From Phycisphaerales bacterium (lineage in GTDB: Bacteria > Planctomycetota > Phycisphaerae > Phycisphaerales > UBA1924): 52,496 bases of DNA. This document shows, one piece after another, positions 1-52,496 of the stretch. The notes under the pieces were generated by a model. That model saw nothing but the letters and a program-made list of their open reading frames with translations. It had not been told where the DNA came from and did not search any database. Position 1 is the stretch's first letter, and each line of letters opens with the position of its first letter. The stretch lies in NCBI GenBank assembly GCA_013360695.1, contig JABWBC010000006.1, positions 1 through 52,496 of the forward strand, given 5' to 3'. A program made the translations under genes and the position numbers.

Positions 1-36
1 AGGTCCATCCGCCCTCCAAGACAAGGACTCCGACTC

Positions 37-498
37 ATGGCGAATCTGAACAACTTCGATGCGAACCAGGTTGACCCCTCCGTGGCGCTCGACCCGCTCC
101 CCGCGGGCAAGTACCTCGCCGTCATTTCCGACAGCGAGTACAAGCCCACCAAGACGGGAGGCGGCAAGTACCTGCAGCTGACCTTCCAGGTCATCGACGG
201 CGAGTTCAAGGGCCGGCTCGTCTGGGCCCGGCTGAACCTCGAGAACAAGAGCGAGATGACCGTGAAGATCGCACGCGGGGAGCTCTCGGCCGTCTGCCGC
301 GCCGTCGGCGTGATGCAGCCCAAGGACTCGGTGGAGCTGCACAACATCCCGCTGGAGATCAGCGTCGGGCTGAAGAAGCGCGACGACAACGGCGAGTTCA
401 CCAACGTCATCAAGGGCTACGCGAAGAAGAGCGGCGCGTCCCCGACGCGAACGCCCGCCGCCGCCGGCCCGGGGAGCACACCGCCCTGGAAGCGTTGA
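37..498 (+). CDS. DUF669-family phage protein
   Basis: This 153-residue protein has the layout of phage DUF669 proteins: an acidic start, the stretch 'PLPAGKYLAVISDSEYKPTK', a G-G-KYLQLTFQV strand and a Pro/Lys-rich tail ending PPWKR. Such proteins sit beside recombination or replication genes in phage early regions and are thought to act in single-strand DNA handling; that role is family-level knowledge, not proven here. An AAGGAC ribosome site lies about 9 bases upstream of the ATG. The stop overlaps the likely TTG start of the next gene, so this is the first visible gene of an early operon whose beginning lies outside the window. Confidence 0.8.
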   Translation: MANLNNFDANQVDPSVALDPLPAGKYLAVISDSEYKPTKTGGGKYLQLTFQVIDGEFKGRLVWARLNLENKSEMTVKIARGELSAVCRAVGVMQPKDSVELHNIPLEISVGLKKRDDNGEFTNVIKGYAKKSGASPTRTPAAAGPGSTPPWKR

Positions 499-1253
499 CG
501 CCCACGAACGGCACTGTTGACCGGGTCCCAGCCTTGAACGCGCAAGGGAGCGGCTGCCTCGTGGACACGCCAGCGACATTCAGGTGCGGTGACTGCGGCG
601 CGGAGACGCCGGGCCGGGGCGCAAGCCCTCGCCGCCCGGCGTGCTCTGCGCTGCGGGACCTGGAGACGGCGGCGCTGCTGGCCCCTACGCCGCGGCCGCC
701 GCGCAGCCACGAGCCGTCCGGCTCCCCGCTGTTGTGGATGGTGCGTTTCGGCGTGCCCTTCAGCTACGCTGCCTCCAAGAACCGCATGTACGTCAAGCGC
801 CGCCGGGGCCACGTAGCCCTTCGCCGCGAGGTCGTGGCGCTGCGGGAGCAGATCGTGCTCGCGGCGCTGGGGGCGCTCAACGGCCGCCGCATCGCCCACA
901 ACAAGGTGTGGCTGGAGATCGTCGTCCAGAAGCCCGACAATCGCGGCGACGCGGTGAACGTGGTCGACTTGGTGTGCGACGCGGTCAAGCGGGCCATCCA
1001 GATCGACGACCGCTGGTTCTGCATCCGCCGCCTGGACTGGGAGATCGTCAAGGCCGATCCCCTTCTCAAGATCGGCATCGGACAGGACTCCGACGAGGAT
1101 TGCTTGGTGTGCTCGCAGTGCGGGCAGATCCGGCCGCTGGGCGAGTTCAAGCGGCGGCGCACAGGGCGTCTGGCGTACGGCCGCATCTGCGCTGCGTGCC
1201 GACACGCCGGGCGGGGGCTGGCCGAGTCCCTCGCGGGGGGCGTGGCCCCGTGA
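495..1253 (+). CDS. RusA-like Holliday junction resolvase with zinc fingers
   Basis: The core, from about residue 82 (VRFGVPFSY), resembles RusA: small basic strands, then 'KPDNRGDAVNVVDLVCDAVK' and 'IDDRWFCIRRLDWE', where RusA carries its metal-binding aspartates. RusA enzymes cleave Holliday junctions or branched phage DNA before packaging. A CxxC pair near residue 33 (CGDC) and a C-terminal four-Cys ribbon (CSQC...CAAC) flank the core, which is more than the ~120-residue classic enzyme has. The TTG start overlaps the upstream stop; an ATG at 738 would give only the core. The stop overlaps the GTG of the helicase (GTGA). Function is inferred from motif and position. Confidence 0.62.
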   Translation: MTPTNGTVDRVPALNAQGSGCLVDTPATFRCGDCGAETPGRGASPRRPACSALRDLETAALLAPTPRPPRSHEPSGSPLLWMVRFGVPFSYAASKNRMYVKRRRGHVALRREVVALREQIVLAALGALNGRRIAHNKVWLEIVVQKPDNRGDAVNVVDLVCDAVKRAIQIDDRWFCIRRLDWEIVKADPLLKIGIGQDSDEDCLVCSQCGQIRPLGEFKRRRTGRLAYGRICAACRHAGRGLAESLAGGVAP

Positions 1254-2935
1254 ACCTGCGTCCGTACCAATCCGAAGCGGTCGCCGCCGTCTACGAGCAC
1301 CTCCGCACGCGCGACGACAACCCGTGCGTGGTGATCCCTACCGGCGGGGGTAAGACGCCGGTGATCGCCACGATCTGCCGCGACGCAGTCGCGCACTGGA
1401 ACGGCCGCGTCGTCATCCTGGCCCACGTGAAGGAACTGCTCGAGCAGGCGGCCGACAAGCTCCGGCACATCGCCCCGGATGTCCCGGTGGGCATCTACTC
1501 GGCGGGCCTGAAGCGCAAGGACCTCGGGTACGCCGTCACGGTCGCGGGCATCCAGAGCATCTGGAAGAAGGCGTGCGACCTCGGCCCCGTAGACCTGATC
1601 ATCGTGGACGAAGCCCACATGGTCCCCACCGAGGACGACGGGATGTACCGCCAGTTCATCGCCGACGCCAAGGTGGTGAACCCCCACGTGCGGGTCATCG
1701 GGCTGACCGCGACGCCGTACCGCATGAAGTCCGGATCGATCTGCGGTCCGGAGAACATCCTGAATCACGTCTGCTTCGAGGTCGGCGTCCGCGAGCTCAT
1801 CGTCCAGGGCTTCTTGTCGCCGCTGCGGACGAAGGCCGGGCTCCAGAAGGTGTCGACCGACGATCTCCACATCCGCGCCGGCGAGTTCGTCGCCAGCGAG
1901 GTCGAGGACCTGATGGACAAGGAGGGCCTCGTCGAGGGTGCGTGCGCCGAGCTCGTCCAGCACACGTCGGACCGCACGGCGGTGCTCATCTTCTCGTCGG
2001 GCATCCGGCACGGACAGCACGTCGTCGATGTGCTCAAGGCCAAGCACGGCGTGGAGTGCGGGTTCGTCACGGGCGACACGCCCGACGGCGTCCGCAGCGC
2101 CATTCTCGGCCGCTTCCGCTCGGGCGACCTCAAGTACCTGTGCAACGTCAACGTGCTGACGACCGGGTTCGACGCCCCGCACATCGACTGTGTGGCGTTG
2201 GTCCGGCCGACGATGTCGCCCGGTCTGTACTACCAGATGGTGGGCCGAGGATTCCGGCTGCACCCGGGGAAGGCGGATTGCCTCGTTCTCGACTTCGGCG
2301 GCAATGTGCTCCGGCACGGCCCCGTTGACGCCATCCGTATCGCCACCGACGACCGTGGGGAGGGTGAAGCCCCGGCGAAGGAGTGCCCGAACTGCCAGGC
2401 GCTGATCGCAGCGGGCTACCAGGTCTGCCCGCAGTGCGGCCACCAGTTCCCCGAGCCCAACAAGCAGCAGCACGAGGCCAAGGCGAGCACGGAAGGCATC
2501 CTCAGCGGGCAGACGACGCGCGAAGAGCACCACGTCAGCGAGTCGACCTACCACGTGCACTCCAAGCGCGGCGACCCCGCCGCGCCGCTCACGATGCGGG
2601 TCGAGTACCGCGTCGGATTCAACCGCTACTTCCGCGAGTGGGTCTGCTTCGACCACACCGGCTACGCGCGGATCAAGGCCGAGGCGTGGTGGCGGGCCCG
2701 CTCGGTCGAGCCGGTGCCCGGCGGCACGGAGGAGGCGGTGGAGATGGCCAAGGCGGGCGCGCTCGCGACGACGCTGGCGATCACGGTCGAGCGCAAGGTC
2801 GGCGACCAGTACGAGCGCGTGGTGGCCCACCGTCTGGGCGACAAGCCGGCGCGACTCGATGATCCCGATGCGGTGCCCGCTGGCGCGCCGATCGACGCCG
2901 CGCCGTACATCCCCGACGACGAGATTCCCTTCTAA
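1250..2935 (+). CDS. DEAD/DEAH-box superfamily 2 helicase
   Basis: This 561-residue SF2 helicase has motif I PTGGGKT (residues 30-36), motif II VDEAH, motif III LTATP, and a C-terminal helicase motif ending QMVGRGFRLH. A four-Cys zinc ribbon follows (CPNC...CPQC, from about residue 379), then about 150 residues of unassigned sequence ending in an acidic tail. It probably unwinds or remodels DNA during phage replication or recombination. The GTG at 1250 overlaps the preceding TGA; a longer reading frame opens upstream but runs through the resolvase gene in another frame and lacks family sequence there. The stop overlaps the next ATG (TAATG), indicating translational coupling to the primase. 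Confidence 0.88.
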   Translation: MNLRPYQSEAVAAVYEHLRTRDDNPCVVIPTGGGKTPVIATICRDAVAHWNGRVVILAHVKELLEQAADKLRHIAPDVPVGIYSAGLKRKDLGYAVTVAGIQSIWKKACDLGPVDLIIVDEAHMVPTEDDGMYRQFIADAKVVNPHVRVIGLTATPYRMKSGSICGPENILNHVCFEVGVRELIVQGFLSPLRTKAGLQKVSTDDLHIRAGEFVASEVEDLMDKEGLVEGACAELVQHTSDRTAVLIFSSGIRHGQHVVDVLKAKHGVECGFVTGDTPDGVRSAILGRFRSGDLKYLCNVNVLTTGFDAPHIDCVALVRPTMSPGLYYQMVGRGFRLHPGKADCLVLDFGGNVLRHGPVDAIRIATDDRGEGEAPAKECPNCQALIAAGYQVCPQCGHQFPEPNKQQHEAKASTEGILSGQTTREEHHVSESTYHVHSKRGDPAAPLTMRVEYRVGFNRYFREWVCFDHTGYARIKAEAWWRARSVEPVPGGTEEAVEMAKAGALATTLAITVERKVGDQYERVVAHRLGDKPARLDDPDAVPAGAPIDAAPYIPDDEIPF

Positions 2936-5121
2936 TGCCGCCCACCGAGCACGCTACCAACCTGCTCGAAGCGGCCCGGTGGTACCGGTCGCGGGGGTAC
3001 GCGCCTATCCCGGTGCCCGCGGGGAGCAAGATTCCTGTGCTGAAGGGCTGGCAGACCCTCCGACTCGTCGAGGAGGAACTCCCGCACCACTTCAACGGCA
3101 CCGGGAACATCGGCCTGCTCCTCGGCGAGCCGAGCGGGTGGCTGGTGGATGTGGACCTGGACTGCGAGGAAGCGGTGGCGCTCGCGCCGGAGTTCCTGCC
3201 GCCAACGCCGTCGCGTTCGGGGCGACCGGGCAAGCCCCTCTCGCACTGGTGGTACATCTGCGCCGGCGCGACGACCCGCAAGCACCAGGACCCGGTGACG
3301 CGGAAGATGATCGTGGAGCTCCGCAGCACTGGGGCGCAGACTGTTGTCGGGCCCGGCACGCACCCCAGCGGCGAGCCGTACGACCCGCTCGAGGGCGACC
3401 CGGCCGTCATCGACCACGCCGAGCTCGCCGCCGCTGTCGCGGCGCTGGCGGAGTCGGTCATCGCACGGCGGCACGGGCGCAACGACACGATCGCTTATCA
3501 GCCACCAGCACAAGGAAACGAGCGCTCCAATTCGCTTCCGCAGGATCACATCGAGCGACGCGCGGCAGCCTACCTCGACCGCATGCCGCCAGCAATCTCC
3601 GGCTCTGGCGGGCACAGTCAGACATACGCGGCTGCGACCGCGATGGTGCACGGGTTCGGGCTCGACGCCGAGTCGGCGTTCCGCCTGCTGTGGGATCGGT
3701 ACAACCCGCGCTGCCAGCCGCCGTGGTCGGAGAAAGAACTCAGGCACAAAGTCGGCGATGCGGCGAACAAACCGCACGACCGGCCGCTCGGATGGCTCCG
3801 CGACACCGGTGCGGTCGAGGGCACCGACGTCGATCTCACCGCGTTTGATCCGGAGCGACGGCGCGAATCCGCGTCGCCCCGCGCCGATCGCATTCCCGAT
3901 CCCGGCCCGCTCCCCGAGCGCCTCCTGACCGTGCCGGGTCTGATCGAGCAGGTCATCGAGCACAACCTGGCGACCGCGACGCGCCCCCAGCCCGTGCTGG
4001 CGCTGGCCGCGGGCATCTGCCTTCAGGCCGTGCTCTGCGCCCGCAAGGTGCGCGATGAGCGAGGCAACCGGACCAACCTCTACTGCGTGGGCGTTGCGCC
4101 GTCGGGAGCGGGGAAGGACCACGCCCGCAAGGTCAACAAGAACATCCTGTTCATCGCCGACATGGTTGAGCACGAGGGCAGCGAGGATCTCGCCTCGGAC
4201 GCGGGACTCGTCACGGCCGTGGAGAACGAGCCGGCGATCCTCTTCCAGATCGACGAGTTCGGGCGCTTTCTGCGGACGATCGGCGATCCCAAGAAGGCGC
4301 CGCACCTGTTCAACGTGCTCACGGCGCTGATGAAGCTCTACTCCAGCGCCGACACGGTGTTCCGCGGCAAGGCCTACGCCGACGCCAAGCGGAACAAGGT
4401 CGTCGATCAGCCGTGCGTGAGCGTCTACGGCACGACCGTCCCCGAGCACTTCTACGAGTCGCTCACCGCCGACAGTCTGAGCGACGGCTTCATTGCGCGG
4501 CTGCTTGTGTTCGAGGCAACCACCACGCCCGCGCGGCAGCGAGCCAAGGCGCGGCCTGTTCCGGAGGGGATCAAACAGGCGGCCGCTTGGTGGGGATCGT
4601 TCAAGCCGCCTGGCAACCTCCAGGCCGAGCACCCCGAACCCCTCGTGGTCGAGGCCACGCCGGAGGCGGGAGCGGTGTTCGACGCGCTCGCGGCGATGGT
4701 GGATGCCGAGCTCGGCAAGCCGGACCACACGGCGGGCCGTTCCCTGTGGGCCCGTGTCGAGGAGAAGGCCTGCCGCCTCGCGCTGGTCTACGCCTGCTCG
4801 AAGAACCACGCCAATCCGGTCATCGACGAGGATGCAGCGTGCTGGGCGTGCGAACTGTCGGATTACCTGACCAGGCGGATGCTCTACATCGCCCACGAGT
4901 GGGTCGCGGACGGGGTCTTCGACGCACGGCAGAAGCGCGTGCTCCGCATCGTGCGCAAGGCGGATGGAAAGATCTCCCGCAGTGAACTATGCCGCAAGAC
5001 GCAGTGGCTGACCCAGCGGGAGCGGCAGGAGGTCATCGACAACCTCCTGGAGACCGGGCAGATCGAGCAGGTAACCGAGGAGACGGCGACCAAGCCAAGG
5101 GTGGTCTATGCGCTGGCATGA
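2935..5121 (+). CDS. Prim-Pol primase/polymerase with DUF3987 domain
   Basis: Residues 1-180 form a bifunctional primase-polymerase (AEP) domain: the opening 'ARWYRSRGYAPIPVPAGSK', the acidic metal motif VDVD (Asp72, Asp74), and a later GPGTHPSG segment. The C-terminal half (from about residue 330) is DUF3987-like, with a P-loop-like APSGAGKD and a conserved DEFGRFL stretch, found in phage and plasmid replication proteins that pair a primase with an ATPase. At 728 residues it is full length. It is likely the replication initiator of the phage: it starts by TAATG overlap with the helicase gene and ends just before a structured AT-poor/GATTGAA region that could be an origin. Confidence 0.85.
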   Translation: MPPTEHATNLLEAARWYRSRGYAPIPVPAGSKIPVLKGWQTLRLVEEELPHHFNGTGNIGLLLGEPSGWLVDVDLDCEEAVALAPEFLPPTPSRSGRPGKPLSHWWYICAGATTRKHQDPVTRKMIVELRSTGAQTVVGPGTHPSGEPYDPLEGDPAVIDHAELAAAVAALAESVIARRHGRNDTIAYQPPAQGNERSNSLPQDHIERRAAAYLDRMPPAISGSGGHSQTYAAATAMVHGFGLDAESAFRLLWDRYNPRCQPPWSEKELRHKVGDAANKPHDRPLGWLRDTGAVEGTDVDLTAFDPERRRESASPRADRIPDPGPLPERLLTVPGLIEQVIEHNLATATRPQPVLALAAGICLQAVLCARKVRDERGNRTNLYCVGVAPSGAGKDHARKVNKNILFIADMVEHEGSEDLASDAGLVTAVENEPAILFQIDEFGRFLRTIGDPKKAPHLFNVLTALMKLYSSADTVFRGKAYADAKRNKVVDQPCVSVYGTTVPEHFYESLTADSLSDGFIARLLVFEATTTPARQRAKARPVPEGIKQAAAWWGSFKPPGNLQAEHPEPLVVEATPEAGAVFDALAAMVDAELGKPDHTAGRSLWARVEEKACRLALVYACSKNHANPVIDEDAACWACELSDYLTRRMLYIAHEWVADGVFDARQKRVLRIVRKADGKISRSELCRKTQWLTQRERQEVIDNLLETGQIEQVTEETATKPRVVYALA

Positions 5122-5130
5122 ACCGAAAAG

Positions 5131-5208
5131 TTCAATCCTTCATCTATTCCCCGCGCGCGCACGCGGTACGCGCGGGCGGGGGCGGAAGGCAGGGATTGAA
5201 AGATTGAA
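5131..5208. repeat. GATTGAA inverted/direct repeats around a GC-rich stem-loop
   Basis: TTCAATCC (5131-5138) is the exact complement of GGATTGAA (5193-5200), and GATTGAA recurs at 5202-5208. Between the arms, CCCGCGCG (5150-5157) pairs with CGCGCGGG (5169-5176) over an 11-base loop. No T-tract follows, so it is not a standard terminator. Confidence 0.6.
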
Positions 5209-5465
5209 TGATCTCTCTCTTTCGACATCCCCGAGCCGTCCGACCGCCGCGCCCATGCAGGTCGCGTGCCAGGGCGCGCCTAGCGGGAGCCTTACAGCCG
5301 GAGTCCTACCAAGGGGAGGGCCTGGGGGGAGTAGGTACTTCCCCGCCGTCGCGGCGAAACCGGGGCCGCGGGAACAGCCGCGCTTGGCGACAGAGTTTGT
5401 TTCGCGGGTCCGGGGCCGGGACGTCCGGTCGGCGGGAGCGGTACGCCGCCCCGCCAGGAACGCGA

Positions 5466-5485
5466 CGTGGGCCAACGTGGGCCAA
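5466..5485. repeat. Perfect 10-base tandem repeat
   Basis: CGTGGGCCAA occurs twice without a gap (5466-5475 and 5476-5485), followed by a CCCGT...ACGGG inverted pair (5486-5500). Its role is unknown. Confidence 0.6.
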
Positions 5486-5691
5486 CCCGTCGCCAACGGG
5501 CGCGGCCCGAAGCGAGTCGGATTCCGGGGAGTGAGCCGCCCCCGGCGGACGGGCCCGTAGCCCGAGCGACCCAACCCCAAGCGAACCAGCCATCGAGCGA
5601 TCCCCGGACCCGTCGGCATGTGCCGCGGGCCATGACTCCCCACGCACAAAGCGCGGCGCTGCCCGCTGCGCCGTCCCCAACGGAGATCGCC

Positions 5692-7062
5692 GTGAACATC
5701 GAGACGCTTCCCATTGACGCGGTGAAGGAATATGACCGCAACCCCCGAACCATCAACGACGCCGCCATCGAAGCGGTCGCCAAGAGCATCCAGGCCTTCG
5801 GCTTCAAGGTGCCGATCTTGATCGATGCCGACGGCGTGATCATCGCCGGGCACACTCGGCTCCGCGCCGCGCGAAAGCTCGGTCTCACCGAAGTGCCGAC
5901 CATCCGCGCGTCGGACCTGACGCCGGACCAGGTCAAGGCGCTTCGCATTGCCGACAACAAGGTCGCGTCGCTCACCTCCTGGGACATGGAACTCCTGCCC
6001 ATCGAACTCGCCGACCTCAAGGGCGCGGACTTCGACCTCGCGGTGCTCGGCTTCAGCGCCGAGGACCTCGCCGCGATCATGGCTCCCGCCGGCACGGATG
6101 GGCTCACCGATCCCGACGATGTGCCCGGAGCGCCCGACGCGGCCACGACGGTGCCGGGCGACATCTGGGTGCTCGGCAACCACCGGCTCATGTGCGGCGA
6201 CTCGTCGAAGCCCGCAGACCTGGACCGTCTGCTCGACGGCCAGCAAGTCCACCTTGTGAACACGGACCCGCCGTACAACGTGAAGGTCGAGCCGCGCTCG
6301 AACAACGCCATCGTTGCTGGCCTGAGTTCATTCGCTCTGCCGGGCAAGGCCGATCAGCACGACCAACAGAGCGCCGATCTCAACCGGTATCCCGAGAAGA
6401 GCCGCGCCACGCACAAGAAGCTCCGCGCCAAGGACCGGCCGCTGGCCAACGACTTCGTGTCCGATGACGAGTTCGACCGGCTGCTCGCGGCGTGGTTCGG
6501 GAACATCACCCGCGTGCTGATCCCCGGCGGCACGTTCTACATCTGGGGCGGATACGCCAACTGCGGCAACTACCCGCCGGTGCTCAAGCGCTGCGAGCTC
6601 TACTTCGCGCAAGCGATCATCTGGATCAAGGAGCACCCGGTCCTCACGCGCAAGGACTTCATGGGCAACCACGAGTGGTGCTTCTACGGCTGGAAAGAGG
6701 GCGCAGCGCACCGCTTCTTCGGCCCCGCCAATGTGCCCGACACATGGTCGATCAAGAAGGTGAACCCGCAGAGCATGGTCCACCTCACGGAGAAGCCCGT
6801 CGAACTGGCGCGGCGCGCGATCGAGTTCTCGTCACGGCCCGGGGAGAACGTGCTCGACCTCTTCGGCGGGAGCGGCTCGACGCTCATCGGCGCGGAAATG
6901 ACAGGGCGGCGGGCGTTCCTCATGGAACTCGACGCGCTCTACTGCGATGTGATCGTGCAGCGTTGGGAGAAGTTCACGGGCCGCAAGGCGGAGCGGTTGG
7001 GCTCAAACGCTGTGGCCGAAGAGAAAGCCGCGACCGGCGTCGCGGCTGAGGGGGAGGGGTGA
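5692..7062 (+). CDS. ParB/Sulfiredoxin-like domain fused to DNA methyltransferase
   Basis: Residues 1-130 are a ParB/Srx-type domain (LPIDAVKEYDRNPR, then GHTRLRAARKLG). The rest is a class beta DNA methyltransferase with catalytic motif IV DPPY (Asp192-Tyr195) preceding the SAM motif FGGSG (391-395). This fusion is common in phages and modifies N6-adenine or N4-cytosine, usually protecting phage DNA from host restriction. The GTG at 5692 is chosen because GGAG lies 6 bases upstream and ParB-like homology starts at once; the ATG at 5632 has no ribosome site but cannot be excluded. No partner nuclease lies beside it, so it looks like an orphan methylase. Confidence 0.88.
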   Translation: MNIETLPIDAVKEYDRNPRTINDAAIEAVAKSIQAFGFKVPILIDADGVIIAGHTRLRAARKLGLTEVPTIRASDLTPDQVKALRIADNKVASLTSWDMELLPIELADLKGADFDLAVLGFSAEDLAAIMAPAGTDGLTDPDDVPGAPDAATTVPGDIWVLGNHRLMCGDSSKPADLDRLLDGQQVHLVNTDPPYNVKVEPRSNNAIVAGLSSFALPGKADQHDQQSADLNRYPEKSRATHKKLRAKDRPLANDFVSDDEFDRLLAAWFGNITRVLIPGGTFYIWGGYANCGNYPPVLKRCELYFAQAIIWIKEHPVLTRKDFMGNHEWCFYGWKEGAAHRFFGPANVPDTWSIKKVNPQSMVHLTEKPVELARRAIEFSSRPGENVLDLFGGSGSTLIGAEMTGRRAFLMELDALYCDVIVQRWEKFTGRKAERLGSNAVAEEKAATGVAAEGEG

Positions 7063-7070
7063 TGAACGCC

Positions 7071-7316
7071 TCACTCCTCTTCGAGGTTCGGAAGGGCTCC
7101 GTCGGTCGCCTCGTCCCACTCAAGGGCGTAGTGATCGGCGATGTCTTCGAGATCATGCTCCGTGAGGTAGTCCGCCGTCTTGCGCTCTTGGCAGGCAGCG
7201 ACCGCGCGGGCGAGGTCGGTCCACTCCTCAAGGGTGAGCATTTGGTCTTGCCTCGCCCCGAGCAAGTAGAGCGCGGCCTGAAGTACGTCCTCGAGTTGGG
7301 CGGTCGTGGCGCTCAC
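7071..7316 (-). CDS. Small hypothetical phage protein
   Basis: This 81-residue acidic protein is predicted to be largely helical (LEDVLQAALYLLGARQDQ...LEDIADHYALEW) and ends EEE. I do not recognise a family. It begins at a GTG three bases after the stop of the HARE-HTH gene, so it is the last gene of a five-gene minus-strand operon, and it converges on the methyltransferase gene with an 8-base gap. The tight spacing and sensible composition argue that it is real. Confidence 0.55.
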   Translation of the reverse strand: MSATTAQLEDVLQAALYLLGARQDQMLTLEEWTDLARAVAACQERKTADYLTEHDLEDIADHYALEWDEATDGALPNLEEE

Positions 7317-7319
7317 GGC

Positions 7320-7769
7320 TCAGGCCCCCTTCCCGGCGACGAAGACGCCCTTGTCGTGCTTCTTGAATCGGGCCTTCTCGCCCTTGGCGGCGATCTCGCG
7401 GATGATGGCGGCGTAGAGCGTGGCCTCCGGCGTCTTGCCGCCGGGGCTCTTCCAGAGGCCCTTGGCCTCCATCTCCGCGATCATCTCATTGGCACGCATG
7501 GGCACCTTCGCGCCGGCGATCACCTGGGCCGCGGCGTCGAGGGCGCTGACGCGCTTGGGACTCTTCTCCTTGGGGGCCTTGGGCGGGCGCGGGGCCTTCG
7601 GGGCCTTCCCGTTCTTGGCCCCGTCGCCGCCCACGGGCTTGCCATCCAGGCGGTCCTTGATCTCCGCGAGCGCCGCCTTGCGGAGGCGATCCGTCTTGGC
7701 AGCGCCATCGGCACGGGCGGCGCTCTTGGACATGCGGGGCTTCGTGGCTTTCTTCGTCTTCGTACTCAT
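7320..7769 (-). CDS. HARE-HTH (winged helix) domain protein
   Basis: The N-terminal 75 residues are Lys/Ala-rich and disordered ([33 protein letters not shown]). The C-terminal ~75 residues match a HARE-HTH fold: '[20 protein letters not shown]', then [24 protein letters not shown] and [11 protein letters not shown]. This fold occurs in RNA polymerase delta subunits and in restriction or DNA-binding proteins; here a DNA-binding regulator is likely. The ATG at 7769 has GGAG 6-7 bases upstream, better than the ATG at 7775 or the longer frame. HARE-HTH genes of this kind are often found in phage accessory regions. Confidence 0.75.
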
Positions 7770-7859
7770 GGTCATCTCCAAACAGGTGGTGCGGTACACC
7801 GCCGCACGCTGCGGCGGCAAGGCGTCGGGCGGCCTTCCGGCCGCGCGAGGCGGGCCTGG

Positions 7860-8183
7860 TCAGGGCAGCCGGACCAGGATGCGAGCCTGGGGCGAGCCGT
7901 CCCATTCGACCGCGAGGCCGGCGCGGGTCATGGCGTCCGCGATCGCGCGGCCGTCGCCGGCCCACCCGAGGTAGCACCACCCGCTGCGGTCGATGTCCTG
8001 GGCGTCCTGGCGGTGGTAGAAGACGTACTTGGCGGCGCGGTCGTCGGGGACCGCGGCGCAGGCGCATGTGCCGCAGCACCAGAAGTTCGAGCGGCAGAAG
8101 TACCCCTGGCGGCGGAGGTCCTTGTACGCGACCTTGATGGCATCGCGGAGGTCGGCGGGGGTCGGGCGTGCGGTCGTGCTCAT
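7860..8183 (-). CDS. DUF6891-like protein
   Basis: This 107-residue protein shows the pattern I associate with DUF6891: a Cys cluster (FWCCGTCACAA), then YVFYHRQDAQD, a GWAGDG turn, and AGLAVEWDGSPQARILV at the end. The clustered cysteines could bind zinc; no catalytic role is known to me. It lies in the minus-strand accessory operon with an AGGAA ribosome site in a leader sequence almost identical to that of the next upstream gene. Confidence 0.6.
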   Translation of the reverse strand: MSTTARPTPADLRDAIKVAYKDLRRQGYFCRSNFWCCGTCACAAVPDDRAAKYVFYHRQDAQDIDRSGWCYLGWAGDGRAIADAMTRAGLAVEWDGSPQARILVRLP

Positions 8184-8201
8184 GGGTCGTTTCCTTTCTG
8201 G
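8184..8201 (-). promoter_or_regulatory. Repeated leader with ribosome binding site
   Basis: The plus-strand sequence GGGTCGTTTCCTTTCTGG lies immediately before the start of the gene ending at 7860. The same sequence with one change (GGGTCGGTTCCTTTCTGG) lies at 8436-8453 before the next gene upstream. Read on the minus strand each gives AGAAAGGAA, a strong ribosome site, 8-9 bases before the start codon. Confidence 0.6.
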
Positions 8202-8435
8202 TCAGTTGACGGGGACGGTGACGACCAGCCCGTGCGGGTGGTCGGGGTGATCGATGACGTGCAGGTACGCGAAGGGAACGCCCGCGGCCTCCAGGCGGTG
8301 GGCCTCGGACTTCTCGACGACGTAGTGCTTGCCGCCGAGCACGATGGCCTCGCCGCGCCCGCTGGCCTCGGCGTGCTGGATGGCCTCGCCGGCGGTCGGG
8401 AACTCGTCGGCCTTGAAGGTGATCAGGTGCTGCAC
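8202..8435 (-). CDS. Small hypothetical protein
   Basis: This 77-residue protein reads MQHLITFKADEFPTAGEAIQ... and ends VVTVPVN, alternating strands and a helix. No family is recognised. It starts with GTG behind a strong AGGAA site that is part of a leader duplicated in front of the next gene. Position and spacing in the minus-strand operon support it as real. Confidence 0.55.
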   Translation of the reverse strand: MQHLITFKADEFPTAGEAIQHAEASGRGEAIVLGGKHYVVEKSEAHRLEAAGVPFAYLHVIDHPDHPHGLVVTVPVN

Positions 8436-8480
8436 GGGTCGGTTCCTTTCTGGAGGGGAGTTGGCGGGGTTGGGGGCGGA

Positions 8481-9029
8481 TCACTTCCCGAAGACGGTTT
8501 CGGCGAGGCCCGCGGTGAGCAGGTCCGTGATGGCGCGGGCGGCGTCGGTGGTGGGCTTGCGGTCCCATCCGCGGTCGAAGCAGGCAACCTCGGTGTGCGT
8601 GAAGTGCTCTTGGAGCCAGAACTTCGAGATGCGGCTGTCGCCCATCTCGAAGGCCTCGTCGGTGGCGTGCTCGGGGAACACCAGCGCCTCGAAGGCGTGG
8701 CCCGCGATGTTCCCCTTCACCCAGGTCCCGCCCGTCGGGCGGCCTGTCTTCTTAGTGATCTCCAGCGTGTCGAGCATCGCGCCCGGGTCGGCGGGGTCGT
8801 ACTTGAAGGGGGCCGGGGCTCCACTTCCCGCTGCGAACCCCGCCTCGAAGGCGAGGGCGATGATGTCGCGGATGCTGCCCACCGAGATGTCGTGGAAGTC
8901 GAGGGCGTCGCGCTTGCGGTCCTCGAGCGTTTCCAATCCCAGGCGGTTGCGGACCGCCTCGGTCGCCGCAGCCATGTGGCGGGCCTTGGTCTTGTTCGTG
9001 GTCGTCGTGTTGGTCTTCTTCGCGTTCAT
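8481..9029 (-). CDS. DUF6900-like phage accessory protein
   Basis: This 182-residue protein begins with a Thr/Lys-rich tail. The segment 'DALDFHDISVGSIRDIIALA' followed by FEAGFAAG resembles the DUF6900 core found in phage and plasmid proteins; the C-terminal half (GGTWVKGNIAGHAFEALVFPEHA) is unassigned. It starts at an ATG with GGAG 9 bases upstream and is the first gene of the minus-strand operon, divergent from the packaging genes. The palindromic element at 9115-9144 lies between the two divergent units and may control both. Confidence 0.55.
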   Translation of the reverse strand: MNAKKTNTTTTNKTKARHMAAATEAVRNRLGLETLEDRKRDALDFHDISVGSIRDIIALAFEAGFAAGSGAPAPFKYDPADPGAMLDTLEITKKTGRPTGGTWVKGNIAGHAFEALVFPEHATDEAFEMGDSRISKFWLQEHFTHTEVACFDRGWDRKPTTDAARAITDLLTAGLAETVFGK

Positions 9030-9114
9030 CGTTCTGTTCTCCGTTCTGGTCGCGTGCGGCCATCCCGCTCGCGTTGGTCACATGAAGCCATCGGTGTCGC
9101 GTCCATGCAAGGAC

Positions 9115-9144
9115 ATCTCGCGAGATTCCGAGCGGAATCTCGCG
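9115..9144. promoter_or_regulatory. Overlapping palindromes in a divergent intergenic region
   Basis: TCTCGCGAGA (9115-9124) is a perfect 10-base palindrome. It overlaps a larger inverted repeat with arms CGCGAGATTCCG (9119-9130) and CGGAATCTCGCG (9133-9144), 12 of 12 matching, around AG. The site lies between the start of the minus-strand operon (9029) and that of the packaging operon (9197). A dimeric repressor operator is the simplest reading; no regulator is identified. Confidence 0.6.
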
Positions 9145-9196
9145 CTTGTGGGCAACTCGGCGCGCGATGTGGGCAGAACTGCGCGGGAGGTCCGCG

Positions 9197-9436
9197 ATGA
9201 GTCCCGAACACGCGCCTAGTTCTGGCCCAGCACAGGGAATGTCCCGGCTCAATCCCGCCGCGCTGCCCGTGGGCGACGCGGCGCGCGTGCTCACGCGCCT
9301 GGGCGGCAAGCCGATCACCGAGGCGATGCTCCGCGCGGACGTCGATGCGGGCGCGCCGACCAACGCGGACGGGAGCATCAATCTCGTGCACTACGCCGCG
9401 TGGCTGGTCAAGGAGATGAGCGCCGGTGGCGATTGA
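9197..9436 (+). CDS. Small packaging-associated protein, related to the TerL N-terminus
   Basis: This 79-residue protein has a GGGAGG site 6 bases before its ATG. Its core (PVGDAARVLTRLGGK...TEAMLRADVDAG...NADGSINLVHYAAWLV) looks helix-turn-helix-like and aligns with the first ~65 residues of the next gene's product (PGELARLLNSTPLGE...SERQLHRHRTRAG...GRVDLFRYVAWLV). Immediately upstream of the large terminase is where a small terminase subunit is expected, so a DNA-recognition role is plausible. The gene overlaps the terminase start by 11 bases. Function is inferred. Confidence 0.6.
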   Translation: MSPEHAPSSGPAQGMSRLNPAALPVGDAARVLTRLGGKPITEAMLRADVDAGAPTNADGSINLVHYAAWLVKEMSAGGD

Positions 9437-11711
9437 TCCGCGCCAACTCAAGCCCGGCGAACTCGCGCGGCTGCTCAACAGCACGCCGCTCGGGGAAGTC
9501 GTCAGCGAGCGGCAGCTCCACCGGCACCGCACGCGCGCGGGGTTCCGCGTCGCGGCCGATGGCGACGCGGGTCGGGTCGATCTGTTCCGCTACGTCGCGT
9601 GGCTGGTCACCACGCGGCATGAGGCCCTCGCGGACGCGGTGCGTCAGCCGGAGGGGCTCACGGGCTACGAGGCGCTCAAAGAGCGGGCGCGGCTCCGCAA
9701 CGCCATGCTCTCGCTCTCAGGGCGCGACATCGGGGACCTGCCGGCGGTGGCGGACCCGGTGCGCCGAGAGAAGGCGGCACGCGACTTCCGCTACTTCTGC
9801 GAGACGTACTTCCTGCAGACCTTCCACCTCAAGTGGTCCGACGACCACCTGAAGGTCATCGCCAAGATCGAGCAGGCGGTGCTCGAGGGCGGACTGTTTG
9901 CGATGGCGATGCCGCGCGGCTCGGGCAAGACCTCCCTCTGCGAGGTCGCGTGCCTCTGGGCCATGCTCTACAGGCACCGCGACTTCGTCGCGCTCATCGG
10001 CTCCGACGAAGAGCACGCGGCGGGAATGCTCGAGTCCATCAAGGCGGAACTGGAGAACAGCGAACTGCTCGCGGGCGACTTTCCCGAGGTCTGCCATCCG
10101 ATCCGCAGTCTGGAGGGCATCCATCAGCGGGCTTCGGGGCAGCTCTACCAGGGCAAGCAGACGCACATCGGGTGGACCGCACGCGAGATCGTGCTGCCGA
10201 CGATTCCCGGCTCGGTGGCCGCGGGCGCCATCATCCGCGTCGCCGGCATCACGGGACGCATCCGGGGCATGAAGCACAAGCGGGCGGACGGCACCTCGGC
10301 GCGCCCGTCCCTGGTGCTCATCGACGATCCCCAGACCGACGAGAGCGCCCGCTCTCCGTCGCAGTGCGCCAACCGTGAGCGCATCCTCGCCGGCGCGATC
10401 CTGGGCCTGGCAGGGCCGGGTAAGAAGATCGCGGGCCTGATGACCCTGACGGTCGTGCGCCCCGACGACCTGGCCGACCGCATCCTCGACCGCGACAAGC
10501 ACCCGCAGTGGCAGGGCGAACGGACCAAGATGGTCTACGCGTTCCCCGTGCGCGATGCGCTCTGGCAGCGGTACGCGGAGCTGCGGGCCGACGGGCTCCG
10601 CAACGACCGAGGGATCGCATCGGCGACGGCGTTCTACGGCCAGCACCGCACCGCGATGGACGAGGGCGCGGTGATCGCGTGGCCCGAGAGGTTCAATCAC
10701 GACGAGCTCTCGGCTGTGCAGCACGCAATGAACCTCAAGCTGCAGGACGAGACGGCGTTCTTCGCGGAGTACCAGAACGAGCCGCTCCCGGAGGTCCAGG
10801 CTTCCGACGATCTGCTCGGCGCGGACCACATCGCGGCCAAGCTGAGCGGGCATGCCCGTGGCGAGATTCCCATCGGATGCACGAGGCTCACGATGTTCGT
10901 GGACGTCCAGGGCAAGGCGCTCTTCTACCTCGTCGCGGCGTGGGAGGATGACTTCACGGGGTACGTGATCGACTACGGCACCGAGCCGGACCAGAAGACC
11001 GGCTATTTCACTCTGCGGGACGTGCGCCGCACGCTTGCCGCCGCAGCGCCTCGGGCCGGCGTCGAGGGTGCGATCTACGCCGGGCTGGAGCGGTTGGCGG
11101 ATGCGTACCTCGCGCGCGAGTGGCGGCGCGACGACGGCGCGATGGTCCGGATCGACCGTTGCCTGATCGACGCCAACTGGGGCTCGTCCACCGACGTCGT
11201 CTATCAGTTCTGCCGCCAGAGCCCGCACGCGGGCGTGCTCATGCCCAGCCACGGGCGGTACGTCGGGGCGTCGAGCGTGCCGTTCAGCGACTACAAGCGC
11301 AAGCGCGGCGAGCGCGTCGGGCTCAACTGGCGCGTGCCGGTGGTGTCCGGCAAGCGGGCCGTGCGTCACATCCTGTTCGACACGAACTACTGGAAGTCGT
11401 TCGTGCACGCGCGGCTCGCGGTCCCGATGGGCGATCCGGGGTGTCTTTCGCTCTTTGGCAACAAGGCCGAGGCGCACGGGCTGCTCTCGGAGCACCTCAC
11501 GAGCGAGTACCGCGTGAAGACGGAGGGGCGGGGCCGCACGGTTGACGAATGGAAGATCCGCGTCGAAGGCCTCGACAATCACTGGCTCGACTGCCTCGTC
11601 GGGGTGGCCGTGGCGGCGTCCATGCACGGCGCGGTCCTGTTCGGCACGGACAACCAGGTCGTAGTGCGTCCTCGGCTTAGACTGTCAACGCTAAGGGGGC
11701 GAACGGCGTGA
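9426..11711 (+). CDS. terL: Phage terminase large subunit
   Basis: This 761-residue packaging motor has a Walker A motif PRGSGKT (Lys168), a Walker B motif LVLIDD (Asp300/Asp301), and a C-terminal nuclease-like half with FVDVQGKALFYLVAAW, CLIDANWG and a late HWLDCLVG. It cuts concatemeric DNA and pumps it into proheads. The N-terminal ~150 residues precede the ATPase and include a domain resembling the preceding small protein, unusual for TerL. It begins at a GTG inside the end of the upstream gene and its stop overlaps the GTG of the next (GTGA), so the packaging genes are translationally coupled. Confidence 0.9.
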   Translation: MAIDPRQLKPGELARLLNSTPLGEVVSERQLHRHRTRAGFRVAADGDAGRVDLFRYVAWLVTTRHEALADAVRQPEGLTGYEALKERARLRNAMLSLSGRDIGDLPAVADPVRREKAARDFRYFCETYFLQTFHLKWSDDHLKVIAKIEQAVLEGGLFAMAMPRGSGKTSLCEVACLWAMLYRHRDFVALIGSDEEHAAGMLESIKAELENSELLAGDFPEVCHPIRSLEGIHQRASGQLYQGKQTHIGWTAREIVLPTIPGSVAAGAIIRVAGITGRIRGMKHKRADGTSARPSLVLIDDPQTDESARSPSQCANRERILAGAILGLAGPGKKIAGLMTLTVVRPDDLADRILDRDKHPQWQGERTKMVYAFPVRDALWQRYAELRADGLRNDRGIASATAFYGQHRTAMDEGAVIAWPERFNHDELSAVQHAMNLKLQDETAFFAEYQNEPLPEVQASDDLLGADHIAAKLSGHARGEIPIGCTRLTMFVDVQGKALFYLVAAWEDDFTGYVIDYGTEPDQKTGYFTLRDVRRTLAAAAPRAGVEGAIYAGLERLADAYLAREWRRDDGAMVRIDRCLIDANWGSSTDVVYQFCRQSPHAGVLMPSHGRYVGASSVPFSDYKRKRGERVGLNWRVPVVSGKRAVRHILFDTNYWKSFVHARLAVPMGDPGCLSLFGNKAEAHGLLSEHLTSEYRVKTEGRGRTVDEWKIRVEGLDNHWLDCLVGVAVAASMHGAVLFGTDNQVVVRPRLRLSTLRGRTA

Positions 11712-11905
11712 GCATCAAACCGCCACAATCCTCGCTTCCTCGAAAGGGCCTCGAATGCCCGACTTGCGGGTGCCGGCACTTCGAGGTGCTCTACACACGA
11801 GCAACTCTCGTAGGGACGATCCGGCGGCGGCGGCAGTGCCGCCATTGTGGCCGGCGGCTCACGACTGTGGAACGTCCTCTCAGCCTGATACCTAAAGGTG
11901 CTTGA
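11708..11905 (+). CDS. NrdR-like zinc ribbon miniprotein
   Basis: At 65 residues this is essentially only a zinc ribbon: Cys17-x2-Cys20 and Cys44-x2-Cys47, with 'YTRATLVGTIRRRRQCRHCG' then RRLTTVER. That closely recalls the N-terminal DNA-binding zinc ribbon of the repressor NrdR, but the ATP-cone domain is missing. A DNA- or RNA-binding phage regulator is likely. It is coupled to terL by a GTGA overlap and its 3' end overlaps the antisense HEPN gene by 14 bases. Confidence 0.65.
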   Translation: MSIKPPQSSLPRKGLECPTCGCRHFEVLYTRATLVGTIRRRRQCRHCGRRLTTVERPLSLIPKGA

Positions 11906-12494
11906 AGACTTCGGTGACGAAATGTTCGACGTCGTCAATCCAATCGGAGACGGTGGGCTTGTCGATGGGCGTAGCGGGGCCGAAACCCTTGCCGGGTTGA
12001 TCTTGTCTGTCGGCTTGGTGGACGATCTTGTGCCGGCGTGCCATAGCGGGAGCGAGCCGTGCCTTTGCTGCATCCACAGCAACATCGTTTACTCCGGCGA
12101 GTGCGAGCACTCTCGACACGTCTCCCAGGTCGTTGTAGTTCGACCGATCCAGCATCTCGTCAATGGACTCGGCAATTACTTGATCGACGCCTTGACCTCG
12201 GAAGGTCGCCAGATCGCTGAGCCAGAACTTCTCGGCGCGACCCGTTTGTGACAAGCCTTTCAGAGGTACGTTCTTGAGCTGGTCCTGGGGCGCTCCGGGC
12301 AGCTTCCAACGTTCGAGCTCGCGCAACACCTCCTCGAGCGTGGCGTGGAGGAAAACAACCGCCGCCCTGAGAAGGTCCGTGTCTTCTGTAGCCCGACGAC
12401 CGCTGCCGGCGCCGGTGATTGTCGTGTAGTTCGAGAGAAGGTTGCGTACCCGCCCGAGATTGATGCCAAAGCTCTCAAGAATCTGGGCCTTCAT
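11892..12494 (-). CDS. HEPN-domain protein, antisense cargo in head module
   Basis: This 200-residue, mostly helical protein has the HEPN RNase signature R-x4-H (Arg154-HKIV-His159, in MARRHKIVHQAD). Many HEPN proteins of defence and toxin systems are ribonucleases. It is the only minus-strand gene in the late region, lies between terL and portal, and its third positions look less GC-extreme than its neighbours'. The ATG at 12494 has GGGGAGGAG 7 bases upstream and a TACACT box about 18 bases upstream; a GTG at 12500 is the alternative. No antitoxin-like partner is adjacent. It is likely a moron, perhaps for superinfection exclusion; that role is inference. Confidence 0.65.
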   Translation of the reverse strand: MKAQILESFGINLGRVRNLLSNYTTITGAGSGRRATEDTDLLRAAVVFLHATLEEVLRELERWKLPGAPQDQLKNVPLKGLSQTGRAEKFWLSDLATFRGQGVDQVIAESIDEMLDRSNYNDLGDVSRVLALAGVNDVAVDAAKARLAPAMARRHKIVHQADRQDQPGKGFGPATPIDKPTVSDWIDDVEHFVTEVFKHL

Positions 12495-12511
12495 GGTCAC
12501 GCTCCTCCCCG

Positions 12512-12517
12512 AGTGTA
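12512..12517 (-). promoter_or_regulatory. Candidate -10 box (TACACT) of the HEPN gene
   Basis: Read on the minus strand, GGTACACTCGGGGAGGAG places a TACACT hexamer just ahead of the strong ribosome site of the HEPN gene. No clear -35 box is seen. Confidence 0.4.
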
Positions 12518-12633
12518 CCTGGGTCGCGCCGGCGATGCGGTTCTACCGGTGGAACAAACCACCGGAACAACGCATGCGCGCTCGTGAAACCTCCCGCCCT
12601 GCGGCGAGATGCCCGGTGAGGAGTTGTATCGCC

Positions 12634-12840
12634 GTGCCCGACCCAGCCCCGAATCTTGAGCAGGCCATCCGCGACAACGCGGCCGGCCCCGCCAAGGCCG
12701 CGGGCGACTCGGGGAGCGTCGAGCAGCACCCGCTGAAGGACCAGATCGAGGCCGACCGCTACCTCGCGTCCAAGGACGCCGCGGGGAAGCCCGGCCTCGG
12801 GATCAAGTTCGCCAAGGTCGTCCCGCCCGGCACTGTCTGA
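12634..12840 (+). CDS. Small head-tail connector-sized protein
   Basis: This 68-residue protein starts at a GTG with GAGGAG 10 bases upstream and ends GIKFAKVVPPGTV. The core HPLKDQIEADRYLASKDA is charged and helical. It occupies the slot between terminase and portal where lambda-like phages encode gpW-type joining proteins, but no sequence match to gpW is evident. Similar short proteins ending in a K-x-VPPG tail precede portal genes in related phages, to my recollection. It is probably a connector or completion protein. Confidence 0.6.
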   Translation: MPDPAPNLEQAIRDNAAGPAKAAGDSGSVEQHPLKDQIEADRYLASKDAAGKPGLGIKFAKVVPPGTV

Positions 12841-12856
12841 TCACACGCACTCGCGA

Positions 12857-14491
12857 ATGCTCAAGACCCTCGCCAACCTCTTCAGCCGACCCAACCGCCC
12901 GGCCGCCTCCCCTCGGCAGAGCGCTCGTGCTGCCTCCGCCGCCCCTCGCGGAGCTTCTCTTCCACCCACCGCGCCGGCAGGGATGCGGGCGATGCGGGTC
13001 GGTGGAGCGGGTTCTGGGGGGCGGCGGGTGGTGGCAAAGTTCGACTCGGCTCAGACGACTCCGGACAACCGGCGGCACTGGGCCAACGCGGACGGCCTCG
13101 CCCCCAACGCGGCCGTCAATCCCTTCGTTCGCTCGACCCTGCGCAACCGCGCACGGTACGAGGTCGCCAACAACTCCTACGCCAAGGGCATCGTCCTCAC
13201 GCTCGCCAACGACACCATCGGCACCGGACCTCGGCTGCAGATGTTGACCGACGACAAGGACGCCAACGAGCGGATCGAGGCGGCGTTCGAGCGCTGGGCC
13301 AAGGCCGTGGACCTTCCCGGCAAGCTCCGCACCATGCGGATGGCGCGGGCCGAGAGCGGCGAGGCCTTCGGCTTGCTCGTGAACAACCCGGCGGTCGACG
13401 CTCCGGTGTCGCTCGACCTGCGGCTCATCGAGCCCGACCAGGTGACCAGCCCGTGGTTCGGCGTCCCCAAGCCCAACGAGTTTGACGGCGTGGTGCTCGA
13501 CGACGCGGGCAATCCGGTTTCCTACCGCATCCTCCGTCGCCACCCTGGCGAGAACCTGTTCTGGCGCACGCCCTCGGCTGATCCGGCCGCCTACGACGAA
13601 CTCCCGGCGACATCGGTGGTTCACTACTTCCGTCCCGACCGCCCCGGGCAGGTGCGCGGTGTCCCCGACATCACACCGGCGCTGCCGCTGTTCGCGCAGC
13701 TCCGCCGCTTCACGCTCGCGGTGATCGCCGCGGCGGAGACGGCCGCCAACTTCGCCGCCGTCATCTACACCGACAGTCCGCCCAACGGCGAGGCCGATCC
13801 GCTCGAGCCGATGGACGAGGTGCAGCTGGAGCAGCGCCTCGCCACTGTGCTGCCCGGTGGCTGGAAGCTGGGACAGGTCCAGGCCGAGCATCCCTCGACG
13901 ACCTACGGCGAGTTCAAGCGCGAGCTTCTCAACGAGATCGCTCGGTGCCTGAACATGCCCTTCAATGTCGCGGCCGGGAACAGCTCCGCGTACAACTACG
14001 CCAGCGGTCGCCTCGATCACCAGACGTACTACAAGAGCATCCGCGTCGAGCAGGTTCACCTGCAGACCGCTGTGCTCGATCGCATCCTGCGAGCGTGGCT
14101 CAACGAGGCTGTCCTCGTCGAGGACCTGCTGCCGCAGTCGATGCGTGAGCTGGGCGCGGACATCGCGCACGCCCCGCACACCTGGTTCTGGGATGGCGTT
14201 GAGCATGTTGATCCTGCCAAGGAAGCGACCGCGCAGGCGACACGCCTGGCCAACCACACCACGACGCTTGCCACCGAGTTTGCCCGCCAAGGCCGCGACT
14301 GGGAAGAGGAGCTCCGCCAGCGGGCCCGCGAGCAGGCGCTGATGAACGAACTCGGCCTCGCCCCCGCACCTGTCCCCGGCGCGACTGCTCCCGCTGCCGC
14401 CCCGTCCGACGACTCCACTGACACCTCCGAGGAGGACGTGACCAATGCCGACGACCGCTACTCGTCCCGCCGCGCCAAGCAAGCGGCCTGA
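12857..14491 (+). CDS. Lambda-family phage portal protein
   Basis: This 544-residue protein matches the lambda gpB portal family: 'NPFVRSTLRNRARYEVANNS' then YAKGIVLTLANDTIGTGPRLQ at the start, RLIEPDQV and GVVLDDAGNPVSYRI in the middle, and FNVAAGNSSAYNYASGRLDHQTYYKSI toward the C-terminus. Twelve copies form the vertex ring through which DNA enters the head. It begins at ATG 12857 after the connector-sized gene and its last 47 bases overlap the capsid fusion gene in another frame, a strong sign of coupled expression. Confidence 0.92.
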   Translation: MLKTLANLFSRPNRPAASPRQSARAASAAPRGASLPPTAPAGMRAMRVGGAGSGGRRVVAKFDSAQTTPDNRRHWANADGLAPNAAVNPFVRSTLRNRARYEVANNSYAKGIVLTLANDTIGTGPRLQMLTDDKDANERIEAAFERWAKAVDLPGKLRTMRMARAESGEAFGLLVNNPAVDAPVSLDLRLIEPDQVTSPWFGVPKPNEFDGVVLDDAGNPVSYRILRRHPGENLFWRTPSADPAAYDELPATSVVHYFRPDRPGQVRGVPDITPALPLFAQLRRFTLAVIAAAETAANFAAVIYTDSPPNGEADPLEPMDEVQLEQRLATVLPGGWKLGQVQAEHPSTTYGEFKRELLNEIARCLNMPFNVAAGNSSAYNYASGRLDHQTYYKSIRVEQVHLQTAVLDRILRAWLNEAVLVEDLLPQSMRELGADIAHAPHTWFWDGVEHVDPAKEATAQATRLANHTTTLATEFARQGRDWEEELRQRAREQALMNELGLAPAPVPGATAPAAAPSDDSTDTSEEDVTNADDRYSSRRAKQAA

Positions 14492-16409
14492 CAATCAGAC
14501 CCCCGCGCCTCTCACCTTGACGGCGAACGCTGAGGTGACGCTGGCCGCCGCCGGTGCAGATGCTGGTGCCGCGCCGCTTCCGCGCTTCAAGATGGTCGCC
14601 TACACCGGCGGCCCCATGAAGGTCGCGGGATGGCGGTACCCGGTCGTGCTCGACCTGGCGGGCCTCTCGGTTCCGTCGCAGGCGCGCCCGATTCGTTTTG
14701 GGCATGACCCCTCCGCGGGCGTCGGTCATACCGACGCCATCCGCGTCGAAGCCGGTCAACTCGTCGCCACGGGCGTGATCTCCCGCGACACGCTGGCCGC
14801 AAAGGAAGTCGTGGCTTCCTCGAAGAACGGGTTTCCCTGGCAGGCGTCGGTCGGCGCGAGCGTCGATGAGTTCGAGTTCATCAAGGAGAGCCAGAAGGCC
14901 ACGGTCAACGGTCAGGAGTTCACCGGTCCCATCAACGTGGTGCGCAAGGCGACGCTCGGTGAGATCAGCTTTGTGGATCTCGGGGCCGACGGCCGCACCA
15001 GCGCCTCCATCGCCGCCTCCCAGAAGGACAAGCACATGCCCGAGACCGCCGTCGAGACTCCCGAGTCACCCGCGATCGCCGCGACGCAGGCCGGCACCGC
15101 CGAGGCCATCCGCGCCGAGGCCGTCGCCGAGACCACGCGCATCGCCGCGCTGCGCCGCATCTGCGGCGGCAAGCACGCCGACATCGAGGCCAAGGCGATC
15201 GGCGAGGGGTGGGATTCCACGCGCTGCGAGCTCGAGGTCCTCCGCGCCAGCCGCCCCAAGGCACCCGCCGCGCACGTCCCCGACAACTCCGTCAACTCCG
15301 GCGTCCTGGAGGCGGCATGCCTCCTCACCGCCAAGCTCGACGGGATCGAGAAGGTTTGTGACGAGCAGACGCTGGAGGTCGCAAGCAAGCGGTTCCGAGG
15401 CGGCATCGGCCTTCAGGAACTGCTGCTGGAGGCGGCGTGGGCCAACGGGTACACCGGCCGCAACTTCCGCGACAGCCGCGCGGTGATGCGCTTCGCGTTC
15501 GGTCAGGACGTGCAGGCCCAGCTCTCGGTCGTCGACGTCTCGGGCATTCTGTCCAACGTCGCCAACAAGTTTCTGCTCGATGGCTTCTTCAGCGTCGAGC
15601 GCGTCTGGCGGAACATCTGCGCCGTCCGCAACGTCTCCGACTTCAAGACCGTCACGAGCTACCGGCTCATCGGCAAAGACCAGTACGAGCAGGTGGCCCC
15701 GGGCGGCGAGCTCAAGCACGGTTCGCTGGGCGAGGAGAGCTACACCAACAAGGCCGACACCTACGGACTGCTGCTCTCGATCGATCGCCGCGACATCATC
15801 AACGATGACCTCGGGGCCATCACCACGGTTCCCCGCAAGCTCGGCCGTGGTTCGGGCCTGAAGATCAACGACGTCTTCTGGACCATCTTCATGAACAACG
15901 CGGCGTTCTTCGCCGCCGGCAACAAGAACTACATCTCGGGCGCCAGCACCAACCTCTCCATCGACGGCCTCACGCAGGGCGAGCAGACGTTCATGGACAT
16001 GGTGGACTCCGACGGCAAGCCCACGGGCGTCATGCCGTCGGTGCTGCTGGTCCCGACGGCGCTGTCGGCGATGGGCACGCAGCTCTTCAAGAGCCTGGAG
16101 ATCCGCGACACCACCGCCAATACCCGCTACCCCGTCGCCAACCCGCACACTGGCAAGTTCCGCGTCGAGGTCAGCCGCTATCTGGGCAACGCCCAGTACA
16201 CCGGCAACTCCACCAAGGCGTGGTACCTGCTGGCAGACCCGGGCGACCTCCCCACCATCGAGGTGGCGTTCCTCAACGGCAACGAGTCCCCGACCATCGA
16301 GACCGCCGACGCCGACTTCAATGTGCTCGGCATCCAGATGCGCGGCTACCACGACTTTGGCGTCGCGCTGCAGGACACGCGCGGCGGAGTGAAGTCGGCC
16401 GGTCTGTGA
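14445..16409 (+). CDS. Prohead protease - major capsid protein fusion
   Basis: Residues 1-190 are a caudoviral prohead protease: catalytic His87 in IRFGHDP, Ser135 in GFPWQASVGAS, and LGEISFVDLGADGRT near the end. Residues 200-290 look scaffold-like (Ala/Glu-rich, ETAVETPESPAIAA). From about residue 290 the protein is an HK97-type major capsid protein of Mu/phage-capsid type, with a long C-terminal domain ending QDTRGGVKSAG. Protease, scaffold and shell in one 654-residue chain implies self-cleavage during maturation. The ATG at 14445 lies inside the portal gene. Confidence 0.87.
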   Translation: MPTTATRPAAPSKRPDNQTPAPLTLTANAEVTLAAAGADAGAAPLPRFKMVAYTGGPMKVAGWRYPVVLDLAGLSVPSQARPIRFGHDPSAGVGHTDAIRVEAGQLVATGVISRDTLAAKEVVASSKNGFPWQASVGASVDEFEFIKESQKATVNGQEFTGPINVVRKATLGEISFVDLGADGRTSASIAASQKDKHMPETAVETPESPAIAATQAGTAEAIRAEAVAETTRIAALRRICGGKHADIEAKAIGEGWDSTRCELEVLRASRPKAPAAHVPDNSVNSGVLEAACLLTAKLDGIEKVCDEQTLEVASKRFRGGIGLQELLLEAAWANGYTGRNFRDSRAVMRFAFGQDVQAQLSVVDVSGILSNVANKFLLDGFFSVERVWRNICAVRNVSDFKTVTSYRLIGKDQYEQVAPGGELKHGSLGEESYTNKADTYGLLLSIDRRDIINDDLGAITTVPRKLGRGSGLKINDVFWTIFMNNAAFFAAGNKNYISGASTNLSIDGLTQGEQTFMDMVDSDGKPTGVMPSVLLVPTALSAMGTQLFKSLEIRDTTANTRYPVANPHTGKFRVEVSRYLGNAQYTGNSTKAWYLLADPGDLPTIEVAFLNGNESPTIETADADFNVLGIQMRGYHDFGVALQDTRGGVKSAGL

Positions 16410-16442
16410 GTCGTCAACCACGTCTGAACCAGGACCAGTGAT

Positions 16443-16457
16443 CGGGCGAGACGCCCG
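16443..16457 (+). promoter_or_regulatory. Hairpin between capsid and decoration genes
   Basis: CGGGCG (16443-16448) and CGCCCG (16452-16457) pair over a 3-base loop, just upstream of the AAGGAG site of the next gene. There is no T-tract. It may be an RNA processing site or partial terminator setting capsid and decoration protein ratios. Confidence 0.4.
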
Positions 16458-16474
16458 GACAAGGAGACCGCAGC

Positions 16475-16822
16475 ATGGCTTCAGGACCCGGCAAGTACGT
16501 TCACGAGGGCGACACGATCGACTACACCCCCGGTGCCGACACGCTCGTCGGCGCGGTGGTGGTGCAGGCCGACCTCGTCGGCGTCGCCCAGTCGTTCATC
16601 AAGGCCAACACGCTCGGCTCGCTCGCCGTCGACGGGGTCTTCGACCTTCCCAAGGCGGGCGGCGCTGGCAGCGCCATCCCCGCGGGCACGCTCACGTACT
16701 GGGACGCCGCCGCTCAGAACGCTACCAAGAACGCCGCGGCGGGCGCGAACAAGCTGCTCGGCAAGGCGGTGAAGGCCACCGTCGACGCTGACACCGTCGT
16801 CCGCGTCCGCCTGCAGCAGTAG
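16475..16822 (+). CDS. DUF2190-type capsid decoration protein
   Basis: This 115-residue, beta-rich protein has the DUF2190 pattern: an early HEGDTIDYTPGADTLVGAVVV, the GSLAVDGVFDLPKA strand pair, and a final 'ADTVVRVRLQQ'. DUF2190 proteins are small head decoration or stabilisation proteins encoded directly after the capsid gene, as here. AAGGAG lies 9 bases before the ATG. Copy number is presumably high; a hairpin separates it from the capsid fusion. Confidence 0.78.
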   Translation: MASGPGKYVHEGDTIDYTPGADTLVGAVVVQADLVGVAQSFIKANTLGSLAVDGVFDLPKAGGAGSAIPAGTLTYWDAAAQNATKNAAAGANKLLGKAVKATVDADTVVRVRLQQ

Positions 16823-16830
16823 GAGCCGCC

Positions 16831-17211
16831 GTGGGCGATCTGCTCGAACAGGGCTCGGCGTTCCTGGAAGACCAGCGGCACCGGCACATGAGCCGCACCG
16901 TGGTCTACCTGCGCGGCACCGAGGCGAAGGAAGTCCAGGCCACGGTTGGGAAGACTGTTTTCGAGCAGGCGGACGAGGCGGGGCTGATCCACCGCACCGA
17001 ATCACGGGACTTCCTGGTTCGGACGGTGGACCTCGACCTTGGTTCCGGCCCCATCCTCCCGCGGGCCGGGGACCAGGTGCGTGAGACGGTGGGAACGAGC
17101 GTGTTTGTGTATGAGGTCAATGCCCCGGGCGGGCAACCTCCGTTTCGGTACAGCGACCCGTACCGCATGGCACTTCGGATTCACACCAAGCACATCGGCA
17201 CGGAGACGTGA
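16831..17211 (+). CDS. Head-tail joining protein (probable)
   Basis: This 126-residue protein begins at a GTG with AGGAG about 6 bases upstream. Its sequence (SRTVVYLRGTEAKEVQATVG... DFLVRTVDLDLG... YRMALRIHTKHIG) is beta-rich and of the size of head-tail stopper or adaptor proteins. It lies between decoration and tail-terminator genes, where such proteins are encoded. I see no diagnostic motif, so the assignment rests on order and size. Confidence 0.6.
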   Translation: MGDLLEQGSAFLEDQRHRHMSRTVVYLRGTEAKEVQATVGKTVFEQADEAGLIHRTESRDFLVRTVDLDLGSGPILPRAGDQVRETVGTSVFVYEVNAPGGQPPFRYSDPYRMALRIHTKHIGTET

Positions 17212-17477
17212 TGAGCGACCCCCGCAACGGCAATGGACAGAACGGAACGAAGGCCCGCTGGGCCGGCGTGCTCGTCACCATGATCCTCGCCGCCGGCGCG
17301 ATGACCATCCAGTGGGGCGTCGTGACCACCAAGCTCCAGCAGCTCGAAAAGCGGATGGACGAGTTCATCGGCGAGGCCCGGTCCATCCGCACCGAGTACC
17401 AGGCGATGGAACGGCGCGTCTCGTACCTGGAAGGCAAGGTCGCTGGGTTCGCGGCGGGGAAGGGGGGTGCCCCCTGA
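17211..17477 (+). CDS. Small single-span membrane protein
   Basis: This 88-residue protein has a polar N-terminus, one hydrophobic span (about residues 17-38, AGVLVTMILAAGAMTIQWGVV) and a charged, coiled-coil-like tail (TTKLQQLEKRMDEFIGEARS; RVSYLEGKVAG). That layout is seen in phage holin-like or spanin-like proteins and in small membrane anchors. ATG 17211 overlaps the previous stop; a GTG three bases earlier is possible. No endolysin is adjacent, so holin function is only a possibility. Confidence 0.55.
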   Translation: MSDPRNGNGQNGTKARWAGVLVTMILAAGAMTIQWGVVTTKLQQLEKRMDEFIGEARSIRTEYQAMERRVSYLEGKVAGFAAGKGGAP

Positions 17478-17896
17478 GCACGATTCTCGCCATCGCCGAC
17501 GCCCTGGCCGCGCACATCAACGCCGGCACGTTCAGCCAGCCCGTAAGCGCGGTGCGGATGTTCCAGCCCGCGTTCACGCTCGAGGATCTCAAGGAACTCC
17601 GCGTGTCCGTGGTCCCCCGGACCACCGGCATCACGGCGGCGTCCCGCGACAGCAGCACGTTCGAGTGCATCATCGACGTGGGCGTCCAGAAGAAGGTGGC
17701 GGATGAGGCGGAGATTGACGGGTTGCTTGATCTTGTCGAAGAGCTCGCGGACCACATCCGGCTCAAGCGACTACCGGATGCAACAGATGCGGCGTGGGTC
17801 GGGATTGCCCACGAACCCGTGGTGTCGAGCGAGGCTCTGGAGCAGCACCGCGCGTTCACGAGCGTCCTGAGCGTCACCTACCGGGTGCGGAGGTAG
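17474..17896 (+). CDS. Tail terminator-like protein
   Basis: This 140-residue protein begins ILAIADALAAHINAG, contains ELRVSVVPRTTGITAASR and FECIIDVGVQKKV, and ends TSVLSVTYRVRR, the general pattern of phage tail terminator or completion proteins that cap the tail tube. The only start that keeps the conserved N-terminus is a rare CTG at 17474, whose CTGA overlaps the stop of the preceding gene; no ATG, GTG or TTG fits. Translation may depend on coupling. Confidence 0.6.
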   Translation: MSTILAIADALAAHINAGTFSQPVSAVRMFQPAFTLEDLKELRVSVVPRTTGITAASRDSSTFECIIDVGVQKKVADEAEIDGLLDLVEELADHIRLKRLPDATDAAWVGIAHEPVVSSEALEQHRAFTSVLSVTYRVRR

Positions 17897-17898
17897 CG

Positions 17899-18156
17899 AT
17901 GCGGAACTTCGTCCTGTTGAAAATCGACCTCACCGACGAGTTCAAGCCCGTCACCGAGAACCGCCTGATCGCCACGTTCACACTCGTTGCCTCCGGCAAG
18001 AACACCGAGGACGCGTTTCTAACAGACGGCAAGGGCGCGGAGGTTGAACTGCCCTTGGGCACACGGTTCGAGTTCGAGCGCGTGGACCTGTCGGAACTGC
18101 TGGTGAAGGGCAAGACCGGGGAAGTGCTGTTCGTGGTCGGTCACACGTCGGGTTGA
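17899..18156 (+). CDS. Small phage structural protein (hypothetical)
   Basis: This 85-residue protein is entirely strand-like (FVLLKIDLTDEFKPVTENRL; EVLFVVGHTSG) and sits between tail terminator and tail tube genes. The ATG at 17899 follows GGAGG by 5 bases; the GGAGG lies within the end of the previous gene, indicating coupling. No family is recognised. Confidence 0.6.
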   Translation: MRNFVLLKIDLTDEFKPVTENRLIATFTLVASGKNTEDAFLTDGKGAEVELPLGTRFEFERVDLSELLVKGKTGEVLFVVGHTSG

Positions 18157-18176
18157 GCGGCAGAAGGAGATGATCG

Positions 18177-18605
18177 ATGGCCATCAAGCTGGGCATGGAA
18201 GCGAAGCTGCTGTTCAAGGTCGGCGGCCAGGGCGGTGCGGGAGCCTGGGTCGCTCTCGGCAACACGCGCGACGTGACGCTCAACCTCGAGGCGGGCGAGG
18301 CGGACGTGACGACCCGCGCCAACGCGGGCTGGCGGGCCACCGTCGCCACGCTCAAGGAGGCGAGCGTCGAGTTCGAAATGGTCTGGGACACCGGCGACGC
18401 CGGGTTCACCGCCATCAAGAACGCGTTTTTCGGGAACGACCCGATCGGCCTCCAGGTCCTCGACGCCACCGGCGGCCAGGGACTCCAGGCCGACTTCTCC
18501 ATCACCAACTTCAGCCGCAACGAGGCCCTCGAAGAGGCCATCACCGTCTCGGTGACGGCCAAGGTCACCTACTCGACGACGGCTCCAACGTGGATCGGCG
18601 GCTAA
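18177..18605 (+). CDS. Phage tail tube protein
   Basis: This 142-residue protein has tail tube features: LGNTRDVTLNLEAGEADVTTRA, a conserved AGWRATVATLKEASVEFEMVWD, DPIGLQVLDATGGQGLQADFSI, and a closing AITVSVTAKVTYS. Hexameric rings of such a protein form the tail tube around the tape measure. AAGGAG precedes the ATG, and the tail chaperone pair follows, the usual siphovirus order. Confidence 0.78.
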   Translation: MAIKLGMEAKLLFKVGGQGGAGAWVALGNTRDVTLNLEAGEADVTTRANAGWRATVATLKEASVEFEMVWDTGDAGFTAIKNAFFGNDPIGLQVLDATGGQGLQADFSITNFSRNEALEEAITVSVTAKVTYSTTAPTWIGG

Positions 18606-18662
18606 CGCGCGGGGCGCGACCGCCCGAGCACAAACCAGCACCACCCCCGATCGGAGGCATCG

Positions 18663-19148
18663 ATGCGACAGTTCAAGGACAACGCGGGCCGGACCTGGAC
18701 GGTCGAGATCAACATCGCCACCCTCAAACGCGTCCGCGGGCTCGCGGGCGTGGACCTCATGCAGGTCATCGAGGGCACGCTCATCGAGAAGTTCATCCGC
18801 GACCCCGTACTCCTGTGCGATGTGGTCTACGCCATCTGCAAGCCCGAGGCCGACACCGCGACCGTCTCTGATGAGGACTTCGGTCGAGCGATGGCCGGCG
18901 ACGCCATCGAGGCGGCGACCAGCGCCGTGCTCGAGGAGCTCGTGGCTTTCTGCCCGAGCCCGAGGGACCGGGCCAACCTCGGGCGGGTGCTCCAGGCCAC
19001 GCGGAACGTGCTGGACAAGGCCCGCGACGTGGTGGAGAAACGGCTGGAGAGCGGGGAACTGGACCGACTCGCGGACCGACTGCTGCAGAATGCTGGCGCC
19101 TCGTCCACCAGTGCTCCGGCATCCTCGGAATCGATCCCGGCCCCCTGA
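18663..19148 (+). CDS. Tail assembly chaperone, upstream frame (G-like)
   Basis: This 161-residue protein begins MRQFKDNAGRTWTVEINIAT, followed by LKRVRGLAGVDLMQ, then is helical and acidic (VSDEDFGRAMAGDAIEAATSAVLEEL) and ends in an Ala/Ser/Pro tail. It lies between tail tube and tape measure, the place of lambda gpG. The -1 frame over its last ~75 bases carries protein-like sequence that runs into the next gene, so its C-terminus is likely replaced in a minority of molecules by ribosomal frameshifting. Confidence 0.75.
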   Translation: MRQFKDNAGRTWTVEINIATLKRVRGLAGVDLMQVIEGTLIEKFIRDPVLLCDVVYAICKPEADTATVSDEDFGRAMAGDAIEAATSAVLEELVAFCPSPRDRANLGRVLQATRNVLDKARDVVEKRLESGELDRLADRLLQNAGASSTSAPASSESIPAP

Positions 19149-19390
19149 CCCTCGGCGACCTGGTGGCGATGCTCGACGGCAAGCAGCGTCACGACTGGTC
19201 CATCGCCGCCAGCGTCATGTCCGTCATGGCCAACCTGCAGCGCGACCCCAAGCGATCCCGCCGACTCCACCCCAGCGACTTCGACCCTTTCTCCAAGCAC
19301 CAGCGGCCCGTCAAGGTTGACGTGTCGGTGCTCAAGGACGTGTTCATCGACGGCAAGTTCCCCTCTCACTCCAAGGAGGCTCACGGATGA
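19075..19390 (+). CDS. Tail assembly chaperone, -1 frame extension (T-like)
   Basis: In the -1 frame relative to the upstream gene the sequence reads ECWRLVHQCSGILGIDPGPL, then TLGDLVAMLDGKQRHDWSIA, before and after the upstream stop. This is typical of the T part of G/GT tail chaperones (a Trp, a GIDP turn, then TL..L..M). No ATG, GTG or TTG occurs in this frame until 19163, so initiation alone would lose the conserved start. The start given is approximate; no canonical slippery heptamer was found. The stop overlaps the next ATG (ATGA). Confidence 0.6.
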
Positions 19391-19857
19391 AGAACCTGAC
19401 GACCCGCCATTACGTCTACATCGTCGGCCTGATGCTGCTGGCCCTCGTGCTCGCATCCTGCGCCGGCTTCGACCTGGGCGACATCGTCAAGGTCAAGACC
19501 CCCAACACCATCCAGCAGACCACCGGACTTCCATCGACCCTCAGCCTCAACGAGGCCGAGGTTGAGTACCAGACCTGGTTCAACGGCACGCAGACGACCG
19601 GTGCCCAGTGGAAGAGCAACATCGAGAAGGCGGGCGAGCTGCGCGGCCTCTTCAGTCAGCTCACACTCTCCGCGCTCGACACCGTCGGGCCAACGGTCGC
19701 GGGGCTTCCCGTGCTGGGGCCGGCGCTGCCGGCGCTGACCGGCATTGTCGGCCTGTTCATCGGGGCAGGTCGGCTCCGCAAGGAGAAGGAGGCGTCCTTC
19801 AACAAGGGCCTGGAGAAGGGCCGGGACTTCACCGGCGGGATTGGGACGACGGCGTGA
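19387..19857 (+). CDS. Phage-encoded lipoprotein with C-terminal membrane span
   Basis: Residues 1-25 are a lipoprotein signal (hydrophobic IVGLMLLALVLASC, lipobox LASC with Cys25). The middle is polar (NTIQQTTGLPSTLSLNEAEV), and a second hydrophobic segment (VLGPALPALTGIVGLFIGAG) precedes a Lys/Glu-rich tail. A lipidated protein with a second span in a phage tail module may act in lysis (spanin-like), superinfection exclusion or adsorption. It overlaps the chaperone stop (ATGA) and the next start (GTGA). Confidence 0.65.
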   Translation: MKNLTTRHYVYIVGLMLLALVLASCAGFDLGDIVKVKTPNTIQQTTGLPSTLSLNEAEVEYQTWFNGTQTTGAQWKSNIEKAGELRGLFSQLTLSALDTVGPTVAGLPVLGPALPALTGIVGLFIGAGRLRKEKEASFNKGLEKGRDFTGGIGTTA

Positions 19858-20294
19858 TCACCATGCGGATCAAGGACGTGTTCTTCGATCGCCATGTCGT
19901 GATGGCGGCGGTGGACAACGCCAAGCGGAAGGTGCTCTCCAAGGCCGGCGCGTTCATCCGCACGGCAGCGAAGACCAGCATCCGCAAGCGGAAGAAGTCC
20001 GCACCTCCGGAATCACCGCCGCACTCGCACGAAGGGAGCCTGCGGCGGCTGATCCTTTTTGGGTACGACAAAGCCGCCGACTCCGTGGTCGTCGGCCCCG
20101 TGGGTTTCAAGAAAAGCACCGCGCCCAATGTCTTGGAGTACGGCGGGGACACCGTCGTGCTCTCGCGGCGGGGCGGGCGCCTGACATCACGGAAAGTGAA
20201 GATCGCGCCGCGGCCGTACATGGCCCCGGCGCTCGAGAAGGAGCGGCCCAAGCTCCCGCTTCTTTGGAAGAACTCGATCAAAAAGGGTAACTGA
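19854..20294 (+). CDS. HK97 gp10-like minor structural protein
   Basis: This 146-residue basic protein (FDRHVVMAAVDNAKRKVLSK...RKRKKSAPPESPPHSHEGSL...PRPYMAPALEKERPKLP) has features of the HK97 gp10-like/minor tail family: an N-terminal amphipathic helix, a mid-region marking the loss of the first methionine domain, and a 'RPYMAPAL' C-terminal motif. In HK97-like phages this gene usually lies before the tail tube; here it lies after the chaperones, just before the tape measure. GTG 19854 overlaps the preceding stop; ATG 19863 is an alternative. Confidence 0.62.
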   Translation: MITMRIKDVFFDRHVVMAAVDNAKRKVLSKAGAFIRTAAKTSIRKRKKSAPPESPPHSHEGSLRRLILFGYDKAADSVVVGPVGFKKSTAPNVLEYGGDTVVLSRRGGRLTSRKVKIAPRPYMAPALEKERPKLPLLWKNSIKKGN

Positions 20295-20296
20295 CC

Positions 20297-22291
20297 GTGG
20301 CGGACACGCGTGGCATTCGAGCCGGACGGGCCTTCGTTGAGCTGGGTGTCAGCGACAAGCTGTCGGCTGGTTTGAAGGCGGCCCAGAAGAAGCTTGAAGC
20401 CTTTGGCGCGGGTCTGCGGTCCATCGGGACCAAGATGGCGGGCATCGGCGTCGCGGCGGTGACGGCGCTGCTCGCCACGGCGAAGGCGTTCTCCGACACC
20501 GGGGACGTGCTCGACAAGATGAGCCAGCGGACCGGCGTGAGCGTCGAGGCGCTGTCGGAACTCGGGTACGCCGCGGACCTCTCGGGCACCGATCTGGAAA
20601 CGCTGGAAGCGGGCCTGCGGAACATGCAGAGGAGCCTAGTGGAGGCCGCCAAGGGATCGAAGGGGGCAAACGAGGCCCTCGGAATGCTTGGGCTTACCGT
20701 CGCCGATCTCGCAAAGTTGTCGCCCGATGAGCAGTTCAAGTTGCTCGCCGACCGCATCTCGCAGGTGCAGGACCCGGCCCTGCGGGCGGCGTTGGCACTT
20801 GAGGTGTTCGGCAAGTCCGGCACCAAGCTTTTGCCACTCATGGCCGACGGGGCGGCGGGCATCAACGAGATGCAGGAGCAGGCCCGCAAGCTCGGGCTGA
20901 CCGTGAGCACGGAGACCGCCCGAGACGCAGCCGAACTCAACGATGCCCTCGGCACGCTCTGGAAGGTGCTCAAGCAGGGCGTATTCACCATCGGCGGGGC
21001 GCTGGCACCCACGATCAAGGAACTGACCGAGCGGATCACGCGGGTGGTCGTGAGCGCCACGGCCTGGATCAAGGAGAACAAAGACCTCGTCGTGTGGGCG
21101 CTCAAGGTCGCGGCAGCGGTTGCGGTGGCGGGTGTCGCCATCATCGCCCTGGGGTACATCATCTCGGGAATCGGCGCGGCGCTGGGCCTCGTCGCCGGGA
21201 TCATCGGCGGGATCGGCACGGTCTTTGGCCTGATCGGGGCCGCCATCGGCGCGATCCTCTCGCCCGTCGGCTTGGTCATCGCGGCGATCGTGGCGCTGGG
21301 CGGCGTGCTCGTGGTCGCCACGGGCGTCGGCGGCGAGGCCCTGACTTGGCTTTGCGAACAGTTCACGGCGTTGCGGGAATGGGTCACCAAGGTCGTCGGC
21401 GGTATTGCAGACGCCCTTGCGGCCGGAGACATCGCCCTCGCAGCTGAAATCCTGTGGCTGTCGCTCAAGGTCATTTGGCAGCAGGGCGTGGCGGCGCTCA
21501 ACAAGGCGTGGCTTGGGGCGAAGGAGTTCTTCGTCTCGACGGCCTACGCGATGTGGTACGGCGCGCTGGCGGCTGCGGAGATCGTGTTCCACGCCCTCGA
21601 AGTCGGCTGGATCGAGACGGTCGCGTTCCTCTCCAAGACCTGGACCAACTTCGCCACCGGCTTCCAGATGATCTGGGAAGAGGCGTCCTCCTGGGTCGCC
21701 AAGCGAATGCTGGAGATTCAGGGGCTGTTCGACTCCGGGCTCGACGTGGACGCCGCTAAGAAGGCCGTTGACCAGCAACTGGAATCGCGGCTGGTCGAAC
21801 TGGAGAACGCGGCGCAGCAGACCGTCGCCGCCCGTGAGAAGGAGCGCGAGGCGCAGCGCAAGGATGCGGCCGCGATGCACGAGGCCACGCTCGCGGGGAT
21901 CGGCCAGGACTTCGAGGACGCCCAGAAGGCGCTCAAGGACAAGACGGAGGCGGGGCTCGCGGAGTCGCAGGCCGCCCTGGACGCGGCCAAGAAGAAGCTC
22001 GCGGACGCCATCGAACTGGCCCGCCAGAAGCGCGAGGCTGCTGACGCGGAACGCGGCCCGCGCCGCACGCCCCAGGACCTGATGTCCGAGTTCGAGGACC
22101 GGCTTTCTGGTCTCGGCGACGCCATCGGCAAGGGGATCAGCGTGCGTGGCACGTTTAACGCCCTCGCGGCGCAGGGACTCGAATCCGACGGCGGGGCAGC
22201 CGAACGCACCGCCAAGGCCACCGAGCAAACCGCCAAGCACACCAAGCGGCTTGCCGACGCCGCCCAGAACGGCGGCCTGACCTTCGCCTGA
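20297..22291 (+). CDS. Phage tail tape measure protein
   Basis: This 664-residue protein has an N-terminal tape-measure region (VELGVSDKLSAGLKAAQKKL, with DTGDVLDKMSQRTGVSVEALSELGYAADLSG), long hydrophobic Gly/Ala-rich segments in the middle (VAGVAIIALGYIISGIGAAL and following), and Glu/Lys/Ala-rich coiled coil in the C-terminal third. It sets tail length and is later ejected toward the host membrane. The start is a GTG two bases after the previous stop. At ~664 residues a rather short tail is expected (about 100 nm by the usual 0.15 nm per residue rule). Confidence 0.85.
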   Translation: MADTRGIRAGRAFVELGVSDKLSAGLKAAQKKLEAFGAGLRSIGTKMAGIGVAAVTALLATAKAFSDTGDVLDKMSQRTGVSVEALSELGYAADLSGTDLETLEAGLRNMQRSLVEAAKGSKGANEALGMLGLTVADLAKLSPDEQFKLLADRISQVQDPALRAALALEVFGKSGTKLLPLMADGAAGINEMQEQARKLGLTVSTETARDAAELNDALGTLWKVLKQGVFTIGGALAPTIKELTERITRVVVSATAWIKENKDLVVWALKVAAAVAVAGVAIIALGYIISGIGAALGLVAGIIGGIGTVFGLIGAAIGAILSPVGLVIAAIVALGGVLVVATGVGGEALTWLCEQFTALREWVTKVVGGIADALAAGDIALAAEILWLSLKVIWQQGVAALNKAWLGAKEFFVSTAYAMWYGALAAAEIVFHALEVGWIETVAFLSKTWTNFATGFQMIWEEASSWVAKRMLEIQGLFDSGLDVDAAKKAVDQQLESRLVELENAAQQTVAAREKEREAQRKDAAAMHEATLAGIGQDFEDAQKALKDKTEAGLAESQAALDAAKKKLADAIELARQKREAADAERGPRRTPQDLMSEFEDRLSGLGDAIGKGISVRGTFNALAAQGLESDGGAAERTAKATEQTAKHTKRLADAAQNGGLTFA

Positions 22292-22306
22292 AAGGAGACC
22301 CGTAGC

Positions 22307-23116
22307 GTGCCGATTGTCGTGACGGAGAAGTTCGAGAGCCGCAAGTCCACCAAGGGCGACAACCCCTCGGCGGAGTTGGTTTATTCGGTGCGCGGCACGA
22401 ATGACGACCTCGCGGCCCGCGCGCAGGCCGAGTCCACCAGCCCCGCAAACTACGACAACATGCCCCGCCAGTCCGTCTCCGTCGAGCCGGTGGGGGATGA
22501 GCTCTGGGAGGCCGTCGTCCGCTACGCCAAGAACCAGGCGGGCTCGCTCCCGGAACCTGGCGACAGCATTTTCTCGTTTGATACCGGCGGCGGCACGCAG
22601 CACATCACGCAGAGCAAGGACACAGTCTCCTCGCACGCAGCCTCGGGGACGACCGCGCCTGACTTCCAGGGCGCGATCGGTGTGACCGCCGACGGCGTCG
22701 AAGGCGTGGACATCACCGTTCCCGTCTACCAGTTCTCCGAGACGCACTACTTCCCCAACACTGCCGTCACTGCGGCGTACAAGGGAACGCTCTTCTCGCT
22801 CACGGGAAAGGTGAACACCGGGGCGTTCCGCGGGTTCGCGGCGGGCGAGGTGCTCTTCCTCGGCGCTTCGGGTTCCAGGCGCGGCACGGACCCCGACGAC
22901 GACTGGGAGATCACGTTCCGCTTCGCGGCGAGCCCCAACGCCACGGGTCTGAGCGTCGGACCCATCAACGGCATCAGCAAGAAGGGATGGGAGTACCTGT
23001 GGGTCCGCTATGCGGATCAGGAGGACACCGGCTCCCACGCGATTGTGAAGCGTCCGGTCGCGGCGTATGTCGAGCGGGTGTACGACGAGGGCGGTTTCAA
23101 CGGGCTGGGGATCTGA
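22307..23116 (+). CDS. Distal tail protein (hypothetical)
   Basis: This 269-residue beta-rich protein follows the tape measure and starts with GTG behind AAGGAGACC. It contains FESRKSTKGDNPSAELVYSV and long strand-rich stretches (GVDITVPVYQFSETHYFP; WEITFRFAASPNATGLSVG), ending GGFNGLGI. Position directly after the tape measure suggests a distal tail or baseplate hub role; no diagnostic family motif is recognised. Confidence 0.6.
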   Translation: MPIVVTEKFESRKSTKGDNPSAELVYSVRGTNDDLAARAQAESTSPANYDNMPRQSVSVEPVGDELWEAVVRYAKNQAGSLPEPGDSIFSFDTGGGTQHITQSKDTVSSHAASGTTAPDFQGAIGVTADGVEGVDITVPVYQFSETHYFPNTAVTAAYKGTLFSLTGKVNTGAFRGFAAGEVLFLGASGSRRGTDPDDDWEITFRFAASPNATGLSVGPINGISKKGWEYLWVRYADQEDTGSHAIVKRPVAAYVERVYDEGGFNGLGI

Positions 23117-23119
23117 CCC

Positions 23120-24148
23120 ATGGGCGATGCCTTCCGCAAAGTCCGTTCGGGCCAACCGCTCCGCATCCCGGCGGCGGCGTACAACGCGTTCGTGGACGCG
23201 GCGGTCGACCTGCGTCGGCGCGAGCGGGACAACTTCGCGGGGCCGCTGGTGGACGCGGCGCAGCGCGGCATCGTGCTAGTCCGCAACGATTCGGACGAGG
23301 ACATCGACCCGTACCACGCGCTGGCGATCACGGGCGTGCTGGTCGAACCCGACAGCGAGGATCAGGAACGGACCTTCCACAGCCGCACGCCCCTGACGGG
23401 CGAGATCGCCACCGAGGAGTCGCCGCCGCTGTCGTTCGTGGTCGCGCTCCAGCCGATCAAGCCCGGCAAGCTCGGGCGCTGCGTGCTCACCGGCGTCACG
23501 CCCGCCCGCGTGCTTGTCGGCAACGAACTGGACACCACTTGTGAGTTGGCCTCGGAGGAGACGGTGCTGGCCAGCACGCCGATGGGCGGCATCCCGATGC
23601 TGTGGAAAGAGGAGGGCATGGGCGAGAAGTGGGCGGTCATCGAGATGGGTCGCCCGTCCCTCGGGCGTGTCGCGGCGATCCTTGGGGTCGCACAGCCCAT
23701 CCCGACCGAGCACAATCGCTGGCGCTACCCGTGGCAGGAAGCCCGCATCGACGGTGATCCGGGCAGCGACACCTACATGCGGTACGTCTCCGTGCCAGAA
23801 GGGCTGTCGTCGCAGGCGGTAGGCGGAGGCGAAGACCCGATGCGGATGGCGATCAATCGCTTCGAGGCCCACCACATGAACGACTCGGAGCCCGGCTCCG
23901 GCTTCGGCGGCCTGCTGGGGCTCGGACCAGTCTGCGAGTTGCCGGGTGTGCTGCCCAAGTGCCCGCCAGCGCGGTCGCTCAAGCCCAAGCTCGTGCCCAT
24001 CCCCGACGGCGTGTGCGTGCAGCTCACCAGCGAGCGCGACAGCAAGGGCAAGCCGGTATGGGTCTTCGAGGCCATGAGCTTGATCGAGATCGCCGACCCT
24101 GCGGACGAGAACCGTAAGTTCAACCTCTACGTCGAGGGGGGATCATGA
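23120..24148 (+). CDS. Tail-tip structural protein (hypothetical)
   Basis: This 342-residue protein begins MGDAFRKVRSGQPLRIPAAA, followed by YNAFVDAAVDLRRRE, a start I associate with phage virion proteins of unknown role in this kind of phage. The remainder is beta-rich (GIVLVRNDSDEDIDPYHALA; RCVLTGVTPARVLVG) and has two cysteines close together near residue 275. It is three bases after the previous stop and its own stop overlaps the next start (ATGA). Confidence 0.6.
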   Translation: MGDAFRKVRSGQPLRIPAAAYNAFVDAAVDLRRRERDNFAGPLVDAAQRGIVLVRNDSDEDIDPYHALAITGVLVEPDSEDQERTFHSRTPLTGEIATEESPPLSFVVALQPIKPGKLGRCVLTGVTPARVLVGNELDTTCELASEETVLASTPMGGIPMLWKEEGMGEKWAVIEMGRPSLGRVAAILGVAQPIPTEHNRWRYPWQEARIDGDPGSDTYMRYVSVPEGLSSQAVGGGEDPMRMAINRFEAHHMNDSEPGSGFGGLLGLGPVCELPGVLPKCPPARSLKPKLVPIPDGVCVQLTSERDSKGKPVWVFEAMSLIEIADPADENRKFNLYVEGGS

Positions 24149-24744
24149 CAGCCGCGCCTCCCGCCTCCCCGCCCACGACCAGCCTTGACACCCGCCGCGA
24201 GCACGAGCGGAGCAAGTACGTTGCGCTGGCGTCTCGTGCTGGCGCTCCTGGCACAGGCTACGGCGCAACGAACCACGGCGCGGCGGCGATCCCGCTGGTA
24301 CTCAAGCACAAGCCCCGTCTCGTCGTGGACTTCGGCTGCGGCCGCAACGATTTTATCGGCGCGCTGCGCCGGCTCGGCGTCGACGGGCTGGGGATCGACT
24401 TCGCGTTCCCCGAGGCGGACATTCCGCGGGCCATGCACAAGACCGCATTGCTCGACGGCATCGCGGACGTGGTCACCAGCTTCGATGCCTTGGAGCACCT
24501 ACTCCCCGAGGACGTTGACCCCGTGCTCGCAGAAATGCGGCGCGTAGCGAAGAAGGGCGGCCGATTCGTGTTCTCGATCTGCACCCGCCCGAGCAAAACG
24601 ACGGTTGCTGGCGAGGGGCTGCACCCCACCGTGCAGCCTCTTGCGTGGTGGCTGGAGCGCATCGGGCGCGTCGGCACCGTGTCGGCTCCAAAGGCCGAGG
24701 GTCGGTACATCGTCGGTCGGTTCAGGGGGTGCGGTTGTGCGTGA
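24145..24744 (+). CDS. Class I SAM-dependent methyltransferase
   Basis: This 199-residue protein carries a Rossmann methyltransferase core: motif I VVDFGCGRNDFIGAL, an acidic residue after the second strand (GIDFAFPEAD), SFDALEHLLPEDV, and a GGRFVFSI strand. No DNA methylase signature (DPPY-type) is present, so a small molecule, glycan or protein substrate is more likely. It is translationally coupled to the tail genes on both sides and is followed by a DUF115-like protein, which suggests modification of virion glycans or host surface sugars; that is inference. Confidence 0.75.
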   Translation: MTAAPPASPPTTSLDTRREHERSKYVALASRAGAPGTGYGATNHGAAAIPLVLKHKPRLVVDFGCGRNDFIGALRRLGVDGLGIDFAFPEADIPRAMHKTALLDGIADVVTSFDALEHLLPEDVDPVLAEMRRVAKKGGRFVFSICTRPSKTTVAGEGLHPTVQPLAWWLERIGRVGTVSAPKAEGRYIVGRFRGCGCA

Positions 24745-25648
24745 GAACCAGTCCGACATCACGGCGCTCCAGGCAGGACTCAAGGCCAAGAAGCCCACGC
24801 GGGACGGCCTGCGTCTCTACACCGCCGATTTCGACTCCGTGTCGCTGGCGGGCTTCTATCGCGGGCGCTCGGCGTTCCTGATGCTGTCCGGCCCGTCGCT
24901 CAACCAGGTCGATCTCACGCAGCTCAACCGTCGCGGCATCGTCACGATGGCCGTGAACAATGCATGGGCCGTGCATCGCCCCACGCTCTGGACGTGCGTG
25001 GACGACCCCGGACGGTTCATCGACACCGGCTGGAAAGACCCGGGCATTCTGAAGTTCGTGCCGATGTGCTGCTGGGACAAGCGGCTCCGCATCCAGAATC
25101 CCGACGGCAGCATGCGAGCGAGCGCGTTCCGCGTGCGGCAGATGCCCAGCGTCATGTTCTTCCGCCGCGCTGACCACTTCGATCACGAGCGTTTTCTGAC
25201 CGGCGATTCGGTCCCCTGGGGCAACGACGCCAAGCACGCCGACTCCCTCGGCATCACCGGCAAGCGAAGCGTCATGCTCGTGGCACTGCGTCTTCTGCAT
25301 CACCTGGGCTTCTCGACCGTGTACCTCCTCGGCTGTGACTTCAAGATGGGAGCGGATCAGAAGTACGCCTTCAGCGAGCACCGGGCCGCAAACGCCATCC
25401 GGCACAACAACGTACTTTATGACTCATTGGCACGAAGATTCGAGGCGCTGCGCCCGCACTTCGAGAAACACCGATTCCGTGTGGTCAACTGCTCGCCCGG
25501 CAGCGCCCTGACGGCATTTGACCGGTTGGAGTTCGCCGACGCGGTGGCCGCCGCGTCCGCCGAGTGCGGCAAGCCCGTAAGCACGCAGGGCTGGTACGAG
25601 CCGAATCTTCCCTCCCAGACGAAGCCGCCCCAGGAGGCCGCCCGATGA
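24737..25648 (+). CDS. DUF115/MptE-like protein
   Basis: This 303-residue protein has GRSAFLMLSGPSLNQVDL, where a GxGPSL-like loop opens a Rossmann-type domain as in DUF115 proteins, followed by MAVNNAWAVHRPTLWTCVDD, FSTVYLLGCDFKMG and a C-terminal VVNCSPGSALTAFDRL. DUF115 relatives include glycosyltransferase-like enzymes (flagellin glycosylation) and a pterin pyrophosphokinase. GTG 24737 has AGGGGG 7 bases upstream and overlaps the methyltransferase gene by 8 bases; both could act on one sugar substrate. Confidence 0.65.
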   Translation: MRENQSDITALQAGLKAKKPTRDGLRLYTADFDSVSLAGFYRGRSAFLMLSGPSLNQVDLTQLNRRGIVTMAVNNAWAVHRPTLWTCVDDPGRFIDTGWKDPGILKFVPMCCWDKRLRIQNPDGSMRASAFRVRQMPSVMFFRRADHFDHERFLTGDSVPWGNDAKHADSLGITGKRSVMLVALRLLHHLGFSTVYLLGCDFKMGADQKYAFSEHRAANAIRHNNVLYDSLARRFEALRPHFEKHRFRVVNCSPGSALTAFDRLEFADAVAAASAECGKPVSTQGWYEPNLPSQTKPPQEAAR

Positions 25649-27054
25649 GCGACGGTCCCACCCGCTACTACTTATACATCCCCGTCTGGGCGACGGGCCG
25701 TCCGCCCCAGGGCGGCGGTTCGAGCAACTACTCGACCCCGTCGGGTACGGACACGCCCGACAGCTCGTACTCGACGCCGACCAGCACGCCGAGCATGCCG
25801 TCGAGTTACGAAACGACCGGCGACGTGATGTTCACGACCGGTCCGGGGGGCACCCGGACGCTGACGACCTACACCACTGGCGCCTTCACGAGCCAAACCT
25901 CGGGCACGACGCACACGCCATCGAGCAGCGGCAGTTCCGATTCGATGCCGACCAGCTCGTCGGCCTCGTCCAGCGGCACGCCCACCTCCTCTTCGGGCAG
26001 TTCGTCCTCGGGATCGTCCTCATCCAGCGGATCATCTTCGTCGGCATCTTCATCCTCCAGCGGTTCATCCTCATCCGGATCGTCGTCGAGCGGCTCTTCC
26101 AGTGGATCGTCGAGTGGTTCGGGCTCGTCGTCCGCGAGCAGCGCCCAGAGCAGCGGCATGTCAAGCGGCCCGTCATCAGGCGGCAGCAGCGGCATGAGCT
26201 CCGGCGGTGGCACCTCGGGCGGCGGATCGAGCGGGCCAGGTGGTTCTGGTCCCGGCAGCAGCGGGCCTGGAGGCACCGGCCCCGGCGGAACTGGGCCCGG
26301 CGGGACTGGCCCCGGCTCCAACCCTAGCAGCAACTGCGTTCTCTTTGGGACGCAGGTTCGGTTGGATGATGGCCGCGAGATCCCCATCGAGGACCTAAAG
26401 CCGGGAGACACTGTGTGGTCGCTCCAGGTGGCGGGGCTGGAAGTTGATGTCCCGTACCGCGCGCAGTACGAATGGGTCTCGCAAGACGGGCTCCAGGGCT
26501 CAACGCGGGTCCCGGCCCGTGTGACGAGCGTCCTCCTGGGAGAGCACGTTGGGTACATCATCATCAACGGCCAGATCAAGGCCACACCGGAACACCCGTT
26601 CTTGATCCGCCGCGGCGACGAGTGGGGATTCGCATCTGCGGAGCTGATCAAGCCGGGAGACTACCTCATCGACGAGGCCTTCAGCGAGAAACTCGTGGCG
26701 TCGGTGGAGTTCAAGGATGAGCTGGCGCGAACCGTCGCCCTCACCATTCCCGGCACCAACACGTTCCTCGCCGCTGGCATGTGGGTTCACCACGATCTGC
26801 CCTCGACCTCGCAAAGCTCGGGTTCGGTCAGCGGCTCCGTCTCCGGGTCGGCAAGCGGCCCAGGCTCGGGCTCCGAGGCAAGCGGCTCGGGCTCTGGTTC
26901 GACCAGCGGCACTTCCAGCAGCAAGTCGACCTCCGGCAGCAAGTCGAGCGGATCGTCGTCCTTCTCGACCTCGGGTTCTACATCCGGGACGGGCTCGGGC
27001 ACCGCCAGGACAAGCCTCACGCTCTCTGGTGGGACCGGAACGTACTCCCTCTGA
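25645..27054 (+). CDS. Ser/Gly-rich protein with internal Hint (intein-like) domain
   Basis: This 469-residue protein has three parts. Residues ~25-230 are a Ser/Gly/Thr/Pro low-complexity region, mostly S/G runs, then GTGPG repeats. Residues 231-384 are a Hint domain: Cys231 starts CVLFGTQVRLDDGREIPIED then LKPGDTV, block B is TPEHPF (Thr314, His317), and the end is NTFLAAGMWVHHD (His382-His383-Asp384). Residues 385-469 are a second Ser/Gly-rich region. Hint domains cleave, splice or form esters at their N-terminal Cys; the usual final Asn is Asp here. It is coupled to tail-region genes and is the last late gene, so a virion tail or fibre role is likely. Confidence 0.8.
   Translation: MSDGPTRYYLYIPVWATGRPPQGGGSSNYSTPSGTDTPDSSYSTPTSTPSMPSSYETTGDVMFTTGPGGTRTLTTYTTGAFTSQTSGTTHTPSSSGSSDSMPTSSSASSSGTPTSSSGSSSSGSSSSSGSSSSASSSSSGSSSSGSSSSGSSSGSSSGSGSSSASSAQSSGMSSGPSSGGSSGMSSGGGTSGGGSSGPGGSGPGSSGPGGTGPGGTGPGGTGPGSNPSSNCVLFGTQVRLDDGREIPIEDLKPGDTVWSLQVAGLEVDVPYRAQYEWVSQDGLQGSTRVPARVTSVLLGEHVGYIIINGQIKATPEHPFLIRRGDEWGFASAELIKPGDYLIDEAFSEKLVASVEFKDELARTVALTIPGTNTFLAAGMWVHHDLPSTSQSSGSVSGSVSGSASGPGSGSEASGSGSGSTSGTSSSKSTSGSKSSGSSSFSTSGSTSGTGSGTARTSLTLSGGTGTYSL
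25960..26335 (+). repeat. Low-complexity Ser/Gly-coding tract with GTGPG tandem repeats
   Basis: The DNA is dominated by TCG/TCC/AGC/GGC codons encoding Ser-Gly runs. It ends in near-perfect 15-base units encoding GTGPG (about 26272-26320). Such tracts expand and contract by slippage, so the length may vary between relatives. Confidence 0.7.
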
Positions 27055-27090
27055 GGCTTTGCCGATCCGACCGACGTACACAACGTAGGC

Positions 27091-27546
27091 ATGGACAACA
27101 CCCATGCCGATCGCCTCCTGCAGGCCGCTCGATCGCTTCGCGCCAGCCTCGTCGTCGTCATCACGCAGGTGGACAGCCTGTGCGAGCTGGTGGAGAAATC
27201 AGTTCCAAGGACCCACGTGCCCCCGGCCATCGTCGCCGGGCCCCCGGGCCGTCAGCTCCGAATCGAGCGCACGACGTACACCGTGCGTTGGGGCGACCGA
27301 CGGTGCAGGTTGGGCAATACGACCGCGTTCGCTCTGATCGAGCAACTCGCGCGGCGTCCGAACGAGTACATCAGCGTCGACCGGCTCCTGGATGACCTCT
27401 GGACCGGCGCTCGCACCTACTCCACCGTGCGGAGCACCGTCTACCGGCTCAAGCGGAAACTGCACGAGTCGGCGATGCAAGACCTTGCGGACCTGATCGA
27501 CGGTCGCACATACGGTCACTACGCGCTGCTGCTCGCACAGGTGTAG
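27091..27546 (+). CDS. OmpR/PhoB-type winged-helix DNA-binding protein
   Basis: The C-terminal 90 residues of this 151-residue protein form a PhoB-like winged helix: TTAFALIEQLARRPNEYISV, then DRLLDDLWTGARTYSTVRSTVYRLKRKLHE. The N-terminal ~60 residues are short and helical, not a receiver domain, so it has no phosphorylation site. It is likely a transcription factor for the phage or the downstream recombinase. TACACA at 27077-27082 lies 8 bases before the ATG with no ribosome site, so the transcript may be near-leaderless. Confidence 0.72.
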   Translation: MDNTHADRLLQAARSLRASLVVVITQVDSLCELVEKSVPRTHVPPAIVAGPPGRQLRIERTTYTVRWGDRRCRLGNTTAFALIEQLARRPNEYISVDRLLDDLWTGARTYSTVRSTVYRLKRKLHESAMQDLADLIDGRTYGHYALLLAQV

Positions 27547-27678
27547 AGGTGCAACAGCTTTTCAACCGCTGTGCGACAGCTTTGCAACTGGCCACTCTCT
27601 CCGTCGCGGTACGGTCTTCCAGTTCGCCGGGCCGTGCAGAGCCCGACAGCTCCAAGACCTTGCTTGAGAGGACTCACG

Positions 27679-29235
27679 ATGACGGCCACATCTTCGCCCG
27701 AGAGCCCCGCGCAGCCTACCCCAGCGGCGCAGTACGTCCGCATGTCCACCGAGCACCAGCAGTACTCCACGGAGAACCAGCGGGACGCGATCGCGGAGTT
27801 CGCGCGCGCCCGCGGCTACGAGATCGTCAAGACCTACGCCGACGACGGCAAGAGCGGGCTCAGCATAGAGGGCCGGGCATCGCTGCGGCAGATGCTGACC
27901 GACGTGGAGAGCGGAGCGGCCCCGTTCCGGGCCATCCTTGTCTACGATGTGAGCCGCTGGGGTCGGTTCCAGGATGCCGACGAGAGCGCCTACTACGAGT
28001 ACGTTTGCAAGCGGGCCGGGATCAAGGTCGAATACTGCATGGAGCAGTTCGCCAACGACGGCAGCCCGGTCTCCACCATCATCAAGAGCGTCAAGCGGGC
28101 GATGGCCGGAGAGTACAGCCGGGAACTCTCGAACAAGGTGTTCAAGGGGCAGTGCCGGCTCATCCAACTGGGCTTCCGCCAGGGCGGCCCCGCCGGATAC
28201 GGGCTCCGCCGCATGCTCCTGGACGTGAGCGGCACGCCCAAGGGCGTGCTCAAGCGCGGCGAGCAGAAGAGCCTCCAGACCGACCGCGTCATCCTCGTTC
28301 CCGGCCCGGAAGAGGAGGTCCGGACCGTCCAATCCATCTACGAGCAGTTCGTCAAGCATGGAAAGAGCGAGCGGACGATCGCCGACGGCCTGAACGCGTC
28401 CGGCGTCGCGTCGGGCTGCGACCGTCCGTGGACCCGGAGCATGGTCCACCAGATCCTGGCCAACGAGAAGTACATCGGGAACAACGTCTACAACCGGGTT
28501 TCGTTCAAGCTCAAGAAGAAACGCACCGTCAATCCCCCCGACATGTGGGTGCGCTCCGACGGGGCGTTCGACGCGATCGTCGAGCCCGAGTCCTTCTTCA
28601 TGGCGCGGGGCATCATCCAGGAGCGAAACCGGCACTTTACCGACGACGAGATGCTGGCGCGGCTGAAGACGCTGCTGGCGGTCCACCCCGAACTGACCGG
28701 CGCCCTCATCGACGAGACCGACGGCATGCCGTCGAGCTCGGCGTACCGCACCCGCTTCGGAAGCCTGGTGAACGCGTACCGGCTGGCGGGATACACGCCT
28801 GAGCGCAACTTCGAGTATCTGGAGGTCAATCGTCAATTGCGGCAGGCCCACCCGCAACTCCTGGGCGACATGATCCAGGACCTGCAGACGATGGGGGCGA
28901 CCGTTGAGCGCGATGAATCCTCCGACGTGCTAGTAATCAACGGGCTCTACAGCGCATCGCTCTACCTGGCCCGCTGCCGGTCCACACCAGCTGGCTCGCA
29001 TCGATGGCGATTCCGCGTGCCCGAGGAGCGGGCGGCCGACATCCACATCATCGTGCGGATGGACCCCGCCAACGAGCAGCCCACCGACTACTTCCTGCTG
29101 CCGACGCTGGACATCGAGATGCCCGAGTTCCGACTGGCGGAGTTCAACGGGGCGTCGATCGACACGTTCAAGTTCGAGTCCCTGGAGTTCTTCTTCGGCA
29201 TGGCGAAGGTCGTCCAGATCGAGGTGGCCGCATGA
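27679..29235 (+). CDS. Large serine recombinase
   Basis: The N-terminal catalytic domain shows Tyr19, Arg21 and nucleophile Ser23 in YVRMSTEHQQYSTENQ, then KTYADDGKSG and VYDVSRWGR. A recombinase domain follows (PPAGYGLRR-like GGPAGYGLRR and NPRERWTRSMVH-type 'WTRSMVHQILANEKYIGN'), then about 200 residues of extra C-terminal sequence instead of a clear zinc ribbon/coiled coil. It probably integrates the element. ATG 27679 has GAGAGGA 7 bases upstream. The ATGA overlap with the first ParB-like gene and the second following one base later mark a three-gene operon. Confidence 0.85.
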   Translation: MTATSSPESPAQPTPAAQYVRMSTEHQQYSTENQRDAIAEFARARGYEIVKTYADDGKSGLSIEGRASLRQMLTDVESGAAPFRAILVYDVSRWGRFQDADESAYYEYVCKRAGIKVEYCMEQFANDGSPVSTIIKSVKRAMAGEYSRELSNKVFKGQCRLIQLGFRQGGPAGYGLRRMLLDVSGTPKGVLKRGEQKSLQTDRVILVPGPEEEVRTVQSIYEQFVKHGKSERTIADGLNASGVASGCDRPWTRSMVHQILANEKYIGNNVYNRVSFKLKKKRTVNPPDMWVRSDGAFDAIVEPESFFMARGIIQERNRHFTDDEMLARLKTLLAVHPELTGALIDETDGMPSSSAYRTRFGSLVNAYRLAGYTPERNFEYLEVNRQLRQAHPQLLGDMIQDLQTMGATVERDESSDVLVINGLYSASLYLARCRSTPAGSHRWRFRVPEERAADIHIIVRMDPANEQPTDYFLLPTLDIEMPEFRLAEFNGASIDTFKFESLEFFFGMAKVVQIEVAA

Positions 29236-30122
29236 TCGACCACCGTGACACCAACGTCGTCCGCATCCCGATCGACCAGATCATCGTGATGAACCCGCGG
29301 GAGCGCGGCAAGGTCAAGTTCAAGCAGATCGTGACGAACATCTCCCACATCGGCCTCAAGAAGCCGATCACGGTGGTCCAGCGGGGCACGAAGGACGGCA
29401 AGCCGCTGTACGAACTTGTCTGCGGCCAGGGGCGTCTTGAAGCGTGCAAGCAACTCGGCGATACCACGGTGCCGGCGCTGATCATCGAGGCCTCGCGCGA
29501 AGAGCTCCTCCTGATGAGCCTTGCCGAGAACCTGGCCCGCCGCCGGCAGACCTGCGTCGAGATGTTGCGGGAAGTGGGTAGTCTCAAGGAGCGGGGCTAC
29601 ACCTACACGGAGATCGCCCAGAAGACGGACCTGCACGCCTCCTACGTCAAGGGCATCGTCCGGCTCCTCAAGCAGGGCGAGACCCGGCTGCTGCAGGCGG
29701 TGGAGTGGGGCCAGATCCCCATCAGCATCGCGGTCACCATCGCCACCTCCGACGATCAGGAGGTCCAGCGGGCACTGGCGGACGCCTACGAGTCCAAGAG
29801 CCTGCGCGGCAAGCAACTCCTCAAGGCGCGCCGCCTCATCGAGGTCCGGCGCGCCGTGGGCAAGTCGATGCGGTACGCGGGCCGGAAGAACCCCAAGAAA
29901 GAGGTGACCACCGACACGCTCATGCAGGCCTACAAGCGGGAGAGCGCCAAGCAGCGGCTCCTGGTCCACAAGGCCAAGATCTGCGAGACCCGGCTGCTCT
30001 TCGTCGCCAGCGCCCTCAAGCAGCTGTTCGCCGACGCGGGCCTGGTGTCCATCCTGCAAGCCGCCAAACTCTCCACCATGCCGCAGTTCCTCGCCGACCA
30101 CGTCGGCCGGAAGGGAGCCTGA
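29232..30122 (+). CDS. ParB/RepB-like nuclease or DNA-binding protein
   Basis: This 296-residue protein has an N-terminal ParB domain (VRIPIDQIIVMNPRERGKVK; GLKKPITVVQRG; ELVCGQGRLEACKQLG), a helix-turn-helix region (TYTEIAQKTDLHASYVKGIV) and a basic, helical C-terminal half. Plasmid ParB proteins bind centromere sites and CTP; here no ParA ATPase is present, so partitioning is unlikely on its own. It overlaps the recombinase stop by ATGA, so a partner role in site-specific recombination or regulation is suggested. Confidence 0.8.
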   Translation: MIDHRDTNVVRIPIDQIIVMNPRERGKVKFKQIVTNISHIGLKKPITVVQRGTKDGKPLYELVCGQGRLEACKQLGDTTVPALIIEASREELLLMSLAENLARRRQTCVEMLREVGSLKERGYTYTEIAQKTDLHASYVKGIVRLLKQGETRLLQAVEWGQIPISIAVTIATSDDQEVQRALADAYESKSLRGKQLLKARRLIEVRRAVGKSMRYAGRKNPKKEVTTDTLMQAYKRESAKQRLLVHKAKICETRLLFVASALKQLFADAGLVSILQAAKLSTMPQFLADHVGRKGA

Positions 30123-30123
30123 C

Positions 30124-31023
30124 ATGCCCGACGCCGTCAAAATGGCGTTCGATCCCAAGGGCATGATGGTGCCCATCAGCCAGATCCTTCCCGTGCGCAC
30201 CGTGCGCCCGGAGAGCCGCAAGGGGCAGCAGTACCTCCGCCTTTTCGCGTCGATCCGCGAGATCGGGGTGATCGAGCCGCTCATCGTGTACCCGCAGGAG
30301 AGAACGGGTAAGGGCGAGCAGCGGTACACACTCCTGGACGGCCACTACCGGCTGGATGTGCTCAAGGAACTCGGGCGCACGGAGGCGTTCTGTTTGATCG
30401 CCACCGACGACGAGGCCTTCACGTACAACCACAAGGTCAACCGAATGGCCCCGATCCAGGAGCACTTCATGATCCTGCGGGCCCTCGAGCACGGCGTCAC
30501 CGAGGAGCGCATCGCGGCGACGCTCAGCGTCGACGCCCGCGCGATCAAGCTCAAGCGGGACCTGCTCGTGGGCATCTGTCCAGAGGCGGTCGCGCTGCTC
30601 AAGGACCGGAAGGTCACGGCCAAGGCGCTGCGGGAGCTCAAGCGGGCGGTGCCGATGCGCCAGATCGAAATGGCCGAGCTCATGGTCGCCGCCAACAACT
30701 TCTCGACCGACTACGCGATGTGCCTGATCGCAGCGACGCCGGAGAAGGACCTGGTCGACACCGACAAGGCCAAGGTCCTCCCGGGCGTGCGCGCCGAGGA
30801 CATCGCACGCATGGAGCGCGAGATGGAACTGCTCGGGAAGGACTTCCTCATGATCGAGGAGTCGCACGGCAAGAACACGCTGAACCTCGTGCTCGCCGTG
30901 GCCTACCTCCGGAAGCTCCTGGACAACGCGTCCGTGGTGAAGTACCTGTCGCAGCGGCACTCGGACATCCTGGGGGAGTTTCAGAAGCTCGCCGAGGCAC
31001 CGGATTTGAGGGCCTCCAGCTGA
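30124..31023 (+). CDS. Second ParB/RepB-like protein
   Basis: This 299-residue protein is a divergent relative of the preceding one: MVPISQILPVRTVRPESRKG, then SIREIGVIEPLIVYPQ, TLLDGHYRLDVLKELG, and a helix-turn-helix near EERIAATLSVDARAIKLKRD. Its C-terminal third resembles the RepB C-terminal domain. The pair lie one base apart behind the recombinase. A fixed recombinase-ParB-ParB cassette is known beside defence islands from my recollection of bacterial genomes; its function is not established. Confidence 0.78.
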   Translation: MPDAVKMAFDPKGMMVPISQILPVRTVRPESRKGQQYLRLFASIREIGVIEPLIVYPQERTGKGEQRYTLLDGHYRLDVLKELGRTEAFCLIATDDEAFTYNHKVNRMAPIQEHFMILRALEHGVTEERIAATLSVDARAIKLKRDLLVGICPEAVALLKDRKVTAKALRELKRAVPMRQIEMAELMVAANNFSTDYAMCLIAATPEKDLVDTDKAKVLPGVRAEDIARMEREMELLGKDFLMIEESHGKNTLNLVLAVAYLRKLLDNASVVKYLSQRHSDILGEFQKLAEAPDLRASS

Positions 31024-31091
31024 TCAGGCACGGCCATGTCTCGCGTTTATTGCTCCAAGATGCCGGAGAGGCCTTCGGGGATCGCTGACCG

Positions 31092-31097
31092 TACACT
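31092..31097 (+). promoter_or_regulatory. Candidate -10 box (TACACT) of the TSPPY methyltransferase
   Basis: GACCGTACACTTCGCGGA lies directly before the ATG at 31105, leaving 7 bases between box and start and no ribosome site. A near-leaderless transcript is suggested. No clear -35 box is seen. Confidence 0.4.
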
Positions 31098-31104
31098 TCG
31101 CGGA

Positions 31105-32214
31105 ATGACCTCGTCGGTGGCCAAACTCGAACCTCTCCGGGCGCTCAATGCGATCTGCCCGTACTACACCATGTTCCCGCTGGACTTTCCGCTCCGCGTA
31201 CTTCGCGGGCGCGCAAAGAAGGGCGACTGGGTCGTTGACCCGTTCTGCGGGCGAGGAACTACGAACTACGCGGCGCGAATGCTGGGACTGTCCTCGTTTG
31301 GCATCGACAGCAGCCCCGTGGCGGTCGCGCTCACCAAGGCGAAGCTAGCGGATGCACGCGTGTGCGACGTCGTGCGTGTCGCCATGAGCATTCTGGACTC
31401 CATGCCCGATCGCGTGTACGTGCCACAAGGTGAGTTTTGGGAGCTCGCGTTCGAGCACTCCGTGCTCAAGCAAGTCTGCTGGCTTCGAAAGGAACTGCTG
31501 CGGGACTGTTCGAGCGATTCGCGGCTGCTCTTGCGGGCCATCCTCCTGGGGGCACTTCATGGTCCTCGGACCAAGTCGGCCGCTTCGCATCTGTCCAATC
31601 AGTGCCCACGCACATTCGCTCCAAAGCCCGACTACGCGGTTCGGTTCTGGCGGAAGCGACGCATGAAGCCGCCCGCAGTGGACGTCATCGAAGTGGTCAG
31701 AACACGAGCTCGCAGGTATCTCTCGGAACGACCCCAACACACGCCGGCGCAGGTCGTCCTCGGAGACAGCCGCACTGCCGTGGTGTTTGGGAAGCGCAAG
31801 TTCCGCTGGGCAATTACCTCACCGCCATACTACGGCATGCGGACGTACATCCCGGACCAGTGGCTTCGCAGTTGGTTCCTGGGTGGGCCCTCCAAGGTGG
31901 CCTATCGACCGCCGGACAGGGAGATGGACCACGGTTCGGCCGACGCCTTCGCAGATGACCTCCGTAAGGTCTGGAAGGGCATCGCTACACACGCCTCCGA
32001 CGATGCGAGGCTTGTGATCCGGTTCGGCGGGATAGCCGACCGCGACGTAGACCCGGTGGAGCTACTAAAGGCCTCGCTCGACGATTCCGGGTGGCGACTC
32101 ACAACAGCAGTGTCGGCCGGAGATGCAAACTCTGGGCGTCGCCAAGCAACGCAGTTCGTCCACGGCGGGCCTGCACCGCGGGAAGAACACGATTTCTACG
32201 CCGAGTTGGCCTAG
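31105..32214 (+). CDS. TSPPY-type DNA methyltransferase (probable N4-cytosine)
   Basis: This 369-residue protein has SAM motif I VVDPFCGRGTTNYA (Asp45) near the N-terminus and catalytic motif IV TSPPY (238-242), followed by YGMRTYIPDQWLRSWF. TSPPY with this order is typical of N4-cytosine methylases. It lies at the edge of the defence island and converges on herA, sharing CTAG as both stop codons. An ATG at 31036 gives a 23-residue non-conserved extension. It is the likely self-protection enzyme for the HerA-NurA pair; that pairing is inference. Confidence 0.82.
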   Translation: MTSSVAKLEPLRALNAICPYYTMFPLDFPLRVLRGRAKKGDWVVDPFCGRGTTNYAARMLGLSSFGIDSSPVAVALTKAKLADARVCDVVRVAMSILDSMPDRVYVPQGEFWELAFEHSVLKQVCWLRKELLRDCSSDSRLLLRAILLGALHGPRTKSAASHLSNQCPRTFAPKPDYAVRFWRKRRMKPPAVDVIEVVRTRARRYLSERPQHTPAQVVLGDSRTAVVFGKRKFRWAITSPPYYGMRTYIPDQWLRSWFLGGPSKVAYRPPDREMDHGSADAFADDLRKVWKGIATHASDDARLVIRFGGIADRDVDPVELLKASLDDSGWRLTTAVSAGDANSGRRQATQFVHGGPAPREEHDFYAELA

Positions 32215-34340
32215 GCGCGAATCTGAATCAGGTACGTGCTGCCGTCCCTCTTGTCGGTTCGCCACTTCACGTCGCGCGGACCGAAGATCGCATCCATCGC
32301 CTCCGAGACGAAGCGGTATGCAAACTGATTGCGATCATCCATCGATTCCGGCAGCGCTCCCTCGAGGATCTTCGTCGCGTGACCCCATTTCGCGCCGTCG
32401 GCGTTCATCTTCTGCATGAACCCGGTGTGTGTGCGGAGCACTTCGATTGCCCGCTCCTTCATCGCCTGCAGTGCATCCACGGGGCGAGGTTCCGACGTCC
32501 CGTCACTTCGCGCCTCATCGTCCCCACCGACGGACACGGGCGCAACCGAGCTGTTCGCGGGCACCGTCACTGGCCGCGCCGGCATCAGCTGCGACGCATA
32601 CTTGGTCCTGAGAGTGGTTGCGAATGTCGTCACCTCGGGGCGAGAGTAATCCTCATCGAGGCGGCGATACAGCTTCTCGAACGACAGCGCTCGGAACGGG
32701 ATGGGGTAGGGCTTTCCGGCCACGCTGCTCCAGAACACGCCCTGGCCGACGATGGGCTCGTTCAAGAGTGAGCTGAGCAGGTCGCCACTGAAGTGCGCAT
32801 TGGCGTTCTGGACATTCCGCAGATCCCCGGCAGACAGCAGGTGAAACAGGAACCAGTTGTCGCCTTGGCTCAAGATCTCGGCAGGAATGCTCCCCGGCTG
32901 CTGGGTGATCAGCAACGCACCCAGATCGTACTTGCGACCTTCCTTCACCCACTCGATGTACGGCCGCGACGCTGGCGCACGGTCGTTCAGAACAGACTGG
33001 GCCTCCTCGACGACCGCGATGGTTGGGATCGTCCGTGGCGTCGCCTTCGTGAACTCCTCCTGGTTTCGATCGAAGATGCGTCGCAGAATGATCCCCGAGA
33101 GACTCAGGGCTGGACCGCCGCGCAGCTGCGACACGTCCACAATGCAGAGCTTCCCTGCCGATAGCGCCTCCAACAGCATGTCCATCAGCTGGCTGCTGCG
33201 ATCATGGATCATCTCGACCACGCGCGTCATGTTGGATCGTGCTGCGAGCGCTTCCATTTCCTGACTGTCGAGCAACCGCAGGAGGTCCTTGATCTGATCG
33301 ATGTCGGCGCTGTTGCGGTGTTCGTCGATGAGATCGACGAGCTGGCCCCAGCGTCCCTGATCGAGACCCTTGATCTTGGCCACGTTCTGCTGGTCTTGCT
33401 TCTCTTCCGAAAGCGTCAGCGAAATGATGTCGGCGGGACGGAAGCGCCGGATGTCCAGCTTAATGCCGCCCGCGATGAACGATCCGTAGAACCGGCTAGG
33501 CGGCTCCCGCGACGTGAACACCACGATCTTGTCCTGAAGCTCAGGTACATCGCACAGTCCAGGCCGTCCCTTGTCGTCTGGCCAGAAGTACTCGCCGTCG
33601 GGGTCGAAGATGACGGTGCCAACCGGGACCCTCCGTCCCGCCCGTTTCTCGACGGTGGGGGTCTCCTTGTAGAGGTTGCTGAACAGCAGTTTGTTGAGGT
33701 TGGACTTGCCGAAACCGGCGCGCGCGAACACAAACGTGCGCCGTGAGATCAGGCTGCGCACTGCGAACTTGACCAAGACAGACGGGCTCTTGGTCTGCAT
33801 CCACGACTCGGCCTGGAAGGTTGGCTCCCCAGTGGAGTAGATGTACTCGCCCATCGCAAGGTGGCCGATGGGAACACCGTCGACGTTGTGGCCCGCGACT
33901 TCCTTCAGCACGGCGGGAGAGAGGAAGGCGACGGGGCTACCAACGTGCGGCAGCCGCCGGTGAGACGCCACGAAGTCGAGGGACCCTGAAGCGTGTCGCC
34001 TCAAAACGCCCAGGACTCGGATGTTCACCCGGTACTTGAGATAGTCCTCGCGCAGGTGTTCGGACACTGGCCGCCGTTCCCGGATCGCGCGGATGGTGAA
34101 GTCCTCGCCGCTGTTGCCGGTAAGCCGGCCCTCCGAAGAAAGCGAAGTGATTCTGCCCAGCACGGCTTCATCCTCGTTCTCCAGCTGAACGAGCAGGAAG
34201 TGGCCGTGCATCGGAGTGTTGTGGAAATCCGTGCGATACGGGAGCGCCAAGTCCGCATGAAACTCCAGGCCGCCCTCCCGGAACCCGCGGAACATGCCGA
34301 CGATTTCGCTCGCGGGAAACAGTTCCAGTCGTTCGGCCAT
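32211..34340 (-). CDS. herA: HerA-like ATPase/translocase
   Basis: This 709-residue ATPase has the HerA/FtsK-like layout: an N-terminal beta-barrel (HAS) region, Walker A FARAGFGKSN (Lys212), HDPDGEYFW-like 'VIFDPDGEYFW', a Walker B IAVVEEAQ, a GRKYDLGALLITQQP sensor region and a C-terminal YPIPFRALSFE. HerA hexamers translocate DNA and work with the nuclease NurA in archaeal end resection; in bacteria HerA partners nucleases in phage defence. A GGAG site precedes the ATG, 12 bases after the stop of the NurA-like gene, so the two form a unit. Confidence 0.87.
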   Translation of the reverse strand: MAERLELFPASEIVGMFRGFREGGLEFHADLALPYRTDFHNTPMHGHFLLVQLENEDEAVLGRITSLSSEGRLTGNSGEDFTIRAIRERRPVSEHLREDYLKYRVNIRVLGVLRRHASGSLDFVASHRRLPHVGSPVAFLSPAVLKEVAGHNVDGVPIGHLAMGEYIYSTGEPTFQAESWMQTKSPSVLVKFAVRSLISRRTFVFARAGFGKSNLNKLLFSNLYKETPTVEKRAGRRVPVGTVIFDPDGEYFWPDDKGRPGLCDVPELQDKIVVFTSREPPSRFYGSFIAGGIKLDIRRFRPADIISLTLSEEKQDQQNVAKIKGLDQGRWGQLVDLIDEHRNSADIDQIKDLLRLLDSQEMEALAARSNMTRVVEMIHDRSSQLMDMLLEALSAGKLCIVDVSQLRGGPALSLSGIILRRIFDRNQEEFTKATPRTIPTIAVVEEAQSVLNDRAPASRPYIEWVKEGRKYDLGALLITQQPGSIPAEILSQGDNWFLFHLLSAGDLRNVQNANAHFSGDLLSSLLNEPIVGQGVFWSSVAGKPYPIPFRALSFEKLYRRLDEDYSRPEVTTFATTLRTKYASQLMPARPVTVPANSSVAPVSVGGDDEARSDGTSEPRPVDALQAMKERAIEVLRTHTGFMQKMNADGAKWGHATKILEGALPESMDDRNQFAYRFVSEAMDAIFGPRDVKWRTDKRDGSTYLIQIRA

Positions 34341-34352
34341 CGGATCTCCTTC

Positions 34353-35510
34353 TCATTGATACCGTCGTGCTGCCGGGTCCTCGTCCGCCAGCGAAAACTC
34401 GTCCAGGACGGCCCGGTGCTCCCCGAGAGTGTCCCGGATCGCCGAGTAGATCGCGTCCTGAAGGATGACCATGTCGAAGTCCACCAGTGCGGCATGCTCG
34501 TGCGCTTTCTGGAGACACATGGGATAGAACGGCACGGGGAACCCCTCATTGGCATCTGCGAGCAAATAGCTCAGAATCGTGCCGGCATCCCCGACCTGCG
34601 GGTCAAACACGTCGATCGGCCACACGGGGTCATGGGGACGCGAGCCAAACTTCACGAAGAACATGTGGCCCGCCACAAACTTGTTCGCCTCGCCACCCTG
34701 CCCGGCCTCGGCGTCACCACGCGCGTACTCGCTCCAGACGTAGGCCTTCATCTCGATCTCGCGCGGCACTTGCACATAACACGGATAGGGATGACGCATG
34801 ACCCCTTCGAGCGCCATTGCCAACTGGTACCGCTGGAGCACCTTGCTGTGCTTTGCCACTCCGGCAACCAGCACGCGTCGACGTCGAGTACGGAACTGCT
34901 CATCCACACCCTCCTTGAGCTTGGCAACGATCTTCGGGAAGTTCCCCCCTCTGAACACCTTGCTCCGCAGGAAGCCGTCCCTCACGATGACGGTGTCAGA
35001 GCCGAAAGGCGTCTCCCGAACGAAGGTGAGCAGAAAGGCCCACTCCATGATCTCCCGATACACCTGAACCCAACTAGGAGAAATGGGCTCGCGAGGCTTT
35101 GTCGGATCAGGGGGCCTCGGGATCATGTGCGACAGATCCCACAATGTGCGCACGCCGATCGCCTCCATCATCCGGCCGAGCGCGGTCTTCCCCTTCCCGC
35201 TTGCATCCACGTGCTTGTCGTTCAGAGCGGAAATGTCGCTCGTCGGCGTGACCGCCTCGAGGCAGTACTCGTGATTGTTCGAGTCCACCACGCGGACCAA
35301 CTGCACCAGGAACGGATCGAACTGGACCTTGTTGTTGCCGCCATCCGAACCGACAAGGGACACAGCGGTCGTGGAGCGCGGTTGAATGCGGCGAGTGTCC
35401 GCGTTCAATGCGCGGATTTCGGCACGGAGGTCATCTAACAATGCACGATCCTCAGCCATTCGCTGCTGCATCTGGCGTCGCAGTTCTTCAAGGCTTTGAG
35501 GTTCGATCAT
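34353..35510 (-). CDS. nurA: NurA-domain nuclease
   Basis: This 385-residue protein fits the NurA nuclease family: SLVGSDGGNNKVQFDP near residue 55 (acidic metal site), TVIVRDGFLRSKV, VAGVAKHSKVL, and a C-terminal EHAALVDFDMVILQ. NurA is a 5'-3' exonuclease/endonuclease that acts inside the HerA ring. The ATG at 35510 has GAGG about 10 bases upstream; a frame 18 bases longer exists. It is separated from Res by 91 bases that include a TACACT-like box, so nurA-herA may have its own promoter in addition to readthrough. Confidence 0.8.
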   Translation of the reverse strand: MIEPQSLEELRRQMQQRMAEDRALLDDLRAEIRALNADTRRIQPRSTTAVSLVGSDGGNNKVQFDPFLVQLVRVVDSNNHEYCLEAVTPTSDISALNDKHVDASGKGKTALGRMMEAIGVRTLWDLSHMIPRPPDPTKPREPISPSWVQVYREIMEWAFLLTFVRETPFGSDTVIVRDGFLRSKVFRGGNFPKIVAKLKEGVDEQFRTRRRRVLVAGVAKHSKVLQRYQLAMALEGVMRHPYPCYVQVPREIEMKAYVWSEYARGDAEAGQGGEANKFVAGHMFFVKFGSRPHDPVWPIDVFDPQVGDAGTILSYLLADANEGFPVPFYPMCLQKAHEHAALVDFDMVILQDAIYSAIRDTLGEHRAVLDEFSLADEDPAARRYQ

Positions 35511-35579
35511 TCTGTTGCGCCCTCGCACGCCCGGTTCAATTCAACTCCGCCGCCTGCTTCGATGTCGTGGATTGATGCG

Positions 35580-35585
35580 AGTGTA
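35580..35585 (-). promoter_or_regulatory. Candidate -10 box before nurA-herA
   Basis: Read on the minus strand, GGATACACTCGC contains a TACACT hexamer about 70 bases before the nurA start, in the only real gap (91 bases) of the six-gene minus-strand run. Confidence 0.35.
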
Positions 35586-35601
35586 TCCTCAGTCTTGGTG
35601 G

Positions 35602-38337
35602 TCACACCGACTTGCGAGCAGCGGCCGCGTCGACGGTATATTGCTGCGCGATCCCCTTGAGAGTCATGTTCGCCGCGACCGCATCGTGTGGCACAAGCAC
35701 ATACTTCCACGCTTTGCCACCGATGCCCTGCGAGTACTCGCTGGCCTGCTTGCACCATTTCACCGCTGCGTCCCGTTTGGCGAGAACCTCAACGTCGTCC
35801 ATCGCGTTGGCCGCCTTCGGCTCAAGCATGTAGATCGCCGAGTCCGCCTCGGCGACGAAGTCCGGCTGGTACTCCAGATGATGCCCGCCGTGCTGATAGA
35901 AGATCTGGAACTGGCCCTTGGCGGGCTTGAACCACTTCTGCGCATCGCGGTCCAGCACCCCCGCCAACTTGCGCTCGGCATCTGACTGGAACTTCTGCAC
36001 CGGATACAGGCACCGCTCGAAGCCGCCGAACAGGTACTTCGCCATGTTGCTCTTGTCGGGCGGTGCTTCCTTGAAATCCCGGACGGTCTCCACCGCCGAT
36101 GCGGTGTAGGCGCTGGGCTTCAGTTCCGAGAAGCCCTTGCTGATTTTCACCTCGTACCCGCTGGCCTCCTCCCAGTAGTGCTCCTGCATCTGGGCGTGGA
36201 CGAACTGCGCGATGGGCTTCTGGTAACAGCGCAGCACTTTGCGGGCATCCTCTTCCGGCAGGTATGAACGCAGATGCTTCACCACCTGGCCCGCCAACTC
36301 GTACAGGTACTCCGCGTGGTCGTCGTAGGAGACATCGTCGAAGTCCACGAGCCCGCTGACGACGTAGTCCTCGGGCTTGGCCTCCTGGATGCCGCCCTTG
36401 CCGAGCGACAGCACCTCGCGGGCATTCGTTCGCAGGTGCTGAATCCACAACTCCTCGGAGGGAGCCTGATACCGCATGGAGTCCAGTTTCAGCGTGAACG
36501 GCTTGAAGCCGCACCGAACCTCACCCGTGGGCACGACAAGGATGCGTGGGATGTCGATTGTCTGCTTCACGACCATCGCGGCCGTCTTGGCGACGATCGC
36601 CGCGATGTCCACCTCGGGCTTCATGCCGGGAAGGTCCGGCTGAACAGGCCGATACTGCGCCGTCACCTGCTTCACCAACTCGGCCTGAACGGAGGCATCC
36701 TGCAAGCGTGCAACGCTGGGCACCGCCTTGGGCTGGCTCTCCAGTTTGCGGATGGCCGCATAGGCAATCTGCGCGGCCTGCTGCTCCCCCGGCGACTCGA
36801 ACGCGGGGGCGGCGCTCGCGGGCGCAACGAGCGTGCTGGATGTCTGCTGCGGCGGGGTGACGCCGAGCGAAGATGCCAACTGTGACTGTGCCACCACCGT
36901 GACGGTGCGCTCGGCCAACTGGGAGCCCGTGATGACGACCTGCTGGAGCCGGATCGCCGACCCCGGCTTGCTCGCCTCGTCCACGATCTCCTGGAACTTG
37001 TCGTGGGCGACGATGTTCAACCGATCGACCACGTTCACGCCCGTCCGCTTGCCATACGGCAGCCGCAGCCCGCGGCCGATGGATTGCTCGATCAGGATGC
37101 GGGCGTTCGCCGCCCGCAGGGGCACGATGGTGTACAGGTTGGTGACATCCCAGCCTTCCTTGAGCATGTTGACGTGGATGACGATCTCCGTCGGCTCGTC
37201 CGTGCTTTCCACGGCGAGGAGCTTCTTGATCATCTCGTCCTCGTCCGCGCCGGTCATGCTCGAATCGACCTGGATCACCTTGTCCTTGTACCGGCCGACC
37301 CCCTGCTCGTCAGGGAAGAAGCCGTCCGACTTGATCATCTGAAGCAACTGCCCCGCGTGCGTGGTATCGCGGGCGATGACCAGTAGGAACGGCTTCACGA
37401 TCTTGTTGTTGGTCTCGCGGGCATAGGTCTCCAGTTCGACCTTCACGCTCTCATGCAGGCGGACACCATCCTCCAACTTCATCCGCTCGATCTCTTCGGC
37501 GGACATGCCTGCCGGATTGAAGTCCTTCCGCGTGACGACGGCGGGCTCTTTCACAAACCCATCCGCCATTGCCCGTGCCAACGGGTAGTCGAAGATCACG
37601 TTCTTGAACGCGACCGCGCCCTTGCTCGTCTCCACGAACGGTGTGGCGGTCAGTTCCAGCCCAAGGATCGGCTTGAGGTCATTGATCGCCCGAACGCCCG
37701 CTGATGCACGATAACGGTGCGATTCGTCCATGAGCAGCACGAGATCGTCGAGCCCCGCCAGGTAGTCGAAATAGGGCTGGCCCAGGTATTCCGCCATCCG
37801 CTTAATTCGCGGCGACTTGCCGCCGCGAACCTCGGAGTTGATCTTCGAGATGTTGAAGATGTTGATCTTGCAGGTATCCGGCTGGTCGAAAAGGTTGGCG
37901 GCGAGCGACTCGTAGGTGTCGCCGGTGATGATCGCCGGCGGCTCCACAGCGAACTCCGCGATGCCTCGGAACACGTACTTGGGCGTGTTTTCGGTGAAGT
38001 CAGCGATGAGCTTGTTGTAGATCGTCAGGTTGGGCGCGAGCACGAAGAAGTTCCGCACCTCCTGGGCACGGTACAGGTACGCGATGAAGGCGCCCATGAG
38101 TCGCGTCTTGCCGACGCCGGTGGCGAGTGCGAAGCAGATCGATGGGAACTCCCGCTCGAAGCTGCTAACGCTGGGGAACTCGCTCTGAATCGCGGCGAGC
38201 GCCTGCGCGGGGTCGGCACCCTTGTCGAGGGAGATGATGTCGCACACGCGTGAGAGGATTTCCAGTGATTCGCGCTGGGGCGCACGGAGACTCAGGCGGC
38301 TGGCAATGGGGCTGACGGCGGGATTGATGGGGTTCAC
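35602..38337 (-). CDS. Type III-like restriction subunit (Res), helicase-nuclease
   Basis: This 911-residue protein has SF2 motif I ATGVGKTR (Lys77), motif II LLMDESHR, motif III LELTATP, and motif VI QSIGRGLRLPYG. A C-terminal PD-(D/E)xK nuclease is visible: YQPDFVAEADSAIYMLEPKA. This order is that of type III Res subunits, which cleave after meeting another Mod-Res complex. It is somewhat shorter than EcoP-type Res (~970). It starts at a GTG with GGGGGG 6 bases upstream in a GTGA overlap with mod. Confidence 0.87.
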   Translation of the reverse strand: MNPINPAVSPIASRLSLRAPQRESLEILSRVCDIISLDKGADPAQALAAIQSEFPSVSSFEREFPSICFALATGVGKTRLMGAFIAYLYRAQEVRNFFVLAPNLTIYNKLIADFTENTPKYVFRGIAEFAVEPPAIITGDTYESLAANLFDQPDTCKINIFNISKINSEVRGGKSPRIKRMAEYLGQPYFDYLAGLDDLVLLMDESHRYRASAGVRAINDLKPILGLELTATPFVETSKGAVAFKNVIFDYPLARAMADGFVKEPAVVTRKDFNPAGMSAEEIERMKLEDGVRLHESVKVELETYARETNNKIVKPFLLVIARDTTHAGQLLQMIKSDGFFPDEQGVGRYKDKVIQVDSSMTGADEDEMIKKLLAVESTDEPTEIVIHVNMLKEGWDVTNLYTIVPLRAANARILIEQSIGRGLRLPYGKRTGVNVVDRLNIVAHDKFQEIVDEASKPGSAIRLQQVVITGSQLAERTVTVVAQSQLASSLGVTPPQQTSSTLVAPASAAPAFESPGEQQAAQIAYAAIRKLESQPKAVPSVARLQDASVQAELVKQVTAQYRPVQPDLPGMKPEVDIAAIVAKTAAMVVKQTIDIPRILVVPTGEVRCGFKPFTLKLDSMRYQAPSEELWIQHLRTNAREVLSLGKGGIQEAKPEDYVVSGLVDFDDVSYDDHAEYLYELAGQVVKHLRSYLPEEDARKVLRCYQKPIAQFVHAQMQEHYWEEASGYEVKISKGFSELKPSAYTASAVETVRDFKEAPPDKSNMAKYLFGGFERCLYPVQKFQSDAERKLAGVLDRDAQKWFKPAKGQFQIFYQHGGHHLEYQPDFVAEADSAIYMLEPKAANAMDDVEVLAKRDAAVKWCKQASEYSQGIGGKAWKYVLVPHDAVAANMTLKGIAQQYTVDAAAARKSV

Positions 38338-40169
38338 TTGCGACCCCCCTTGGTTTCAGCCGATTGGCTCCCGAACAAGTCCGGCTCTGCTGCCTTCGCC
38401 TTCCGAGCGCCACGCAGCACGGGCATCGGCTCAATCGAGTCTGCGGCGGGTGGGGGCGATGGCATCGCATGGATGGCAAGGCTGTAGTCGTCCTTGCCCC
38501 ACTCGCATTTCGACATCACAGCCTTGGGGATCTTCTTGACGGTCAGGTTGGGGAACGTGCCCTTGCCCGTGAACGCTTTGCACACCACTAGCAGCGTCCG
38601 TCCGTCTCCGACCTCTTCACTCAACTGCTGGAGCTGATCACGAGTCAGTGTCTGCGTGGTGACGTAGATGAAGTCCCGCTCCGTCGAGTGTCCATGCTGC
38701 CAGTATGTCCAATCGCTCGGGGCGTAGGCAAAGCCCTCCAGCTTGCACACGGCCTCGGCGAGCATGTTGGCGTTGAATTCCTTACTGATCACCCAGTTGC
38801 CGAACTTGTCCTTTTCAAGGAGTGATGGCGCGAGCCGCGAGTAGCGGAACCCGCCGCCGCCCCTCCAGCCAGTAGTCTCAGTCACACCGCTGGCGTCCTG
38901 GCCATCGATGATTTTCTTGAGGCGGGGAACGATATGGGAGTCACAGTGTTCGCCGATCTCGACCATAATCCATCGCCGTCCCATCTTGTGTGCGACTGCC
39001 CCAGTCGTACCAGACCCAGCAAACGAATCGAGGACCCAGTCGCCAGGCGAAGTGACCAAGTCGAGGAGGCGCTTCAAGAGCACCTCAGGCTTCTTGCCGC
39101 GTCTGAAGTCCACTCCCCCCTCATTTGCCAGGTCTGCCTTCGGCAACTCAGCGTGAGACCAAAAATCTGAGAGTTTGTTCGTCTTGACGACCTGGCCGTC
39201 CCTCACCTCCGCGGTATCTGCAAGCCAAGCAAACACTTGTCCATTGAGGTAGTAGGCGGTGATCTGCTGACCTTCACGCTTGCCGCGAGAAACCAAGTAG
39301 TCCGCCGAGAAAAGGCCATCGCCACAATGCGACAGGATGCGGGTCTGGAATTCGTTTTCCGCCTGAATGCTCGTATTGCGAAAGATCTTCGGGAAGTGGG
39401 TGATGTACTCAGCCAAGATCTCGTCCTGCCGCTCCTCGAAGCGCCGAAGGGAAATGGTGTCGATCTTCTCGCCGTGGTGCTGATAGATCACTACCGGTTC
39501 GCCTGTCGACGGCGCAATGAACCGCGCAACCTCTGTTCGAGAGCCGGGGGACACAAACACCCGGCTGTAGCGTTTCATGTCCTTGGCTTCGAGGGGTGTC
39601 GCACCCCGGTTGTCTGCGACCTGGAACTTCGCACGGTCGCGTGCATAGCACAGGATGTACTCGTGGGTATTCACGAGGAAGCTGCCACCCTGTCCGATTC
39701 CAGAAACTCCGGACCTCTCGTAGGCGACCTGGCCGAGGAAGTTGTACCGACAAAACAGCTCGTCCAGCATCACCTTCAGATAGTGATTCTCCTCCTGATC
39801 AAGATGCACAAACAACACGCCTTCGGGTGACAGCAGTCGGTGGATCAGTTCGATCCGTGCGGCCATCATCGCGAGCCACGTACTGTGCTCCAGTCCATCG
39901 TCATAGTGCTCGAACGCTTGGCCAGTGTTGAATGGCGGATCGATGTAGACGCACTTGATTTTGCCGGCAAACTCAGCCTCCAGCGCCTTGAGCGCCAGCA
40001 GGTTGTCGCCCTGAATCAGGCGATTGTCGAACTGATCATTCTCGGCGACTCGATGGGCAGCGTGGTATGACTTTGAGGGGTCCTCCAGAAGAATGCGTGG
40101 CTCCAATCGCGGCCGATTCTCCTTGCCGATCCAGGTGAGTTCGAGTTTCTGTTTCCTCTGCATGCTCAC
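38334..40169 (-). CDS. Type III-like DNA methyltransferase (Mod)
   Basis: This 611-residue protein has catalytic motif IV CVYIDPPFNTG (Asp77-Phe80) ahead of SAM motif I LDSFAGSGTTG (Asp381), the class beta order of type III Mod N6-adenine methylases, with target-recognition sequence between. An opening RLIQGDNLLALKAL is also typical. It would provide site specificity for Res. It starts at GTG 40169, with AGGAAT upstream, in a GTGA overlap with the AIPR gene; an internal ATG at 40163 is two codons later. Confidence 0.88.
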   Translation of the reverse strand: MSMQRKQKLELTWIGKENRPRLEPRILLEDPSKSYHAAHRVAENDQFDNRLIQGDNLLALKALEAEFAGKIKCVYIDPPFNTGQAFEHYDDGLEHSTWLAMMAARIELIHRLLSPEGVLFVHLDQEENHYLKVMLDELFCRYNFLGQVAYERSGVSGIGQGGSFLVNTHEYILCYARDRAKFQVADNRGATPLEAKDMKRYSRVFVSPGSRTEVARFIAPSTGEPVVIYQHHGEKIDTISLRRFEERQDEILAEYITHFPKIFRNTSIQAENEFQTRILSHCGDGLFSADYLVSRGKREGQQITAYYLNGQVFAWLADTAEVRDGQVVKTNKLSDFWSHAELPKADLANEGGVDFRRGKKPEVLLKRLLDLVTSPGDWVLDSFAGSGTTGAVAHKMGRRWIMVEIGEHCDSHIVPRLKKIIDGQDASGVTETTGWRGGGGFRYSRLAPSLLEKDKFGNWVISKEFNANMLAEAVCKLEGFAYAPSDWTYWQHGHSTERDFIYVTTQTLTRDQLQQLSEEVGDGRTLLVVCKAFTGKGTFPNLTVKKIPKAVMSKCEWGKDDYSLAIHAMPSPPPAADSIEPMPVLRGARKAKAAEPDLFGSQSAETKGGRK

Positions 40170-42055
40170 GACACCATTCCTTGCTGCCCGCCGGGCGACT
40201 GGGTTGTAGGCGTTGCCGTCGCCGTTGGCCCGGCTTGGGGCGGCGTGGCGGCCGCCGGGGCGGGTGCTGGTCCGCGCTGCCTCGTGTTCAACTCCGCGAG
40301 CAGCGCCGTCCTCAACCTTTCGCAATCGCCCGGGGCACAGAACACAGACCTGAAGTGCTTCGTCTGCTGATAGGGTTCGCCTGGTGCGGCGACGGCCCTG
40401 GCGCTGACGAAGCCCTGCCGCTCACACACCGTCCAGAGTGCCTCGGCCACATCGGTGGCATCAGCACGGAGCGCGGCGACCTCCCCAGCGGTGAGCGCAA
40501 TGGCCTCTCCGGCCTCCGGCCGCTTGCGGAGGAATACGGCATTGAGAACGAGCCAGCGTGCATTCTCGAAGAACGCTTTGCGAATGCCACTGGAAGCGCG
40601 GGCGTCATCGCGGACCTGCGCAAAGACCGCCCTCGCCGCCTGAACTGACCGCCAGACGAGCCGGGCGGAACGTTCGGGGCGGAAGAGTTTCTCGTAGCGG
40701 GACCTTTGGAGATGGCCAGCAGGAAACACTGGCTCAAACGACCAGAGCGAGTTGCGGTTGGCGAGGATGCGAGTGCAAAAGTCGCAGTCTCGCTGCTGCT
40801 CTAGGCACGCGAGCGCGATGGTAGCTTCTTCCAGCGTGAAGTTGGCCGCGTCGGGCTCCGGCACGTCCGCACCCTCCTTGTAGTGGTAGTGGATGCCGTC
40901 CAGTGCCAGCTGTCGCGCGATACGCTCCTGCTCGCCGTCCAGTGCGACGAAGTCACGCGCGCCGATCTGGTTCTGAAAGTTCGTGCTCCGGGTGATCCGA
41001 TGAGCAAACTCCTCGTCGTCCTCGCAGCGCTCGAGGGATATGACCTTGATGAAGACAAATCCATTGGGCGTCGCCCCTGCGGCCGGACACGCCTTCTCGA
41101 CGGACCCAAGCGTTTGCGCGCCGTTGACGATGGAGAACCCGTGGGCCTTGATGCGCTTCCGGTCGGCATTGTCGCGGTCGGGGTTGTGAACCTCAAGGCG
41201 CTCGCAGTACGCCGTCAGTCCATTGTTGAGATAGATGAAGTGCTGAGGCTCGGCTGTCAGGGTGGCCACAATCTGGTCGTTGACATCCGTCGTGCCCTTG
41301 TACTTGCGGATGTTCGCGGCGATCAACTTCTCTGGGTGTGCGCGTTGCAGCGCCGCGATGTCCGCGAGCCGGACCAGTCCATAGATCGTCTCGAACGGGT
41401 CTTTCACCCAGCCAGGCTTCAAGATCTCCAACTCGACCTCTTGGACCCCGGGGCCACGATCTGCACCGACGATCCAAGCGTGGACACTCGTCAAGTTGTA
41501 GCAGCCGCAGCGTAGATAGTCGTCGTCGTTGTTGAAGCGGCGTTCAAGGTCTGCGAACATCCGCTGGCGATCTTCGGATACGGTGTGGATGCCCGAATAG
41601 GCCAGTACGACTCGGACTTGGAGCGAACTGTCCTTCAGACGCGCCTCGACCATCGGCAAGCGCTTGACCCACTCGCCGTTGGCCTTAAACGCAACCAGTT
41701 CCCCCTTGAGGAGGTTCTCGATGCCCGTCTTGAACTTGGCGACATCGCCTAGAGCGGGCTCGCCGCGCCCATCATCCATGTATTTCGACTGAACAAGCCA
41801 CAGAGTATTCGACGTTGGAGAATGGTGGACGGCGTCGATGCCGCCGTCGCCGCCGCCGTCAACAACCGCAGCAGCTGCGTCGTCTAAGGAGCAGCCAGTC
41901 AGTTTGTGGATCGAGTATGCGGCGAGCGCCCTGGTCAGGAAGTTGCGCTCCTTTTCCTCCGGCGTTCCGTTTGCGGCGACGGGCAGCCGCCCATCGAACG
42001 CAGTGTGAAGCGCCTTGGGAACGTGCGTGATCTCGTATGGGGCTTCGTTGGTCAC
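40166..42055 (-). CDS. AIPR-family (abortive infection) nuclease
   Basis: This 629-residue protein matches the AIPR family of abortive phage resistance. The N-terminal part carries a Mrr-like PD-(D/E)xK pattern: GGGDGGIDA (Asp70/Asp74) then LWLVQSKY (Gln89, Lys91). The middle has AIPR hallmarks (YLNNGLTAYCERLEV; SIVNGAQTLGSVEKA; RSTNFQNQIGARDFVALD). It likely cuts nucleic acid on infection. GTG 42055 is preferred because GGAGG lies 5 bases upstream and it forms a GTGA overlap with the SNF2 gene; ATG 42067 is the alternative. The C-terminal 40 residues are Pro/Thr/Ala-rich. Confidence 0.85.
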   Translation of the reverse strand: MTNEAPYEITHVPKALHTAFDGRLPVAANGTPEEKERNFLTRALAAYSIHKLTGCSLDDAAAAVVDGGGDGGIDAVHHSPTSNTLWLVQSKYMDDGRGEPALGDVAKFKTGIENLLKGELVAFKANGEWVKRLPMVEARLKDSSLQVRVVLAYSGIHTVSEDRQRMFADLERRFNNDDDYLRCGCYNLTSVHAWIVGADRGPGVQEVELEILKPGWVKDPFETIYGLVRLADIAALQRAHPEKLIAANIRKYKGTTDVNDQIVATLTAEPQHFIYLNNGLTAYCERLEVHNPDRDNADRKRIKAHGFSIVNGAQTLGSVEKACPAAGATPNGFVFIKVISLERCEDDEEFAHRITRSTNFQNQIGARDFVALDGEQERIARQLALDGIHYHYKEGADVPEPDAANFTLEEATIALACLEQQRDCDFCTRILANRNSLWSFEPVFPAGHLQRSRYEKLFRPERSARLVWRSVQAARAVFAQVRDDARASSGIRKAFFENARWLVLNAVFLRKRPEAGEAIALTAGEVAALRADATDVAEALWTVCERQGFVSARAVAAPGEPYQQTKHFRSVFCAPGDCERLRTALLAELNTRQRGPAPAPAAATPPQAGPTATATPTTQSPGGQQGMVS

Positions 42056-44910
42056 ACGAGCCTCCATCGCATGGACACGACCGTGGTGCTGCTTGTCTTC
42101 TGAGTCAACTTCGCCTCGATAGCGGCGATCAGTTCCTCCCGGCGTTGGTCAATCGCATCCTGCGCCTCGAAGAGCGACTTGCGCTTGGCGTTCCGCTGGC
42201 CCTCCAGCGTCTTGATCTGCTTCTGCCCTGCGAGCTTCTCCTCCAGCGTGAGCGACATCGTCGCGGCCCGCTTGGCCTCCTTCACCTGGCGGTCGAGTTC
42301 CTTGATCTCCCGTTCGAGCGCCACCTTCAGATCGTCGGCCCAGCCATCCAGTTTGTCCGCTTCGGCCTCGAAGATCGTCGCGTTCCGCTCGGAGATCGTC
42401 TGACGGACCTCCTGCTGGTGGCGCTCGGTGTCCTGCTGAAGTGATGGATGTGGCGGGGCAGTCGGAATCTCGCGCAGGTCCTTGACGTTGAGCGAGAACA
42501 GACGGCGTGCGAGTTCCGCGGGCAGCACTTCGCCGCTCTCGCACACCGCCGTGGCCAGCAGGTGGTCCTCGGCCTGGTCCAACGACTCAACCGTGAACTG
42601 GCTGACCAGCAGCTCGCCACCCGTGCCGATCAGGCGCTTCAGCGAGGCGACGCTCGGCGTGGTGTTCGTCAAGTCGAACGTCACCTCCACGAACGGCACG
42701 GCGCGCGCCTTGGCCCGCTGCACCAGTCGCGCGGCGAGGGGGTGGCCAAGGCGATACATGTGAGCGTCGCCGCTCCGCCTCGGAAGTTCGTAGCGACCTG
42801 GGGGGGCATCGATGTCGGCGAACGGGTTGGCCTTGAGCTGAAAACTGCCGAGGTCGTCGGCAAAGACAGCGGCGTCGCCGAGTTCGTGGCGCGTCAGTTC
42901 CATGAGCCGGCGCTCGTAGGACTTCAGGTACGCGCGGCTGTTGTCAAGGCTGATCCGGAGCTTGTCATGCACGTCGGCGTCGAAGTTCTCCAGCAACTGC
43001 CGCCGCGTCTTGGTCATGGCCTCATTGATCTGGGCGCTCAACTCCACCTGAAGTTGGTCGAACGAGGTCTTGATGTCCTCCGGCGTGCGGCACTTCTGGT
43101 AGATCGCCGCGATCCGCTTCTCGAAGTCCACGCCCGACTCGATGGCCCCGAGAACCTCATCGCTGGCCCCGAAGACGCCGTTGAACAGGGAGAACTTCTG
43201 CTCCAGAAGTTCGTACACCCGGGTGTCAGCCTCGTTGCCCTTGTTGAGGAAGTTCACCACCACCACGTCGTGCTTTTGGCCATACCGGTGGCATCGGCCG
43301 ATCCGCTGCTCGATCCGCTGCGGGTTCCACGGCAGGTCGTAGTTCACCACGAGCGAGCAGAACTGGAGGTTGATGCCCTCCGCGCCCGCCTCGGTGGCGA
43401 TCATGATGCGGCCCTGATCACGGAAGTAGTCCACCAGCGCCGACCGCATGTCCGCCGTTCGTGAGCGCGTGATCCGGTCCGTTCCCGCGTTGCGCTCAAC
43501 CCACGCCTTGTAGATGTCGCGCGACCGTTGATCGGTGTTCGACCCGTTGAACAGAACCGTGGCATCGCCGTGCGGGCTGTCCGCGAGAAGGCGCTGGATG
43601 TACTCCTGCGTCTTTCGGGACTCCGTGAACACAATCGCCTTCTCGGGAGCGCCCAACCGGCGGGCCTCGGCGAACGCCTTATCGAGTGCCGCGAGGAGTG
43701 CCTGACCCTTCGCGTTGTGCTTGATAGAGACGGCCAGGTCGCGGAATGCCTCCAGATCGACGATCTCGCGCCGAAGGGCGGCGGCCTCTTCGACTGACAT
43801 CTTCTCTTCATCTGGGTCGTCCGCCCATTCCTCGGCGGTCTCGTCGAGCGCCTCGTAGTCCTCATCCAGTTGCTCTTCGAGGGACTGAGGCGGCTCCTCT
43901 TTCTTGAGCTTCGCCTTCATGCGTGCGATCAGCGTGTCGAGCGCGCCCGCGATGGCGAACGTGGATGAGGCGAGCAGCTTCCGCAGCACCAGCGTCATCA
44001 GTGACCGCTGGCTCGCGGGTAGCGCCTGGAGGTTCTCTCGCCGGAGGTAGTCCGAGATCGCGTTGTAGAGACGATCCTCACTCTCCGCGGGCGTGAAATG
44101 CTCCAGCATCGCGTGCCGCTTGGTGTACGGGACATAGGCGGTGACTTGGCGGCGCAGGGTGCGGTGGCAAAGGGGCTGGAGCCGTGCCTTGAGTTTGTCG
44201 AACGTGCCCTCGTCGGACAAGTACGAGAACTGCTCGCGGAAACTCTTCAGGTCTCCGAAGGCGTGTTCATCGATGAAGCTCATGAGGCCGTACAGCTCCA
44301 GCAGGGAGTTCTGGAGTGGTGTCGCGGTCAGGAGCAGTTTCTGGAACGGCGTCAACGCGAGCTTCAGCACGTTGGCGATGATGTTGTTCGGCTTGTAGAC
44401 GTTGCGGAGACGATGGGCTTCATCGATCACGACCAAGTCCCAAGGGGTCGCCTGCACCTCGGCCGCCTTGCCCTTGGCGAACTGGAATGAACAGATCACG
44501 ATGGCGTCATTGGCGGAGAACGGGCTGATCTGCCCGCGCTTGACGGCATCGTTGTACGACCTCGCTTCGAGAATTGTGCAGGGGAGGAAGAACTTCTCCT
44601 GCAACTCCTGGTGCCACTGCTTCCGCAGGTTGGCGGGCGTGATCACGAGGATGCGGCGCTTGCGCTCGGCCCACCGCTGGGATACCACGAGGCCAGCCTC
44701 GATTGTCTTCCCGAGCCCGACCTCGTCCGCGAGCAATGCCCCCTTGGAGAGCGGTGATCGGAACGCGAAAAGTGCGGCCTCCACCTGGTGCGGGTTCAGA
44801 TCGACTTGCGCGTCCACCAGTGCGCCCGCCAGCTTCTCGATGCTGTCAGACGAGCACCTTTTGGTCAGCTCGTGGGCGTAGTACTTGGCGTGGAAATCGG
44901 TCAGATTCAT
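42052..44910 (-). CDS. SNF2-family helicase, first gene of the RM-AIPR operon
   Basis: This 952-residue RapA/SNF2-like ATPase has motif I ADEVGLGKTIEAG (Lys68), motif II VVIDEAHRLRN (Asp163-His166), motif III LLTATPLQN, and a C-terminal helicase motif IATEAGAEGINLQ with QRIGRCHRYGQ. An acidic insert (EEQLDEDYEALDETAEEWAD) separates the lobes and the last ~120 residues are coiled coil. SNF2 helicases act in DISARM and in several RM variants. It opens the minus-strand operon; no clear ribosome site or promoter is visible, so its control is unknown. Confidence 0.88.
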   Translation of the reverse strand: MNLTDFHAKYYAHELTKRCSSDSIEKLAGALVDAQVDLNPHQVEAALFAFRSPLSKGALLADEVGLGKTIEAGLVVSQRWAERKRRILVITPANLRKQWHQELQEKFFLPCTILEARSYNDAVKRGQISPFSANDAIVICSFQFAKGKAAEVQATPWDLVVIDEAHRLRNVYKPNNIIANVLKLALTPFQKLLLTATPLQNSLLELYGLMSFIDEHAFGDLKSFREQFSYLSDEGTFDKLKARLQPLCHRTLRRQVTAYVPYTKRHAMLEHFTPAESEDRLYNAISDYLRRENLQALPASQRSLMTLVLRKLLASSTFAIAGALDTLIARMKAKLKKEEPPQSLEEQLDEDYEALDETAEEWADDPDEEKMSVEEAAALRREIVDLEAFRDLAVSIKHNAKGQALLAALDKAFAEARRLGAPEKAIVFTESRKTQEYIQRLLADSPHGDATVLFNGSNTDQRSRDIYKAWVERNAGTDRITRSRTADMRSALVDYFRDQGRIMIATEAGAEGINLQFCSLVVNYDLPWNPQRIEQRIGRCHRYGQKHDVVVVNFLNKGNEADTRVYELLEQKFSLFNGVFGASDEVLGAIESGVDFEKRIAAIYQKCRTPEDIKTSFDQLQVELSAQINEAMTKTRRQLLENFDADVHDKLRISLDNSRAYLKSYERRLMELTRHELGDAAVFADDLGSFQLKANPFADIDAPPGRYELPRRSGDAHMYRLGHPLAARLVQRAKARAVPFVEVTFDLTNTTPSVASLKRLIGTGGELLVSQFTVESLDQAEDHLLATAVCESGEVLPAELARRLFSLNVKDLREIPTAPPHPSLQQDTERHQQEVRQTISERNATIFEAEADKLDGWADDLKVALEREIKELDRQVKEAKRAATMSLTLEEKLAGQKQIKTLEGQRNAKRKSLFEAQDAIDQRREELIAAIEAKLTQKTSSTTVVSMRWRLV

Positions 44911-45360
44911 GCGCGGAGCTGCCCCGTGGTTGGAAGGGCCGCGACGCGATGTGCGAACAACGGCAACGACTGGGGATCGGGAGGAGGGCGGCGGCGCGAG
45001 AGTTTGGTGGTTGTTGGCCCGCCGCGCATCATCTATGGCTCCGGACTGCCAACCATCTTCTCTGGCGGCACGATTGACCGGAGACGGGGGTTGACGATTT
45101 GGTTGGTGTGGATGGTAAGGGATCGGTGCCGGTTCCGCCCAGCGACCGTCCGGGCGGTTTCTCCAAGCCCGTCAGGGGTGCTGTGGCCCTCCGGTCGCCC
45201 TCGCGGGCACTACGAGCAGCGCCGCCCGTGCGGCGTGGGGCGCTCGCGGAGGGCATGGTCGCTCGGTCCACGGCGCGATTCGGCGTGGAAGCACGGGTCT
45301 TGCGATCTGTATGTCTCTCGCTCAGGGGCGGCGTGTAAACCTGCGATCCTTGTTCAACGC

Positions 45361-45384
45361 GAGAGTTCGAGAGTTCGAGAGTCT
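45361..45384. repeat. Three GAGAGTTC-type direct repeats
   Basis: GAGAGTTC occurs twice in a row (45361-45376) and a third, degenerate copy GAGAGTCT follows (45377-45384). Confidence 0.6.
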
Positions 45385-45806
45385 CGGGGCCATGACCGAC
45401 CCAAACGGCATGGTGTTCCGATCGCGCCCCCGACCTCCTCCCTCGACGGGAGACCTGCTTCCCAAGGGCCAGTTTGCCAAAAACCCCGCCTATCCCGCAG
45501 ACTTTGGCGACCCACCCAGCCACCAACGGGCTCTCGCGTTCCAAAACGACAACCGGCCCGCTTTCGCGGACCGGAGTCAAGCTCCCTGTACAAGACCGTT
45601 TCGGAGGGTTGGCGGACCACTCTCGGGGTGGCCCGATGGGTGTGCAATCGACACGGGTTGTTAACCGGAATCGGCGGAAACCGCGTTTTCAGGGCCACCA
45701 GCGGGGTACAAATACTCCGGCCCCGTCCATTGGGATTTGCGGGGCTGCATTCGGGCGGCTCGGCCAGGACGGCGTCGAAATGCTGCCGATCGCGGCCCAG
45801 CCCGGT

Positions 45807-45833
45807 AGTCTCACGGGGGCGGCAGGTGAGACT
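45807..45833. repeat. 8-base perfect inverted repeat
   Basis: AGTCTCAC (45807-45814) pairs with GTGAGACT (45826-45833) around an 11-base GC-rich spacer. A further AGTCTCA lies at 45881-45887. Confidence 0.55.
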
Positions 45834-46119
45834 GGATCAGGATGCCGGAATGGCCTGGATTTTCAGAGCGACCGGGGCCGAGTCTCAATATCTCACTATT
45901 TCGCACTCTGCCCCCGTATCCACAATCTCGGTGAACCGATTCTCACGGGTGACCTGGGGCTTGTGGGCCAATGTCGCCGGTTGAACCGCGACAAGATCCC
46001 CTCAATAACGAAGGGTAGCCACCCGTTCTGGCGGAATGCTCCCTGAACCGACGACCTGGAGCCAACCGCACGGTGGAACTCGAACCTGCCGGTCCGCAAC
46101 GCCGTACCATGACCGCCGA

Positions 46120-46125
46120 TATACT
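46120..46125 (+). promoter_or_regulatory. Candidate -10 box (TATACT)
   Basis: CCGATATACTCCGGGGAAGT ends one base before the ATG at 46136. A TATACT box this close to the start implies a very short leader. No TTGACA-like -35 box is visible. Confidence 0.45.
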
Positions 46126-46135
46126 CCGGGGAAGT

Positions 46136-46618
46136 ATGCTCCATCGCGGCAGTCCATTCCGGCTCCTTGTGACCGTCCTCCTGGCGGCTGCCGTGCCATT
46201 CTGCTGCTGCGACTTCCGCTCCCTGCTCAGCGGGTGCATGTCCTGCGAGGCGGCGGCGCCCGGGAGCAGCCAAACAGTTGCGGTTCATTCGGACGCCGAC
46301 GCGGGGCATGGCCACGCGACGCACAGCCACTGCCACGGCCATGCACCAAAGGGTGATGACCAAGACGGGTCCACGCCGGGGAAGGCTCCGGAGAAGGACC
46401 ATCACGATTGCTCGTGCGGCAAGAACTCCGGGAAGATGCTGACGGTCGAGAAGTCGACCCTCGAGCTTCCGACGCCGGTGATTGTGGCGATCCTCGATTG
46501 GTCCGGCATTTCGGACCTCCGCCCGCTTGACCCGTTCAAGGGTCGTGAAGTCGAGCAGCGCGTCGTCGAACGACCGCAGACATCGCTTCTGCGCCTGCAC
46601 TGCGCGCTCATCGTGTAG
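46136..46618 (+). CDS. Secreted His/Cys-rich protein of the metal-efflux locus
   Basis: This 160-residue protein has a signal sequence (FRLLVTVLLAAAVPFCCC), Cys-rich surroundings (CCCDF...SGCMSC), and a His-rich loop (HSDADAGHGHATHSHCHGHA, then KDHHDCSCGK). It ends RPQTSLLRLHCALIV. Such proteins precede RND metal efflux genes in related bacteria and probably bind or sense metal in the periplasm. The ATG at 46136 has GGGGAA nearby and a TATACT box just upstream; an ATG at 46109 is an alternative. No enzymatic domain is recognised. Confidence 0.65.
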   Translation: MLHRGSPFRLLVTVLLAAAVPFCCCDFRSLLSGCMSCEAAAPGSSQTVAVHSDADAGHGHATHSHCHGHAPKGDDQDGSTPGKAPEKDHHDCSCGKNSGKMLTVEKSTLELPTPVIVAILDWSGISDLRPLDPFKGREVEQRVVERPQTSLLRLHCALIV

Positions 46619-46773
46619 CAAATCGGCCCGTACCGACGATTCGCAGTCGCCGAAGCGCTGATAGTGCGCTGGGAGATACCGGAATCGTCTGCGGGCTGCC
46701 GCGCGCCCATCGCGCATCGGCGCACCCCATCCATCTGACTGACCTGTTCTCGCACCCTCACTGGAGGTCTCGC

Positions 46774-48171
46774 ATGGCACGCTCACGCGCGGCTGTGGGG
46801 CTGGGCGCACTGGCGCTCGCTACCGCGGCGATCCTGATTCCTGTCTACGCACACGAAGGGCACAACAAACCCGCCGGGGCGACGTTCGATCCGAACGCGC
46901 CGAAGAGGATCTCGGAGGCGACCGCTGCCGCGATTGGTCTTGCCACCGGCGAGGTGGACTTCGGCCAGGTCGAGGATGTTGTCCGCCTGACCGGCATGGT
47001 CCGGGCACGCCCGGACGCGCTGGTGGCCGTCTCACCGCGCTACGCGGGCGTGGTTCGCTTGGTCGCCGTCCAGCCGGGCGACCTCGTTGTGAAGGGCGCG
47101 ACGCTGGCCGAGGTTGACTCGCCGGAGATGGCCAAGCTGCTCTATGACGTCCGCCGACTGCAAGGAGAAACCGAGCGGCTGAACGCTGAACTGAAGCGGG
47201 CTGAGTCGCAGGTGCAGTCGCTTGAGATCGAGCTGCCCGCCCTCACGCAAGGCGCGGAGCTGCTTGAGGCCGAGGTGCAAAGACTCACGAGTGCGGGCGA
47301 AAACGTCTCCGCCAACCTGCTGACTCAACGCAGATCCGAAGCGATCAAGCTGCGGGCCGACGCCGGTCTGCGCGGGGTCGCCCTGGAACAGGCTCGGGCG
47401 GAGCTCGTATCGCTGAGGAAGCAGGTCGCAACCACACGCGCTTCGGCCGAGGCCCTCAGGGGAACACTCCCAGCCGAGAACGATCCGCACGCGGTCGAAG
47501 TGCTCGCCGACCCCGCTCGGCCGGGCCTGATTCGCTTCCTGGCACCGATCGACGGCGTGGTCACCACACGCAGCGCGGCGGTCGGCCAGGGTGTCGAAGC
47601 CGGTCAGCCCCTGCTGACGATCGGGGACTTCGCCCGAGTCCAGATTGAGGGCGAGTTACCCGAAGGCCTCGTCGACCGCCTCACTGCTGCCAGCGGCAGC
47701 AAGGTCCGCATCCGACGCGGCGTTGGCGCGGCAAGCGATGTGGTCGCGGAAGGAACGGTTCGCTTCGTCAGCCCGGTGATCGACGCCACCAAGCGCACCG
47801 CGCACGTGCTGGTCGATGCCGAGAACTCCAAAGGCCTGCTCCGCCAGGGCCAGTTCGTGGACCTGTCGATCGTGATTGCCGCCAACGACTCGGCGGTGGT
47901 GATCCCCGCGTCGGCCATCGTCAAAGAGGGCCCCCTCCAGTACGTCTTCGTGAGGGAGGGGAAGGGCGACGACATCGTCTACAAGAAGCGCGACATCGCC
48001 GCGGGCGTCCGTGATGATCGGGTGGTCGAGATCAAGCTAGGTCTGGTGCCCGGCGACGTGATCGCTGTGAGCGGTGCGTTCAGTCTGTCGCAACTTCGCG
48101 GCTTCATCCCCGGCGCTCCGGAGCCGACCGCGCCCGCGCAGAGCCCCGACGGCCACGGCCACTCGCACTGA
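46774..48171 (+). CDS. RND efflux periplasmic adaptor (CusB/CzcB-like)
   Basis: This 465-residue membrane-fusion protein has an N-terminal export signal/anchor (AVGLGALALATAAILIPVYA), then AHEGHN, a lipoyl/barrel start (VVRLTGMVRARPDALVAVSP), a coiled-coil hairpin (RLNAELKRAESQVQSLEIEL), the second lipoyl half (IRFLAPIDGVVTTRSAAVGQ), and a beta-barrel end. The tail DGHGHSH is His-rich, as is common in metal adaptors. It bridges the inner-membrane pump and an outer-membrane channel, which is not encoded here. GGAGG lies 6 bases before the ATG. Confidence 0.88.
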   Translation: MARSRAAVGLGALALATAAILIPVYAHEGHNKPAGATFDPNAPKRISEATAAAIGLATGEVDFGQVEDVVRLTGMVRARPDALVAVSPRYAGVVRLVAVQPGDLVVKGATLAEVDSPEMAKLLYDVRRLQGETERLNAELKRAESQVQSLEIELPALTQGAELLEAEVQRLTSAGENVSANLLTQRRSEAIKLRADAGLRGVALEQARAELVSLRKQVATTRASAEALRGTLPAENDPHAVEVLADPARPGLIRFLAPIDGVVTTRSAAVGQGVEAGQPLLTIGDFARVQIEGELPEGLVDRLTAASGSKVRIRRGVGAASDVVAEGTVRFVSPVIDATKRTAHVLVDAENSKGLLRQGQFVDLSIVIAANDSAVVIPASAIVKEGPLQYVFVREGKGDDIVYKKRDIAAGVRDDRVVEIKLGLVPGDVIAVSGAFSLSQLRGFIPGAPEPTAPAQSPDGHGHSH

Positions 48172-48213
48172 TCGACACTTCGCGCATCGGCCCCCGAAGA
48201 AGAGGACTCCCCC

Positions 48214-51200
48214 TTGCTGAACTGGATCATCCGATCATCGCTGAATAACCGCGTGCTCGTGCTCATCGCCGCGCTCCTGGTGTCGGTCTACGGCCTCTAC
48301 GTCACGTTCAACACGCCCACAGACGTGTTGCCCGACCTCAACCGCCCGGTAGTCACAATCTTCGGAGAGGCACCGGGCCTTGCGCCGGAAGAGGTCGAGG
48401 CGCAGGTGACCTATCCGATCGAGACCGCGGTCAACGGTGCTCCCGGCGTGGAGCGCGTGCGGAGCCGAAGTGCTTTGGGGCTTTCGATCGTCTACGTCGA
48501 GTTCACCTGGGGTACCGATCCAAAGTACAACCGTCAGGTCGTCACTGAGCGGCTAGGCACCGTCACGGAGAAACTCCCGCCCGGCATCGTCCCGGTGATG
48601 ACTCCGGCCTCCAGCATCATGGGCGAGATCGCCCTGATCAGCGCTTCAAGCAAGACGCTATCGCCCATGGACGTGCGGACGCAGGCTGAGTTCGTGCTCC
48701 GCCCGGCCATCCTGTCCATTCCCGGCATCGCGCAAGTGACCGTGATGGGTGGCGACCTCAAGCAGTTCCGCGTCCAGGTCGACCCGGACAAGCTGCGGCT
48801 GTTCGATCTCACTCTGGAGGATGTTGAACGGGCGCTTCAAGCGGCGAACCAGAACACGGGCGGCGGGTTCCTCGCCAGTGGCGCCCAAGAACTGGTGGTC
48901 CGCAACCTCGGCCGGGTGCAAACCGCCGACGACATTGCAGCGTCACTCATCACGAACAGGCCAGGCGACCACGAGTCACCGCCCCGCGCCGTGTTGATCC
49001 GAGACGTGGCCACGGTTATCGAGGCTGGGCCCACCATCAAGCGCGGCGACGGATCGGAGAACGCGACCCCGGCCGTGATCATGGCGATCCAGAAGCAGCC
49101 CGGCGCGGACACCCTCACGCTCACTCGGGCGCTGGACGCAACGCTCGCCCAGATCAAGCCCACCCTGCCGGCTGGTCTGGACCTCAACGCCGACCTGTTC
49201 AGACAGGAGCATTTCATCCGGGCATCGATCGGCAACGTCATCGAGGCCTTGGAACTCGGCGCAGTCCTTGTCGTGATCATCTTGGTTCTGTTCCTCATGA
49301 ACGTGAGGACGACGATCGTCACGCTCACGGCCCTGCCGCTCTCGATCATCACGACCTTCATGGTGTTTCACTGGCTCGGGATGAGCGTCAACACCATGAC
49401 GCTGGGCGGGCTTGCCGTGGCGATCGGAGAGCTGGTGGATGACGCGGTCGTCGATGTCGAGAACGTGTACCGGCGCCTGGGCGAGAACCGCCGCGCCGCC
49501 AGCCCCCGGCCGATCGTGCAGGTCGTCTTCGATGCCTCCAGCGAGATCCGCAACCCGATCATCCTGGGCACCGTCATCGTCAATCTCGTCTTTCTCCCGA
49601 CGTTCTTCCTCCCCGGCATCGAGGGGAGGCTCTTCACGCCCTTGGCCACCGCGTACATCATCAGCATCTTCGCGTCCCTGCTCGTGGCGCTCACGATCAC
49701 TCCAGTCTTGGCCTTCTACCTGCTCCCGGGCATCAAGCGGATGACGCATGGCAAGGACGGACTGTTGCTCCGCGTCTGCAAGCGGCTGGCGCTGAAGTCC
49801 TATTCGATCTCGATGCCGCGTCCGATCGCGGTCCTTGGCACACTGGGCGCGCTGGTGGCGGTCGCGCTCTTCATGGTCACGCGGCTGGGCTCGGAGTTCC
49901 TGCCACCCTTCAACGAAGGCACGGCGACCGTCTCGTTCATGCTTACGCCGGGAGTCTCGCTCGAGGAATCCAACCGGATCGCCGCCAGGGCGGAGGAGGC
50001 GATCCTCTCGATCCCGCAGGTCAAGAACGTCGGTCGCCGCACGGGCCGCGCGGAGCAGGATGAACACGCCGAGGGAGTCCATTCCTCAGAAATCGACGTG
50101 GACCTGTGGACCAAGGAAGAGGCAAAGAACCCCGACAAGCACCCGGTCGCCAGCGGCCGCAAGCCACCGCCCGTGAAGGACATCCGCCCGCGCGAGGACG
50201 TCTTCGCGCAGATTCAGGAGAAGCTCGAAGTCTTCCCCGGCGTCAACGTCGGCGTCGGCCAGCCCATCAGCCACCGGATCGAACACCTCCTTTCCGGCGT
50301 CCGGGCGATGGTGGCGGTCAAGATCTTCGGCGACGACCTCAACACGCTCCGCACGCTGGCGGATCAAACCAAGGCTGCGATGGAGGGCATCCCCGGCGTT
50401 GCCGACCTTCAGGTCGAGCAGCAGGTGCTGGTACCCCAGCTGCACATCAGCGTGAACCGCGATGCCGCCGCCCGCGTGGGCTTCACGCCCGCGATGCTCA
50501 CCGACGCGATGGAAACGGCGACGAAGGGCAAGGTGGTCGGCCAGGTGCTCGAGGGGCTCAAGTCGTTCGACATCACGCTCACGCTCGACGACCATCACCG
50601 CACCGACCCGACGCGCCTCGAGGAGGTCCGGCTGGTCTCTCCCACGGGGGCCATCGTGCTCCTGCGCGATGTGGCCGAGGTCGTCGAGAAGCTCGGACCC
50701 AACGAGGTGGCCCGCGAGAACCTCCGTCGCCGCATCGTGGTGCAGTGCAACGTCCGCGGCCGCGATCTGGGCTCGACGGTCAAGGAACTCCAGGCATCCA
50801 TCGCGATGGATGTGCAGTTGCCGCAGGGCTACACCATCCAGTACGGAGGCCTCTACGAGGCGCAGCAGGAATCCACCCGGCTGCTCTTGATCCTGGGTCT
50901 CGGGTCGCTGGTCGCCATCTTCGTCATCCTCTACACCCACTACCGCTCGGGCATGGTCGCGGCCCAGATCATGCTCAACGTCCCCTTCGCCCTCATCGGC
51001 AGCGTGACGGCGTTGGCGATCACGCGCGAGCCGTTCAGCGTGGCCTCGCTGGTGGGCTTCATCAGCCTCACCGGCATCGCCACCCGCAACGGCGTGCTGA
51101 TGGTCAGCCACTACATCCATCTCATGACCGAGGAGCGGCAGACCTGGAGCAAGGAGCTGATCATCCGGGGCAGCCAGGAGCGCGTGGCCCCGGTCCTGAT

Positions 51201-51609
51201 GACCGCCGTCACGGCGGGGCTGGGCCTCATTCCCCTGGTGCTCAGCAAGGGCGAGCCGGGCAAGGAGATCCTGTACCCTGTCGCGGTCGTCATCCTCGGC
51301 GGCCTCATCACCAGCACGCTGCTCGACTTCTTCGTGACCCCGGCGATCTTCTACCGCTTCGGCAAGACCGCCGCCGAGCGGCTGGCAAGGGAGCACGTTG
51401 AGAAGCACCCGCACACGGCGGGCGAAGCAAAGGCAGTCCACCACGGAGACACAGAGAGCAAAGAGGAACGCAAGACAGAGAGTGGAAAGGCAGCAAGCAC
51501 CGCGAACGCCGCGCCGATTCCGTCCATTCCCAATCCCGTGCCCGCCATCGCCCCGCCGATTCGGATTGAGGCGCAAGCCGACGGGAAGCAGCCGGAGGGC
51601 ACGGCATGA
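48214..51609 (+). CDS. RND heavy-metal efflux pump (CusA/CzcA family)
   Basis: This 1131-residue protein shows HME-RND pump features: MLNWIIRSSLNNRVLVLIAA, the periplasmic domain after FNTPTDVLPDLNRPVVTI, and a transmembrane charge motif AIGELVDDAVVDVENVYRRL (Asp409/Asp410), closer to the CusA-type AIG pattern than to the DFG of CzcA. It exports metal ions by proton antiport. It starts at a TTG behind AGAGGA. The last ~70 residues are hydrophilic and include the dispersed-repeat-encoded stretch AVHHGDTESKEERKTESGKA, unlike the rest. Substrate metal is undecided. Confidence 0.88.
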   Translation: MLNWIIRSSLNNRVLVLIAALLVSVYGLYVTFNTPTDVLPDLNRPVVTIFGEAPGLAPEEVEAQVTYPIETAVNGAPGVERVRSRSALGLSIVYVEFTWGTDPKYNRQVVTERLGTVTEKLPPGIVPVMTPASSIMGEIALISASSKTLSPMDVRTQAEFVLRPAILSIPGIAQVTVMGGDLKQFRVQVDPDKLRLFDLTLEDVERALQAANQNTGGGFLASGAQELVVRNLGRVQTADDIAASLITNRPGDHESPPRAVLIRDVATVIEAGPTIKRGDGSENATPAVIMAIQKQPGADTLTLTRALDATLAQIKPTLPAGLDLNADLFRQEHFIRASIGNVIEALELGAVLVVIILVLFLMNVRTTIVTLTALPLSIITTFMVFHWLGMSVNTMTLGGLAVAIGELVDDAVVDVENVYRRLGENRRAASPRPIVQVVFDASSEIRNPIILGTVIVNLVFLPTFFLPGIEGRLFTPLATAYIISIFASLLVALTITPVLAFYLLPGIKRMTHGKDGLLLRVCKRLALKSYSISMPRPIAVLGTLGALVAVALFMVTRLGSEFLPPFNEGTATVSFMLTPGVSLEESNRIAARAEEAILSIPQVKNVGRRTGRAEQDEHAEGVHSSEIDVDLWTKEEAKNPDKHPVASGRKPPPVKDIRPREDVFAQIQEKLEVFPGVNVGVGQPISHRIEHLLSGVRAMVAVKIFGDDLNTLRTLADQTKAAMEGIPGVADLQVEQQVLVPQLHISVNRDAAARVGFTPAMLTDAMETATKGKVVGQVLEGLKSFDITLTLDDHHRTDPTRLEEVRLVSPTGAIVLLRDVAEVVEKLGPNEVARENLRRRIVVQCNVRGRDLGSTVKELQASIAMDVQLPQGYTIQYGGLYEAQQESTRLLLILGLGSLVAIFVILYTHYRSGMVAAQIMLNVPFALIGSVTALAITREPFSVASLVGFISLTGIATRNGVLMVSHYIHLMTEERQTWSKELIIRGSQERVAPVLMTAVTAGLGLIPLVLSKGEPGKEILYPVAVVILGGLITSTLLDFFVTPAIFYRFGKTAAERLAREHVEKHPHTAGEAKAVHHGDTESKEERKTESGKAASTANAAPIPSIPNPVPAIAPPIRIEAQADGKQPEGTA
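51438..51466. repeat. CCACGGAG-type dispersed repeat inside the pump gene
   Basis: CCACCACGGAGACACAGAGA (51438-51457) and the next bases belong to a purine-rich intergenic repeat I recall from planctomycete and verrucomicrobial genomes. It is embedded in frame in the 3' end of the pump gene and encodes part of its C-terminal tail. Confidence 0.55.
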
Positions 51610-51693
51610 CGCTGCGAACTCTGATCACGGCTTTTTTGCGGTGCTCGGGCCTTCCGCTGGCGCCGCGTGATGCACTCGCACGAGGTCTTAACC

Positions 51694-52137
51694 ATGGCCA
51701 ATACCATTCCAAGGATGACCGTCCCCTACTCGATCGGAGCAATGGCGAAGGCGGCGGGCGTGCCGACGACGACCGTGCGCTACTACGAGCGGCGCGGGTT
51801 GCTCACGCCCGACGGCCGGAGCCGGGCGAAGTACCGCGTCTACGGGGAGGCGTCGCTGGAGCGGCTGCGGTTCATTCGCTCGGCGCAGGCGACGGGCTTC
51901 ACGCTGGAGGACATCGCGGCCCTGCTGACGCTGCACGACGAGGGGACCGGTGGGCGCTGCCGGACGGAAGTCCGGTCGATGATCGCGCGGCGGCTGGCGG
52001 ACACGAAGGCGAAAATGACCGACCTAGAGCGGGTCCGGACGGTCCTGCTCGAAGCCGATGCCTCCTGCGGGGCCTCCAAGGGCCCCTGCCCGGTGATGGC
52101 GAAACTGACTGTGAGGAGTCGCGCGAACTCCGCTTGA
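51694..52137 (+). CDS. MerR-family metalloregulator with three-Cys site
   Basis: This 147-residue protein has the MerR winged helix (YSIGAMAKAAGVPTTTVRYYERRGLLTPDGR), a long dimerisation helix (DTKAKMTDLERVRTVLLEAD), and cysteines 89, 125 and 132. The spacing resembles the Hg(II)-binding Cys82/117/126 of MerR but with seven rather than nine residues between the last two, so another soft metal (Cd, Pb, Zn) is also possible. The ATG at 51694 has GAGG 8 bases upstream. A MerR-type operator overlaps its 3' end and faces the next gene. Confidence 0.82.
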   Translation: MANTIPRMTVPYSIGAMAKAAGVPTTTVRYYERRGLLTPDGRSRAKYRVYGEASLERLRFIRSAQATGFTLEDIAALLTLHDEGTGGRCRTEVRSMIARRLADTKAKMTDLERVRTVLLEADASCGASKGPCPVMAKLTVRSRANSA

Positions 52138-52165
52138 CCTTGCACCACGGTGCAAGGCCGATACT
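52134..52165 (+). promoter_or_regulatory. MerR-type long-spacer promoter/operator
   Basis: A -35 TTGACC (52134-52139) and a -10 GATACT (52160-52165) are 20 bases apart. Between them lies a perfect dyad: CCTTGCACC (52138-52146) and GGTGCAAGG (52149-52157). Long-spacer promoters with a central dyad are the hallmark of MerR-family activation. The -35 overlaps the regulator's stop codon. Confidence 0.8.
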
Positions 52166-52245
52166 CCTTGCATACGGACCGATCCAGTTTCTCCGGAACT
52201 GCTCCGGCGGCGGCGGCCCGGGTGTGCGACTCACGGAGTTCGACC

Positions 52246-52482
52246 ATGACAAGGAGATCAATGATGGCGGCGACAGCGACGATGGCGGCGGCGGCGCTCA
52301 CGGGCTGCTCTTCGACGGGCCAGATGGCCAGCACGGAGCGGGCCGACTGCCCGGGCAAGATCGTCTGCCCGATCACGGGCGAACTGGTCTGCATCGACCG
52401 GTGCCCGGTGGGCGCGGGTGCGAAGTCGGATGTGGCGCTGGCCGTGGCCCAGCCGGGCTCTTGCTGCGCTGCGGCGAGGTAA
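52246..52482 (+). CDS. Small Cys-rich lipoprotein under MerR-type control
   Basis: This 78-residue protein has a short twin-Arg, Ala-rich lipoprotein signal (MTRRSMMAAT...ALTGC; lipobox LTGC, Cys21), then a Cys-rich core with CPGKIVCPITGELVCIDRCP (Cys35, 41, 49, 53) and a C-terminal CC pair (Cys73/74). The four close cysteines suggest metal binding in the periplasm or outer membrane. ATG 52246 has GGAG 7 bases upstream; ATGs at 52261 and 52264 follow AAGGAG. It lies directly behind the MerR-type operator and is probably induced by the same metal. Confidence 0.65.
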   Translation: MTRRSMMAATATMAAAALTGCSSTGQMASTERADCPGKIVCPITGELVCIDRCPVGAGAKSDVALAVAQPGSCCAAAR

Positions 52483-52496
52483 TCGGCGATGACACG

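Follow-up and report, generated by a model that had tools for sequence, protein, structure and literature searches.

What is an intein-like domain doing in the middle of a serine- and glycine-rich phage protein? The question is raised by contig JABWBC010000006.1 of a Phycisphaerales bacterium (GCA_013360695.1), one contig of a 3.84-Mb MAG, whose 52,496 nucleotides were analyzed as a single stretch and are called the window below. The gene in question encodes a Hint domain placed between two low-complexity arms (Table 1). Its start codon (ATG, 25645) overlaps the stop codon of the gene before it, and its own stop lies at 27052-27054; the open reading frame, its coordinates, and the residue numbers (Cys231, TPEHPF with His317, and His382-His383-Asp384) were right in the preliminary description of this DNA. 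The N-arm opens with MSDGPTRYYLYIPVWATG, and the Ser/Gly richness ascribed to both arms is borne out by their composition: Ser, Gly, and Thr account for 166 of 230 N-arm residues and, in the C-arm, for 67 of about 85. The first 92 residues of the arm protein are present in 35 of 301 genomes of the order, and no family for the Hint protein was found in PHROGs.

Table 1. Features of the Hint gene and its neighbors in the window
Feature	Position	Strand	Remark
Tape measure protein, opens tail module	20297..22291	+	
gp342, virion-module protein	23120..24148	+	First ~180 aa fused to Ser/Gly-Hint elsewhere
Methyltransferase	24145..24744	+	Same co-occurrence with YLYIPVWA-type arm proteins as the next gene
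Glycosyl/sialyltransferase-like (MptE-like) gene	24740..25648 (start approximate)	+	Always with YLYIPVWA-type arm proteins
Ser/Gly-rich Hint protein, 469 aa, final gene of structural module	25645..27054	+	
N-arm, residues 1-230, Ser/Gly/Thr-rich, without Lys	25645..26334	+	
Conserved peptide YYLYIPVWATG at N-arm start	25666-25698	+	
Asn230-Cys231, predicted N-terminal processing junction	26332..26337	+	Asn(-1) and Cys1 in 133/133 homologues
Hint domain, residues 231-383, without homing endonuclease	26335..26793	+	
Block B TPEHPF, residues 314-319	26584..26601	+	Catalytic His317 at 26593-26595
His382-His383-Asp384, C-terminal processing junction	26788..26796	+	His383 in place of the family's terminal Asn; conserved Asp at +1
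C-arm, residues 384-469, Ser/Gly-rich	26794..27051	+	
GSKSSGSSSF, conserved C-arm Lys motif	26935..26964	+	Lys433 at 26941-26943
Serine recombinase 3' of structural module	27571..29235	+	

The Hint gene closes the structural module of a Phycisphaerales prophage. Terminase, portal, head protease, tape measure, gp269, gp342, methyltransferase, and sialyltransferase/MptE-like genes precede it in that order, and an HTH regulator, the serine recombinase, and ParB/RepB-like genes follow, an arrangement that fits the earlier proposal of a last virion gene. The same order is conserved in Phycisphaerales prophages and IMG/VR contigs, where the Hint gene occupies the slot after tape measure, gp269, gp342, methyltransferase, and glycosyltransferase. 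Members of the Hint family occur in at least 51 of the 301 genomes of the order, with up to 6 copies per genome, and close relatives are found on at least 47 IMG/VR contigs; named relatives come mostly from Phycisphaerales MAGs. When viral contigs were queried with the whole window protein there were no matches, because the query is of low complexity; the Hint alignment retrieved 57 loci from them. Six loci bear titles from outside the Planctomycetota (L043, L059, L067, L105, L106, and L108, titled Dehalococcoidia, Leptolyngbya, Rhizobiaceae, Nevskiales, and Cyanobacteria) and are probably misbinned or mislabeled planctomycete phage contigs. Among the neighbors, gp342 gave a poor AlphaFold2 model (pLDDT 53) and no matching phage records, and a PDB sequence search returned nothing for the glycosyltransferase-like protein. 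The window also holds a defense-like island on the minus strand (32211-44910) encoding a HerA/DUF87 helicase, a type III restriction enzyme and methyltransferase, an AbiU-like protein, and a DrmD-like SNF2 helicase; since homologues of the island adjoin the Hint gene at locus L037, it seems to be phage cargo.

That residues 231-383 form a Hint domain, as first proposed, is agreed by Pfam, profile searches of the PDB, an AlphaFold2 model, Foldseek, and VIA. For the protein alone the Pfam Intein_splicing model matches at 2.6e-5, below its curated cut-off, and the PT-HINT model gives a weak match (0.0057), likewise below cut-off; the toxin domain that would follow a PT-HINT domain was looked for and is absent. 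When PDB sequences were searched with a profile of relatives, the best match was the BIL domain 2lwy (9.8e-7). The AlphaFold2 model, built with 38 family sequences, has a pLDDT of 88.4, and Foldseek places two BIL domains first (6y75, 4.4e-9; 2lwy, 6.0e-9) among 58 PDB matches at E<=0.001, the best 50 of the 58 being all BIL, intein, or Hog structures. With VIA, the Z values are 20.0 (6y75) and 19.1 (2lwy) for the BIL domains, 19.1 for the Ssp DnaB mini-intein, and 17.2 for Hog 1at0. The modeled domain thus certainly has the horseshoe-shaped HINT fold, and since the BIL and mini-intein values tie, the distinction between the two classes must rest on residues.

These residues were compared across 133 distinct complete Hint domains. 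In this set, whose counts are partly conditioned in that part of it was collected with motif patterns including NC or TxEHP, Asn(-1), Cys1, T-x-E-H, and the penultimate His are each found in 133 of 133 homologues and the terminal Asn of a His-Asn end in 131; among the loci found by profile or whole protein, a motif-free selection that overlaps the larger set, Asn(-1) is present in 58 of 58 and His-Asn in 57 of 58. The +1 residue is never Cys or Ser, but Asp (124), Thr (3), Ala (2), Gln (2), Tyr (1), or Asn (1). A domain that runs from Cys1 to His-Asn without a +1 nucleophile is an A-type BIL, and mainly cleaves at both of its ends (PMC4031507, PMC7765530, PMC7664689). Judged by its residues, the family carries this A-type BIL signature. 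The window copy has the N-terminal Cys and the block B TxxH (Cys231 and T314-P-E-H317), a non-nucleophilic +1 residue (Asp384), and no homing endonuclease, but ends in His-His where 131 of 133 relatives end in His-Asn; with one defining residue missing, “BIL-like” should be its proper name. It also departs from class 1 inteins at both the +1 residue (Asp384) and the terminal position (His383). The preliminary description had taken the usual terminal Asn to be replaced by Asp; Asp384 is in fact the +1 residue, Asp in 124 of 133 domains, and the position of the Asn is held by His383. Its preference for a processing domain over a selfish intein therefore survives as a BIL reading and loses the reason given for it, while the Hog option that it offered alongside is weaker, because the relatives keep the His-Asn pair and Hog structures score below BIL. 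Its statement that no homing endonuclease is present holds for the 153-residue Hint domain, which gives no endonuclease match, and for every other family member; a homing-endonuclease intein was rejected on this ground. Among relatives the Hint domain is under purifying selection, with dN/dS of about 0.06-0.27 in most pairs. Asn(-1) lies outside the domain, in an otherwise variable low-complexity arm, so its conservation points to selection acting on the N junction itself. From the conserved residues, cleavage at Cys231 would be predicted.

The family was compared with the closest known systems. A-type BIL domains (e.g., 2lwy from Clostridium thermocellum) are likewise endonuclease-free HINT mini-domains with Cys1 and TxxH, share the C-terminal His-Asn with 131 of the 133 relatives, lack a +1 Cys or Ser as the family does, and are also located in variable low-complexity regions. 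Unlike them, the family has an invariant Asn(-1), a mostly Asp +1 residue, a Lys motif in the C-arm, and a fixed position in a phage structural module, and the window copy lacks the terminal Asn. The top structural match, BIL2 of the Tetrahymena thermophila BUBL1 locus (6y75, 6tmm), processes a polyprotein-like arrangement, but is eukaryotic, shares only about 20% sequence identity, and has other flanking domains. Class 1 mini-inteins (Ssp DnaB, 1mi8) share the fold, Cys1, block B TxxH, and, in the relatives, His-Asn; in contrast to them, the family lacks a +1 nucleophile save for Thr in 3 members, lies outside any conserved enzyme site, and is hosted by an arm that also exists without a Hint and with variable ends.

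The window copy is an outlier within its family. Only it (His383) and the copy at locus L085 (Asp) lack the terminal Asn among the 133 domains, and these two share the highest number of departures, 4 each, at 42 near-invariant positions; their end branches in the tree measure 0.47 and 0.42, against a median of 0.027. Compared with its relative L127, gp342 is 97% identical whereas the Hint domain is merely 67% identical, with a dS of 1.06 instead of 0.34 and a dN/dS of 0.21. Nucleotide identity to L127 is 0.8-0.95 upstream, drops to about 0.7 where the Hint begins, and does not recover before the gene ends (26302-27054), indicating that the window Hint and C-arm have their own, faster or exchanged, history. 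The dN/dS of 0.21 between the window Hint and its nearest phage relatives exceeds that of the L127-L053 pair (0.063), and constraint on the window copy may be relaxed; the Asn loss, the 4 departures, and the long branch suggest that it may be decaying. A plain pseudogene was rejected, because the reading frame is unbroken, every catalytic residue of the N side is retained, and dN/dS is 0.21. The His codon at position 383 (CAC) may be an assembly error, as the sequence comes from one MAG, although the divergence spans the whole Hint and not one base. With Asn replaced by His, only the N-side reaction at Cys231 would be expected of this copy. A second family member in the same genome, on contig C45, has a normal His-Asn end.

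Two architectures place the module in its wider context. In the first, the arm opens with YYLYIPVWA and, counted where the locus extends far enough, an intact gp342, the methyltransferase, and the transferase adjoin it. In the second, the N-terminal ~180 residues of gp342 are joined directly to Ser/Gly-Hint, and the C-terminal part of gp342, the methyltransferase, and the transferase are absent. This fusion links the Hint module with gp342, which belongs to the tail-side module. At L117, L119, L167, and L039, gp342 is split across two tandem reading frames, each with its own Ser/Gly-Hint module. Relative to the reference L050, group B phages are 87% identical at the N-terminus, 82% in gp342, and 83% in GT, but 55% in the Hint, whereas group C phages are 37%, 47%, and 73% identical in these parts and 78% in the Hint. 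Such discordance indicates that arms have exchanged their Hint domains, for which recombination within the repetitive DNA of the arms is the probable route. Three homologues, one in genome G024 and two in G156, have no Hint but keep the arm. The G024 protein is a 251-residue arm protein that ends without a Hint, and in the two G156 prophages (L241 and L242) the Hint body is deleted and the arm ends in an acidic tail; in L242 a downstream frame still reads EGVWVHND, the end of the deleted Hint, and L241 retains a similar, more damaged remnant. All three lack the entire C-arm, and hence its Lys motif. The arm is therefore the part that persists, and the Hint is not indispensable.

A previously unnoticed motif is shared by 132 of the 133 C-arms: K-x-S-[G/S/N]-S-S, after which comes F, M, S-F, or a similar ending. 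The strict pattern is matched by 128 of the 133, and four of the five misses are small variants (KSSGSSAF, KSNGSSM, and KSSGSSL twice). Between 19 and 57 residues separate it from the Hint, and the Lys and the Ser residues at +4 and +5 are invariant in 70 distinct 20-mers. N-arms are nearly free of Lys (9 in 104 arms, 21,520 residues in all). A fixed Lys in a Lys-poor tail beside a domain predicted to form a thioester is a natural candidate acceptor, but could as well be part of a binding tag.

Hint domains also appear in other phage structural proteins. In unrelated jumbo phages a Hint ends a collagen-like protein annotated as a virion structural protein. As in our family, the protein of Alexandravirus-type jumbo phages (NC_061446.1, MPK69_gp107) has a fibrous low-complexity stretch followed by a Hint, here near the C-terminus and with about 30% Hint identity; it differs in having collagen-like repeats in place of Ser/Gly, about 11 residues after HN, no Asn(-1), and no Lys motif. 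At the corresponding locus (L210, NC_061446.1 68189-76611) and in about 60 jumbo-phage records, gp107 is a Gly-X-Y protein ending in AHN-T plus 10 residues, and homologues in Dickeya phages JA29 and JA13 match residues 1-322 of gp107 only and seem Hint-less. The IMG/VR loci L171-L177 (e.g., L171:3707-4846) have an internal Hint with a VHN-K end, set between the N- and C-terminal parts of a protein that we assigned by eye as lambda gpI-like tail assembly protein; here too an intein-like domain resides in a tail protein, and its +1 residue is non-nucleophilic.

The presence of an A-type BIL-like Hint in a phage structural module is thus real, and we consider it probable that the gene encodes an auto-processing virion-appendage protein composed of a Ser/Gly/Thr arm, the Hint, and a C-terminal tail. 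Gene order, the gp342 fusion, and the annotation of the jumbo-phage analogue point to the arm as a virion appendage. BIL domains without a +1 nucleophile mainly carry out N- and C-cleavage (reviewed in PMC7664689, PMC4031507). From the residues present, Cys1 would be expected to attack the Asn(-1) carbonyl in an N-S acyl shift at Asn230-Cys231, assisted by His317. The arm would then leave as a thioester, to be hydrolyzed or taken by an amine; alternatively, the Asn thioester could free itself through cyclization of the Asn(-1) side chain. In 131 of 133 relatives, though not in the window copy, cyclization of the terminal Asn is expected to cut off the tail; in the window, Hint and tail are predicted to stay one fragment of about 239 residues. 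The product that matters would be an arm with a defined C-terminus, and co-occurrence leads us to guess that the neighboring transferase may decorate the Ser-rich arm. Cleavage, its timing, the location in the virion, and the use of the arm are what we infer from this pattern.

A more tentative reading, which we hold to be unlikely, makes the Hint a built-in phage-fiber ligase: the thioester of the arm at Cys231 would be passed to the amine of the motif Lys, in the same or another subunit, giving isopeptide-linked Ser/Gly arms in a branched or polymeric fiber, perhaps glycosylated by the neighboring transferase. The persistence of the Lys motif in all but one C-arm despite its variable spacing would suit such welding, as would the near absence of Lys from N-arms and of the motif from the three Hint-less homologues, and A-type BIL splicing is itself thought to proceed by amine attack on the thioester (PMC4031507). 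However, a conserved Lys peptide is equally explicable as a docking or binding motif, which is why we rate this reading low; the Hint-less homologues have lost the whole C-arm and so fit both readings alike; and in the relatives the C-arm would be released by Asn cyclization.

Less likely still is that the Hint is a decaying or passenger intein without function, exchanged between phages in tolerant low-complexity arms, its window copy now being lost. Hint-less homologues with vestiges, the mosaic exchange of the Hint relative to its neighbors, and the lost Asn and long branches of the window copy and L085 would all be consistent with a passenger. Yet no member has a homing endonuclease, the catalytic residues are invariant in more than 130 sequences, even at Asn(-1) outside the Hint, and the C-arm Lys motif is conserved too. 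Moreover, canonical splicing is impossible in most members, which lack a +1 Cys, Ser, or Thr, and a passenger would therefore wreck the protein that hosts it.

Hog domains lack the His-Asn pair, and a sterol-recognition region follows their Hint. It is very improbable that the thioester is attacked, as in Hedgehog, by a sterol, lipid, or sugar of the cell so that the arm becomes lipidated or stuck to the host envelope: the HINT fold match to Hog 1at0, the N-S acyl shift chemistry expected in both, and a window copy left with the N-side reaction only would agree with this, but the Hog Z of 17.2 lies below the BIL values, 131 relatives keep the terminal Asn, and no sterol-recognition region was found after the Hint, where an 86-residue Ser/Gly arm without a known-domain match stands instead.

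The auto-processing reading thus has the Hint domain probably trimming, and perhaps welding, a virion appendage. A search of the open-access literature for Hint or BIL domains in phage virion proteins returned only enzyme inteins (TerL, ribonucleotide reductase) and reviews, which is no proof of novelty, and a description of intein-derived protein cross-linking in virions was not found there. We know of no natural role for most BIL domains. Here a BIL-type domain has a fixed slot in a virion module, in at least 51 of 301 genomes of the order and in dozens of viral contigs, and Asn(-1), Asp(+1), the Lys tag, and the Hint-less natural controls open its function to direct testing. Should the Hint indeed cut or weld its own arm, these phages would mature an appendage through intein chemistry, and the domain would provide new tools for thioester chemistry and ligation; if the ligase reading is true, they would possess an intein-derived protein cross-linking system in their virions.
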